Shown in pieces: positions 1 to 64,000 of a stretch of 64,000 nucleotides of DNA. How positions within the stretch are numbered: position 1 is the first letter of the stretch; the number at the start of each line of letters is the position of its first letter. This DNA is from Liolophura sinensis (Eukaryota; Mollusca; Polyplacophora; Chitonida; Chitonidae). The notes under the pieces are model-generated. The model ran no database searches and was not told the DNA's origin. It saw nothing but the letters and a program-made list of their open reading frames with translations. The DNA lies in assembly GCF_032854445.1 (NCBI RefSeq), contig NC_088304.1:27411732-27475731 (forward strand). Direction: 5' to 3'. The position numbers were made by a program, and so were the translations under genes.

Positions 1-1400
1 AGTTTTGAGAAGGCAGTCGGGGAAGAATAAACCTTCCTCAGCGTGCCGTGCTCACTACAGCTGGTCACTTATCGGGATGTCATCCTTCGATTTGGGAATA
101 CCTCTTAACTGTGGTTTCCATTTTTTACGTGGACTGACTCGAATTTGGAAGCCAGAATATTCCACCCAGATTTGGACTACATATTTTTGTAATTATTCTT
201 ATGGTTTTGTATATTATGGTCAATTGTATTATTTGTCTATTTTGTTCAAATATATGTGTTGAATTTATTATAGCGTCTTCGTGTTTCAACGTTTGGTCTT
301 GTGTAAGACCTATCGATGATCTAAGGGTTGAACAAGCCAGTTTCTTCTCATCTTTACTTTCCGATAGTGGTACTCTCGGAGACTCTTTGAGATTGTTATG
401 TATGACTATTTAACGTTTTCATGTACTGTTAGTCTGCGGACCTTTGTGAAAGCATAACAGGCCCTGTTATATATGTACAGCGCGGACCTGGTGGAAAGCA
501 CCTTGTTCAAGGCTTTGTTTATTTCACTGGCTGTTCATTGGCTGTTAATTCTGTGTTTAAAAATAGTTGAATACACCTGGGACGTATATAAGCCGTGTTT
601 TCTGTGCAGAGTGGAGGTATTTTTGCTGCATCCACTGGGAGCCAGGAGAGAGTGCGACGCTCTCGTATCGAGTCCATTATATTTATATGAGCTGGTGATG
701 CCAGTTTTATTTGGGAGGACAGATTTTTATGCCGGCACCGTTTGTGTACCACAGTAGTACTGATGTCTGGTTTATGTGAATTTCTGCGAAAGTCACGTTT
801 ATTGATGTTCGGATCTTTATTATGATTATACAGTGTGGACTGTGTAATTTGTTTAACACGCTGACCTCACCTGACCGACAAGGTCGTCAAGGACTCTAAA
901 CTGAAGTTTTCAGTTTTGCAAAGGACGTTCGTTCTGCCACAAGGTGACATTACTCTACGTCTGTGAACGGCTCGTTTGTGAGCTTCTGCGGGAGCTGTGA
1001 CTGTTCTAAAGTGGATTATACCTCCATGCTTGTATTTACCCTGTGTTGTGCTCTGCGGGTGTGACGTCATTCAAAGGCTTGACTGTTCCAGTTCTGTGTA
1101 ACCTGTGTACTGTGTTCGCGTTCGCTAACCTGGCGAAGTACCTGTCTGGGACAATTTGTGACTTGTGTGAATTGTGTGTTTATCCCATGGTCTTTACGTT
1201 GGATCTCCTGGAACACGTTCCTTGGGATGCAAAGGTGAACTGGAAACTTTTAAAGACCGGTAATACTGATGTGTGTTTTTTTATGTTGTTGTTGTTGAAC
1301 TGTCTGTAAAACTGTACGTCTCACTTTATATATAAAGCCATTGTTTACATTGTAATATTGAGTCACTGAGTCTGTTTTCTGTTGCTGTTTTCAATACCGT
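1..1400 (+). other. Non-coding stretch, possible LTR remnant
   Basis: I see no credible gene here: the ORFs are short, unrelated and lack splice context. The plus strand is T/G-rich. It ends in a TATATAAAG stretch near 1329 followed by T-rich sequence and a terminal ACCGTAACA near 1396-1404, which resembles the 3' end of a BEL/Pao or Gypsy-type long terminal repeat. No matching 5' end (TGTTACGG-like), primer-binding site or polyprotein is visible, and the left side is cut by the window edge. This is a weak suggestion only. Confidence 0.2.
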
Positions 1401-2400
1401 AACAAGATCTACTTATCTAAAACCGTGTCAACACGGTGCAATTATTCAGCCAACCCGTAGAATTGGGCTAGTCCAATGAAGAAAAGGACATGCGCTATTA
1501 AACGCGATTGTAGCATTCGACAAAACACATCGCGACTTTATTTCATGCTAAATTAATGCATGACATGGCTGTTTGCTCTTTATTGGACAGTGCGGTCTTC
1601 AGCGATATGGGTCTTTTTGGTCTAACTCTAATCTCACAGTATATGGCTTATAATTTAAAGTAAATTCAAATACAATTACTGATCATTAGTGAATTCTACC
1701 CGATTTTTGCCCCTCTTAAAGCGGTAAATGCCACATCGTCTTTTTCCCTTTAATGTCAACCTCTAGAATATCCCCAACTTCAACTGCAACAAACCAGTAA
1801 AATATCTGTTTAAAGGTAAAAATGAAATAAAAATCTCAAAAGATTTTTCATAATGTGTTACTTCTTGGACTCTGGATTAGCTTGTCCTATCAACTGAATT
1901 TGACATTTTAATAATTGTTGTAAAAAAAAACAAAAAACAACGGAGTATAACACATTTTACACTTAGTGCATTCCTAAGATCATGTTGTTTTTTTCTGTTT
2001 AGTCAAAAAGTAATGTATGTACCAAGAGACATGGATGGGATATGCATACTCGTTTAATCAGGCCAGACCTGTAAAGATCTGAGAATTTATTCAGAACGTT
2101 ACATAGATAAAATTTACCTTAACTTTATTTCTTACAAAATAACTGTCTGACCTTTACCGCAGTCGACGTGATTTTGAAGGAATTTACAAAGAATTTATTT
2201 ACGGTCATTGTTTTTCGAACTTACCGTCACAAATATCAGCACAGGTTGATTATCTGTGGATCCAAAGCTAGACCAAAAAATAAGAAAAACTGTACATGAA
2301 GTGCTAGGTCCACTTGTTCACAGAACGTTGAACTCTTGGGAGAACACAGATCAGTGCTTGGTATCTACAGTGCATCAGAACAGGCCTCCGTTGGTGCGTG
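1401..2400. other. Non-genic AT-rich DNA
   Basis: No open reading frame, splice-consistent exon, repeat motif or RNA gene could be supported. It lies downstream of gene A and probably belongs to the intergenic space. Confidence 0.4.
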
Positions 2401-2670
2401 AGTGAGTGCTTGGGGTTTAACTTCGTACTTAACAATTTTTCAGTCATATGGCGACGAAGGAATCATTAGAGTGCATGTAATGTGCCTCCTTGTTGCAGGG
2501 CGGATTTCCACAGCTCTTTTATCTTGTGCTGCTTCACAGAGACGCCTTACCGAAGGCAAGTAAAAACGCCCCCGCCCGAGCCATTACACTGATACGGGTC
2601 AATCAGTCGTTGCACTATCCCCTTCATGCTGAACGTCAAGCGTAACTTCCTCTTTTAAAAGTCTTAGGCT
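2401..2670 (-). mobile_element. SINE, second family, minus copy
   Basis: Read on the minus strand this matches the bodies of the copies at 10867-11205 and 39190-39522. Shared blocks are AAGAGGAAG...TAACTTCCTC, GACCCGTATCAGT, CTTGCCTTCGGTAAGGCGT and the 3' end GACTGAAAAATTGTTAAGTACGA followed by AACCCCAAGCACTCACTCAC. Three copies sharing ends and orientation-independent placement support an interspersed retroposon. The tRNA-like head is missing here. Confidence 0.7.
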
Positions 2671-2853
2671 CTCAACGTTCTTGGCTGTTTCGTCTGTTTG
2701 GCTATATCGAATCTGAGATATCACATACTACCAAAATATGACTATCTACGGCAACCTAGGTCTAACGTAGATATGAAGAGTATGTGTATAACAGCTGTGT
2801 CGATGGGTGACCTTGTATTTTCAAAAGTGATGCAAGCGTACGTACGCTCTGCG

Positions 2854-2870
2854 CCCCCCCCCCCCCCCCC
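2854..2870 (+). repeat. Poly-C homopolymer
   Basis: An uninterrupted run of 17 C residues, a likely sequencing and assembly length ambiguity. Confidence 0.9.
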
Positions 2871-3945
2871 GCAGTTTTCAACCCGTCCGTATAAAAATAC
2901 ACCACAGTGAATGTTTTCACTCACTGATTTAAATCATTTTTTTGTTGAATTTGTTCAAAGAAATTACCGCACTGTAATTTTATTCTCAGATATTTTATTC
3001 CCGGGAATAGCGATCCTGTCGTACTTGAAAACTGGTATCTACAATTTTGTAATCTGTAACTCAGCATTCAAAGGGGAGAGAAACACCTCGGAATAAAAGT
3101 CTTATTCGCCATTCACCAAGAAAACTCAAGAAAAGAGCAGTATTTGCACTATTTTATGGCATATTTTCAGGAAAGCGAGCACTAAGCTAATATACATATA
3201 TTATGAAGTGATGCCTGCTTTTTCAGTCACAAAGAACGTTTATGGCGTTTACCAGGGTTTGTATAAAAAATGATGGACAGGAATTTCCTTTTGCGGATGT
3301 CCCTCTCCGTTCAGATGAGCACTATCTCAGCACACACATTTTCAACATTTTTTACGTAAAAGGCTCTGTATATCTGTTTGAATATATACCTTAACTGGTC
3401 TAAAAGACGTTTAGAACCTGTCTCGTGTAGAGATTCCCAGAGCTTCCGGATCCTTGGGACTCCCATGACCGCCAGGCATCATTAGCTGGGACAGGCGTTC
3501 CGTTTGCCTTAGTGCAACACCAGCACTTCCCCTCCGCTAGCTCAATGCATAATTACCTGGTTGAGTTATCCCGCATGGGCTATTTGAATATATATTTTAC
3601 ACATGACAGCGCATATTTTCGACACGTAAAATGTGAAAGGCATCCAATAACTTAATTTGTGGACTCCCGGTGTCCTGTTGCAACCTGGACTCTTGTCTCA
3701 TCGGTTGGGATAGTGCCCCCTCCCTTCCCCTCCAACCCATTTTTCATTTGCGGGAGCTACTATCACATTTTATACCGTACTTGTGTTCAGTTTTCCAGAT
3801 CACGGGTTACATACTTACTTGGTCACACTTTAATGTGATCGCACAATTTGGCACATAGACACATTCTGGCACAAGAAGAGACATCGAATTACTCCTCGTC
3901 GACATATGATTGAAACATTTTTAAGTACTACGTAAAAGCCAAAAT

Positions 3946-4033
3946 GTACATACATACATACATACATACATACATACATACATACAAGCCAAAGTGTACA
4001 TACATACATACATACATACATACATACATACAT
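3946..4033. repeat. (TACA)n microsatellite
   Basis: Two blocks of the tetranucleotide TACA/CATA (about 3946-3986 and 3996-4033) flank a short AGCCAAAGTG interruption. The copy of AAGCCAAAATG before the first block suggests the whole unit of unique sequence plus array was duplicated. The apparent MYVCMYVC ORF on the minus strand is an artefact of this repeat. Confidence 0.95.
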
Positions 4034-4379
4034 TTTAGCTGCCAGGCAAAGTTATACAGAATGGGTTGTTATGTGGATGGGGAGACAAATACATGAGCAT
4101 GTATAAGTGCATAGAGTGGACTAAATGGTGTTGATGTGACCAAACCCACCTCGAAACAATACCGAGACTTTTAATCTCTGGTACTCTTGCTTCACAACTG
4201 TGTGAACAGGTGCAATCACACTGCAACAGACATACATATTTTGATTATCGACAACTTACACTCTAGCATGGTCAACAATTCGATACCGATTTCGTCCAAT
4301 CCCTTGTATAGAACATGCGTTGTGTGTTTCCAACATCATTAAAAGTACATGTTGTTGATGGATTTTTGACGCCATAATC

Positions 4380-4570
4380 AAGAATATTTCTCGTAAACGA
4401 CGGCGGTTTAAACTATGACGAGAGGAAACCGGGCACAGCCTGGGAAACACACAGGCTCATTTGCAGGTTGCTGGACATGACCTCAGAATGATACCATTGG
4501 AGAGATGCTTCTGGGCCACTGATGCTGCACTGGCATCCTTACCACTCGGTCACAGTGACCCCTATAAATA
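4380..4570 (-). mobile_element. Degenerate SINE copy
   Basis: On the minus strand a diverged version of the main SINE body can be followed, including its GAGGAAACCGGGC complement and the AACCTGC block. It is joined to a different tRNA-like head: GTGACCGAGTGGTAAGGATG resembles an A box of a Leu/Ser-type tRNA. It is old and lacks a clear tail. Confidence 0.45.
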
Positions 4571-4689
4571 ATCACAAGACGTACAATCTACAACCATTCA
4601 TTTTGGTGAAGTGCGCAGCATTACAAACTACTGTTTTTCCTCATGGTAGAATTAATTAAGGAGCCCCTTATCAGCGCATTCGATATAAA

Positions 4690-4844
4690 CTCAAGCTGGC
4701 TGCCTCTCCGACGTGGGGAGGTATGTCAAAAATCTGCGGATGTTCGTGAATTTCCGACCGGCTCTGACCGGTTTCCTCCTACCATATTACTGTCCATCGT
4801 CGTATAAGAGAAATATTCTTCAATGCGGAGTAAAACACCAATCA
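4690..4844 (+). mobile_element. MetaSINE-like, 5'-truncated
   Basis: Contains the body and 3' end of the main SINE family (CTGCGGATG, GGTTTCCTCC, CGTCGTATAAG, GAAATATTCTT, TAAAACACCAATCA) but no tRNA-like head. It directly abuts the full copy that follows, so one inserted at or near the tail of the other. Confidence 0.8.
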
Positions 4845-4846
4845 GG

Positions 4847-5112
4847 GGGCCTCCGTGGCTCAGTCGGTTAAAGCGCTAGCGCAGCGTAATGACCCAGGAG
4901 TCTCTCACCAATGCGGTCGCTGTGAGTTCAAGTCCAGCTCATGCTGGCGGCCGTACGTGAGAAGGTCTGTCAGCAACCTGCGGATGGTCGTGGGTTTCCC
5001 CCGGGCTCTGCCCGGTTTCCACCCACCATAATGCTGGCCGCCGTCGTATAAGTGAAATATTCTTGAGTACGGCGTAAAACACCAATCAAAAAAAAAAAAA
5101 AAAAAAAAAATA
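4847..5112 (+). mobile_element. MetaSINE-like, full length, with poly-A run
   Basis: Full copy. The head starts GGCCTCCGTGGCTCAGTCGG (pol III A-box-like), with a B-box-like GTGAGTTCAAGTCC near 4921. Then come the central block CGTGGGTTTCCCCCGGGCTC and GGTTTCC...CCACCATAATGCTGG, and the 3' end GAGTACGGCGTAAAACACCAATC. It ends in about 21 A residues, and an extra tail fragment (TAAAACACCAATCAAAGAAATAAAT) follows to 5143. It lies just past the 3' end of gene A. Confidence 0.9.
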
Positions 5113-5199
5113 AAACACCAATCAAAGAAATAAATAAATAAATATGAAATTTTTTTTTGGATATATCGAGCATGAAAACAAGTAAATAGTTCGTGGATA

Positions 5200-5205
5200 T
5201 TTATT
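5200..5205 (-). promoter_or_regulatory. Poly(A) signal of gene A
   Basis: AATAAA on the minus strand, about 43 nt past the gene A stop codon (stop occupies 5248-5250). It is the first canonical hexamer after the stop. Confidence 0.6.
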
Positions 5206-5247
5206 ATTACATCAACCCATTAACAAATACAGCTTTCCGGTCTTTTA

Positions 5248-8200
5248 TCATGGTACAGTTTTTGATTTTCCTCCAGGTCGGAACTGCGCTGTGACGGGAT
5301 AAGAACTGTTTGACCCACACTGGTCCCAGTAGTCCTGAGCGCGGCTGAAGCAGTTTTCTTTGCTGATTCCTGAAGAAAAACGGAACATATAGACGTGGAA
5401 CTTTAACAAGGCGGCTAACATTTGTTAGCGGTGCACCACTAGCTAAAAACTGGCACAGGTGTAGCATACCTTTGACATTGCATTGCCGCCAACATAACAA
5501 TTATGCAACAAGAACGATAACATTCTCTACGTATTCTATCACAATCTAACAGACACACACACCACAATAAAACACCAATCAAGTAAGTAAATAAATCAAG
5601 CCGTAAGTTTAAATGGATATATATTTAGGGTAAATGTGAGCCTGATCTTCGACGGAACATATAGATGATAATGGGATCACTGTCACAATCTGGCATTCCA
5701 TTACCTCTAACATAAGAATTATGCGACGATGACGATGACGATGACCTATTTCTGCTGTGCCTGTGTACCGTGACGATCCAACTGTAACGTTCTCTACGTG
5801 TTCCACCACAGATCTAACACACACACAGCACGCAAATCTAGTGCCCACACAATGACAATAGTATGCGCTATAGTACCGAGAAAATCGCGAGCAGAATTTT
5901 ATATCTATCACAAGATAGGTTTATTGGTCAAAACCTTACAATTCTGCATTCAGGACAAATATGAATTTGTAAAGGTTGAAACTTAATTATATTGTACGCC
6001 ACAATATGAAATAAAAAACAACACTTTTTGATAAAATAATATAGGGCCTAATGGTTTGTTTTAAAGTATGTAATAGTATCATTCAAAGCCATACCTTTAA
6101 ATGGATATATATTTAGGGTAAATGTAAACCTCATCTGCGACAAACGATGATGAGATTACTGTCACAATCACTCATTAACGTTGTCAACACGGACGATTTG
6201 AGAATATTACCTGTGTTTCTGTTGGTGTCACCCCAGGCATCAAAGAACATGTGGGGTACAGTCGGGTCTTTAGGGCAATGGGGCACCTTTATCCAACAAC
6301 CGTAGCCAGCAAACCTTCTGGCTCCTGGACCAAAAACAAAACCAGTTTTCCAGTTCTTGGTTGTTTATTTTTTGTTGTTGTATTTATCACCATGAATACA
6401 TGACCAACAGGATATAACATTGGATATTAGTAGTGCTGAAAAAAAATTCATTCAGATAAATTTAAAAAATACAGAAAAATGATACTGTAGAAAACGCAAA
6501 CGATGTAATTCTCAGTTTCCGAAATTTTATTTTAACAGATCTTTCTTCCATCTTCCGCTGTTTCCAGAACGAGACTCGCTGTCCAGTACCAACCTGTAGG
6601 TCTGAAGATGCTGACTATTGGATTGTCCAGTGATGACCCACAGTACACCCACTGTCCAGCCGCCCGACCTAGACAAGCCGCTTCACTGGTCAGTCCACCG
6701 TGAGCCTCAGCATATCCATCCCTGACCAGGCTTCCCTCATTGGTTTGGCCATGTGAGGGGCAGCCGTAACTGCCCATGAAACAACCCTGACCCGCCACCG
6801 TCCACGCGCCTGCGCACAAAGAACAAATGGCATTTATGATAGGAAGGTTTGGTCACTGTTTGGAAAGAGCAGAGGGTCATTATATATGATCAATGACGTG
6901 TGAAAATGTACCATGAATATGATGTGACGGATATAATTGTATAGTCTCGAGTTGAGGCCTCTCAGATAACTATATATTCCAGATTGTTTTAGAACATTTC
7001 CTCGCTTTCACCGATCATTTAACTTGTTTATGAACAAAACGGCGAATAAACTGTGTAATCTTTTATAAATTTAAAATCAAGAATATTTTATTATTAACAG
7101 ACAAGCTTGTTTGTATATAAACTGACGGCCAAAGGAAACTTTACGACTCTGTGAGTTAAATTTCAACAGCCTTTTCAGCAAATTAATACCAACTTATTGT
7201 GGGAAAACATTGTAAAAAGTATATTCCCATGTGCGACAAGCGTCATATACGCTCACGCGAATTTGTTCTGAGATAAAAAAGAAAGTTGAAAAATCACGTG
7301 ACCCATGGATGGCCGCAACTGCACATGTAATATGTACATAAAAAAGTTACACTCAGTGTGCTGGACTTGCACTCTCACTAAAAACCACCAAATCAATGCC
7401 TGGATTGACTCCAGAACAACTCGGGAGGGCCCTGGGTATGGTATCCATGGGAGCCACCTATGCCCACATTGCAAGGATCTTCGGATGCTCTCGTGTACTG
7501 TGTCAAACTTGATGCAGCGTTACGGACAGACAAGGCAGGCATCGGGCAGGCCAAGAACAGGTTAACTGGTAACTACGTCCAGAAAAGGCGGGTACCTGCG
7601 CACCTTACACTTGAGGAACCGCTTCCTGACAATGACGTCTTAGGTCACCGGGTCAGTCGGCAGATCGTGTCCAGCAGACTTATGGCTCACGGAATTAGGG
7701 CCTATCGACCATTCAGAGGGCAGTTGTTGACAGCCGTACATAGTCGCCAGGTTTTGCGATGGGCTCGAATAGTACGCCGTTGACAGCAACGTGATTGGCA
7801 ACGTGTTGTTTTCATGGATGAAAGCCGCTTCTGTCTGTTCCGAGCCGATGGCAGACACCGAGTTTACCGTCGAAAAGGCACACGAACAGCTGTATCATGC
7901 GTCCAGGAGGTGGTAACGCTTGGTGGCTGCAGCGTGATTGTGTGGGCCGGGATTTGTGGAGAGGAAATGACACTACAGCCTGCAGGTTCCCCAGATATGT
8001 CCCCCACAGGACGCCTTTGGGATATCATAGGTCGTCGAGTAACACAAGGGCCACACCTTGCAGCCAACTGACAAGAACTGGCGTTCGCTCTCCAAGATGA
8101 ATGGCAACGAATCCCACGTGATTTCATCAGACGACTGACGACTGAGTCGGAAATGATTTGCATACACTGTGGGGGGACATATCTGGGGAACCTGCAGGCC

Positions 8201-11200
8201 ACGACAAGACGTTGACGTCGTTGGCGTTTAGAAAGTTCTGCACAACTCGAGCTGTATGGTGTCTGGCGTTGTCATGCTGGTACAGGACACACGTGGCTGC
8301 TACTGAAGGAATGGCAAGGCGTAGGATTTCATCCACGTAACGTTATTGATTGGATTTGATATTGACTGATTTGAAAAATAATCAACTTTTTGTATACTCT
8401 GCCCATTCTTAACCAAGATGGAATGGCTATTTTCTAGTCCTGCTCTGTTTTTTCACTTGTATAATGATTTGAGGGCTGCTTTGTCCGTTCTGACTCAAGA
8501 CTTTCAATATCTAAAGTCATTGGTCTTTTAAATGTATTAAACTTTAGTCATCCTGTTTTTTGCTTTGGCAAAATAAATTGACTTCAACTCTTTGTAAAGT
8601 TTCTTTTGGCCTTCAGTTTATATTCAACTACCACATCCCATATATTGTACTCATGCATTCACAACAAAACAATGACCACGTTTTTCTCTTTAACTATGTA
8701 AGAATATCTGACTATAAATACTTACATATTTATTACAGCAGCAAGAGTAATACTTTTGGAAATGAACAGAAATTTATTTGTAGGCCGTGTGTCACAGTAC
8801 TATCTAAACTATCCCGCCCAAAGAAATTCAGTGGTAAGCTGTGCAGTCTATTGTCCATCCTTGCCTTTGTTGTAACGTTTCAGGTACAAACGTTGTACTC
8901 ATGCATTTACAACAAACAATGGTCAGTTCCGCTTGGACCAGAATATCTATCACGTGGAGAAGCTCTCCCAGCAACCTGCGGGTTGCCATGGGTTCCCCAC
9001 CCCCCCCCCCCCCCAGGCCTGGTTTCCTCCCACCATAATGCTGGCCGCCGTCGTCTAAGTAAAATATTCTTAAGTACGGCGTAAAACACCAATCAAAAAA
9101 ATCAATAAATAAAATGTATCACGTGGAAAGAGGTACTAAAAGAATTGCCAATCATTTAACCATACCGCTAAAGCAACTTTGTACGTGAGCAATGAAGTAA
9201 TTCTATGCATGAGCACTGAAGCCATCCTACATACCCACATGTCTCAGTATGGCGCTTTGGTACAAGAAAACAGTCACTTTTGAATAGCACTGTACCTGTC
9301 GGACCGAACACCGCTTTGACGGTATGAGAATACGATTGACCACAAGCTCTCCACTGTACAGCAGCACGGGCTAGACAGGCGTCCTCGTCAGTCAATGCTC
9401 CATGATGCTGCTCCCCCTCGGTGTCCCGGCGTTTTCCAGCGAGCTCTGGCTCCTGTGGACATCCGTCGATGATCAGCCAGCAGCCTGCCAAGAATGAATA
9501 ATATCTAGCTGATTGCACTACGTAAGGAAAACGTGCATAGATGTTACGCTATAGCTGAATCAGCACGAAATTATTTCGAACTCACGACAAGAAATGTTTG
9601 TTATATACATGTACATGTAAAGTCTCTGTAATTGATGTGTTGAACATTGTTTTAAAAAATCTGTTGTTCTGAAAATTGCTTTGTAGCCGCTTATGGTTTG
9701 ACCAAATAGCATAACTTCCAGTTTGAACTCTTTTGTCGTTAAAGGCAAGAACAGTCTAGGCAGCTTTCTTGACATTAATTTACTGATCACCCCCAGAAGC
9801 TTCCAGAAGCACAAGTGACTCCTACTTGGCTAGGTTCATCAAATTTCTCCATCGTTCGTCAACACTAAGGAACCTTTTGTTAAACTTTTGTCAGGAGTAA
9901 ATGTGATCAAAACTAATAATCTAACATTTTGGACAGGTACCATGATATAGAAGGACCTTTAGCGATTTCAACACACAGTACACAGGTCGTGGGGATTCCA
10001 GTAAGATCCAATTCATTAACTAGACATCATAACTTTTTGTGTAATCTTGGCGGTACTGCATGGACGACACCTATGTCATACTTTATATGCCACATTCTCT
10101 CCTTACAGCTGAAGCAATGTTTATTCAGAGGTGAGATTCAGTTCCGACCTTGGACAGTAAACTGATTACCCATCACCCCTGTACACCCCATCCCTACCCC
10201 CACCCGGTTTCACGCGGTTAGAGTCTGGTGTGGCACTGCCTGGTCGACTATTCTCGTGTGGCCGTTTTCGCTAGTTAGGTGTGCATATACTTGTACTTGC
10301 ACATGTGGAAAGATACGTCAGTAAAAAGTGGTTTACTAGAAGTATTCTGCTGTCCTCTACTCAGGATACCACCACAAAAAGTGAATAAATGTAAAAAATC
10401 ACTCCAGCAGGCAATCACTTCAACAACAGGATTTTTTATATAGAAAAATCTAATAGATAAATATCAGTTTAAGATGCATACGTGAGAGTGATTACCAGTT
10501 TTATCAGTAAGTGTATTGGGCTGGCTTCCATCGTTCACAACCTGTGGCTGCAGGATTTTAGTTGAGGGAGCTTCAGTCGTAGTCACACAGTTCGTTCTTA
10601 ATGGCATATTCGTCTTCGTGGATAATGCACCTGGAACGTTGATTAACCAAGACATATTCCGTTGTGTCATCAAAGTTTTAACAGTCTATGTCTACCCACC
10701 AAAATTTAAGAAAATGTGGATAAATACTGCATATTTCATACTGCAATTCTCCTTCCTTCATGAATTTTAAAATAGTCAGTGGCATATTGTGACGCTGTAA
10801 TTGACCCACGTATTCCAACCCTGCATTTCTACGTGTATGTATGGAGCCATGTCTCATTGTTGCGTACCGGCCCCGGTAGCACAGTTGGTAGAGTGCCCGC
10901 TTTGGCAGCGATAGATCCATGGTCAATACTGGCTTAAGTCAAGCCTAAGACCTTAAAAGAGGAAGCTGTAACTTCCTCACTTTGCCTGGCATGGTCCAAC
11001 GACTTGTTGACCCGTTATCAGTATAATGGCTCGGGCGGGGCAAAGTACTTGCCTTCGGTAAGGCGTATCAGTGAAACAGCACTAGTTAAAAGAGTGAAGG
11101 AAATCCGTCTTGCAACAAGGAGGCACATCACATGCACTCTAATGATTCCTTCGTCGTCATATGACTGAAAAATTGTTAAGTACGACGTTAAAACCCCAAC

Positions 11201-14200
11201 ATTTAGGAATATACATGCTGACATATTGTAATAACTAAAATAATATCTTTAAACTATGTGGAATAGCACATTTCTCGCATAATATTTGACCTTTATAGGC
11301 TATAAATCACGCACAACAAAATTGAAAAAAGGATGTAACCCTTTCTTAAGCGCACAAATAAACAGCACATTGTAACAGTGTATCATTTGGTGAGGTAAAC
11401 GTACGAGCCTGTATGTTAATTGCTTAACAGACTCCATGTTGTTCTAAAGGTCATCTACATATAATATGTATATTTGCCACAGGTAGCAGGGTAGAAGTGA
11501 CGACCTTGACCTCTGTAAACTGGAATAATGTTGAATGTCGCTTTAAAGGACAACAACACAGGACAATCCAACTGCTGTTCTGTTCTCAAAACCTAAATCA
11601 TGGTGTCAAAAACTAATCTATATATAGGTTAATTTTAGAATGTTATAATGTTAGAATGTCAGAAGACCATTCAGCAAGGACATCGAGTAACAAATGGATT
11701 CATCACCACCATTTGCCATGTATGCTTTTCATGTGGGAGAATATATAAACCATTTTCATTATCAGTATAAAGGTATAAGAGTATGTCTTGTAATACTTAC
11801 TATGTTTAAAGGCTGGGCCAACAGATAGATGTGGACCGATTTCGTTTAGAGTTGGTGGTTGTGAAAATCCTTTTCTGGTCACCCACTGAGCAACCTGGCA
11901 TATCACTCGGTAATCTCCAGATCGTCGCTGGTTAAAGTCTGTTGGTTTTGCAAACTACAAAGTGACGATAAAGTCCAGCGATCTCATACTCCAACAGGCT
12001 GCATGTTTCAAACACGGAAGACGTAAATGTCTAATCTACATATTTTTATTGACTAGCTGACTTACCGTGCTTATTCCGAATAACTTCAACAAAATTTGCA
12101 AACGACAAAAGCTGTCTCATTTTCCCGATGTAACACGGTCTTTTGTGCTAATAGCTTATTTCCCTCCCCACGGGCATTAGAGCCATAGACATGTGAAGAA
12201 ACAGTACTGCCATTACTAACATACACATGATACTCAGCTTACCAGGTAGTTGTCATGTACGTTAAACCAGTCAGCTGGGTCATAACCACCTAAAGGCACA
12301 AATCTAGACGATGATCCTCCATAGAAGACGTTCTGGTAAATTTCGTTGCCTAGAGAAAACAGTACACATGTCATCAGCAGATACACTGAGGCAGCGTTTT
12401 ATTTTCTCAGGTTGAAAAGCTGCTGGCCCTTTCGGAATTTTGGAATCTCAATCCGAAAGACTCTTTGCTTACGACACGTAAATCTTCGTGTGTCTTCGAT
12501 CGACCCCATCTGGATGATATATTTTCTATCACAAGAATTGCATTTGCATTTGATTTTGTGGGGTGATCAATTTGTGTGTTTAGCTTTTGTGGAACAGATG
12601 CTACGCTCATGAAACAGTGATGTCACGCTGAAACAGAACTGTTATCCTGATTTGAATCGCGACAGAGAATAATGCTGTGTAAAAATACAAACCGCATTGA
12701 AAGTCAGTTAAAAGATTCAATATTATTTACCTTTGGGTAAGTTGGGTTCTTCGCTGTCAATGCGGGCTAGCTTTGGATAACGGCTAGTCCAGAGGCCATT
12801 TGTGTACGGTATTGCCTAATGAAAGCAGAAGTTGATGAAAATGTTTTATATAATGTTTTATAATTTAATAACTTTGAAACTTTATGCCATTGTAAGAGGA
12901 ATTTCATATAAAATCAATCTATTTTTCAAACTTTCAAAACCCTTCTGTCAGGTATAGTAATCAGTGATGTGTCAAAAAACTGTAAGTATTTATTTATTTG
13001 AAGGGTGTTTACAGTTCTCAAGATTATTTCACTTCTACAGCGGCTGTCAGTAGTGTGGCTGCTCCTGGGATATCACAAGGTATGATGCACCGAGTCACAT
13101 ATATTATAGAGTTGAAGATGACATATACGCAATGTTGCATGAGGGCTTACATGACCATAACTACCTGCTTCTGTCGATTTACATTTTGCACCACTACATT
13201 AAAATTACATTAAAGCTAACCTGCCTACCAACCTTTAGTCTCTGAAACAAGATCTGAGAGAACTTTCCCGAAATACCACGAGCATCCACTCCTACAGCTG
13301 CGTGCGTAGCATTGTAGAACACATTGTGGCGGACAATGTTGTCCCTGCCTCCGCCGATGTTCATATGCAACTCATTCTGAAAGAAACACCACATTTTGAC
13401 CCATAGGATGGTTTGATTTACAGAGAACACTAAATGTATGGCGTATTATGAAAGTGATCAAGGGTTTTCAACAACTAGACGTACAACTAAAAAGTTACAG
13501 ATGATTTCTCAGAAACACCACAAGTAATTGACCACATAATTTTTCAAGCACAATTACTTGTACAGTCTTAATAATAGTTTAGATCAAACAGATTCTGATC
13601 AAAATATCCTTCATCTTTTGTATGTTTGGTTTTCATGTTTGTTTGAACAAAATAAATATTGAAGTTGTGTCGTGGGCGTTATCTACGTGGGCGTTATCCA
13701 CGTGAGCGTTAAAGGGTTGATCCAGCATAACATTTTAAGTGACAATAAACCATGTTTATACAAACAATTCCAATACTTGACAGTATTCAACAATATTAAG
13801 AAATATGCTTACATAGTTTTCAGTGCATGGTCTGCCAATTTTATTTTTTATTTTTTCATTTACCTTTTTTTGCATTAAAAAATATGGCACATATTGATAT
13901 CTCCCAGATTAAATCGAGACTTACGTCGTGGAATACGTTATTCTCTATCGTTACGCTGGAGTACTGATCGTCCAGCATTATTCCCCGAACCTGCGCACCA
14001 GGCATGTAGCGAAGCACGTGGTGGATATGATTCTCTTTAATGACATTTCCTCTCTGACAAAGTAGAAGAGATCATAAAGGAGAATAAAACATACACGGTG
14101 CTAAAAGTTCATTATAGTGCACGTTGCGTAATGGATTTCATTGAAATAATAAGAATGCTTTCATTAATTTTCCTTTTCTGCTGAATGTTTAGCACATTTC

Positions 14201-17200
14201 TTGCCATTTCACAATCATTTCCTTTTCCTAAAATATCACACTATCGCTATGATGCAAAATGTATAGTGTATGTGTTATGTTTCTGCTAAGACGTGAATTG
14301 CAGACTGCTTGTTATGAAGTGGCCTCGGTGATGGCATTTAACATTATGTCACCTTTCATCATTCCTGTTTCAATGGTAACATAGCGCAGACATTACGCTG
14401 CCTCACTAAAGCGTTATACCGATGACGCCAAAAAATGAAGTTTCACTAAACGTCTAGCCAAGGAAGCATTACACTTAAGAACGTTCAAGCCTAAGGTATA
14501 AGTGTGGATTAAACTCAGATCTGTCGCTTTCTATGCCGACACTTGCACAGAACTATGGTTCCTTTCACGCTAAATGGAATAGTTGTTTTCACCAATTGTT
14601 ATAACTTACACATGTCCAGTCCCGTCCGGTGTGAATCCCGCCACAGTCCGAGGCTCCCGTGCACAGATGATGTACGTGATTTTTCCTTATCATGTGATCA
14701 TTACCCTACGGAGAATAACGAGGGCAGAAAACCAGTGTTTAAACCACACTAGATTTCACACATTTTCAAATTTACAAATTTAAGCCTATATTTCAAAACA
14801 GTGTGATCGTTTTATGATTTCCCAGAAATATATTCTGGAGCTTATAACGTTGGTGAAAGTATGGCAAAAGATCTTTGTAAAGGAGTCGTGGGAATGGTTT
14901 TCTGTGCTGGACTCGCTATAAATGCGGTGGAATGCAGTTTAAAAATGTTATACCAATTCAGGTCTCCCGCTCACCACTGTTCAACGTCATCTTGAGGCTA
15001 CACATTCGAAGCTAGTGCAATTAAACTGCCGCACAAACATTATAGGTTCTTGATATACTATAATTGTCTGTTATTTAATACCCTGTTAAAATACATCCAA
15101 ATTTTAATTGTTTTGGATACAACTAACAACTTTTTGTCCAAAAATACCACCAAATCTCTGTAGGTTACCAAAGTGACAAAATGCTCTGACTTTACTTCGA
15201 GCAACAACCGTTAAAGAGAATTAATACAATCACATCAGGTTGATTTCTTTATTCTGGGTATTTCCCAGTTTCTCTGAAAGGAGACCTGACAAGTGTTATA
15301 ACCCCTGAGTTCACATCATGCCGGTTGAACACCGGTTAAATTATTGGCGTCTATCACCCATCATGAAAGACTATTCCGTCTCCTTTTATACAGAACAAAC
15401 ATGGCCTTTTCCAGCCTCATAGGCTCTGGTTGTTCATTTAGTTAATAGGTATTTTACGCTGTACTCAGGAATATGTCACTTATACGACGGTGGAGCGAAG
15501 AACGAATGAATGATTATGGCTTGAAGCCACATCGGCAATATTTCAGCTATATTGTGGCGATATTGCTAACAAATAACATGGGCAAGCGTGCAAAAGACCT
15601 GGTATGGTACGCCGGGGAACCGCCCACAATGTAGGAAAATGGACCTCGATTAGCGAAACTCACTATGGCTGTGAGTGGCAGCCACTGACACACTCGTAAG
15701 GCTACTTTTTTCAGTTTTGATTACTCGTCTTTTCCTGTTGTCAATCATACGGCGTATAAACATTCACACAACGCACTGAAGCGATGTATAGGTCATAAAA
15801 TCGATAAATTGTAGCCGGCTCGAATCACAGAATTTACTGATGTAATGCCAAGCACGCAGTTAGTGTACTACAAATTGATACTGCCATCTACTTCTGCCAT
15901 GGGAGGCAAACTTATTACGCATAACTGATTGTAAATGGCTTGGTTGGGTGAGGCCGGGAATTGCCCTAGTGCAAGAAACTGTGCACCTCAAGAAGCGAAA
16001 TTGAATATAGCTCTGATTGACAGCTGCTGGCACACTCGTAAGGCTATTTTTCAGTTCTCTTTTACTTCCCCTTTCCTTTTATATAGCAATATTACATTAA
16101 TGCAATGTACAGGTCATAAAATCGAACAATTGGTAGTCTGCTCCAGTCACACTGAAATTTCTTTTGTTTTTGTATTGAACACTGTAGAGTTATGAAAATC
16201 ACTGCACTATAAATGTAACTTTCTAAAAGTTATTGAGCGCACAGTTATGCACCAATTAATTACATAAATATAAAACAAATGTAACTTTCAGCCTTACACT
16301 TTCTCAGCGTATAACATGTTAATGTTATTGATAGCAAATGGACCGCATGTGGTTTCAGCCAGGATTCAAGTAGGATGTCGATATAGTTGCCAAATGTTAC
16401 GTAATACCACACGGCCTTTATCTTTACTCACACAAAACTATGCTCCCCCCCCCCCCAAAAAAAAAAAGAGCCACAAAGACTCCAACTCTTCTCTGATATG
16501 CAACCTTTTCTCAGCAGGGCCCTCGTTAGTCCACTGTACTATGGAGGAAGCCTGATTGACCATGGCAGAAGTTCAGATTTAAAACTTGCTAAAATATCAC
16601 AAAACTCCTTACATTATAAAGTTTATGTTTTACAGCACGTAGAAAAACTCACATGAAGGTTTCATTAAAGACATATTTCTAGTTTACGTTGATCTTAGTA
16701 GTTTAACTTAACGGTATGTGCCTTGTTTTAATGAAAAATTGTTGTTTTTCATCGAGAGTGCATTTTTGGAGGGTTAATAGTAAGCAACCATCTCTTTTAT
16801 GGCATTATAATTATCATGAGTGGTTCGACCAAGTTTTATATTTCTGATTCCGAAATTTACAGAATTGTGCTGGTATTTTGAAATTTCACATTCGTATCGT
16901 ACGTCCCTGGGGCCGATTCTCCGCCCTACTGAACCAGGTTCTTTCCTTCCATTTCTGACGTGTATACCTTATCACAAAGAAGAGGCCTCCGTGGTCAGTT
17001 GGTTAGCGCGCTAGCGCAGCGTAATGACCCAGGGGCCTCTCACCAAGGCGGTCGCTGTTGAGTTCAAGTCCACCTTATGCTGGCTTCCTCTCCGGCCGTC
17101 CGTGGGAAGGTCCACCAGCAACTTGCGGATGGTCGTGGGTTTCCCCCATGCTCTGCCCGGTTTCCTCCCACCATTATGCTGGCCACCGTCGTATAAGTGA

Positions 17201-20200
17201 AATATTCTTGAGTACGGCGTAAAACACCAATGAAATAAAAAAGAAAAGCCTCGTGTGCATCTAGGGCACTACAGTTAAAGTTTCTGGAAAATATCACTGA
17301 ACTCTGAACATTTTATGGACATCAAAAGTACTTAACTGGACACTAATTTTCCAGAAAAGTCCAAAACATTCTTTTGTCTTAGGCTGTGTCGATAGGTGGA
17401 GAATTTTAAGAAGTTCTGTATTTTCTACCCAATGCCATTGTCTTACAAGGAAATAAGATAGAATTTCTAAGAATTTGATAACTGTGTAGTCAAGATTCTG
17501 TATGCTCTAGATAACTTCAACACTTAATTAAGTTCTGTATTCTCCTCGACTTTTAGGTCAAATTTATTTAGATTGCATTAAGTTTTTAATTCCGTGTCGC
17601 ATGACATGCATCATTACTGTACATGTCTGACGAAAACTAACCACCTAGAAATCAAGATTATTGCTGATGTCATTTCATGTCCTAAGAACTGTCCCTAAGA
17701 AACTGGAGAATACGTAAGAAAAAACACTTGTGGTCATACAGTAGCGCCATTACGTACGTAGGTTATCACCATTTCTTTAAGGTGTTTGATCTCGGTTTAT
17801 GCGCCTGATAGGCGGTAGCTAAAGCCCTCGGTCATTTATGTGACATTATGTGATATTGTAGGGGAAAGTCCAAATTGCTTTTTTACATATTGTAGGGAAA
17901 AGTCCAAGCTGTATGTGATGGTATGGAATATTTTTTTCCACCACGCGAGGGTTAAGGCATGTGTATTTTGGGGTTGAAGTTGAGAATTTACTACATAAAT
18001 AGTCAGGAAAGTCAACAGGCCTACCTAACCTGTAAGTGATCTCTGTTGACTTACCAGCCACCATATACCTGTATACCGTCCATCATGGATGTGGTTGAAC
18101 TGCAGAACTGCCCCTACCCCATTGACACTGATGCCATGCTGACCCACAGCACCAGCCCGAGAGAAACTCCATATGTGGTTGTTTTCCACCAGGTTGCCCG
18201 ATGACGTCAGTGTTTTCCTCTCACCACCTGAGACAGATGACGCACGGGAAAAGACATGAGTAATTCTAGACCAGTGACGAATAATTAACAGTGTTTTACC
18301 TAATTCTGACAAGGTCATGGTGCTAGGGGCCGTGTAATATATCATTATTCATGTCTACCGACTTAGTTGGATTTAGACATTCAGAGATATCATTGTCATT
18401 AGCTTATTAACGTAAGAGTCAAGTCACTGGCATTACAAACGATGAAATCCACGATGCTGATCATGATGATAACGCTGACATCATCCTGTACCATCGATAT
18501 GTATCCCTCCGTCTGTGTCGTGGATTTCACACTGACGAATGGTCACGTGTTTACTGGACTTCACAAATATTCCGTAAGAACCTGGACAAGAAAAGTTCAG
18601 ATTCGAGTCTCACCAACATAAAAAAGTGTACTTGATTTCTTTTGAACTTTTATTGTATGAGATACATTCAACCCGGGCCATTGTTCGTCCCGTTAAATCT
18701 TGCATCACTTCATAAGAAATTATTCAACAAGTGATAATACTGAACAGATTTGCACAATGTCCAAGCCAAGCCTCTACACTTTGGAACAATACTTCAGCTA
18801 TTTATGTATTCAGCATCTGCCACCAGAGTATCAGTCCAGATGCATGTGTAAGATGCTGTGTGGGAAAAATTGTTATTTTCCCTCTGTTCGAAGTTATTTC
18901 ATCTAATTCAATTATTCTCGTCGCCAATTAGCAAAATATCATAACCATGTAAAAAAGATATGGACAAGAAAGCAATAAACAACAGACAATTGACACTTAG
19001 ACAAAATGTTCACCCGTATTCTTGATCTCTAGCCTTTGCAAATTCACGTTGTCCAGATGGTCTCCAGCTATCGCCCTATGTCGACAGTTCTCCAATATAA
19101 GATCTTCCATTGTTACTGACGACACGTTTGAAAATCTGTAAACAAAGTAGTTCATACTTTCTTAACTCGGATGTGGTCCATCTACTTTACAATGTTTGAC
19201 ATTTTGGGCGAGGGCTATGTGTAAAATGGACGAAATCTGGAGACAGACCACCAGGCACGTGATAAATTTCATTCAGCGAGAAATTTATTTTAATAGCGCC
19301 GGGGCCTCGGGGCTCAGTTGGTTAACGCACTAGGGTAGTGCATTGACCCAGGAGCCTTTCACCAAAGTACAAAGCTGTGAGTACAAGTCCAGCTTATGCT
19401 GACTTCCTCTCCGGCCGTGCGTGGGAAGGTCTGGCAGCAAACTACGGATGGTCGTGGGTTTCCACCGGGCTCTGCCCGGTTCTCTTCCACCATAATGCTG
19501 GCCGCCAATGTATAAGTGAAATATTCTTGAGTACAGCGTAAAACACCTATCAAATAAATAAACAAATTTAATAAGGCCAAGAAGCAGTCATCCTAATTTT
19601 GAGAGAAACCGGTAGGTCAACAACAAAGAGCACCATTCAAATACAAGCTTAAAATACTTAGATAGGCATCGACCAGGGAAATGTTTCAGATACACAGGAA
19701 TCAACTATACAAAGTGTGACTTTAGAGAAACACAGTAAAAGTGACCACTCACTGGAAAAGATCGTTAATCAAGGAAGCGTAGATGATATCGCTCGTCTCG
19801 ACCTGCCCGTTATGCTCGGGAGGCCAAACGTACAGAATGCCTGTCTCCTTATCGACGTAGTACTCTCCCTTAAATAAACAGTAACTTAAAAGTGATTGTG
19901 ACAAATTGTTGCCGGTTGCAAGAAATAAGTATTAAGTGAATTTGAGATGCGGTCTATATGCTCATTTCTAAGTGGATGTATATTTAACAGTTTGCATCGG
20001 GCTTATGAGTGTATGATCAGCCAATCAAACGACCATAACACTTATCTTGAATAAATGTATCTTAAAATTACAAACAACCAATAAATAAAATGCATGGAAA
20101 AGTTTGTCATCAGTTCATTTTCGCACACCGACGAAGTAGGCAGTTTAATATAGTTTTTAATATTAGTTTACCCGAACCAAGACTTGCTTTTTGGAATAAA

Positions 20201-23200
20201 AGCCTAGGTAAATATCTGAAAACATGCAGTTCATTTTTTTATTTTTTGTCAATTACAAGTTCTTTTAAAATAAAGCACAAACTGTACATCAAATTAACCC
20301 ATAAAATAGAAGCAAACATGTATGTAAATAATACAATGCATACCTGTTGATCTAGTTCTGACAATGCATTGAACACGTTGAAATATGCGCCTTGGCTGGT
20401 GTATCCAGAATTTGGTCCCAGTGTAAAATGTCCTGAAACAACAAATGTGTTTAGATATTTGACGTTTCACGTCGTGCTCAGAAAACAGAAGGACAGAAAT
20501 CGACAATTTTTTTTTAGCTGTGATGACAGTAAAACTGAAAAAGCCTTTTATCAGAATGTAAAAGATTTATTTATTATTTGATTGGTTCTTTACGTCTTAC
20601 TCAAGAATATTTCACTTATACGAAAGCGGCCAGCATTATGGTGGGAGGAAACCGGGCAGAGCCTGGAGGAAACCCACGACCATTCGCAGGTTGCTGGGAG
20701 ACCTTCTCACGTACGGCCCGAGAGGAAGCCAGCATGACAGTATCCTTTGAAGAGGGATAAATCATGTCTCTTATTTGAATGCTGAAGGAGACCCAGCCAA
20801 GGTCGGAGGCAGAAAAAGGTTTGCCTATAAGCAACTGCTTGTTCCGGACTAATTTTCTGTGGCCATTAACCCTTAGATGTGATTTCTGGGTCTTCTTTCC
20901 ACAATACTTTTTGCATTAAACCAGATAAATGCAATATTTATAGGTTATTGGATTGTATTGTCCTGTATGGACGAGTCCCGGGCGCCCAGGAAAGGGACGA
21001 GCTTGCCCAGGACGAGGTAAAAACCGTGCTAATTATTTCGTATCGCGTAACAATAGTGGATAGCTGGTTGCGGACGAATACGGAATACAGAATGGAGCAC
21101 TTTCATTCGCTGACGGAAAACTTTGTCAGGCGCACGTGGCCGAAGTAGTATTTACAAACAGAAGTGTAAAGAAAAGGAATGCAGACGTTTCAGTGAAAAT
21201 CAAAAGTGCAGTTATTGAAAACTGCGCCGTCGAACAGACTAATGTAATTCTTACAGGATGAGGATGAAAGAGAAGTTTTGCTGACAAAGTTAGCTGATTA
21301 TCCTTGGGATTCTGTCCGGAAGATGATGGCATCGGAGTCGTGAAAACTTCGTTTGTGTGCACTTGAACCGACCGGCTAGAGAGTGGTAGCGCGGGAGATG
21401 GTTGACTGAAAGCGTGATTACCCTGAAGTAAACTCGACATTTGCTTCTGCTCTACGTGATTTAATTTAGAATCATGCTCCTGGATGCTAGCAAGGGATTT
21501 GTGTCCGGTGATCTGCATAATTGTATGTGGAGCGACGCCAAATTTTACAAGGGCTTGGACGGATGTTTTTCGGACAGAGTGATTAGTTTTCCGGCCTTTC
21601 AGTCCAGCAGCCTCCCAAACGATGTTCTCCCACTGGAGTGGAGTAATTCCACACAGATGCATCAGGTTTAAGGCGACATTCGGGAATTGGTGAGAGGTAG
21701 AACGGACTGTCCGGAGACACAGATTTTTCTGGACAAGAACGGACGAACATCTTGTTGTGTCGTCTGCTTGTTGACAAACAAAAAGTAGTCCGTACGTGTG
21801 ACGTCACAGTTACAACTGTCCTCTGTATTCAAAATATTGGACACTTGTGTTTACTACATAATATAGTAGGCGCTGGACACTTAGGTGTATAATAAGATGA
21901 TATACAACTAAGATCAACATAACATTGAACAATATGATTTACCAGTCAGAGATGAACTAAAATTACGTGAAGTGTTTAAGAGTCGCCATGTTAGACAGTT
22001 CCTAAGTCCACATTTAGAAATCATAAATTGGGAACTTTGGGAAAAAAAACATACGTACAGTACAGCCGAATCCTATTTATCTTAAACCCATTGTGACTGG
22101 AGGATACGCTGACTGTCGGCTCATTCTCAGCCTACGATACGCGGACAATGCACCTTCATGCGCGTACCGTGACGACCATCTTACGCAGACCCTCAGCCGA
22201 CCCTCGCCGGACCGTCAGCGGATGTTGATCCATGATCAGCAAATGTTTTAACGCTAAATACGAACCAGTTTAATGCAAACCGTCACGCCTGTTATGAACA
22301 CCGTTATGGCTCGCAGCAGAATTACTTGCATACGAAGTTCGCACAAATATCGAGTTTTAATAGCTTACTGTTTGGGCCCCTTACTGTCTTGTTCTCTAGC
22401 TCGTGTACACCATTCTCTTGAGGACAGGAGATTCACGTTTGTCTCGAGTACATGATCTTTTGTTTTAGTATAAAATACTTCACTAATACAGTGATAAAAA
22501 TAAATATCCAGCCAACTTAGCCAAGATCTATGACAAAGTTATGTGCCTAAAAATGTACGCATGCGCAACGCATTCCTTTTTCTGAAGTCCGCGCTGTACA
22601 CGACGGCTGTATACAACCGTGGCGGTGTTTCATAATTTGGGAACGGGATCATGTTCTTTGCTTTATCGGTACATTTATCACAGTGTCATGTAGGACACAA
22701 AAATTACGCATCCTGGGTGTTTATATAGGCTTAAAAACCTCTACTGAAAATGTATACGTAATGAGTCATCACACAAGGCCTATAATTTATCAAATTCGAA
22801 ACGCTCACATGTATAAATGCCAACACGTTGATGTTTTCCCTTTAAATTAGAGTCCCTAAAATGTATCTCAATATTCACAATTGTCGGTCCTATCGTTTAT
22901 TAAGTTTCATAAGCACACAAAAATGTTTCTTATTTATTTATTTGATTGGTGTTTTACGCCGAACTCAAGAATATTTCACTTATAAGACGGCGGCCAGGTT
23001 TATTATAAGACGAAGGCAATTATATGTTCATAAATTATGAAAATACACCAAAGAAAGGAAAAATCAAAGCCGGAAATTTTTGCTGCCGGTAGAAAATCTA
23101 TTTGCGCAATTAGAATCCAACTCTTGCTGTTACTTTAGAATAGCCCAAATAATTACCTTTCACAAACTATCAGCCTCTTGTGTGCACGTTTTACTTTCAA

Positions 23201-26200
23201 GGCGGTAATAAAGTTCTAAAAGTTTATAGAGAAAGTCGCGCGAATAATACAAGGCCTACAATGTACACCAAACGCCAGCATGTGAATGAATGTCGTAAAA
23301 AATGATGCGCCGACCATGGCGCCACCATGCACGAACTGTCGACGGACTGTTGGCCAACACTACGCCGACCCAACGCCGACACTATTTTGATGGTGTGTAG
23401 AGGATGACGGCGTGTTTGACCATGGTCCGGCCAGGGTCAGTGTATAGTGGGCGCATCATACACGGACCATCCGATCACAATGGGCAAAGGATTAATGGTT
23501 AGGATCCAGTTGCACTGTAACTTTGAGAGGCTCTGAAAATCTTACCTTCGTGTTATTCATGTCTGATGTGCTAAAGGGTGGCTGTTTGGAAGTTAAAGAA
23601 TATTGGTTTGTGTTATATATTCATATTTGGCATTAAAAGAACATTCTGATGTTTTATGTGGCGTGAAACAAAGACGATGTGACACGAACACAAACCTGGT
23701 CTCATGCCATAACGTAGTTTTGTGCTCAGTGTGATCATGTTGTTAGATGGGTCCACTTTAGCAACATGGGCTGATTCGTCCGCCCAATCCCAATACCTGA
23801 AACACCGATTGATAGCGATGTATTATAAATAAGGTCACATATAGACAAATTAGGGTGAGATATCGGTGGTAGCCAAGTCTGTTCATTTACCAGTATTTGC
23901 AGAAACTAACACGTCAACATTCGTTACCATCAAGTAATGAAGATCGGCTTTCGGCGTATTTACTACTAAACACATCAAATATAGCCTTAATCAATCTGCT
24001 TATGTTTTAATCCACAAAATCTGAAGTTCATACAAATACCCGGCTTACCAAAATCCGTACACCCACAAATCCTTCTCTGTTGCCCACTTCTGTGCTCTCG
24101 AACCAACAGCAGAATGGCTGTACGTAAACTTTTGACCTCGGGGACCATCTGGGGTTGTGACAACGTTTTTGTAGGAGCCCTGGATAATAGAAAGGAAGCT
24201 GTCCAGAGGAAAACATTTGGTGGTTGATACCTATTCTGAGCGTGGATTCTCATGTAAAGATTTGACCTAAAAATGACAAACATTTTTAAAGTCACACATT
24301 TTGCTTGATTCTGATTTATTTGTCCACTTTATGGGCCAGTTTGTGTGTGAACTTTGAATAATTTCTTATCAGAAAAACCGTGAGTGAAGTTAGACTGTGG
24401 TTCGCAGTAACCAGTTAGCTATTCAGCGGGGACAAGCCCTTATTTCTATAAATTGTATATTCGGCTATATCTTCATTAATACTGCACCTACAGACATCAT
24501 ACTTGGTACTTTAATAACACTTAATGTGGGCTATCGCGTGATGCTTACGATTCCCGATTCTGACACCTGGGGGCGCTTCTGTGAATAGCAGTCTGAGTAA
24601 CAGTCTAAATAGCAGCCTGTCCCATATCTCCATAAATACAGCACCAACAGACATCATATTTTGTACATTATTGACACTTAATGCGTGCTATCACATGTTG
24701 CCAAAAAATGCTTAAGTACTACGCCTACGCCACAGATATCATACTTGGTACATTATTGACATTTATTGCGGGCTATCACGTGATGTACATGATTCCCGAT
24801 TCTGCCACCTGGGGTCTCTTTTGTGAATAGCAGTCTGACACATATCTCCATTGATGCTGCATCTACAAACGTCACATTTCGTACAGGAATGACACATATT
24901 GCTGGCTTTCACGTCATGCCAATGATTCCTGATTCTGACACCAGGGGGCGCTTCTGTGAATAGCAGTCTGATCAGCAGTCTGGTCCATATCTCCAATAAT
25001 ACTGCACCTACCGACATCATAGTTGGTAACATTTTTAAAATATAAATTGATATAGTGGTTTGTTAAAAAAAGTTTCGTTAAAAAGTTTGCTTAACAATTT
25101 AGTGTGTTTTCAGATGTTCGTTTAAACGTTTGATACCGTTTTGTCGGGTTGGAAAATAGGTCTTTATGTATCAAATATGAGATCTCTACGTTTATTGAAA
25201 AAGGTGATAACTCCGGTTAAGAAATAAATTAATACATGTGTAAGCAATTCAGCGTGATGCCAGCTTACAACATCTTGGTAAAGGCGTTGAAACCATTTAA
25301 AGCTCAGTAAAATGTTGGAGTAAAACCTGCGTTTGACGTCACCTGATGTCGGGGCAAAGGCTATTGATTGCCTTTTGCAGGACTTTATAAAGGGCCGTAA
25401 TCACCAAATAAAATCTATATGCATCTGTTATATTTTTTTCATAAGAATTTTTTTAGGAAATAAATGATTTGTAGGGTTTGTGATGTGATGTTTGTTGTGT
25501 ATGAAGTCTGAGATATGTATGTCTATTGCTTAAGGCACCAATGCTGGTTTACAGATCAGTTAACAGTAGGGCTATTAGTAAGCGCTAATTCTGATGCCAC
25601 CTGGTGTCGGATGTCAAGATTCTTGGCGACAATTTTTAGCGTTCGGAAAGTTGTGTTTAGTTATCAAGTTTGACCAATGTGTATCTATAACACTTTATAG
25701 GAGAGAATTTTCTTTACTGTTTACTATTCCTAATTAGTATAAGGAAATTATAACTAAATTCTTTGAGTTGGTTAAGTGTATAAAACCATTAAATAGTTTT
25801 GTTAACAGTTTAGTTAAAAAGGCAATTCTGGCGTTAGCAGACACTCGACGTCAAAGAATTTCATGCCCTTTTGTACGGTTTGCAAATTGGGGCTTTAATA
25901 TCAAGTATATGTCTGTTTTTTTTGTTTTTGTTTGGTAACATTTTTGTTTATGTAAATTTGTGTTTTCCAGACAAAGTAGTCGTTCGTCCCTTTTCAATTG
26001 GTTAAGAATCTGAAACCATTGAACAATTTTGTTAACAATTAAAATCCGGTTAATAATTTACTGTGATTTCAGATGGCATCGGACGTTAAAATGTTTGACA
26101 CCGTTTTGTAGGGCTGGAAATGAGATGTTTATGTATTAAGGAGATGTGTACGTTTATTGGTCAAGGTGATAACTCCGATTAATTTTTTTTTTGTATTAAA

Positions 26201-29200
26201 TATATGACATGTAGGTATTGTAAGGTGATGTTTATGTATGAAGTCTGTGACCTGTATGTGTATTGCTTCAGGCGTTAACGCCGTTTTACAGATCAGTTAA
26301 CAGGGTTAACTGCTTATTTTGACGCCACTGGTGTCGGTTGTTAAAATTCTTGGCGCCACTTTGTGCCGTTTGGAAAGTTTAATTTAGCTGTTTAATTACC
26401 AAGTATGAACAGTGTGTGTTTGGTTAAAAAAGTTGTCCTTTTCGAATTGGTTAAGTTTTTTTAAACCAGTAAATAGTTTTGTTAATAACCTAGTTATCAA
26501 CTCATTCCGACGTTAGCAGCTAGTTGACGTCAAATCATTTCACGCCATTTGGTATTGGTTGAGGCGTAAACGCCGGTTAAAAGATCCATTAACAGTTCTG
26601 TAAACACTTCAGTGGAACATTATCCTAAAGCTTATTGGTGAAGGCGTTAAAGCTAGTTGACAGTAGAATTTAGAGTTGATATAAAAAGTCTGTTTGTCTT
26701 CACTGACGCCTAACCAAATATATAATATTTTATCTGTAACGTTGTTCATAATAAAAAAAAATATTTTCTTTAAGACAATAATGATTTGTAGGGCTTTTCA
26801 AGTTGTGTTCGTGTCTTGGGAATTCGGTAAACATTTAAGTGTGACCTCACATTAGAGTATATTAGTTCAGGCGTCATAGCCAGTAATCAGTTGAGTTTAC
26901 TCATTGGTCAACAATTTAGAGTGACGTCACCGTTGTTTAACGCCGTACGTTAAAGATTTCTCCAGCAATATTTTTTTTTAGATTGGCAAAGTGGTGTTGG
27001 GGAACCGCTTAGAACCTGTTTGTATCTATCTGTAATGTATTGTTCAATTAAAAAAGATTTCTATAGAATAAACATTAGATATTTTTTTAAATAGGTTAGG
27101 AGACAGAATGGCTAATTAGCTGACAGTGGACATGGGGTGTCCTGGTTTTAATTCTCCTAGCCTCCATCACTCTTCAACATATCTTCCACACCTAATATTT
27201 ATCCCAGGTTCAGTATAGCCAATCAGAAAAAAGTCTGTAATCCTCGTCGCCCCCTGGAGTTAATATCAGGAGTTATTGACATCAAGTAATAGCCCACATT
27301 AAGTGTCATTATTGTTGATGATGTTTGTAGGTGCTATATTTATGGAGATATGGGCCTGACAGCTATTCAGACTGCCATTCACAGAAGCGCCCCTGGTGTC
27401 AAATGCAGGAATTTTTCGGCATGACGTGATAGCCCGCATTAAGTGCCATTAATGTACCAAGTATCATGTCTGTATGCGCAGTATTTATAGAGATATGAGC
27501 CCGACTGCTATTCACACTGCAATTAAAACTGCTATTCACAGAAGCGCCACCTGCTGTCAGAATCAGGAATCACTGGCATCACGTGATAGCCCGCATTAAG
27601 TGCATCAATGTACCATGTCTGTATGTGAAGTATTAATGAAGTTATAGCCGAATGTACAATTTATAGAAGTAAGGACTTGTCCCCGTTCAATACCTAACTG
27701 CTAACTGCGAACTGTGGTTTAATTTCACTAACGTTCAGAAAAAGAAGTGTAATGGAAAGTATCATTTTTAATGCATCTGAGTCCGTCTGAAAGTTCGTGT
27801 TTACATACATTACCAGACTTTACATGAAATACATTACGTGCATCATAACTGATACAAAGATCATTACATGCATGACATAACATGTTTCTCAAACAGTTAC
27901 AAAGAACGACCACGGCCAATATAGAAAATATAAAACAAAATCTTAACGAAGTTTCCGCCCTTTGACTTATATTGGACAAAACAGTTTATCGGATTTCAGA
28001 AGACACAAACATTCTGACAAACACCCATGAAGAACTAGGACTTTCATGAAGGACTAGGACTTTATCTTTAGTCGTATACTCACGTCATTTGGCCACCTTG
28101 CCAGACGGAGAGGTTTCCCGTTGTAGAACACCTCCAGTGGAGCTGTGCGCTGAACGGCAAATCCAAACTTACCCAAGTGTCCTAACTGAGTCAGCGGAAT
28201 ACCAGCATCCGTTAACTTTAACTGCAGGACCTGGATGAAGGGTTAGTATGAAATTGAGAGGATAAGAGAGAGAGCATAACTATGAAACAAGGAAACCTGA
28301 ACAAAAGAATAAATTTCCAAGAAATCAATAACTGTGGGTATTATTTGAATATTTTTAAGCTCTGTAGGTGAATTAAACCGTAGCAGAGGTAAACTGAAGA
28401 ATGACCAAATTTCACCGGTAATACGTGTGCCCATGTGCAGTTGTGGTCACTGCCCTGATTTTACTCCCAATGCTGTAAGTCTTTTATTACATGTATACTG
28501 GTAAGGAGCGTATTGGTGAACTGAATTGGGAGAGCCAGAACTGACTGTTCAACACTAGTTCTCATCTTTATTTTCCCATTGGTGTTACTTACTGTATTCC
28601 TTAGACTGACGACCGTTAGGTTTAGGAAACTGAACCCAATCTACAAATCACCTAACTGAACGTCGAAGCCGATCCATTCGGAACAGGATTCAAACCTGAC
28701 AATTCCTTGAAAACGGAGCAGTGGTGGTACATATCTTGCTCCTTCTTCCTTTTTGGGATACTCACGGGGCCGTATTTATCAAGCAATTTAGGACATAAGG
28801 CATAAATTAAAAGTGCGTAAATAGAATGATTCAGAAACGGAAAGGACTCTGTGACTAGCACATTATTCTGTACTAAAGAATGAGTGTACAAATTTTAAAC
28901 TCCTGGGAGCAAAACATTTTAATTGTACCTGTCTTTGAATTTTTGACTTCAGTCTTGAGATGTTTGATAAATATGACTTCAAGTCTAGGATTTACCTTAT
29001 TATGGGCTGTTGTAGGCAGAGTCTGTAACACATGTGGGTCTTTGACTGGATGGAACAAATGGTTTCCAAGTCGTTTACCACCTGTCTGGAAACCAGAAAA
29101 AATATAAAGAACTGGCCCAACATGTGGACAGAATTATCAGGAAAGTGAATAAAAAAGAGCTATGTAATCACTGAACTGTTATTTAAAACCATACACCAAA

Positions 29201-30739
29201 CCTTTTCACGTCTATGATGGCGGTGAACTTTATCGGTGTATCTTTGATATAGAAAATTGATGATTGAACATATTGGCGAACAGAGAAATCGATCGGTTGT
29301 TTGTTTTTTATATATATAAAAATGCTACTTTTATAAAAGTCATACTGCCGGATTCATCGGTGGTGTAAATAGTTATTAGATTAAAATAATAACTCCGCCA
29401 TGGTTCAAAAATCTTAGAAAGCTTTCAGTTCTATTTTTGATGAGAACACATGTGTATTACAACATGAAATCAATCTGTAAAATTGTGGGTTGTTGTCCAC
29501 ATGTTTATTACACAGCATATTGAATATTTCAACATTGTTACGGATGATGCACTTATAAATCGAACAAACCGAAAATCCTCACTCCTATTGAGAGCTTACC
29601 ACGTGAACCTCCTGTCCGTTGTACGCTCTGAACGTCACCCTATGTCCGTAATTCTTGTTCAAAGTCACGGATTGGCTGAGGTCATGATAACCTTGTGTCA
29701 GTTCAATGCTAACATCTTCAATACAAACAGAAACACTCATTTCTTTTTCTGTTGAATAATGTTGGTGTTCAGACCACATTTAGAAATTGCAATGAATACA
29801 TCTTATTTCAATAATTAAGTTTTCGAATCGCAAAGGTGCATCCCGCATCTGAGCATCTAAAGCAATGGACAATACTACTGATTGGCGTTTATACAGAAAC
29901 ATAATCTCGCTGGTGTTGATAAGAAAATGTCAGATCATTACTTATGTTTACAAAGTCCTCGATAGGAAAATTACAATAAGTATTAGATGATCCTTCTCAT
30001 ATGGCGATTTCACAGAAAGAATACAAGCTATGGAAGACAGATTGGGGCAAAACTTCCCATCCATAAATCTTTTTACCTCTTTTTGCCTCAAAAAACTAAG
30101 CCAATCTCACTGCACTGTAGTTTATCGGGTAATGTCTTGTAGACGGACAGCGGTGTAATAGTACAGATGGGAGAACGGCAAAGTCGCATGCCCCAGAAAG
30201 GCCTATCACATGTTCACAAGGTCACACGTGTAGAGGGTTTTCTCTGTACAGCAAAGGACAGACGTTATTAGCGCAGTGTGTGAAGTAGAAGGAAATAATC
30301 CTTGTTAGAGTGTTCAGTTTTCCTCGCTTCTCTAGCTGTCCTTTGTCCGTTGAGGCTTGTTGCGACCACCAGGCTTTTGATCGGTGACATCACGTGTTCA
30401 AATCCAGTTTTCGCTGTTTCATCTGCGATTCTAGCGAGGTTTGTCAGGTGTCTTGCGAAGGTGGTTTGCAACTGGCCCAGTTAGCGGAAAACCTTATGTA
30501 CTGGTTTTGATGAAACTTTATGGCCAGCTTGATATTGCCACACGTACAAACTCACTACATTTTGGAAGCTAGAATCCGCATCATTTGGACATACGACTCA
30601 GACGCAGAGTATTTTCACGTGGTCGGGCACTTGTACATTTACTGCGGCGTTCTCGGTGTGTATTCTGGTTAAATATGATTTCTGTTTTATAGTACACCAC
30701 GCTACCACATCTCCTTAGCGATAAATTCATTATAGTTTT

Positions 30740-30818
<79 letters not shown>

Positions 30819-32383
30819 CTCTTACACCTCGGCGACAGTAAAACAGTACAAGAAATCCTCTACCTTATGCTGGTTGCTGTCAGACCTTCTCACGCGCGGC
30901 CAGAGAGCTTCACGCATCGGTAGAAAGCTAACGTTTCATTCTACTTTTTCCAGCAAACTAGTCACTAGTCCACAGAGGCCCCAAATTTCAGGAAAAATAT
31001 CCATTACATGCAGTGGCAGAATTTATTAAAATCAATTTACTATCTAATTATGCTATTTACATGAACGTAAGCCTCTTTGCCATACGCTTGTCTTCATTTC
31101 ACAGTATTCATCACTTAAAATGACATCAAAAGACACATGATCTATGTGTCGAAACAAACTGTAGTGTCTCCTTCCTCTGGTTGGCATATTGTATGTGATT
31201 GTATGGTGCTTGTATGTTAAATGCGATGACAACACAGTATTTTGAGTATTCCCAGACCAATGACGTCGAATAAATTGCTATAACCATAACTGCATGGCTT
31301 TTGCCTAATTCTGCTCGAGCCATTCTGCTAGGGGGCGTGTAAATTGACACTATTTACATGAGCATTCAGAATAACATTGTGGCTGAGATAAATTGGAAAG
31401 AGGTTGCATTTCGCAGATTTCGTGCAACCATCGCTGCTCTGGTTTTACTCTCTATACTGTTCGTCTTTAATTATATCGTTTGCTCAGTGGATTAAGAGCT
31501 GGCTTTTGTGGCCATCAGGCCATTGACAAATGAATTACAGGTTTATGTAAGGAAGACAGTCAACTATGTCGTAAATAAATCAGTCAAGCAAATGACAGAG
31601 GAGTGTATAGGACGCCCGCCCTGTATTCTACGCCGTGAGGAATTAATATGTCGTGAGGAGCTTACCATTTCCAGCAACGTCTGAGTCATCGAGTCGGGAA
31701 ACCGCCTTTTGAACGGATTTCAAAGGACTTGACAGGGTCAGTCTGAAATAAGGGTTTGTAAATTGCCTCTTTGATAGAAATTTATTTATTTATTTATTTA
31801 TTTTGATTGGTGTTTTACGCCCTACTCAAGAATATTTCACTTATACGACGGCCGCCAGCATTATGGTGGAAGGAAACCAGGCAGAGCCTGGGGAAAACCC
31901 ACGATCATCTGCAGGTTGCTAGCAGGCCTTCCCACGTGCGGCCGGAGAGGAAACCAGCATGAGCTGGACTTGAACTCACAGCGACCGCATTGGTGAGAAG
32001 CCTCTGGGTCATTACGCTGCGCTAGCGCAAAACCAGCATGAGTTGGACTTGAACTCACAGCGACCGCATTGGTGAGAAGCTTCTGGGTCATTACGCTGCG
32101 CTAACCAACGGAGCCACGGAGGCCCCCACTTTGACAAAAATAGTGCATGACCTGAACCAACTCATTCTAGGTGTTCCTCATTCCGCATGTTATGTACAAT
32201 ACCTCTAGTTTGGTTCATACAGCTTTTTTTGTTGGCTTCCTCTCTGGCCGTACGTTACAAGGTCTCCCAGCAACCTGCGGATGGTCGTGGGTTCTGGGCT
32301 CTGCCCGGTTTCGTCCCATCATAATGGTGACCAGCGTGGTATAAGTGAAATATTCTTGAGTATGGCATAAAACACCAATCAAA

Positions 32384-32418
<35 letters not shown>

Positions 32419-32580
32419 ATCTATATATATATATATGGTTGGTCAGAAAAAATATTCTGAAATATATGATCACGCTTACCCATTGTTGGTGTCTGACCCA
32501 GAAGGAGACACATACAGGCGGATTTCTACTCCCGCTACTAGCAGCAGGAGGGTAGAGAAGTAACAGAATGACTCAAGCAT
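5248..32580 (-). CDS. Gene A: secreted GH141-like beta-helix protein with three four-Cys modules
   Basis: Rebuilt from 23 exons (5' to 3', high to low): 32580-32480, 31742-31666, 29715-29600, 29085-28996, 28230-28084, 24179-24049, 23796-23696, 20432-20344, 19868-19753, 19135-19014, 18581-18492, 18227-18055, 14705-14610, 14053-13925, 13376-13233, 12815-12731, 12349-12243, 11954-11801, 10630-10496, 9484-9296, 6809-6594, 6324-6211, 5369-5248; 947 aa. All introns are GT-AG and phases are continuous. Residues 1-18 form a hydrophobic signal peptide, then the LYVSPSGSD beta-helix start. Residues about 30-690 form a right-handed beta-helix with the GH141-type strings DCGGIHTGRDW, GIMLDD, IGGGRDN and YPKLARID. 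Acidic candidates are D471, D480, D511 and D512. A linker (690-734, with VTTTEAPST) and three four-Cys modules follow. The ATG has A at -3. Exons 15 and 21 use weak GTTGGT donors. Enzyme activity and substrate are inferred from fold only. Confidence 0.85.
5378..6170 (-). repeat. Direct duplications in gene A intron 22
   Basis: Sequence beside the exon 23 acceptor (CGGAACATATAGA, AACATAACAATTATGC, ATTCTCTACGT, TCTAACA...ACACACAC) recurs about 270 bp away at 5650-5830. A further block, TTTAAATGGATATATATTTA with GGTAAATGT, occurs at about 5609 and again at about 6093. These are local intronic duplications of moderate age. Confidence 0.7.
7300..8340 (+). pseudogene. Tc1-like transposase remnant, rearranged
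   Basis: Broken transposase in intron 20 of gene A. Plus-strand pieces in different frames encode an N-terminal helix-turn-helix-like part (GATYAHIARIFGCSR, around 7450-7500) and the first catalytic part (FMDESRFCLF with GGCSVIVWAGICGEE, 7814-7975). After a jump, the C-terminal part follows (PAGSPDMSP...LWDIIGRRV...IPRDFIRRL, 7978-8155). The missing middle (HDNARHHTARVVQNFL up to PAGSPDMSP, with the second catalytic Asp) lies at about 8168-8336 in inverted orientation. Frameshifts, a stop near 8070 and the inversion make it non-functional. Confidence 0.8.
8960..9112 (+). mobile_element. MetaSINE-like, 5'-truncated
   Basis: 3' half of the main SINE inside gene A intron 20: CCCAGCAACCTGCGGGTTG, a 14-bp C run replacing part of the centre, GGTTTCCTCCCACC, GTACGGCGTAAAACACC and an A-rich AATAAATAAA tail. 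Confidence 0.85.
10867..11205 (+). mobile_element. SINE, second family, full copy
   Basis: In gene A intron 18. It opens with a tRNA-like head (CCGGCCCCGGTAGCACAGTT, an A-box-like element in GTAGCACAGTTGGTAGAG, and a B-box-like GATCCATGGTC). It continues with the body shared with the copies at 2401-2670 and 39190-39522 and ends AAGTACGACGTTAAAACCCC. It is unrelated in body to the main SINE family. Confidence 0.75.
14610..14705 (-). other. Gene A exon 13, candidate active-site turn
   Basis: A 32-codon, phase 0-0 exon with a CTAG acceptor and a GTAAGT donor, too short for a simple ORF scan. It encodes GNDHMIRKNHVHHLC...SDCGGIHTGRDWTC. The same exon in gene B (51551-51646) is 96 nt too. In bacterial GH141-like proteins this position typically reads as GD-x-G-x-IYTGRDW, so the two acidic residues are catalytic candidates by analogy. 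This is not proven here. Confidence 0.8.
15447..15500 (-). mobile_element. MetaSINE-like 3' fragment
   Basis: Minus-strand 3' end of the main SINE only (complement of GTATTTTACGCTGTACTCAG, TCACTTATACGACGG), in gene A intron 12. Confidence 0.6.
15590..16950 (+). repeat. Unclassified ~1 kb dispersed repeat, copy 1
   Basis: In gene A intron 12. It aligns by eye with 32815-33840 in the same orientation through many blocks: CAAGAAACTGTG, GACAGCTGCTG, TGCTCCAGTCACACTG, AAAATCACTGCAC, CAGTTATGCA, AGCAACCATCTCTTTTATGG and TATTTTGAAATTT. An extra partial unit (15595-15780) precedes the longer one. No coding capacity is seen; it is probably a non-autonomous element. Confidence 0.65.
16982..17246 (+). 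mobile_element. MetaSINE-like, full length
   Basis: Full copy in gene A intron 12: tRNA-like head (GGCCTCCGTGGTCAGTTGG), B-box-like GAGTTCAAGTCC, central block and 3' end GAGTACGGCGTAAAACACCA with a short A-rich tail. Confidence 0.9.
19303..19563 (+). mobile_element. MetaSINE-like, full length, diverged head
   Basis: In gene A intron 9. The head reads GGGGCCTCGGGGCTCAGTTG and the body and tail are intact (GAGTACAGCGTAAAACACC, then AAATAAATAAAC). Several differences from the other copies point to an older insertion. Confidence 0.88.
20568..20740 (-). mobile_element. MetaSINE-like, 5'-truncated
   Basis: Minus copy in gene A intron 7. Read from the plus strand it gives TTATTTGATTGGTTCTTTAC, TCAAGAATATTTCACTTAT, GTGGGAGGAAACCGGGC and AGGTTGCTGGGAGACC, then stops before the tRNA-like head. 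Confidence 0.85.
21126..21800 (-). pseudogene. DUF3504/Crypton-type tyrosine recombinase fragment
   Basis: Two overlapping minus-strand frames in gene A intron 7 together resemble the C-terminal half of DUF3504 (ZMYM/KCTD1-like, Crypton-derived) tyrosine recombinases. The upstream frame carries DSPFYLSPIPECRL and SVWNYSTPVGEHRLG (about 21610-21750). The downstream frame carries WENIVWEAAGLKGRKTNHSV-RKTS, then PHTIMQITGHKSLASIQEHD (about 21465-21625). The HxxR and GHK motifs are present. Where family members have Tyr after the GHK helix this copy has His (CAT, one base from TAT). The frameshift and lost Tyr indicate a dead copy. Confidence 0.7.
22930..22998 (-). mobile_element. MetaSINE-like 3' fragment
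   Basis: Only the 3' end remains: plus strand TTATTTATTTATTTGATTGG, TGTTTTACGCCGAACTCAAG, ATTTCACTTATAAGACGGCG. In gene A intron 7. Confidence 0.85.
23138..23265. repeat. Dispersed repeat shared with 47583-47705
   Basis: GAATAGCCCAAATAATTACC, TTTCACAAAC, ATCAGCCTC and GTAATAAAGTT occur in the same order near 47600 in gene B intron 9. It is a short low-complexity-free repeat of unknown class in introns of both paralogs. Confidence 0.5.
24378..27734. mobile_element. 3.36 kb long-TIR DNA transposon, non-autonomous (MULE-like)
   Basis: Occupies gene A intron 5. The left end (CCGTGAGTGAAGTTAGACTG, then TTCGCAGTAACCAGTTAG and GGGGACAAGCCC) and the inverse of the right end (ACGTTAGTGAAATTAAACC, TTCGCAGTTAGCAGTTAG, GGGGACAAGTCC) match over several hundred bases. 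Both arms carry repeated subterminal units (GGCGCTTCTGTGAATAGCAG; GCGGGCTATCACGTGATG). Flanks show a 9-bp direct repeat TCAGAAAAA (24369-24377 and 27735-27743). The interior has no ORF of note but holds a diverged ~0.8 kb internal direct duplication (25100-25690 resembles 26085-26420). Long TIRs plus a 9-bp TSD fit Mutator-like elements; the class assignment is inferred. Confidence 0.75.
30743..30817. repeat. (AT)n microsatellite
   Basis: About 37 AT dinucleotides in gene A intron 2. Confidence 0.97.
31782..32126 (-). mobile_element. MetaSINE-like with duplicated tRNA head
   Basis: Minus copy in gene A intron 1. The body and AAAT tail are normal, but the ~75-bp head segment occurs twice in tandem (31955-32030 and 32031-32104; each contains AACTCACAGCGACCGCATTG and TCATTACGCTGCGCTA). 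Only the outer copy has the 5' start (complement of GGAGCCACGGAGGCCCC). Confidence 0.9.
32230..32420 (+). mobile_element. MetaSINE-like, 5'-truncated, long AAAT tail
   Basis: Plus copy in gene A intron 1 lacking the tRNA head. It begins at GGCTTCCTCTCTGGCCGTAC and ends AAAACACCAATCA followed by about nine AAAT units (32383-32420), then a short (AT)n run. With the preceding copy it forms a tail-out inverted pair only about 100 bp apart. Confidence 0.88.
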
Positions 32581-32814
32581 GGTCTCTGATTCTCTGCTCA
32601 AACTGAAATATTTTAAAGCCTTTGTCACTAAGATAATGGAAAGTACGGTGAGCTGTGTTCACTACAACAAAAATTTAATAGGAGTATTTTCTGTATAGTA
32701 GATTAGATCTACGTCCAGTGAAGAGTTGACGGAGGTGGTAGGTTATGTGTCTTCTACATGGCTTTCTACTGAGGCGGCATGGCGCATTTTTCGACTCGAC
32801 CCACCAAAGTACCT

Positions 32815-33840
32815 GGTATGGTCAGGCGGGGAATCGACCTCAGAGCAAGAAACTGTGGACCTGAAGAAGCTTCACTGACTACATCTGTGATTAACAGCTG
32901 CTGACACACTCACAGGGCTATTTCTATTTTCAGTTCTGTTTTACTTTTCTATTCCTGGTATGGCAAGAATTCATTGATGGCAATGTATAAGTCATAAGAT
33001 TGAAAAATTGGTAGCCTGCTCCAGTCACACTGTAGTATCCTTTTTTTACATTAGACACGGTACAATGGCGAAAATCACTGCACCACAAATGTAGCTTTCT
33101 TGAGCACTCAGTTATGCAGCAATCAATTAAATACAATTATAACAAACGTTCAGCCTTATACATTCACTATGCATAATATGTTATTGTTACTGACAGCTAC
33201 ATTACCACATGTGTTCTCAACCAGGATCTGCGTATGATTTCGCTATAATGATCACACGTTACGTAGTACTATGTCTTAACAATTATCCACTCTAATTCAT
33301 GATAACATTGATTTAATGCAAGAGAGCCTATATCTTTACATCCACAAATAGTATGCTGCCAAACAGAAAAACCCCCTCAAAGATTAGAACTCTTCCCCGA
33401 GGTACAATCTGTTCTCCAAAATGACTTCGTTAGCTCACTGTACTATAAAGGATATCTAATATATGCAAAAACTGAACACCTTATAAAGTTTATATTTTAC
33501 ATATGAAGACCAAACCGAAACTTCCATAGCACGTATAAATACACAAATGAAACATTTACTGAAGATATTTCTCTGGTTAACTTTGTATTTTCATACAGTA
33601 AATTAAAGACAGAGAGCCTCGATTGAACGAAAAATTAGCGTTTTGATCGATTTTTGGATCGCATTTTGGATAGTTATTACTAAGCAACGATCTCTTTTAT
33701 GGCCATATAACTTTTACTGGTGCTCTGACCAAGTTTATACTTCTGATCTGAAATTTTGCAGAAATGGGATTTTGAAATTTGCACTTTCTTATCGTACTTT
33801 CTGGGGCGATTCTTCGTCTTAGCGTCCTAGGTCCTTGCGT
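32815..33840 (+). repeat. Unclassified ~1 kb dispersed repeat, copy 2
   Basis: Second copy of the repeat at 15590-16950, starting near CCTGGTATGGTCAGGCGGGG and ending near GCGTCCTAGGTCCTTGCG. It sits only about 230 bp upstream of the gene A start codon, so it may contribute to or disrupt that promoter. Confidence 0.65.
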
Positions 33841-34747
33841 TTGATATTTTATGCGATTGGTACGTCCGATAAATCACATTGTCAGAACGCGGCTATGAAA
33901 GTGACTTTTATTTTCACTCTGCTTTAGCATTGGGACATCAGCTTATTACAGACATAATGTAATATGGTACAGTCATCTGTGACGCCCTGAGTCTGATGAA
34001 GGCGGTGACACTTGAGGTATCGGATCCACATTGGTGACAATAGTGTGAGGCGCTCTGCGGACATGATCCCTGATCCACACCTGAAAAAAGCAGGACTTCA
34101 CATTAAAGTTTTGCCAGAGATCATGCAGAGCGTTTCCCGTTTAGGCGAAAACGTTTTCCAGGTGTGTAAAACGCATCATTCTCTGTTTCGTTGTAGTTTT
34201 ATCCGTTATTCAAAATATACAAGGTTTATAAGTGAGAGTTTATAAGATCCACCGCATCTTGCCAGGCACCTAACAAACATCCTGACGTAAAGCCCAATTC
34301 TAAACAACCAAGGTTAGATGCGCACATGTGACCTTCTAACCCACTATTTCTCAAGTTAGATCCAGCAAAACGAACCTCTCAAGTTTTATGTAGACTATCA
34401 CATGACAACGGGGAAAAACTGGCTTACTTATAAACATGTATCCTTCCTCAGTTTAACAGATGTAGAACTTATGCTCTTGGGCGAGAACGCTTACATCGAA
34501 CTGCGCACGGTGTACCGTCTATCACATTGCATTGTGACGGCGTCAAAATGGTTACAGTGCTTGTTAGGACGTTGACTGTTGTTTAAAAATCTTAAAAATC
34601 TTTCACTTATACGATGGCGGACAGTTTTAGGGCGAAAGAAGTCAAAGTGCACTCAAACGAGCTGAACACAAGACCACACAACAGAGCACCGTCTACTAAG
34701 CCTTACCAGCAAAGCGCTGGCATCACTGAACGCGGGAAATCTTAGAT

Positions 34748-34970
34748 TTGATTTGATTTGATTGTTTTTTTGCCGTACTCAAGAATATTTCATTTAAATG
34801 CGAAGGCGGCCAACAGTATGATGGGAGGAAACCGAACAGACTCTTGTGGAAACCCACGACCCTCCGCAGGATGCTGAGGGACCTTCCCACTTACGGCCAG
34901 AGAGAAAGAGAGCATGAGCTAGACTTGAATTCACATCGCGCCCCTCGGCCACGGTGGTACCCAGAAATCT
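34748..34970 (-). mobile_element. MetaSINE-like, diverged
   Basis: Old minus copy: plus strand GATTTGATTG then GCCGTACTCAAGAATATTTC, ATGGGAGGAAACCGA, GGAAACCCACGACC and TGAGCTAGACTTGAATTCAC, with a degraded head ending at GCCACGGTGGT. Confidence 0.75.
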
Positions 34971-36481
34971 AAGAATTTGCCTGCCAGTAATGGGCTTGGC
35001 CCCACATCAAGTACCTTAATCACCCAGCCCCGTTCCCTAAAAGATAACTATTTCTCCTTCTATGACCCGATTGTGGAACTTGTCACGGCCGTGCGGAGAA
35101 AAGGCTCCTTTACCACATTTTCTCAACATATTGCATCTCTGGCTCTTTAGAATCAAACTGTGTTCTCGCGGAAGGAGGGCAGCAGGATAATCGAATTACA
35201 ACACTCCTCTGGCAGGTACCTTTCTGCAGCTACCCGGTAAGGGATGGCGGTGCACTCTTAAATGTCTTTCTATCATATAAGCGCAATTTTCTTGGGTTTT
35301 ACGTCAAAAAGCAAGTAAATTAGCTGTTTGCCAGACGTTTCTGTCACCACCATTTGAATGTGCGATGTCTTTAAATATGTAGCTAACACACCTTCGTATA
35401 TTTACCCTTTCCAGACGTGACCTGGCACATATTCAGTTATCGGTCGACAGCCTACAGATGTTTATCATACAAGTGGGTCGGTACAGACTGACGACAGCGA
35501 ACTCTCTCGTAGACCAGCAATAATGCCACACGTTCAGAGCCCTCTGTAGACACGCCGATTTGTTGTGAGTTCGACGAGCCACGATGAGTTCCTTTGCCTA
35601 CCAGTCTCGCGTGATTTCTCCGCTCTTTGCGTGACCATGCAGATGTAACTCCACATAACAGCCCTGCCCAGCAGTTATAGTTGCTCCTATAAATTAAGTT
35701 CCAATTCACAAAATCTGAACGATATAACTTTGTTCAGGAGAAAGCAATTGTTGTAACCACGAATGTCTAAATTTTAACAAGAACTGAACTCAAAAAACTC
35801 ATTCCCTAGGGATGATTCTCTACTTAGCAGGAAAGTGTTGTTCAAAGCAAAACAAATTGAAATACCATCTCTTCACGAAAAGTGTATTATAATGATGAAA
35901 ATGGAGTGTCATTTCCTGCGCAATAGCGACTCGTGCCCACGCTGGATGTTTTTCAGTACGTGAGGATTGCGTCACCTGTTTGCATTCGATTGAAAAAAAA
36001 TACTTGGTTATGACCCATGGCCCAAACAGACACAGCGCCATCTGGATATTGTCAAAGTTAAATAACTCTGTGATGTAACTCATTACACAGTGATATAATT
36101 CATTGAATTATGCAACTGAGTTATCTTCCCACAGACAACATCCAGGAGGCGCCATCCGTCTTTTGGTTATGGACACTAACTGAGTATTATTTACCATTGT
36201 CATCATAAAGACAGTGATGACCAATAAGTTACACAGCGCGTACCCGAATCATTAAGGGTGGGGCGGTTTCTAATAAACATGCAGTTCTGAGAAAGGTAGC
36301 CACTTCCTTTAGCTGTTCCAAAGATTACACATTAACGATATAATTATTGTCTAAGTTTCCATACTTAATTATGTGAATTCAACCAATGGCACAAATGAAA
36401 TAAAAAGACCTTACTACATACCCGCTGGTTCGTACACCGCTTGGACGGCCTGGTCATGTGGGGATCCACATGCTCTTCACT

Positions 36482-37338
36482 GCACTTGTATAATGCCAAT
36501 CTAGCACACTTGTAGTATGTCAAACTACCACACTTGTATAATGCCAAACTACCACACTTGTAGTATGTCAAACTACCACACTTGCAGTATGTCAAACTAC
36601 CACACTTGTAGTATGTCAAACTACCACACTTGTATTATGTCAAACTACCACACTTGTAGTATGTCAAACTACCACACTTGTATTATGTCAAACTACCACA
36701 CTTGTAGTATGTCAAACTACCACACTTGTAGTATGTCAAACTACCACACTTGTATTATGTCAAACTACTACACTTGTATTATGCCAGACTACCACACTTG
36801 TAGTATGTCAAACTACCACACTTGTATTATGTCAAACTACTACACTTGTATTATGCCAGACTACCACACTTATAGTATCTCAAACTACCACACTTGTATA
36901 ATGCCAAACTACCACACTTGTATAATGTCAAACTACCACACTTGTAGTATGTCAAACTACCACACTTGTATAATGCCAAACTACCACACTTGTATAATGT
37001 CAAACTACCACACTTGTAGTGTGTCAAACTACCACACTTGTATTATGTCAAACTACCACACTTGTAGTATATCAAACTACCACACTTGTAGTATGTCAAA
37101 CTACCACACTTTTAGTATGTCAAACTACCACACTTGTAGTATGTCAAACTACCACACTTGTAGTATGTCAAACTACCACACTTGTAATATTTCAAACTAC
37201 CACACTTGTAGTATGTCAAACTATCACACTTGTATTATGCCAAACTACCACACTTGTATTATGTCAAACTACCACACTTGTAGTATGTCAAACTACCACA
37301 CTTGTATTATACCAAACTACCACACTTGTAGTATATAA
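36482..37338. repeat. 24-bp minisatellite, about 35 copies
   Basis: Tandem array of ATGTCAAACTACCACACTTG plus TAGT (24 bp), copies differing mainly at TAGTATG, TATTATG, TATAATGCC and similar variants. Because 24 is a multiple of 3, it creates an 822-nt open frame encoding degenerate SNYHTCSM repeats and also shorter open frames in the other orientation. No start context, splice site or codon-level constraint supports translation. It lies in the A/B intergenic region. Confidence 0.95.
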
Positions 37339-37560
37339 CGCTTTTTGGCATACGTGAGTTTATCATACCTAGCAAGTAGCAAGTTTGTCTCGAATTCGTG
37401 AATCCTGACGTTTGTATCTCCTTTCTGCAGCATTAACTAGCGTAGAAGGTCCAACGCCATAGTGTGTACAGTCTTCTATCAGAATATTCAGGTCGCGTAC
37501 CGAAACAGTTCATGGTTAAATATGTAATTTTTCAAGACGTTTGAAAGGTAATTATTTTTT

Positions 37561-37813
37561 TTGGGGATTGGTGTTTTACGCCGTACTCAAGAATATTTCA
37601 CTTATACGACGGCGGCCAGCATTATGGTGCGAGGAAACCGAGCAGAGCCAGGGTGAAAGCCACGACCATCCGTAGGTTGCTGACAGACCTTCCCGCATAC
37701 GGCCAGAGAGGAAGCCAGCATGAGCTGGACTTGAACTCACAGCGACCGCATTGGTGAGAGACTCTAGGGTCATTACGCTGTGCTAGCGCTAACCGACTGA
37801 GCCACGGAGGCCC
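37561..37813 (-). mobile_element. MetaSINE-like, full length
   Basis: Complete minus copy from GATTGGTGTTTTACGCCGTA to the complement of the head (GCTAACCGACTGAGCCACGG, AGGCCCC). It lies about 220 bp after the minisatellite. Confidence 0.92.
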
Positions 37814-38622
37814 CAAAAGGTAATTAAGTTTTGGTATTTCGTACACATTAGTTAATCGCTATGAGATGAAAATTTCACAAACAAGGCCGAAGGAATACTA
37901 AAATAGCCAAAAAATTAATAATATTTTAATACTATTTAATCTGTGATACAGCAATTTGCCGGATGCAGTGCAAGTTATGTGTATGAAAAACTTTTATTTA
38001 ATATTTACGAAATTGAAAGGTTTATAGCTTAATTTTTTGGCCCATCTAATATAATAAAACGATTGAAAATCCTTCACAGCCGTTGTTTTAACTTCACTTA
38101 TCAATAGAATACCTCTTATCCTAACAATCTTAATATACTTTTCGAATTAATTAAAAAAAACATAATTTTTTATTTAGTGTTAATCAAGACAATTTACGGT
38201 TAACCCAAAGCTGATCATGGGGCTGTGCATCTACAGAATATACTCAACTGACCATGTTGGTAGGTTGGCTCATAAGGAAGATAAAAACCCACTTTAACCT
38301 CTGTAGGAAGGTGCCCGATGTTTTCTTGAGGTCCCCACTTGGAAGCCTCACACATAAGTCTGAAGTAATTGGACGATGGGTTATTGAAGTCGCTCTGGCA
38401 TACTTTGAAAAGATAGTCCTATGTGAAGGTACCACATGTTACGAAACATCACACATGTTATCGCGATTTGTGGTTATCCACAAAATTGCTAAGCTGCCAT
38501 GGAATCAGATAAGAGAATGAGTGGGCCACAAAAGCTAAGCTTTTCATTGAGTCCTTGCGGGTGGACACATTATCAGTCACCGTTTCTCACACAACAGAGA
38601 TTCACGCATGTTCTATAATTTG

Positions 38623-38888
38623 GGCCTCCGCGGCTCAGTTGGTTAGCGCGCTAGCGCAGCGTAATAACCCAGGGACCTCTCACCAAAGCGGTCGCTGTGA
38701 GTTCAAGTCCAGCTTATGCTGGCTTCCTCTTCTGCCGTAAGTGGGAATGTCTGGCAACAACCTGCGGATGGTGGTGGCTTTCCCCCTGGCTCTGCCCTGT
38801 TTCTTCCCACTATAATGCTGGCCGCCGTCGTATAAGTGAAATATTCTTGAGTACGGCGTAAAACACCAATCAAATAAATAAATAAATA
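38623..38888 (+). mobile_element. MetaSINE-like, full length
   Basis: Complete plus copy: GGGCCTCCGCGGCTCAGTTG head, GAGTTCAAGTCC B-box-like element, GAGTACGGCGTAAAACACC end and (AAAT)3 tail. Confidence 0.92.
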
Positions 38889-39189
38889 TTCTACAATTTA
38901 GATTAGAGGTCCTTTTCAAATGAACTGTGTACGAGTGGGTACGTTGTGTACTTTCCAGTGCATCATTATTTTATTATTTTGTCAGAAAATTGTTGTTAAT
39001 GTCGAAATATTATTTCTTGTTGATGCTGTTTAAACTATAAAAGATGTCTTCTCAGGAATGTTTATGAGGAAATATGTTCCGATAAATCTGATTACTTATA
39101 GCGACATAAGATAAGCACAACTTAAAACACTGCACATTTTATGGTATTGTGATTATTCATGTTAAACATTTACGATGGCTTTGATCAAT

Positions 39190-39522
39190 GTCCAGTAGAT
39201 CCAGGGTCAACCCTGGGTCGAGTTGCTCCTAAGACCTTAAAAGAGGAAGTTGTAACTTCCTCGCTTGACGTTCAGCATGAAGGGGATAGTGCAAAGACTA
39301 ATTGACCCGTATCAGTATAATGGTTCAGGCGCAGCGGCTTACTTGCCTTCGGTAAGGCGTTTCTGTGAAGCAGCACTAGATAAAAGAGCGGTGGAAATCC
39401 GTCCTGCAAAAAGAAGGCACATTACATGTACTCTCAGGATTCCTTCGTCGTCACATGACTGAAAAATTGTTCAGTACGACGCTAAACCCCAAGCACTCAC
39501 TAACTCACTCATTCACTCACTC
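39190..39522 (+). mobile_element. SINE, second family, with (TCAC)n tail
   Basis: Plus copy matching 10867-11205 from the CTAAGACCTTAAAAGAGGAA block on. The 5' head is not clearly preserved. It ends CAGTACGACGCTAAACCCCA and a simple tail of ACTCACTAACTCACTCATTC type. Confidence 0.75.
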
Positions 39523-41194
39523 GATCTATGTTATTCTAAAGCAGGATAAGTTCTGTACTGATTGCGAAGCTGTGCTCTGTTCTGAACGTGATTAAAAAGC
39601 TGATGTCGTTTTTAAGATCTCCATTCATTGCCAACAATCGTTTTGTCTTTTGTGTTGTTCTAACTAATCTCGAAAAAAACATGTAGGCCTACAGCAAGTA
39701 CATGACCCGTAAGGTTAGTTACAGAGGCAAATTTCCCTTCTTTTGTGAAAAACCACAGAGGATTCCCTGACGTCATAGATGCAGTTGACTAATATTAAAT
39801 TAAAGTAGAGAACGTGGTAAACAACACCTTAGCCATAGAGGATGCATCAGGGAAGTGGGTGTTAATCATAGTAAGTTTGGGATATCTCGATTTTAATTCG
39901 GCACTGTATGGTAAGGTGTCCTGAAATTGATATGGGCGATCTTAATTTTGCAAAAGACATACTTTGCAGCGTGGTCAACTGAGTGATCATGCTTGGATCC
40001 TCAGGGATACTTGAACAACTGGCTTATATACCGTTATTCTAATGGGTAACAATATACATGTAAATGTATCATTGTTACAAAACGCTCAAAGATTCCTTCC
40101 TCAAGAGTTACTAGTTTTGGTCGAGCTGTTCATATAGTCTTTATACATATATAAAACTTATAAATACAATACGTTTTGGGTATTTGTTTCTTCAACATGC
40201 GCTTAAATGCTTAAGTTAGCTTAATAGAACAGCTTGATATTCCAGCTTAATATATATTTTAAATTGAAAGTATGAACGTTATCGCTTAAATCGTAAGACA
40301 GAAGGTACTCGTTCTGGAAAGGATTTCCATAAAACATGACAGGTTACATTTAGCTTCCTATGCATTAGTTTCCTGTTGCCGCCATCTGCTTTTAACCCTC
40401 GTGCATCGAAAAACTTACTAAATTAGTTCATGCCAACACAAACGATAATACGAAGTAAACGTATGTGGTAAACTAATGTAGTTTGTCACGGCACGTTGTG
40501 TAATGATATACATCTTGAGAGCTTCATACAAGACTACCTCAATATTGTTAATGTATTAGTGAAATACATAGTTTTTCCAGCCTATACATGTGCTTCGCAT
40601 TCGTATCAATTAAGGTGAAGTTTAATATCTCGAAAAAAATTTTTTTCGTCCCACTTTAGCCGTTAAAACGGCGATTTGATAAAACGAATGACTCTTGCCA
40701 AACAATGAAACCATTGTGTATGTTAGTTACTGCCCTGGTTTCGATGTTCAAGCTAGATGATCGCCCAGTCTTGTAAAGGTCAAAGAGTTATTTTGTAAGA
40801 AATACAATTACGGTAAATTGCATCTATGTAACGCTGTGAAAGAAGTCTCTGAAGTCTTTACAGGCGTGATTTGATTAAACGAGTATGCATATGCTACCTA
40901 TGTCACTTGGTACATATGTACTTTCTAAAGAACAGAAAAACAATACCCCCTTCGAAATGCATTAAGTCTAAAATGTGTCATGTTCCGCTGTTTTGTTCTA
41001 TGTTGTGTCTAATATCACCTGACATCACCTACTGGTGGAATATTCCGGAAAAACAAGTTTATCGTAGACCCTCAGATAAGCAGCACGGATAGATCTATCC
41101 AGCTCATGGAGTATAATTCAGGTCACATCTAAACTCAAGGTTGCACGCATATTTTCATAGTTGTTTATTATCAGCCGGTGGTTCCACGAGCAAG

Positions 41195-44100
41195 ATGGCA
41201 GCTCTGGCTCTCCTATCCTGTCTAACAGGCACTTTTGCGGCAGGAGCTGACGTTCACTTGTACGTGTCACCGTCAGGAAATGACAACAACAACGGGTGAG
41301 TTTTCCGATATACAATACCATGTATTTAAGCAGCTTTGACTCAGCTATTCTTTTGCAGTACTGTGCGTGTCATTAGCCCACAATTGCAACAACAACGGCG
41401 GGTCAGTTTTAGACACCGTTGTATTATAATGCTTGTGTCACCTTCTGGTGAGAAAAACAACAGATGAGACTTGTGTCAATGTGTTCCTTGTGTAAAATTG
41501 CAAGATACAGCAACCAGAGCAAAATATGAGCTAGCTATGTACATGACTGTAAGTTGCAGTGTAATAATAACAACTGGTAAGTTACCTTTATACAACCCGC
41601 ACGTGTCACTCACCAGCAATGAGAACAACAAAGAGTGATATTTCCCGCTGTCATAATCTGTCCGAAACTAGGCTGTCCTCCTCCCATCCTCTGAAGACTT
41701 TGACGAAAGCAGAATCCAGGCTGTATGATGCGGATGTTAGAGGGAATGGTGAGTCTGTTTCTTCTGATTCTGTCTCTCTACAATAACACTGTTGTCGTCA
41801 CGACTAGCATTATTTCTGACTATTAAGAGAGAGTCAGCCAATTAGCTTTCATATATATTTGACAGGAGTTAAACCCTGTTCAGGGTTATGAATGGTTCAT
41901 TTAAACTGTCGCGGTGAGGTTTGTTGGTGAAGGAATCTCTGAAAATCCTGGAAAACATCTCAGCAATTCGTCATGTACATCAACACCTCCCGCCTAAAGC
42001 CCCAGCTGGACAATCCGGAAGTGCTCGAACATGCTCCTACATAACGTCACTGTTAAATTTCTAGTTTTCAGGTGTAATGCCTTTTTTAATTACTGTAAAT
42101 TCGCATGTAGCTAGCATAAACCTCCGCTTAGTTTGTACATGTATGGTGATATATTGGTCAAATATTTCACTGTCATTGATTTGTAAGAGAAACGTCAAAC
42201 TGTTGGCAGCTCATATGTCCATGGGTTAAAACCACTAGAACCCGTTTTAGAGTCATTTCCATCTCAATATTAATAGCTAAACATAGTCATAAAGTCCTCA
42301 CAAACTCTAATTTCAATTCTCATCTGCGTTGATTATTGCATTTTTGTAAGCTGTATACATCGAGCTGATGAGGGGTTACCACGATGTGACGAGCACGATT
42401 ACATTCACGAAGGAGTACGGCCATCCAATCACGTTCAGGTCCTACAATCACGAAGAAGCTCACGTGGTAAGGAACAACTACGTCTGTAAATGTTTCCGAA
42501 AGTATTTTCAGTTTAAGTATTGCTAGACACTGTGGGGCAAAGGATGTGTCACTTTCTCATGCTGCCAGCTTTGATCAGTAATTATATTTTTTATTCAATT
42601 ATTATATACTTTTGGGGTGTTTTAAGTTGTGTTGGAAATGGGTCTTACAGTTATAGACTTGGAACGTCTCATCAAGATTTACCAGTAGGCCTTGAGGCAG
42701 AGATTTAGTGAAAAGAATCCCTTGGAGTGAGGGGAGTAATGGTTGGATTTTGTGGAGTTTCATAAGTTCTTCTTATTACATCTGGGAAATTCTTTGATTG
42801 TTGTCTAAATTGGAAGTACAAAACTATAATTTAAAATTTGAGAAAGTGCACGAAAAGAATCGTATCTAAAGTCCATCGATATTATACTTTCTCCATAATA
42901 AAAACGGCAATATTGCAAAAGTTTTCCTGAGGCATGTGAACTCAGATATTTGTTTGCCTCTGAAGGTTTTGGATACAAAACTACGTTGTGCAGTACATTA
43001 GCAGCAGCAATCTCAGTCTGCAATTGTATTATTTGCTGTGCGTACAACTGGCGCACTTGCAGGCTCAGTCATCCACAAAACCTGCCGTCTATTAGAAGGA
43101 GACGGAGCCATTACCTTTGAGGTCACGAGTTCAAATTCAACTCTCGCTGGTTCTTACATCACTTCTGTTATGTCCACCAGGTGCTTGTAGGTGGAGAAGG
43201 GCGGCTGCTTACAGCACTATCTGCCCGGCTGCCTTTACTCATAACCTCCTCTGCCATTGTATATTACCCGTATTATTCAAAATTAGGAGATAACAACAAC
43301 TGAAAATAGTTGTGTGTCATTCATTATACAATTAAATGTCTTTTGCTTTCTAACAGAATATGTTTCATAGTTTGTACATACAACAGCATCTATTTATGTG
43401 AACAGACAAAGGTGTGTTTTGACTAATATTTCGCGCATTGACCGTGAAAAATTCTGATTGTTGTTGTCATATTCTGCTTCTTTTCAGACCGGTGGCAAAA
43501 GGTTGGGCGCGTCCCATTTTCACCCTGTCACCAATCCTCATGTCTTACAGGTTATACCGGCTGTCGCCCATCACAAGGTACGAGCATTAACATTGCAAAT
43601 GGAGATTCCTCTCACTCTTGTTATTCCGAGAAAATATCTAGAAATTAGTTGTCATGTATAAAATTTCTATGTATCAGGAACTTTTAGAGCTTTGGAACAA
43701 GAACACAGCATTATGAGACTCAAACAGTGAACAAGTGAGTCCAAGCGAATCATTACAACATCAGTATGATCGCGTATACAGGAAGATTGAATATTCGCTT
43801 TATCTCACCAAAACCACATTCAGCAGCTGCACTTTTACTATATAAAACTCTTGACAACTCTATAGGGGTAACCATTGTGTAACAGAGTTGCCTCCCTAAG
43901 CCCTAAACTCTTTAAGCTAATTTACATGCAAATATGTTAGGTCCATTTACTTAATACAATAAAAGCTGTCTAGAACTGCTTCGGCATAGTAAAATCGAGC
44001 TGTATATTTCCCTAAAATAAGTAATTGACTAAGATATGTTTGTCTACATTTTGCTCCATGGGGATATTTCATTTTTAGAATATGTCCCTTAGTTTATAAC

Positions 44101-47100
44101 TGGACGTGTATACTGAATAGCACTAAAGACATCAACATAAAGTAAAAACTAGGGTACCGAATATAGTGATAATTAGCAAATGGTTAGCAAATTTTCAGTC
44201 TACCTCAAATAGCGTGATCCCGTTTCGAAAAACAACAAATGCAATGTTATGTTTGAAGGAAAAAAACAAATTCATTGCTATTTGAAACAATTTAATGTTA
44301 ATTTAAAAAAACAATCAAGTACAATGCTATTTTTGAAAAACTGTTACATGGATAAATCCTTTAGATGTATTTTCAAAACGCTTATGATAACATCTTTTGA
44401 CAGGTCCGCCAGTTGCGGTTCTCAGACGTAGGAATATCCCTATCTCAGCTGGGACAATTGGACAGATTCGGGTTCTACGCTCAGAGGACGGCACAGTTAG
44501 AGGTCTTTTATAACAGTAAACCTCTCCAGCTCGCCAGATGGCCAAACGACGTGAGTTAACGTCATGCCCTGCAAAGTGTTTAGTCTTATTTTTAAGATAA
44601 TTTGATATCATAAGATACTCTAACGCTTAAGTCTGGTAGACAAAGTCAAGACAGTTGTAGTAAGTCGTCATCATAGTTTAAAATTCATATCAGTTTTATA
44701 AAGTGAAAATATAAATGTGAAAATGAAACGCTCTACAACGCTCATTGGGGTAATATATGTGAGAATAAACACTAACCCCTGCAGGTCTGTTTTGATTTCT
44801 GCTTTCTAAGATATTACCTTCTGCAGTGACAGATGGTTATGTGGAGATTGCTGTATTGAACACAAAGATGAAAAGACGACAGTGCTGTCTTTATATAGCC
44901 TTCAAATACATTTCGATATGATCCTTAAATCACCATGACTGGCACTAGAACAGAATAGGACAGAATAAGTATACTACACCATCGCTGACAACTCATCAAC
45001 TGTGCTATAGTCTATAGAACACTTTGAATTATAGCTAATTATATTCCTTATTTCCAAACACCCAGGGGTCGTATGTTGACGTCATCTCTACACCAGATGG
45101 GGAGAAGGGTCACAGATTTACCTATTCCCCGAGTCTGGACAGTCGAGCCAGGAAGTGGAAGAACGAAAACGATCTCTGGGTCTACGGATTCTGGTAAAAT
45201 GACACAATATTCTACTTTCATTATCCTTATTAATTATGCACACTTTTCTTCCCCGTTGATCCTCTGTTGAACTTGGTTTTAACCATGATATCTCCCACAT
45301 CGTGCGTCCTGCTTTCTTGACGAATATCTCTTCGGGTCTTTTCTACATAACAAAAGATAGTCAAGTGTAACACTGACATCAAATGTACCCGATTGCATTA
45401 CAGGATATGTACAATAGCGACTGTTATATGATTATAAACGCAATACACAAAAATATGATTGTCGGTGAAAAGGAGAATCACTTGGCGTGGCGCTTTATAA
45501 TTCATATCAGACGATCACGTCCAAATTTGTCATTCCATAAAGAAGGTGCATCTGAATGATGTTTTCATCGGGTCTGGATGCACCCAGGGCCGACGGTTAT
45601 ACAATGGCATCTGCTTAAAGTTTGCCTTATGTGTTTGCCCCCTTAGGTACTGGGGATGGGCGGACGACTCTGTCCACGTGACCAGCATTGACACTAACTC
45701 CAGAACGATGACTCTCAATGGAAAAATCTCATTCGGAATGAGACCTGGTTAGTTTGCTTTTCGTCTTAATATATTATTGTTGAATAAGACAAATGCATGT
45801 ACTTTCCTGTCTTGACGTTCTGTCGAGTCCGTTCTTTTTTTCCTTTCTTTTACCAAGAAGATATTGAAATTCTGGATATGTCATGGGTTTCCCCGGGCCG
45901 TGCCCAGTTTCCTCCCACTATAATGCTGACCAAGTGAAATATCCTTAAGTGCGGCGTAAAAAAAAAAACAGTCAAATAAAAAAAAAATACATGTAGTTTG
46001 CGGAATACATTTATAACAAGAATTAATTTATATAACTAATGTTATGTAGCTATACCAAATGTCAAATGCGTTAAGTTTTCTGACATGTTTTCACAGGTAA
46101 AATAGAACCCGGAGCTAGTGCCGGATACAACAACCAAGGCGGTTATTTCAACGTCTTCAATGCCCTGTCTGAGCTTGACCAAGAGGTATACTATGAGAAT
46201 AGTGCACGGTCTTAGATGGGATAACAAGAGTTATTATACCTCATTGGATAACTCTCGATCTCTGTTGGTCGAGAGACGGTCACGTGATATTCCGAAAAAG
46301 ATTTATTTATTTATTTATTTGATTGGTGTTTTACGCCGTACTCAAGAATATTTCACTTATGCGACGGCGGCCAGCATTATGGTGGGTGGAAACCGGGCAG
46401 AGCCCGGGGGAAACCCACGACCATTCGCATGTTGCTGACAGACCTTCCCACGTACGGCCGGAGAGGAAGCCTGTATGAGCTAAACTCGATCTCACAGCGA
46501 CCGCATTGGTGAGAAACTCCTGGGTTATTACGCTGCGCTAGCGCGCTAACCAACTGAGCCACGGAGGCCCCCTTCCGCAAAAGATGATGTACAACTATCA
46601 CCCGCGCCAAGGAATGCAACGTTTCGCTCACAAAATATTATGCTAACTTCCAATGATCACGTGCGTTTATTCCACAAAAGTTATCTCTCTTTGAGAGGGA
46701 TTTAAAGTACTACTCGCAAAGGTACTGTTTTTCTCGGTATAATGAAAGCCCTCGTTGAATATCACTTATCTCGAGCTGACAATTCCTGATGTCCCACCCT
46801 ACAGCATGCACTACCTGGATATTGTCAACTGGAGATATCACATGAAAATCACTTGAGTGCTGACAATTCATGATATCCCATCCAACTGCATGCACTATAG
46901 GTTTTTTTTATACCGCAAAGCAGTGCCCTTGCTCAGTTTGTACATTTCAATGGCTGAATTTGTACGTCCATGTCAGATGAAGGCATCGCCAGGTCGTTTC
47001 TTTTACAAACAAGCACATGCCGGAGAGACCCGAAAGGGAGATAACTGCAGCAGAATAAACACACGTGGTTGCTGGACATTAGCACGAGATCTTTGGCTAT

Positions 47101-49476
47101 TGCCTCGTGGACTTGGGATATTACATTGTGGGCGTGATATTGCTTTCGTTGAGCGCTTTATTGTACACTATGTTTTGCAAAAATATTATGTGAACAAGAA
47201 TCGACCAAAAGAAACCAATAATCACCATATGGGTAAAATCGTAATTATTACATCGATTTGCTGTACATGTTGGACTGGTAGACCCTATTTAACAGTTAGA
47301 AAACATACACTACCTCTTTAGGTGTACATATGTTTATATCATGGTTTCCTTTTCAGGGAGAGTATTATATTGACAGAAAATCGGGTATGCTGTACTTATG
47401 GCCACCGGAGCATTCGGGAACCATCTCCAACAATGATATTATATACGCCTCTATGATTTCCGATATATTCCAGTAAGTTCAGCGGCACAGGTACTTACAT
47501 GTGTTTGTATGCGCCGACCTGGTACACTATAATAGGCGTAGCAGTCACTATTATATCGGATATGTTGCACTGTGTTATTATTTCAGCTATTATTTGAGAA
47601 TAGCCCAAACAATTATCTTTTCACAAATAAATCAGCTTCACGTGTAATAAAGTTTTAAAAATTGCATTTGAAACCTAGAAATAGTACAAATACGAGTTTG
47701 ATTTTTACTGAAAGGAAGTAATTTGAGTTATTCGTGATAAATCCGGAAAACCTTGACTGGATTATAGACTGGATACGGATTTTTGATTCAAAATCTCCGG
47801 TATAGTCCCTATATGACAGCCACAGTGTAACTGTTGTACTTGTGAAGCTTTTTCCACCGCATAGCGCAATGTTTAAATGAAGCTAAGACTCTTGTCTTCT
47901 ATCCAGTGATCTTGTTAAAACAGCTAATGCTGGTGTCCTACTTGAAGAACTTTCTCCAACGTGTTGTCCACTGTTAAATAGACCTGGTAGTTGATGTTAG
48001 TGTCCTACCTGACGAGCTTTGTCCATCGTATTGTCCAGTATTTAAGTGGATCTGGTAGCTAATGTTAGTGTCCTACTTGAACAGCTTTCTCCAGCGTGTT
48101 GTACACTGTTTAAACGGACCTGGTGGGGCTTCCGTGGCTCAGTTGGTTAACGCGCTAGCGTAGCGTAAAGACTCAGGAGTCCCTCACCAATGCGGTCGCT
48201 GTGACTTCAAGTCCAGCTCATGCTGGCTTCCTCTATGGCCGTAAGTGGGAAGTTCCGTCAGCAACCTGCGGATGGTCTTGCGTTTCCCCCGGGCTCTGCC
48301 CGGTTTCCTCCCACCATAATGCTGGCCGCCGTCGTATAAGTGAAATATTCTTGAGTACGGCGTAAAACACCAATAAAATAAATAAATAACGGACCTGGTA
48401 GCTAATGTTAGTGTCCTACTTGAAGAGCTTTCTCCAGCGTGTTGTCCACTCTTTAAATGGACCTGGTATCTAATGTTAGTGTCCTACTTGAACAGCTTTC
48501 TCCACTGTGTTGTTCTAACCACTAAAACTGTTATCATCGATGTCCTGTTACTTCAGTTTTTCGCACGTGTCCTCGATAACCATACAGGACCTTGTGTTGG
48601 AGTATTGTAGACACAAAGCCATAGAGGGGGACAATTTGCATTCGTGTAATTTCGAGAGACTGGAAATCAGAAATACAGGTAAACTTTACAATTAAAAAAG
48701 ATCAGATGTCATACAATAATGTTAAAGGTAAGAAGAATTCATTAGAAGTTCAAAGAAAACTTTTTTATTTCTAAATTACCACGACATTTGTTTTATTGCT
48801 GTATTTTGATTAACGCGCTGAATTAAAAATACAATTATTGTATGTATCATTTAAGTTACGCGTTCTGAAAGAAAATATTACCGATTAGAACATTATATAG
48901 ACGTATATGTGGTATTTACTTCTACAGCGCAAATGATACACTATGCTAAACATGGAATGAAATTCCATTTTTATCTCAAATTATGTAAAATAAAGGGATG
49001 TTTATGTCCTGCTGAAAGACTAGCTCGTATATACCGTAGGGCTACGCCATGCGTGCATGTCTATATCTGATTGTGCAGAGTAAACGTAACATATGTACAT
49101 GTATCTCTTGCTGGAAGGTTCGTATGGCATTGGGATATCCTACAGCACTCACATAACCATCAGACAGTGCGATGTCCACGACTCAGACGGTGGAATAATC
49201 ATCGATGGTAAGTGATCAAACAACTGATGATCATAACGTGGTGCCCGGGTGGTGCCCGGGTTCATTCAGTTGAGTCGTGCCTAAGATTTTAATAATTACG
49301 TCCACATACAGTTTATACAGTTCAGTCTCGTATATATATATATATATATATAACTAAGAATGTATGTAAAGTACGAACTGAAGATCAATTCCTGCAAAGA
49401 GAAGCAGTGAACCAGATCGACCTATTATTATGAATTATTGCATTTTATTATATATATTAATAATTACATATATAAT

Positions 49477-49554
<78 letters not shown>

Positions 49555-49599
49555 TATACGAGACTGAACTGTATAAACTGTATGTGGACGTAATTATTA

Positions 49600-49677
<78 letters not shown>

Positions 49678-52600
49678 AAATGCAATAATTCATAATAATA
49701 GGTCTATCTGGTTCACTGCTTCTCTTTGCAGGAATTGATCTTCAGTTCGTACTTTACATACATTCTTAGTTTTCTGGTGATTTATGTCGAACACCAATCA
49801 AATAAAATTGTCCATTTTCGTTGACGGCTGTTATACTAATGCTTGTTTCGACGCCAAGATGATGAAAGGAGACACTTTCGTATTCAAGACGAATCCAGCG
49901 AAAGTGAAAACCGGAACAAATAGCTATGGATATTTGCTACAAACTTGCTGAAGGAGCTAGACCATTTCTTCCACGATTTTAGTTAATTGTATGATTATTG
50001 CAACAAGTCTTATCTCAAGCAACTTTCGTAGTTCGAAATTCAAAGGTTTGGTGATCAAATTACCACCAGAAACATAGTTCATTGAACTCATTCAATCAGA
50101 AAAAAAATACCTTAAGCTAATGAACGTGCATTTAACAACATCAATCATTCTGAACTGTTTCCACGTCGTCTTCACAAGGAAAATCATAATAGATAAGGTA
50201 GACGTACATATAACATTTTGTAGCTTTTTCATCACTATAATTTTGGTATCCCCATGTTAAAGTCGTTAGGTTGATCTAGGTTTGTAAATCTAACGCCATT
50301 TGGATGTTTGTAGGTCGTGACTTACAAATGTGTAAGCCGCGGCTATACAGCTGTTGATATACGTGTAAGTTCAGGGAGCGCTTTGGAATTGCGTTTAAAC
50401 CACATCATATATGGTGGGAAAAAGCCGATCTGTTCTACATAAAAAAGTAAACACATGGGTAATTATTTTAACTTTCAAAACTCCAAATAATCCTTTCGGA
50501 AAGGCAGCCAAAATTCATAACGTGTAATAAATCCAGGAAAGTTAAGCTTTTCAGTTTCATGTTGATGCTTTTGTTGTATTGTTGTCTTGATTCCAAGGTG
50601 GCACAGAGAATATTTCAAGAAACACGTGATTTTTTTTTTTTTGACTTTTCAGGTGGTAACCGGAAAACACTCAGCCCTTCCAACATCCTCGTGGAGAACA
50701 ATCATATACACCACTTCTCCCGCGCAGGCGCAGTCACACAGCATGGAATCTGGGTCGGAGGTGTGGCCGCTAAAGTACAGTTTAATGAAATCCATCATGG
50801 CCGCTATACCGGGATTTGGTGGTGGGTGAGTAGAAGGTGTAGTCCCTAGAAATGGAGCTTTGATTTATTTATTTATTTATTTCACTGGTCTTTTACGTCG
50901 TTCTCAGGGATATTTCACTTATACGACCGCGGCCAGCATTATGGTGGGAGGAAAGCGGGAAGAACCTGGGGGAAACCCACGACCATCCGCAGGTTAATGA
51001 AGTTCTGTCATTCCCTCTTCTAACGTATTGAAGTGAGCGTAAAAAAACATCCTGTCCACTAAACCCGGTTTCACTTTGTGTAAAAGTGCACCACTCTCTC
51101 CTGTTGCGCTCCAGTGAAAAAAATCAAAGGAGTACACCTCTTGGCCCAGCTTGTTTTAGCCGGGCGGTTCTCCTCATCCTGTAGCAATGCTCCTTGATTT
51201 TCTGGTCATCGTGTCACAGGTAGGAGGCGTTGTGTGTGAACATGAAAGTAGATTTGCCGTGATTATAGTATTGCGTTCTGATGAATAATATTAGTTGCAG
51301 GAAAACGTTTTCCTTCACGTTCACTTCTTAAACCATTTTCGGCATAACAACACCGAATTAAAGAAGCAAAGAAGTTCATATTTCCTTTAAAATGTTCGGC
51401 GGGTGAAACTCAATGACATACTTATCCAGTCGAGTCAATATGAAACGAACCAAGAAGCAACAACTGTACAGTTTGATGAAACTGTAAATATCATGAACAT
51501 CTGAACTGTCTACATCAAGTGTTGATTGTATTTTGTATCATATTGACTAGGGCAATGACAACCTAATATACCGTAACCACATGCATCACCTGTGTATTGG
51601 GTCCAGTGACTGCGGAGGAATACACTCAGGACGAGACTGGACATTTGTAAGTCAAACCTCTCAGTATAGCGTTAGATAACAAAATATGTCATTTCTTATG
51701 GCTTCTCTTCGCATGAATCCATCTCAGTTTCATACTTCATAGAATTTCTTATTTCTGTGGTTGTTTTTATGGAACGTTGTTTTGGGCATTGGCCCATCGA
51801 TTGTTGATCTGGAACGTCCGGCCGGTTGCCGGCTGGTATACCAGTGATTCGGTGCCTAGATTACATCTACTGAGCGGAACAAGGTGCCACACATACAATG
51901 TATACTGTGTTCGTCGTGGACGAATTGGGTACAAGTTTATCATTCTTTGATGAAGAACATGCGCACTCCTTCGTGATCTCATCCAACCTTCTGTTTTACA
52001 GAGAGGCAACTTCATCAAGCAGAACCACATCGAGCACGTGTTGCGATTCTACCCGGGAGCTGACGTCAGAGGCATCATGTTGGATGACGAGTATTCCAGC
52101 GTCACCATCGAGGAGAACGTGTTTCACAACGTAAAGTTCTTGATGAATCAGTTTGCAAAGAGCACACCGCTCCCAACATTAGGTCTTCCATAACTAAATA
52201 AGATATAGAGAGACTAGCCTACTAGGTCGCTATTAGTGTACAATTAGCATTCTTCCGGAAACTTATGATCTTGTTTTATTCTAATTGCTCGTGTAAATGC
52301 GTGTTTTTCGCCCTGACGGATTGCAATGATGGAGGCAAGTTGAACACACAGTTATGGAGTATAAAACAGAGAAAGGATAAACAATCAAGGTATTAAAAAA
52401 ATAATATAAAAACTGTTTTATTAAAAGAACATTTCACTTGGTCGATGGTAAAAATATGGTGGCTTCAGCGGCTTTCGTCGCTGAGAAATCAAGCCTTTTC
52501 CCTGTTGCCGGATTTGTCCGACTAAACAAATAACCTACACACTCACGGGTTTCCGGCTTTGTGTAACGAAGATGCAGCATGTTTTGTTTGCTGATTCTTA

Positions 52601-55600
52601 CATCAATGTAAAGCTATCGAACAAACGTCGTTTGGATTGTTTTTTCCGTGTTTTATATCCAGCTATGGAAAGTTGGGTCTTCTGTCCTAGGCATTGACGT
52701 TATGTACCTTGTTATATATATTAAGTATATATAACGTTCGGATGTTCGGATGATTCTGCCACCTATGCTCTTTTCTGCGATTCTTCCAACGTTTCGTCGG
52801 ACTTCCTCAGATAAGCCACGGACACGCTGTTGGGGCGCTATCCAGTCGTTCCCAGATAATATTTAGACGCATGTTGTTATATTGCCCTTGAGGGGCCTCC
52901 GTGGCTCTGTTGCTTAGCGCGCTAGCGCAGCGTAATGACCCAGGAGTCTCTCACCAATGCGGTCGCTGTGAGTTCAAGTTCAGCTCATGCTGGCTTCCTC
53001 TCCGGCCGTACGTGGGAAGGTCTGCCAGTAACCTGCGGATGGTCGTAGGTTTCCCCCGGGCTCTGCCCGGTTTCCACCCACCATAATGCTGGCCGCCGTC
53101 GTATAAATGAAATATTCTTGAGAACGGCGTAAAACACCAATCAAATCAAATCAAATTATATTGCCCTCAAAGAAGTTGGGAGGATGGATATACTGGAATC
53201 GCTCTGTATGTGCGTATGTCTGTCTGTCTGTAGACACGATTTTGTTCCTGCATCTCCTCCCAAACCACTGTGCTGAAACTTACCATATATCTTGCCTATC
53301 ATCTGAATTTGTCTATGCTTAGGAGTAATGGCAATCGGATAGATATTTTTATAATTACTCCCATTTACGACTTACGAGTAATACTAGTAGTGCTTTTCCA
53401 TCTATTCAGATTTTGTCCGTGTGACTCTTCCGCAAGTACTAAGCCTACTTTCATAAAGCTTACCATTCATTTTCCATATCATCTAAACTCGGTTATGCTT
53501 AAGTTTAATTACAATCGGATAATTATTTTCATAATGGCGTAATGCCTTTGTAATGAATTTTCATGTACACAAATTTTGTCAACGCAACTCCCGATGAAGC
53601 ATTGCACCAATTTCCCTGAAGCTGTGTGTATATCTTTTATATCATCTATAACATCTACATGCGTACTGACAATATCAGTTTGATTATAATTTTTATTTTC
53701 AATTTCTTCTATATATTCTTGGAAATGGAGAGGGATGGAAGGGGAATATTTCTGACATCCGGTTTCCAGTTCACTTTGTGAACTAAGCATTTAGTAATCA
53801 TGATACATTTTGTCCCGTTCAGTGTAAACTTTGATTTGTTCACTTAAATATCCTTAATGATATAAGGCCAGAAGATGGGATTGATGTTGCTTTTTCAGAA
53901 CGAACTCCATCTTAACATTGGAGGAGGCAGAGATAATGTTGTACGTTATAACGTGTTTTATAACGCAACAAAAACCGGCATCGGGATGGACGGACGGGGA
54001 TTAGGTCACACTGGTTTCGCATCTTCCTTAATGGATCGACTTAAAGTGAGTTGTTTTGTGATACTTGTGATCCATTTATATACTTAATTGGTCGCTCTTT
54101 AAAGTCGTGCTCAAGAATTTGTGGGGATGGTGGCCCGTTTTATAGGCAGAGGAACTCAAGTATACATGCTTAACTGTTGACCATTGGGAAGGTTCAGATG
54201 AAAATTTCCAGGTGTCACTTACAGATAAGCACGGTATATTGACGAAAGACGAATGACATTCAGCGAACGTTAGAATACGCAAACGGTCGAGAGCTCTATT
54301 GTCATGAACGCCTCATGACTGGTGAGAGCGGGGAATCTACATATTTGTGCATTTACTTCACTTACTGCTGGTTCATCGGTGGCTCTAAGTTTGTCATTTA
54401 CTGAACAAAATTTGGCAGATTTAACCAAACCGTGATTCGTACATCTATACATCACACTGCCACTGTATACACTGAAAATAGTAATGTGCTAATTTTAACA
54501 GAATGCCTGTTGTCTGAGTGATGCTAGAATGTATTCTGTTATCATAACTCAATAATCTGTCAAATTCACATGATATCCTGCTAGTCTAATAGAACCTTCA
54601 TGCTGAATTAATAGAATATGTGCCTCATAGTTAACACAATAATCTGCAGCAATAGCAGGATACTTTCTAACATCACGGACTTTCTGTTAAAATTATGTTA
54701 AAATTATTTTTTGAGTATAGGTGAAATACTCTTGAGAGTGGCCTCTCAAAAAATAAAAATAAAAAGCATTCTCATATGACCTGACGTCGTCGCTTTGCAA
54801 TAAGGCGTTACTGTCTTTTTAAATTCCTCGAGGAAAAATCAAACATTATGTCCAGGCAGAGCTGACAGAACCACTCAAGGAACTGGTTGTCGCAGCTAAC
54901 GGTAATGCCCGTTCGTCGCATTAATGTCTGACTAAGTTGTGTATTCTGCGTTAGTTTCAAGTGTCATAATGTTTGTAGTGTCATATTTTTTGTTATCTAC
55001 ATCAAGGAACAACCGTACAAAAGCACCATATGGGCAAAGAAGTATCCCAAGCTGGCTGTGATTGACAGCCAACAGCCGTACGCACCACGAGGTAAGCGAA
55101 ATTTGCAATGATGGGGTTTTGCAGTAACACTGCATGCTTAAATAACCATACCAACTTAACAACAGTTTACTTTTTATTAAAGATTTTCATATGTCATTTA
55201 TGTCGATATTAAATTGTTTTCTTCTCAAAACTGATCGGCCAATCATTCTTTTAGTATTTAAGTAAGAGCCAGCCACCGTTGACAATGCCATCGATTAAAT
55301 CTTCTCTTCGTTTAGTCACATGTGTTTTATCGCCAATATCTAAGGGGCTAAAGTTCGCCAGTATGGCTTGTGAAATGTCGGTGGCTTACTATATTCCTAT
55401 CTGCTCCACCAAACACAACATACAGGCATCGCATCGGTGAAACATTCTTGAGTAACACGTTAATCTTCATTCGAGAAAATTTATTCCAAACTATAGATCA
55501 CAAGTTCTTGTCCAGTAGTGATGCGTTTAAAGTCGCCCAGCTGTTAGTGAGCCAGCTGCGGCTTTTCGTCAGCAGGATTCTCGGGTTCCTAACGAATAAC

Positions 55601-58600
55601 GGTGTTTCTCTCTGGTTCCTTCCCATGGTCTTCATGGTTCTTTCTCTTTTATTGTTTAAACCAAAAAGTAGATCAACTAATGCATCAACTAGATATTATA
55701 TATCTGATGACGTATAGGTAATCAAATCTACAAGAACGTCTTCTACGCTGGATCGTCCAAGAGCAAGATCTCTTACCAGGACGTCCATGACATTCGCAAG
55801 AAGGAATACTACGAGATCAGAGATAATCTGTTGGTAATGTCCTCATGTCTTTGCCCTGTTTACGATTCCACATTCAGTCCGTCAAAGGAAGTTATGTTTT
55901 TACCGGCTTTTATTTATCTGCCTGTAATTTTAAAGAAATGATTATGTGCTTTCATTTGTCTGTCTGTGTACGTATAGAAATAATTATGTGCGGATTCGGA
56001 TGAAATTTTGGACGAATAAGAGCTCACGACTAATACGTGCATGTATGCTGATCACCAACAAACTGTAACTACAATTCGCTATGATAAAATGGAACCGAAA
56101 TGCAGAGTTTGGAGGAAATTCGTACATTTCGTTGTGGCGAAAGTTTGCTCCCCTGGATTGTCTGTGTGTTAAACAAAGAATTTCAAGGTCCTGAGGATAC
56201 TATTCAACCTGTATTGTTTAGAGCATTTACCTCTTGTAAAGCTTTTGTTAAAAAATTTAAAAAACAAAACCAAAGCTTTTAATGCACTGTCATTTTTGAG
56301 TACCGTTGCCTTGTAAACTCACGTGTCACATACGTTGCACCACCAGTATGCCCAGCCAGGTGACTTTAACAACCGCGCAGCCGGGGACTACCGCTTAATC
56401 TGCGAGGCGAAAACCTGGGCTCAGCAGCAAGGTGTGGGTCAGCCTCCGACATTGGCGGAGGTCGGTCCTCATCTTCCTTACGGACCTACTTACAAACACG
56501 GTATGACGCAAGCAGTTTCTACCTTGCAAGATAAATAAATAAATTTTCTTTAATTGTCAACGGTAGGAATCTTTCTAACCATCAAAACATGTGGATATCG
56601 TGAATTGCATCCAGTAATCTTAACCACGTTCTTACGTTCTTTTTGCGCCAGAAATCTTCTGCACATCCAATCATTTAAGATCATTCCCAGAATAAAAAAA
56701 TACCATGCTCTGTCTTCACCATTCACAGTTAATCCTTGGAATGAGCTGTAAAATATTATCTAATTTTGCTTAAGTCAACACCCAAGAGTTCCTTTGCCCA
56801 GAATCGAGAAGAATCGTGGTCCAAGCTATTTTCAAGTCCGTCTTGAATCTTCTGTCCCCTGTCGTTGAGGCAATAAACGGATAGGCCATTCAGCTGAGCA
56901 GTAATAATTATTCAAGCAATCCGAACATTTGATGCCCACATATTCACAGTTCCAAGAAGACGTTAATAAGTCAAGTGTTCCAGCTATTGAGCATTTACAA
57001 AGAATGTCTTGCCATTTCACAGCGTAAACAAAGTATGCATTGAGAGATAAAACATTTCAATTTTGTTGCCTTTTTAATGATATTATCATCAGCCAAGTGA
57101 AATGTCCACTTTTAAAATCTATGCATCATGCTGTATGGATTAAGATAAGTCTCATTATTGTGTTTAGTGACCATCCCTCGGAAGACAAACTCGGCATTAC
57201 GTACAGACTGTCACCATTCCACCAGGGCCCCAGCCTCCCATATACCACGAGGAGCTTTTTTGAACGACGGCAGCAGGCCAAACACAGTCACGGACAAAGT
57301 CGGTAGGTGACCAGCAGTTCTATCATGTTGATCACTATTCTCAACTTTTTGCGAAAAAAACCCTCACATACATATTTAAATGGTTTTTCTACACTGAGAT
57401 TGCCTATATGCGCATGTAATCACTTAAGACAGGAAACACTATTCCTTCACGTTGCACAATACAAGTGTCAGCATTTGAACTGTGCACATTAACAGCCCAG
57501 TTTTCAACATATAATGCGAATAGTGTTACAAGTACAACTCCAAAGGACAAGAAAGCCAGAAGTGTCCTTTGTAGTTGGAGTAATGACTGTACCATTTTCC
57601 TGATTCTTCGCTCATTACCCGGGATCGATGTTTGCGTGATCCGTTCTTTTTTAAGATGTAATATGTAGCAGGTAATGTATGAAGTTTAACGCTAATCATA
57701 TGATCTAAACATGATTTTCTTCTTTTTGGCAGGTTGTTGGTTTATAATAACGAAGTGTCCGAACTACCCGAATATGAAGGGGAAACATCGTGACACATAT
57801 GGAGAGCAGCATAACGGGGCTCAACACAGTGAGAAGGCGTGTCTGGCAAGGGCGGCAGAACAGTGGAAGGCTTGTGGTTCACCCAAGGATCAGTCTGTCA
57901 CGGCAGTCTATGGTCCTACAGGTTAGTACACTGTGTAACACAGTGAAAAGTCTTGTCTGGCAAGGGCGCCAGAACAGTGGAAGGCTTGTGGTTCACCCAA
58001 GGATCAGTCTGTCACGGCAGTCTATGGTCCTACAGGTTAGTACACTGTGTAACACAGTGAGAAGGCGTGTCTGGCAAGGGCGCCAGAACAGTGGAAGTCA
58101 TGTGGTTCACCCAAGGATCAGTCTGTCACGGCAGTCTATGGTCCTACAGGTTATTACACTGTGTAACACGGTGAAATGTCTTGTTGGGCAAGGGCGCCAG
58201 AACAGTGGAAGTCATGTGGTTCACCCAAGGATCAGACTGTCACGGCACTCCTTGGTTCTACAGTTTAGTACATTGTGTAACACAGTGAAAAGTCTTGTCT
58301 GGCAAGGGCGCCAGAACTGGGCAAGGCATGTGGTTCACCCAAGGATCAGTCTGTCACGGCACTCCATGGTTCTACAGGTTAGTATAACACAGCGAGGATA
58401 CGTGCCTGGCAAGGGCGGCAGAACTTCACGATTAGCATTATCACTGCCACGGCAGTGTACCGCCTCCTACAGGTTAATATAACACAGCGAGAAGCGTGTC
58501 TGGCTTGCTCTGAAGATCAGTGGTAGGCGTGTGGTTCACCCAAGGATCAGTCTGTAGTTCTTCAACAGACAAGTACATGTATGTAATCTTCTCCACAAAT

Positions 58601-61565
58601 ACCCGGAATAGTTTTGCAAGACGCAAGTGGTTTATTTCTCTGCGGGATACAGCTACTGGATTCCGTGTGTATACATCATCACTGTACAGTGCTACAAACA
58701 TATTCTACTATATCACAACGTCCATTACACTTTTCATACTTACACATATCTATATAAAACCACTTATTTTCAAGACAAAAAATAATATAACGTTTGGTAC
58801 TTCGGAAGAGGGCTTAAACAATGTTGAAAGGTCTCGGCCATTTTGCTTCGAGGTGCTTGGTAAATCAACCTTTAATGTGAAATCCGTACAAGACCATAGA
58901 AAACGTGGTGTGAGAGAAATCGAAAACGCACTGTCGCGTGACTGGTGCCGCCGCGGTATATGAGCTAAGGGAAAACCGTCTCTGCGGAAAGAACTGCGTT
59001 CTCGGGTTGTGGAAATAACTCACGACCGGTTAATATTGCTTATACGGTGACGCTTTGGGTTTCTCAATATGGGCGACTTTGCTTACTGTGATCTGTGATA
59101 TTTCCGTTATATAACATGGCAAACGTTAAAAGGTATACTTTCCAACCTTATGTATGATATCTTATCAATGTATATGTGACTTTGGTCTAGTGTCGTTTTT
59201 TGAAAGTCCTTCTTTGTTCTGAACGCAGTTATTGCAAACTGACACAAAGTTATCGAGATAGACATTGAAGCAGCGTTCTACGCTTTGTGACATCGTCTTT
59301 TGTGTTGTGATTGGAGGGGTGATCATAATATGCTGTCCATGTTCTAACCGAGCATGTGGTGCAGGGAAAAATTCATTCATAGGGGTAGAGTCAAATCTCT
59401 AGTGTTTAATATGCATAAAGTAAGCCAAGAAACCATGAATTTCGGTTTTTCTTGGTAACCAAAATGATTGCATTGTGCAATGGCATCATGCCATGTGCCG
59501 GATTATACAGTATTCGAGTTACCTCCCTTCTGTCCACCAGGTGCATCCACGATCGGCGGGGACGGATGTTTTATGGCGAGTTATGGCTGCCCAGGACGCG
59601 GCTGGACCAACAATGGTGAAATAGGGCGAGACACGTGGGCCGAACAGAACACAGGAGCTGCCCATAACGAAGAGGCATGCCTGTCCCGGGCCGTGGCGCA
59701 GTGGGACTACTGTGGGAATGGAAGGGACGACACTGTAGTCAGCATATATCGACCAACAGGTGAGGGAGAAGTAGGTCCCTCGATTAAGTTGAGCACAATA
59801 TATCGCCAGCAGCCTGCTAAGTGTGCTTTGCCGATAGATATCTACAATTTCGTAGAGGTAATGCATTACAATTGAGGTAGAACGTCAAAGTCACGCCTGT
59901 GTTAAAAACCCCATTTCGACGTTGACATGTGAACCTTTATTTCAGATTTCGTGAAACTTGGTGCACATCATGTCTACACTAAAGTTGTAAACTGAATGGT
60001 TAAAAAATTGGTCTGAAAGTCTTGGTCATGCAGACGTTATAATTTCTTAGAAAATTTGCTTTTTTCACATTTTTCAATTTGTTTAATGCAGAGCATTTTA
60101 ACGATAAGGATCTATGCCACTCATAGGTCGTGCATGTGCTAAATCTTGTTCAAATATATCATGCATTTTTCTTGCTGGTGATCATTGAAGCTTGACACTG
60201 AGTTTTATAACGTACAGGTAATCTTAGCAGATTTGATATGATAATAAATGTTCAGACTAGTCTTGGTCACATCCAAATCTTGTCTGTAAAGGAGTTAGTA
60301 TTCTTTTCCATTGTTAATATGCCACGATTGCGAAAGTTGGTGACAGATTAAATTTTCTCATCATTTTGTATATAAGATTGATAATTATACATAATTAATT
60401 CATAAATATTCTTAAATCCCGAATTATGGAAACCTGGGACGGTTTTAGTGTTTGCATTTATTTATTCTGTGTTAACACTTATGTGGGGGCGATCAAGATC
60501 ATGATTGAAGTTTATAGCTAGAATCTCTTCATTAAAAGACTCCTGTCAAGATTTGTATGCTTCGATAATGCTAATCGTGCTGTGAAAACAGTTGATATCA
60601 GATTGAAAAATGTTTCACTGCGGATATACCTATGTGGTATGAGTTAGTCATCAATTTAAAATCTTGTTATAATTACTTAGAATTATTGTGTCTCATGTTT
60701 GCGCATGCGTGCAACAGGTGCCCGGAAAATTGCTGGTTACGGTTGTTGGATAGAGGTTCCGAAATGTCCCAATGACCATAACGTCAAGTCTCTGTTCTTC
60801 GATGCATGGGGAGATACAAATCAAGATACAGGTACGAATGCATGGCGGCACATGGATCTATGTACTTACGTATGGTGATGGATGTGTAAAAGGCTATTTA
60901 TTTATTTATTGTTTTATTTAGAAACCTATAATAATAAGTTTGACAATATTGCGCACACTAAATGATAGGCCTTATTGCACACGTCTATCAGTAAATATAT
61001 ACATATGTGTTTCCAGAGACATGACGGAGATTACAAGCTTACCCTATAAAACAGACAGAACAAAAGTTGTGAACTGATGACATTCTTGTCGAATGAGGAT
61101 GTGTGATCTAATGCTGCTTTTGTTTGTCTATTTAATTGATTAGTGTTTTACGCCGAACTCAAGGATATTTCACTTACGACATCGGCTAGCACTGTGGGAG
61201 GAAACCGGGCAAAGCCAGTGTGAAACCTTCCTGGGGAGGTCTGCAGTTATCAAGCTGGGGAGAGGCTCGCCAGTCAGTGTGCTGCGCTAGCATGCTAAAC
61301 ACTCGGCTAGGGAGCCCACGTGGTTTTGTATTATCTTAAAAATTTGGTAACTTCTTGGAGATACTATAGTTTCTCGTAATATGTTAGAAATATTTTCGAT
61401 TATCACGTTTTGTGCCTGTGAAATGTCCCAGCTTATGTTTCAGGCGCGGACGAGCTGTCCTGTTTCTCCAGGGCGACCTACTACTGGCACCACTGTGGCT
61501 CTGACAAGTCCTCTCCAGTTACGGCACATTACCGACCCAAAGCCACCTCGACAACAGTACCATAA
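41195..61565 (+). CDS. Gene B: secreted GH141-like beta-helix protein with three four-Cys modules
   Basis: Rebuilt from 23 exons: 41195-41295, 41672-41748, 42351-42466, 43488-43577, 44404-44550, 45066-45193, 45647-45747, 46097-46185, 47357-47472, 48557-48678, 49118-49207, 50653-50825, 51551-51646, 52002-52130, 53899-54045, 55007-55091, 55718-55833, 56347-56500, 57168-57302, 57733-57921, 59541-59759, 60718-60831, 61444-61565; 951 aa, all GT-AG, phases continuous, stop TAA. A signal peptide ([17 protein letters not shown]) leads into LYVSPSGND, the usual opening of beta-helix hydrolases. Residues about 35-690 match the GH141-like layout: [61 protein letters not shown] and YPKLAVID. D470, D479, D510 and D511 are candidate catalytic acids. 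A linker (693-737) and three four-Cys modules (738-947) follow. ATG context is AAGATGG. It is paralogous to gene A (20 of 30 residues identical in exon 4). Substrate and activity are unproven. Confidence 0.87.
41382..41646 (+). repeat. Decayed copies of the exon 1/donor junction in gene B intron 1
   Basis: Intron 1 carries at least two degenerate echoes of the last ~45 nt of exon 1 plus its 5' splice site: around 41385 (CAACAACAACGGCGGGTCAG), and around 41602 (CACGTGTCACTCACCAGC, then AATGAGAACAACAAAGAGTG). The exon itself reads TACGTGTCACCGTCAGGAAA, then TGACAACAACAACGGGTGAG. They are not usable exons. Confidence 0.65.
45880..45992 (+). mobile_element. MetaSINE-like, strongly truncated
   Basis: Central and 3' part only (CATGGGTTTCCCCGGGCCG, TTTCCTCCCACTATAATGCT, GTGCGGCGTAAAAAAAA) in gene B intron 7, with an internal deletion of the GGCCGCCGTCGTAT segment. 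Confidence 0.8.
46303..46571 (-). mobile_element. MetaSINE-like, full length
   Basis: Complete minus copy in gene B intron 8: (TTTA)n, GATTGGTGTTTTACGCCGTA, GGAAACCGGGCAGAGCCCGG, and the head ending CTGAGCCACGGAGGCCCC. Confidence 0.93.
46771..46905. repeat. Short direct duplication in gene B intron 8
   Basis: GCTGACAATTCCTGATGTCC...GCATGCACTA is repeated about 80 bp later as GCTGACAATTCATGATATCC...GCATGCACTA. No function is evident. Confidence 0.75.
47915..48524. repeat. ~68-bp tandem repeat in gene B intron 9, split by a SINE
   Basis: Five units of about 67-69 bp built on TAGCTAATGTTAGTGTCCTA, CTTGAAGAGCTTTCTCCAGC and GTGTTGTCCACT. A full SINE interrupts the array between the third and fourth unit. 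Confidence 0.9.
48125..48388 (+). mobile_element. MetaSINE-like, full length, with target-site duplication
   Basis: Complete copy with head GGGGCTTCCGTGGCTCAGTT and tail (AAAT)n. It is flanked by an 11-bp direct repeat ACGGACCTGGT at 48114-48124 and 48389-48399, which is part of the surrounding tandem-repeat unit. The array therefore predates the insertion and the SINE moved by target-primed retroposition. Confidence 0.95.
49290..49772. repeat. AT-microsatellite complex with two inverted repeats in order A-B-A'-B'
   Basis: In gene B intron 11. Block A (49290-49333, ending CAGTTTATACAGTTCAGTCT) returns inverted at 49558-49603. Block B (49352-49450, including GTACGAACTGAAGATCAATT and GAGAAGCAGTGAACCAGAT) returns inverted at 49672-49771. 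(AT)n tracts fill the three gaps between blocks. At least one base difference is seen (ATCGACC versus ATAGACC). The order is not that of a simple palindrome. Confidence 0.9.
50861..50996 (-). mobile_element. MetaSINE-like, 5'-truncated
   Basis: Minus copy in gene B intron 12 starting (TTTA)n TTTCACTGGTCTTTTACG and stopping at ACCATCCGCAGGTT, before the head. Confidence 0.85.
52893..53158 (+). mobile_element. MetaSINE-like, full length
   Basis: Complete copy in gene B intron 14. The head is GGGGCCTCCGTGGCTCTGTT and the end is CGGCGTAAAACACCAATCAA with an ATCAAATCAA-type tail. TATATTGCCCT flanks it on both sides (52876-52889 and 53157-53167 region), consistent with a target-site duplication. 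Confidence 0.92.
53262..53720. repeat. Degenerate ~170-bp tandem repeat in gene B intron 14
   Basis: Three related units share an order of AAACTTACC/AAGCTTACC, TATCATCT, TATGCTTA and AATC(G)GATA...TTTATAATTA elements, spaced roughly 170-180 bp. Old and diverged, non-coding. Confidence 0.5.
57822..58556 (+). repeat. Tandem array of the 3' half of exon 20 plus its splice donor
   Basis: Starting inside exon 20, a 114-bp unit (AACACAGTGAGAAGGCGTGT ... CTATGGTCCTACAGGTTAGT ... CTGTGT) repeats at 57822, 57936, 58050, 58164 and 58278. More degraded units begin near 58385 and 58480. Each includes the coding end of the four-Cys module and the GGTTAGT donor, but no acceptor, and in the gene's frame each has TAG right after the donor GGT. 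A long open frame through it is in another frame and is an artefact of the 38-codon period. Confidence 0.93.
61125..61317 (-). mobile_element. MetaSINE-like, degenerate
   Basis: Minus copy in gene B intron 22: TGATTAGTGTTTTACGCCGA, ACTCAAGGATATTTCACTTA, GTGGGAGGAAACCGGGC, then a decayed head. Confidence 0.75.
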
Positions 61566-62634
61566 TCAGCTACATACATACAGAACTTTGCTAAACTTGA
61601 AAATTACAAAAGTGAATAACTAAAGCATTAATCTATGCAATATCAAAAATAAAATAAGATCACGGATGCTCCAAAAATGTAAGATGGTTCATGGTTTTCA
61701 AACGTATGTGTGTTTGCGAGGTGTTTAACATGTTTATGGAGAACTTTGTCATTAGCTCGCTCATATCGGATTTGTGTCATCTCTTATCACAACGGACATA
61801 TTTACAATCATATTGTATCTCACTGGAACGCCGTTCCGAAGGCAGCAGGTATACACTGATATCATCTTAATATGTTGTTAACCTGAACAGCAACGTTAAA
61901 AAAGACACGCATGGCTAAAGTCCGATGTTTATTCGTAGCAATACGGATCCTTACATATGTTAATTCGATAATCCGTTTAATTGAAAGTAGCCTATAATAA
62001 GTTGTAGATACCCTTTGTTTCCTAGTCGTATTTCGCCAATGACTGATAATAAACTAACAAATAATACACTTGATTGATTTATTTATTTGCCTAACCTCAT
62101 TCTTATGTACTATACATATGAAAACATCAAGGTTCAACGAATGAACCATGGGCCTTCACGATCTGCCACTTAGTGTACACATACATCTTCATAGGACAAG
62201 CTTAACCTAATAGCACAAATAACGGTGACGTCACTTGCTGTATATGGCACCAGTACGAGTTGCTTAGCTTCTCTGGTGATGAGTTACAAAGAAAATATGG
62301 ATTTGCATAATTCCTAAATGAAATGTTATCAGAAGTATTTTCTGATCCACAAACTATATGATTGTTTATATGCAGAGCCTCAGTCGATGGAGCCAATGAT
62401 GAAACATGAAAATTGCGAGAACAACTATGTGCAAAGCGTACAAAACACAGAGCCTCTGACTAGGCTTATTATATCGCTGAAATGATTGTATGATTGGTTT
62501 GTACAGAATGTCTACTGAACTCTCGATAAATTCGTCATTAACTCTAGAGTGGCAGGCACCCAAGCGACATGTAAGTACGAACTTCTTGCGTAATATCCTT
62601 TACGCATCACTTTAACCAGAAAATGTACGAGGCA
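61566..62634. other. Intergenic, convergent 3' ends of gene B and the FReD gene
   Basis: About 1.07 kb between two stop codons on opposite strands. It should contain both 3' UTRs. Apart from the gene B poly(A) signal I see no other feature. Confidence 0.5.
61648..61653 (+). promoter_or_regulatory. Poly(A) signal of gene B
   Basis: AATAAA 83 nt after the gene B stop codon, within CAAAAATAAAATAAGATC. Confidence 0.55.
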
Positions 62635-63988
62635 TCATAATTCTCCCTCTTCTCTTGGTGCAACCATCATAACAGTTGACTTTAAAGAAGCATATACGTG
62701 GAGGGTATTCCAGCGAATGCCATTTCGCACAAAATAGTGCTTGTGGTTCTCTTTCTGCATATATTTTCCGTTCAAGTGACTCGTGAAACAACTTGTGAAC
62801 CACCAGGCGCCATGATAGTGCTCGGAGCAGTTGTCATGGAAACGAGCGTCGTTATCCCGGTCATGCGTACTGAAGGGCTGCCCGTCGTGACTCTCCCACG
62901 TGGAGGTCAGCGAGTCTCCTGCGTTGCCATGGTACCCGCTCACGTGAAGCCGAAAGAGCTTGTCCTCGTTTCCGATACTGAAGTGGTCGTAATCCGCATG
63001 GTACTTGACCCCTTCCCAATCCTCCAGTTCAATCCGTAATGACATTTGGCCTGTAGAAAATAAAACATATCAGTCAAAAAGATTTAAATGCCAGTAAATA
63101 CACAATATACAGCAGAGAGAGTAAAACCAGAGCAGAGGTGCCAGTCTGATAGTTACCAAACGGTTACACATATTACCGATGAAATCTGGCCTGTTGTCAG
63201 CGATATCACGCCAGATATTGATGGTGACTTGAGCTTAACATATCACGTGCGCCTGTACAGATAATTTATTTATTTATTTGATTGGTGTTTTACTTCACTT
63301 CTTACAATCGAATATTTCACTTTCTGTACAGATGACAACTAATACATAATATCAATCTAACCATGCCCCCAAAAGTACGAAATTCCAGTAATGAATTACA
63401 CAAGCATGACTAAAGGAAGCCATATTCTGTGTTTGATTGTAGTTTTGCAAATCAGTTGTGAAAGTTGGGTCAATTATAATTTAGTAAATTACGGGACGTC
63501 ACGTGTGTGGGACAGGAATCAGATACTATGCGGTGATCACGGCACATTAAACAATACACAGTCAAGGAATAAAATCGCACATTTGTTCAGCAAACCACCG
63601 CCTTCGTGCCAAGTAGGCAACTAACCTAAGTCTGCAACCGATTCAAGTGGATCTCCATTGTAACACGGAACTGATCAAGGCTCAGCGAGTTTGACACCCT
63701 GACGGATATGGCCATTCTAGAAGTTTTATCACGTAGCTCTGTTTTTGTTTCTTTCATGTTCTAACTTAGTTTGTAACAGTTTGCAAGAACCATGCGTCTA
63801 GACTTAACTCAAACATCAAATATGGAATATTAGAAGACATGGTTTCTCACCATTTTTTGTCAGATGATAGATGTTGTCATTGCCAATCCAGAATTCACTC
63901 TCTGGCACCCCAAATCCTGACTTGTATTCAGACCAAGTGCGGTAAAAGTCCTCTGAGCCGTTATATCGCCTCTGTATAACAGTCCAAG
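62635..63988 (-). CDS. Fibrinogen-related domain (FReD) protein, 3' part
   Basis: Two exons visible: 63988-63851 (phase 2 start, ends AATG before GTGAGA) and 63050-62635 (stop TGA at 62635). The gene continues beyond the right edge, so the N-terminus is unseen. The first exon encodes [20 protein letters not shown] and then [19 protein letters not shown], the start of a fibrinogen C-terminal globe. The second encodes [13 protein letters not shown], the calcium-site-like [34 protein letters not shown], and the closing [19 protein letters not shown]. Cys pairing and the DxDND pattern are intact. Ficolin/tenascin-like FReD proteins in molluscs are secreted lectins implicated in immune recognition; that role is family knowledge. 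It is convergent with gene B. Confidence 0.92.
63264..63312 (-). mobile_element. MetaSINE-like 3' fragment
   Basis: Plus strand AATTTATTTATTTATTTGAT then TGGTGTTTTACTTC: tail and last bases of the main SINE only. It lies in the FReD gene intron. Confidence 0.7.
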
Positions 63989-64000
63989 CTGAAAAGAAAA

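Follow-up and report, generated by a model that had tools for sequence, protein, structure and literature searches.

Can a family of polysaccharide-cutting enzymes, known chiefly in bacteria, be represented in a chiton by a cluster of intron-rich genes, mostly with a cysteine tail, and do those genes still encode enzymes? The question is raised by the 64,000-nucleotide stretch of Liolophura sinensis DNA analyzed here (the window; C10:27411732-27475731), in which an earlier note, made from the letters alone, had proposed two secreted GH141-like β-helix enzymes.

Two Head-to-Head Genes Share Their Introns

When the window was compared with itself in six frames, two parallel sets of coding blocks appeared. 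The exons of genes A and B were located by this mutual similarity, with splice sites placed at matching offsets, and each gene proved to contain 23 exons and 22 introns, all GT-AG, at positions common to both (Table 1). The intron phases are identical throughout and splicing is phase-consistent; the exon 17 donor and the exon 19 acceptor lie at unequal offsets in A and B, and these differ by whole codons. The first open stretch of each gene harbors one in-frame ATG, and a polyadenylation-like signal is found 82 nt beyond the stop codon of B and 42 nt beyond that of A. The two genes are arranged head to head with their start codons 8.6 kb apart. The earlier note had placed both proteins at 41195..61565; this interval contains only gene B, and gene A, which is encoded on the minus strand, lies outside it. 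Between the two is a decayed third copy, J, with in-frame stops.

The 951-residue product of gene B and the 947-residue product of gene A are 60% identical. This identity over 951 aa, together with purifying selection between A and a further copy, G (see below), and full-length homology to bacterial proteins, excludes chance, and A and B both encode proteins, as had been proposed; the motifs quoted at that time are present in the spliced products. The chiton assembly also bears out the supposed mollusc origin of the genes. Six copies of the family have a hydrophobic N terminus, in which the best 11-residue stretch has a mean hydropathy of 2.1-3.0. A and B thus probably begin with a signal peptide, which is putative and read from this hydrophobic segment.

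Table 1. Features of the two chiton genes and of the decayed copy between them, in window coordinates
Feature	Position	Strand	Basis
Gene B, 23 exons, 951 aa; ATG at 41195, stop TAA at 61563-61565	41195..61565	+	
B exon 1: ATG, hydrophobic signal-like N terminus, helix domain begins	41195..41295	+	
B exon 2	41672..41748	+	spliced model
B exon 3	42351..42466	+	spliced model
B exon 4	43488..43577	+	spliced model
B exon 5, LARWPND motif (RWPN: 80/80 non-chiton rows)	44404..44550	+	
B exon 6	45066..45193	+	spliced model
B exon 7	45647..45747	+	spliced model
B exon 8; with exon 9, stretch of the sub-cut-off Pfam GH141_M match	46097..46185	+	
B exon 9, GEYYIDR motif	47357..47472	+	
B exon 10	48557..48678	+	spliced model
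B exon 11	49118..49207	+	spliced model
B exon 12, β-helix coils (Pfam Beta_helix best stretch: residues 402-556)	50653..50825	+	
B exon 13, motif [11 protein letters not shown]	51551..51646	+	
B D470 codon (column of BT_1002 D523)	51608..51610	+	
B exon 14, motif [11 protein letters not shown]	52002..52130	+	
B D510 codon (column of BT_1002 D564)	52083..52085	+	
B exon 15, IGGGRDN motif	53899..54045	+	
B exon 16	55007..55091	+	spliced model
B exon 17	55718..55833	+	spliced model
B exon 18, helix domain ends	56347..56500	+	
B exon 19, linker, phase 1-1	57168..57302	+	
B Cys module 1, single exon, phase 1-1	57733..57921	+	
B Cys module 2, single exon, phase 1-1	59541..59759	+	
B Cys module 3, first exon	60718..60831	+	
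B Cys module 3, second exon and stop	61444..61565	+	
Gene A, 23 exons, 947 aa, head to head with B; ATG at 32580, stop TGA at 5250-5248	5248..32580	-	
A exon 1: ATG, signal-like N terminus	32480..32580	-	
A exon 2	31666..31742	-	spliced model
A exon 3	29600..29715	-	spliced model
A exon 4	28996..29085	-	spliced model
A exon 5	28084..28230	-	spliced model
A exon 6	24049..24179	-	spliced model
A exon 7	23696..23796	-	spliced model
A exon 8	20344..20432	-	spliced model
A exon 9	19753..19868	-	spliced model
A exon 10	19014..19135	-	spliced model
A exon 11	18492..18581	-	spliced model
A exon 12	18055..18227	-	spliced model
A exon 13 (D471 codon 14646-14648)	14610..14705	-	
A exon 14 (D511 codon 13970-13972)	13925..14053	-	
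A exon 15	13233..13376	-	spliced model
A exon 16	12731..12815	-	spliced model
A exon 17	12243..12349	-	spliced model
A exon 18	11801..11954	-	spliced model
A exon 19, linker	10496..10630	-	
A Cys module 1	9296..9484	-	
A Cys module 2	6594..6809	-	
A Cys module 3, first exon	6211..6324	-	
A Cys module 3, second exon and stop	5248..5369	-	
Decayed copy J: matches to exons 17 and 18 and modules 1, 2, and 3b; in-frame stops; upper end approximate, set by a weak exon 16 match (E 0.04)	33965..39914	-	

The Helix Domain Resembles GH141 Proteins

Pfam Beta_helix matches both window proteins (3.6e-18 and 8.9e-22), and NosD exceeds its cut-off of 23.6 bits in both (31.1 and 37.5 bits). GH141_M, the GH141 insertion domain, scores 16.9 and 16.3 bits with 31-33 of its 156 positions aligned, which is below its cut-off of 27. 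Among the NCBIfam models, NosD reached 20 bits on gene B against a cut-off of 300, and the other matches were weak and far below cut-off. Of 38 bacterial and archaeal relatives, 29 are matched at E 0.01 by GH141_M and 32 by NosD.

A profile of the two window proteins alone gave no PDB match at E 0.01, and in a phmmer search with the helix domain of A the only match was 9rx2 (E 0.0015). A mixed profile, built from A, B, the related chiton copies D and E, and two bacterial proteins, matched 9rx2 at E 1.5e-28 and 5mqp, the GH141 fucosidase BT_1002, at E 1.2e-9; the profile of the 38 relatives matched the same two structures at 4.8e-69 and 3.2e-30, respectively. The entry 9rx2, described as a "Parallel beta-helix repeat protein" and not mentioned in the open-licence literature that we searched, is the best solved-structure match of both the mixed and the bacterial profiles; the mixed-profile alignment has a gap at the GRDWT loop. 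The bacterial profile also matches, far more weakly and with partial coverage, polysaccharide lyases and a xylosidase; in the latter (3vst, "Xylosidase," which we take to be of the GH120 β-xylosidase family) the N-terminal coils match at E 3.3e-10, with a best stretch of only 107 profile positions. When profiles were aligned with hhalign, the helix domains of five chiton copies matched the bacterial family at E 6e-140 over 624 columns and six GH141-like plasmid proteins, four of them scoring above the cut-off of GH141_M, at E 6e-38 (probability 99.95).

From the Beta_helix and PDB profile matches we infer that A and B adopt a right-handed β-helix fold. The GH141-type layout read from the letters in the earlier note is therefore supported by the profile comparisons, while the family search proposed as its check gave a divided result: the Pfam model specific to GH141 stayed below cut-off, Beta_helix and NosD passed, and the mixed profile matched a GH141 fucosidase in the PDB. 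The likeness to GH141, which includes the α-L-fucosidase BT_1002, the endoxylanase Xyn141E, and the Wf141 endo-fucanases, consists of the β-helix homology and the aspartate pair that is catalytic in BT_1002. In contrast to these enzymes, the chiton proteins fall short of the GH141_M cut-off, lack the fucanase signatures, and are encoded by animal genes with introns and a cysteine tail.

A Predicted Catalytic Aspartate Pair Is Conserved

In published work, D523 and D564 of BT_1002 are essential and likely act as acid/base and nucleophile (PMC12786026), and their counterparts in the xylanase Xyn141E are the conserved residues D540 and D577 (PMC5593877). The index of the 5mqp chain corresponds to the published BT_1002 number plus 5, as inferred from the equal spacing of 41 between the two residues. 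To locate the corresponding positions we used an alignment of 35 rows, consisting of six chiton copies, 18 bacterial or archaeal sequences chosen from 80 non-chiton rows, ten GH141-like proteins, and BT_1002. The ten GH141-like plasmid proteins came from 10 of the 16 records that matched a BT_1002 fragment (26-41% identity), and in 10/10 both D523 and D564 align to aspartic acid. D523 and D564 share their columns with D470 and D510 of gene B, respectively, and the two columns contain aspartic acid in all 35 chosen rows; the pair is thus present in every one of the six aligned chiton copies, including the divergent copy P. Across all 80 non-chiton rows, the D470 column contains aspartic acid in 78 and glutamic acid in 2, and the D510 column contains aspartic acid in 80. 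The earlier note had singled out four acids of gene B. Two of them, D470 and D510, hold the columns of the BT_1002 pair, but D479 and D511 are not universal, being aspartic acid in 42/80 and 61/80 relatives, respectively, with D511 replaced by asparagine in P.

The register of this alignment was contested. Alignment of the bacterial profile with 5mqp, as well as our own local profile alignment, placed BT_1002 one coil off D470 and D510, and the score of the latter (28.9) was above those of all 200 shuffles (best shuffle, 26.6). The mixed-profile PDB alignment gave the D470/D510 assignment, with a score of only 5.3 bits, and hhalign against six of the ten GH141-like proteins agrees with it. The bridging sequences overruled the one-coil-off register. 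A haloarchaeal GH141-like protein is 41% identical to BT_1002, and we prefer the bridged register because these two proteins share the motifs YTLGSQP and YTDEGSS and the haloarchaeal one aligns to the chiton-bacterial profile at 226 bits. In this register, which rests on the bridging sequences, the catalytic aspartate pair of BT_1002 is conserved in the chiton proteins.

A Family on Two Scaffolds, with Purifying Selection among Its Closest Copies

In the chiton genome (632 contigs; 609,464,459 bases), a search with the conserved helix core yielded 28 exon matches; two lie on C8, and the other 26 fall within 27.317-27.466 Mb of C10. We mapped exons over 186 kb of C10 and 30 kb of C8 and, with a custom spliced aligner guided by A and B, resolved these into a C10 cluster with six copies of gene length (A, B, D, E, G, and H) and three decayed fragments (F, I, and J), and a divergent copy, P, on scaffold C8 at 43.438-43.467 Mb. 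Copy G, on the plus strand, is complete and encodes 947 aa with no stop, while H, on the minus strand, is full length with one in-frame stop in exon 5. D and E, both on the minus strand, contain the helix only. The model of P begins with GTG, and its start is tentative. All 22 intron positions of A are common to B, G, and H, and 18 of the 22 to D, E, and P. The spliced aligner also introduced extra introns, one in H and several in D, E, and P, mostly beyond the end of the homologous part.

D and E end inside exon 19, at the site of a cysteine that is kept in A and B, and hence are tail-less proteins. Because P, which falls outside the other five chiton copies in the tree (support 99), carries tail modules, the cysteine tail is probably ancestral to the chiton family and was lost in D and E. 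The three closest copies, A, G, and H, have dN/dS values of 0.22-0.23 for the helix and 0.11-0.16 for the tail (A-G: 0.23 and 0.11) and are under purifying selection. No dN/dS is given for A-B, D-E, A-D, B-D, or A-P because their synonymous sites are saturated.

A Four-Cys Tail Module without a Pfam or PDB Match

As proposed in the earlier note, A and B each carry, behind the helix domain and its signal-like start, three C-terminal four-Cys modules. The spacing C-x6-C-x(27-29)-C-x10-C is found in 6/6 modules of the two proteins. The linker and modules 1 and 2 are phase 1-1 exons, and module 3, which begins after a phase 1 intron, is spread over two exons. The phase 1-1 pattern is that expected of shuffled extracellular modules; symmetric in this way, modules 1 and 2 would be easily gained or lost by exon shuffling.

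A Pfam scan of 11 tail modules found nothing above cut-off (best E 0.022), and a comparison of the modules with the PDB gave no match (best E 0.42). When the chiton genome was searched with the modules of B, 24 of 32 scored candidates matched at E 0.001; 21 of these matches lie in the C10 cluster and three on C8, the latter in or beside copy P. Thus, in this genome the module is found only in and beside these genes; beyond the third module of P, further modules run on for about 7 kb. A module model that recognized the modules of A and B with E values as low as 1.9e-31 detected none in 92 loci of the bacterial and archaeal relatives (best E 0.27). The cysteine module is a difference between the chiton genes and these relatives.

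Possible Function and Alternative Explanations

We consider A and B likely to be GH141-like right-handed β-helix glycoside hydrolases of the chiton, probably secreted. In such a scheme the proteins would enter the secretory route, and D470 and D510 would face one groove of the helix, where they may act on a polysaccharide as the acid/base and nucleophile pair, as proposed for D523 and D564 of BT_1002. The C-terminal cysteine modules could anchor the enzyme to its substrate, to mucus, or to a surface. The chiton is a grazer, and the likeliest setting would be the digestion of algal or biofilm polysaccharide.

A narrower form of this explanation, in which the gene products would be endo-acting hydrolases of fucan or fucoidan and would represent the invertebrate fucoidanases known by activity, appears unlikely. 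GH141 enzymes of Wenyingzhuangia are endo-fucanases (PMC12786026), the fucoidanases of two molluscs are among those without a family class in a 2025 review (PMC11943901), and fucoidan-degrading activities of molluscs appear in an older review (PMC6245444). However, A, B, D, E, G, and P have none of the three GH141*6 fucanase signatures at their catalytic residues: xHQxWxxxD and xDGx24NxxxxNx are absent from these six copies, and the RxD of the third, xRxDx, occurs in them only elsewhere. In addition, 20 neighbor genes from 11 loci of bacterial relatives include no sulfatase and no fucosidase at E 1e-5. A fucan role, suggested by grazing and by the unclassified mollusc fucoidanases, is a candidate worth testing, not more.

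It is less probable again that the enzymatic work has been lost and that these are secreted structural, mucus, or shell-matrix β-helix proteins. Many secreted mollusc proteins are structural, NosD, which passes its Pfam cut-off here, is a non-enzymatic β-helix family, and the cysteine modules could cross-link or anchor such proteins. Against this, both aspartates are kept in 6/6 aligned chiton copies, P among them, and selection among A, G, and H is purifying. Improbable, too, is action of the fold as a polysaccharide lyase or epimerase. Other β-helix families are lyases or epimerases, and the bacterial profile weakly matches chains of rhamnogalacturonan lyase, PL6, and chondroitinase B (E 4e-4 to 0.1), but these matches are partial and at least 25 orders of magnitude weaker than those to 9rx2 and BT_1002.

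Under the preferred glycoside hydrolase reading, the chiton genes are candidates for the seaweed-sugar-degrading mollusc enzymes described by activity, and with a defined gene set and a predicted catalytic pair this could be tested by expressing the proteins and mutating single residues. Titles listed in searches of the open-licence literature include no animal GH141 gene; in the one GH141 paper there that mentions molluscs, the GH141 genes belong to gut bacteria of an isopod. That an animal lineage with its own expanded GH141-like clade and an undescribed four-Cys anchoring module would be found among the missing mollusc fucan-degrading genes is a tentative and rather doubtful proposition.

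Relationship to a Bacterial β-Helix Family

When only the two window proteins were used, a GTDB scan gave 46 pattern matches, none of them a relative; a second scan, with a mixed alignment that included bacterial sequences, found 196 relatives among 229 such matches. The best 80 of these 196 were kept, and the 80 non-chiton rows used above comprise 78 GTDB loci and two plasmid proteins. The best relatives are 34-37% identical to the chiton proteins over about 600 aa, the top ones being from Planctomycetota (35 and 37%). A tblastn search of plasmids returned 12 records, the best from Paenibacillus cellulositrophicus (27.7% identity over 97% of the query; E 2e-54), where the gene adjoins carbohydrate ABC transporter genes and a GH2 gene. 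These sequences form a bacterial family, here called GRDWT, of Planctomycetota, Lentisphaerota, Verrucomicrobiota, and others, with homology to the chiton proteins along the full helix. Many members have the chiton-type RWPN (invariant in the non-chiton rows), GEYYxD-like, GRDWT, and GGGRDN motifs and both aspartates. The family is widespread, as the 196 relatives in one scan indicate, and one assay would inform both it and the chiton family.

In a midpoint-rooted tree of 86 rows, from which two of the 80 GTDB loci (L054 and L116, >760 aa) and copy H were left out, the chiton sequences are set apart from the bacterial family as a clade of their own on a long stem (1.14), and no donor lineage for this clade was apparent. 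Bacterial contamination or a recent transfer, which would fit the bacterial or archaeal nature of the non-chiton relatives found in the GTDB and plasmid searches, is hardly credible, since 22 introns are common within the family, 18 of them with the copy on another scaffold, and the copies lie on chromosome-size scaffolds and form this single long-stemmed clade. An ancient transfer is conceivable.

The 20 neighbor genes of the bacterial relatives displayed no consistent polysaccharide-degradation context. Six of the 20 had no family at E 1e-5, and the remainder encode transporters, regulators, peptidases, oxidoreductases, and other proteins, including an exopolysaccharide protein of the Wzz type and products with a chitobiase C-terminal domain or with F5/8 discoidin domains.

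Repeats and Additional Gene Copies

The first of the three C-terminal four-Cys modules of gene B is overlapped, together with the intron that follows it, by a tandem array whose 114-bp unit is present 4.9 times, with 91% matches. The unit combines the 3' part of the exon encoding module 1 with the beginning of the following intron, and all copies except the first show partial decay. Module exons might multiply through arrays of this kind. Additional Cys modules were also located 3' of copy P, the divergent family member on contig C8, indicating either that the tail of P contains more than three modules or that a separate gene lies downstream.

Copy H, beside the window, is full length and carries a single in-frame stop, located in exon 5, which reflects either recent pseudogenization or an assembly error. 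A third gene copy, decayed and containing in-frame stops, lies between genes A and B, and fragments resembling it are found elsewhere on the same contig. A dispersed repeat family occupies many sites within introns and spacers of the window, and the two duplicated pairs display translated similarity of 53-84%.

Coordinates of repeats, gene copies and related features (the window lies on C10, NC_088304.1)
Feature	Location	Strand
114-bp array	window 57823-58384	+
Modules beyond P (L127)	C8:43469096-43474301	+
Copy H	C10:27381252-27405379	-
Decayed third copy	window 33965-39914	-
Similar fragments	C10 27.347-27.352 and 27.407-27.411 Mb	
Dispersed repeat, example sites	window 4.8-5.1, 17.0-17.2, 31.8-32.4, 46.3-46.6, 48.2-48.4, 52.9-53.1 kb	both
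Duplicated pair, non-exonic	window 10938-11235 and 39256-39592	
Duplicated pair, non-exonic	window 15570-16653 and 32742-33503	
Long TA-type simple repeat, gene B intron 11	window 49476-49690	
Haloarchaeal beta-helix protein	L128 1154-3340	

A Haloarchaeal Bridging Protein

The beta-helix protein encoded on a Halomontanus rarus plasmid (L128) links the GH141 alpha-L-fucosidase BT_1002 (41%) with the family of chiton helix domains and their bacterial relatives (226 bits), and is of use in structure work.
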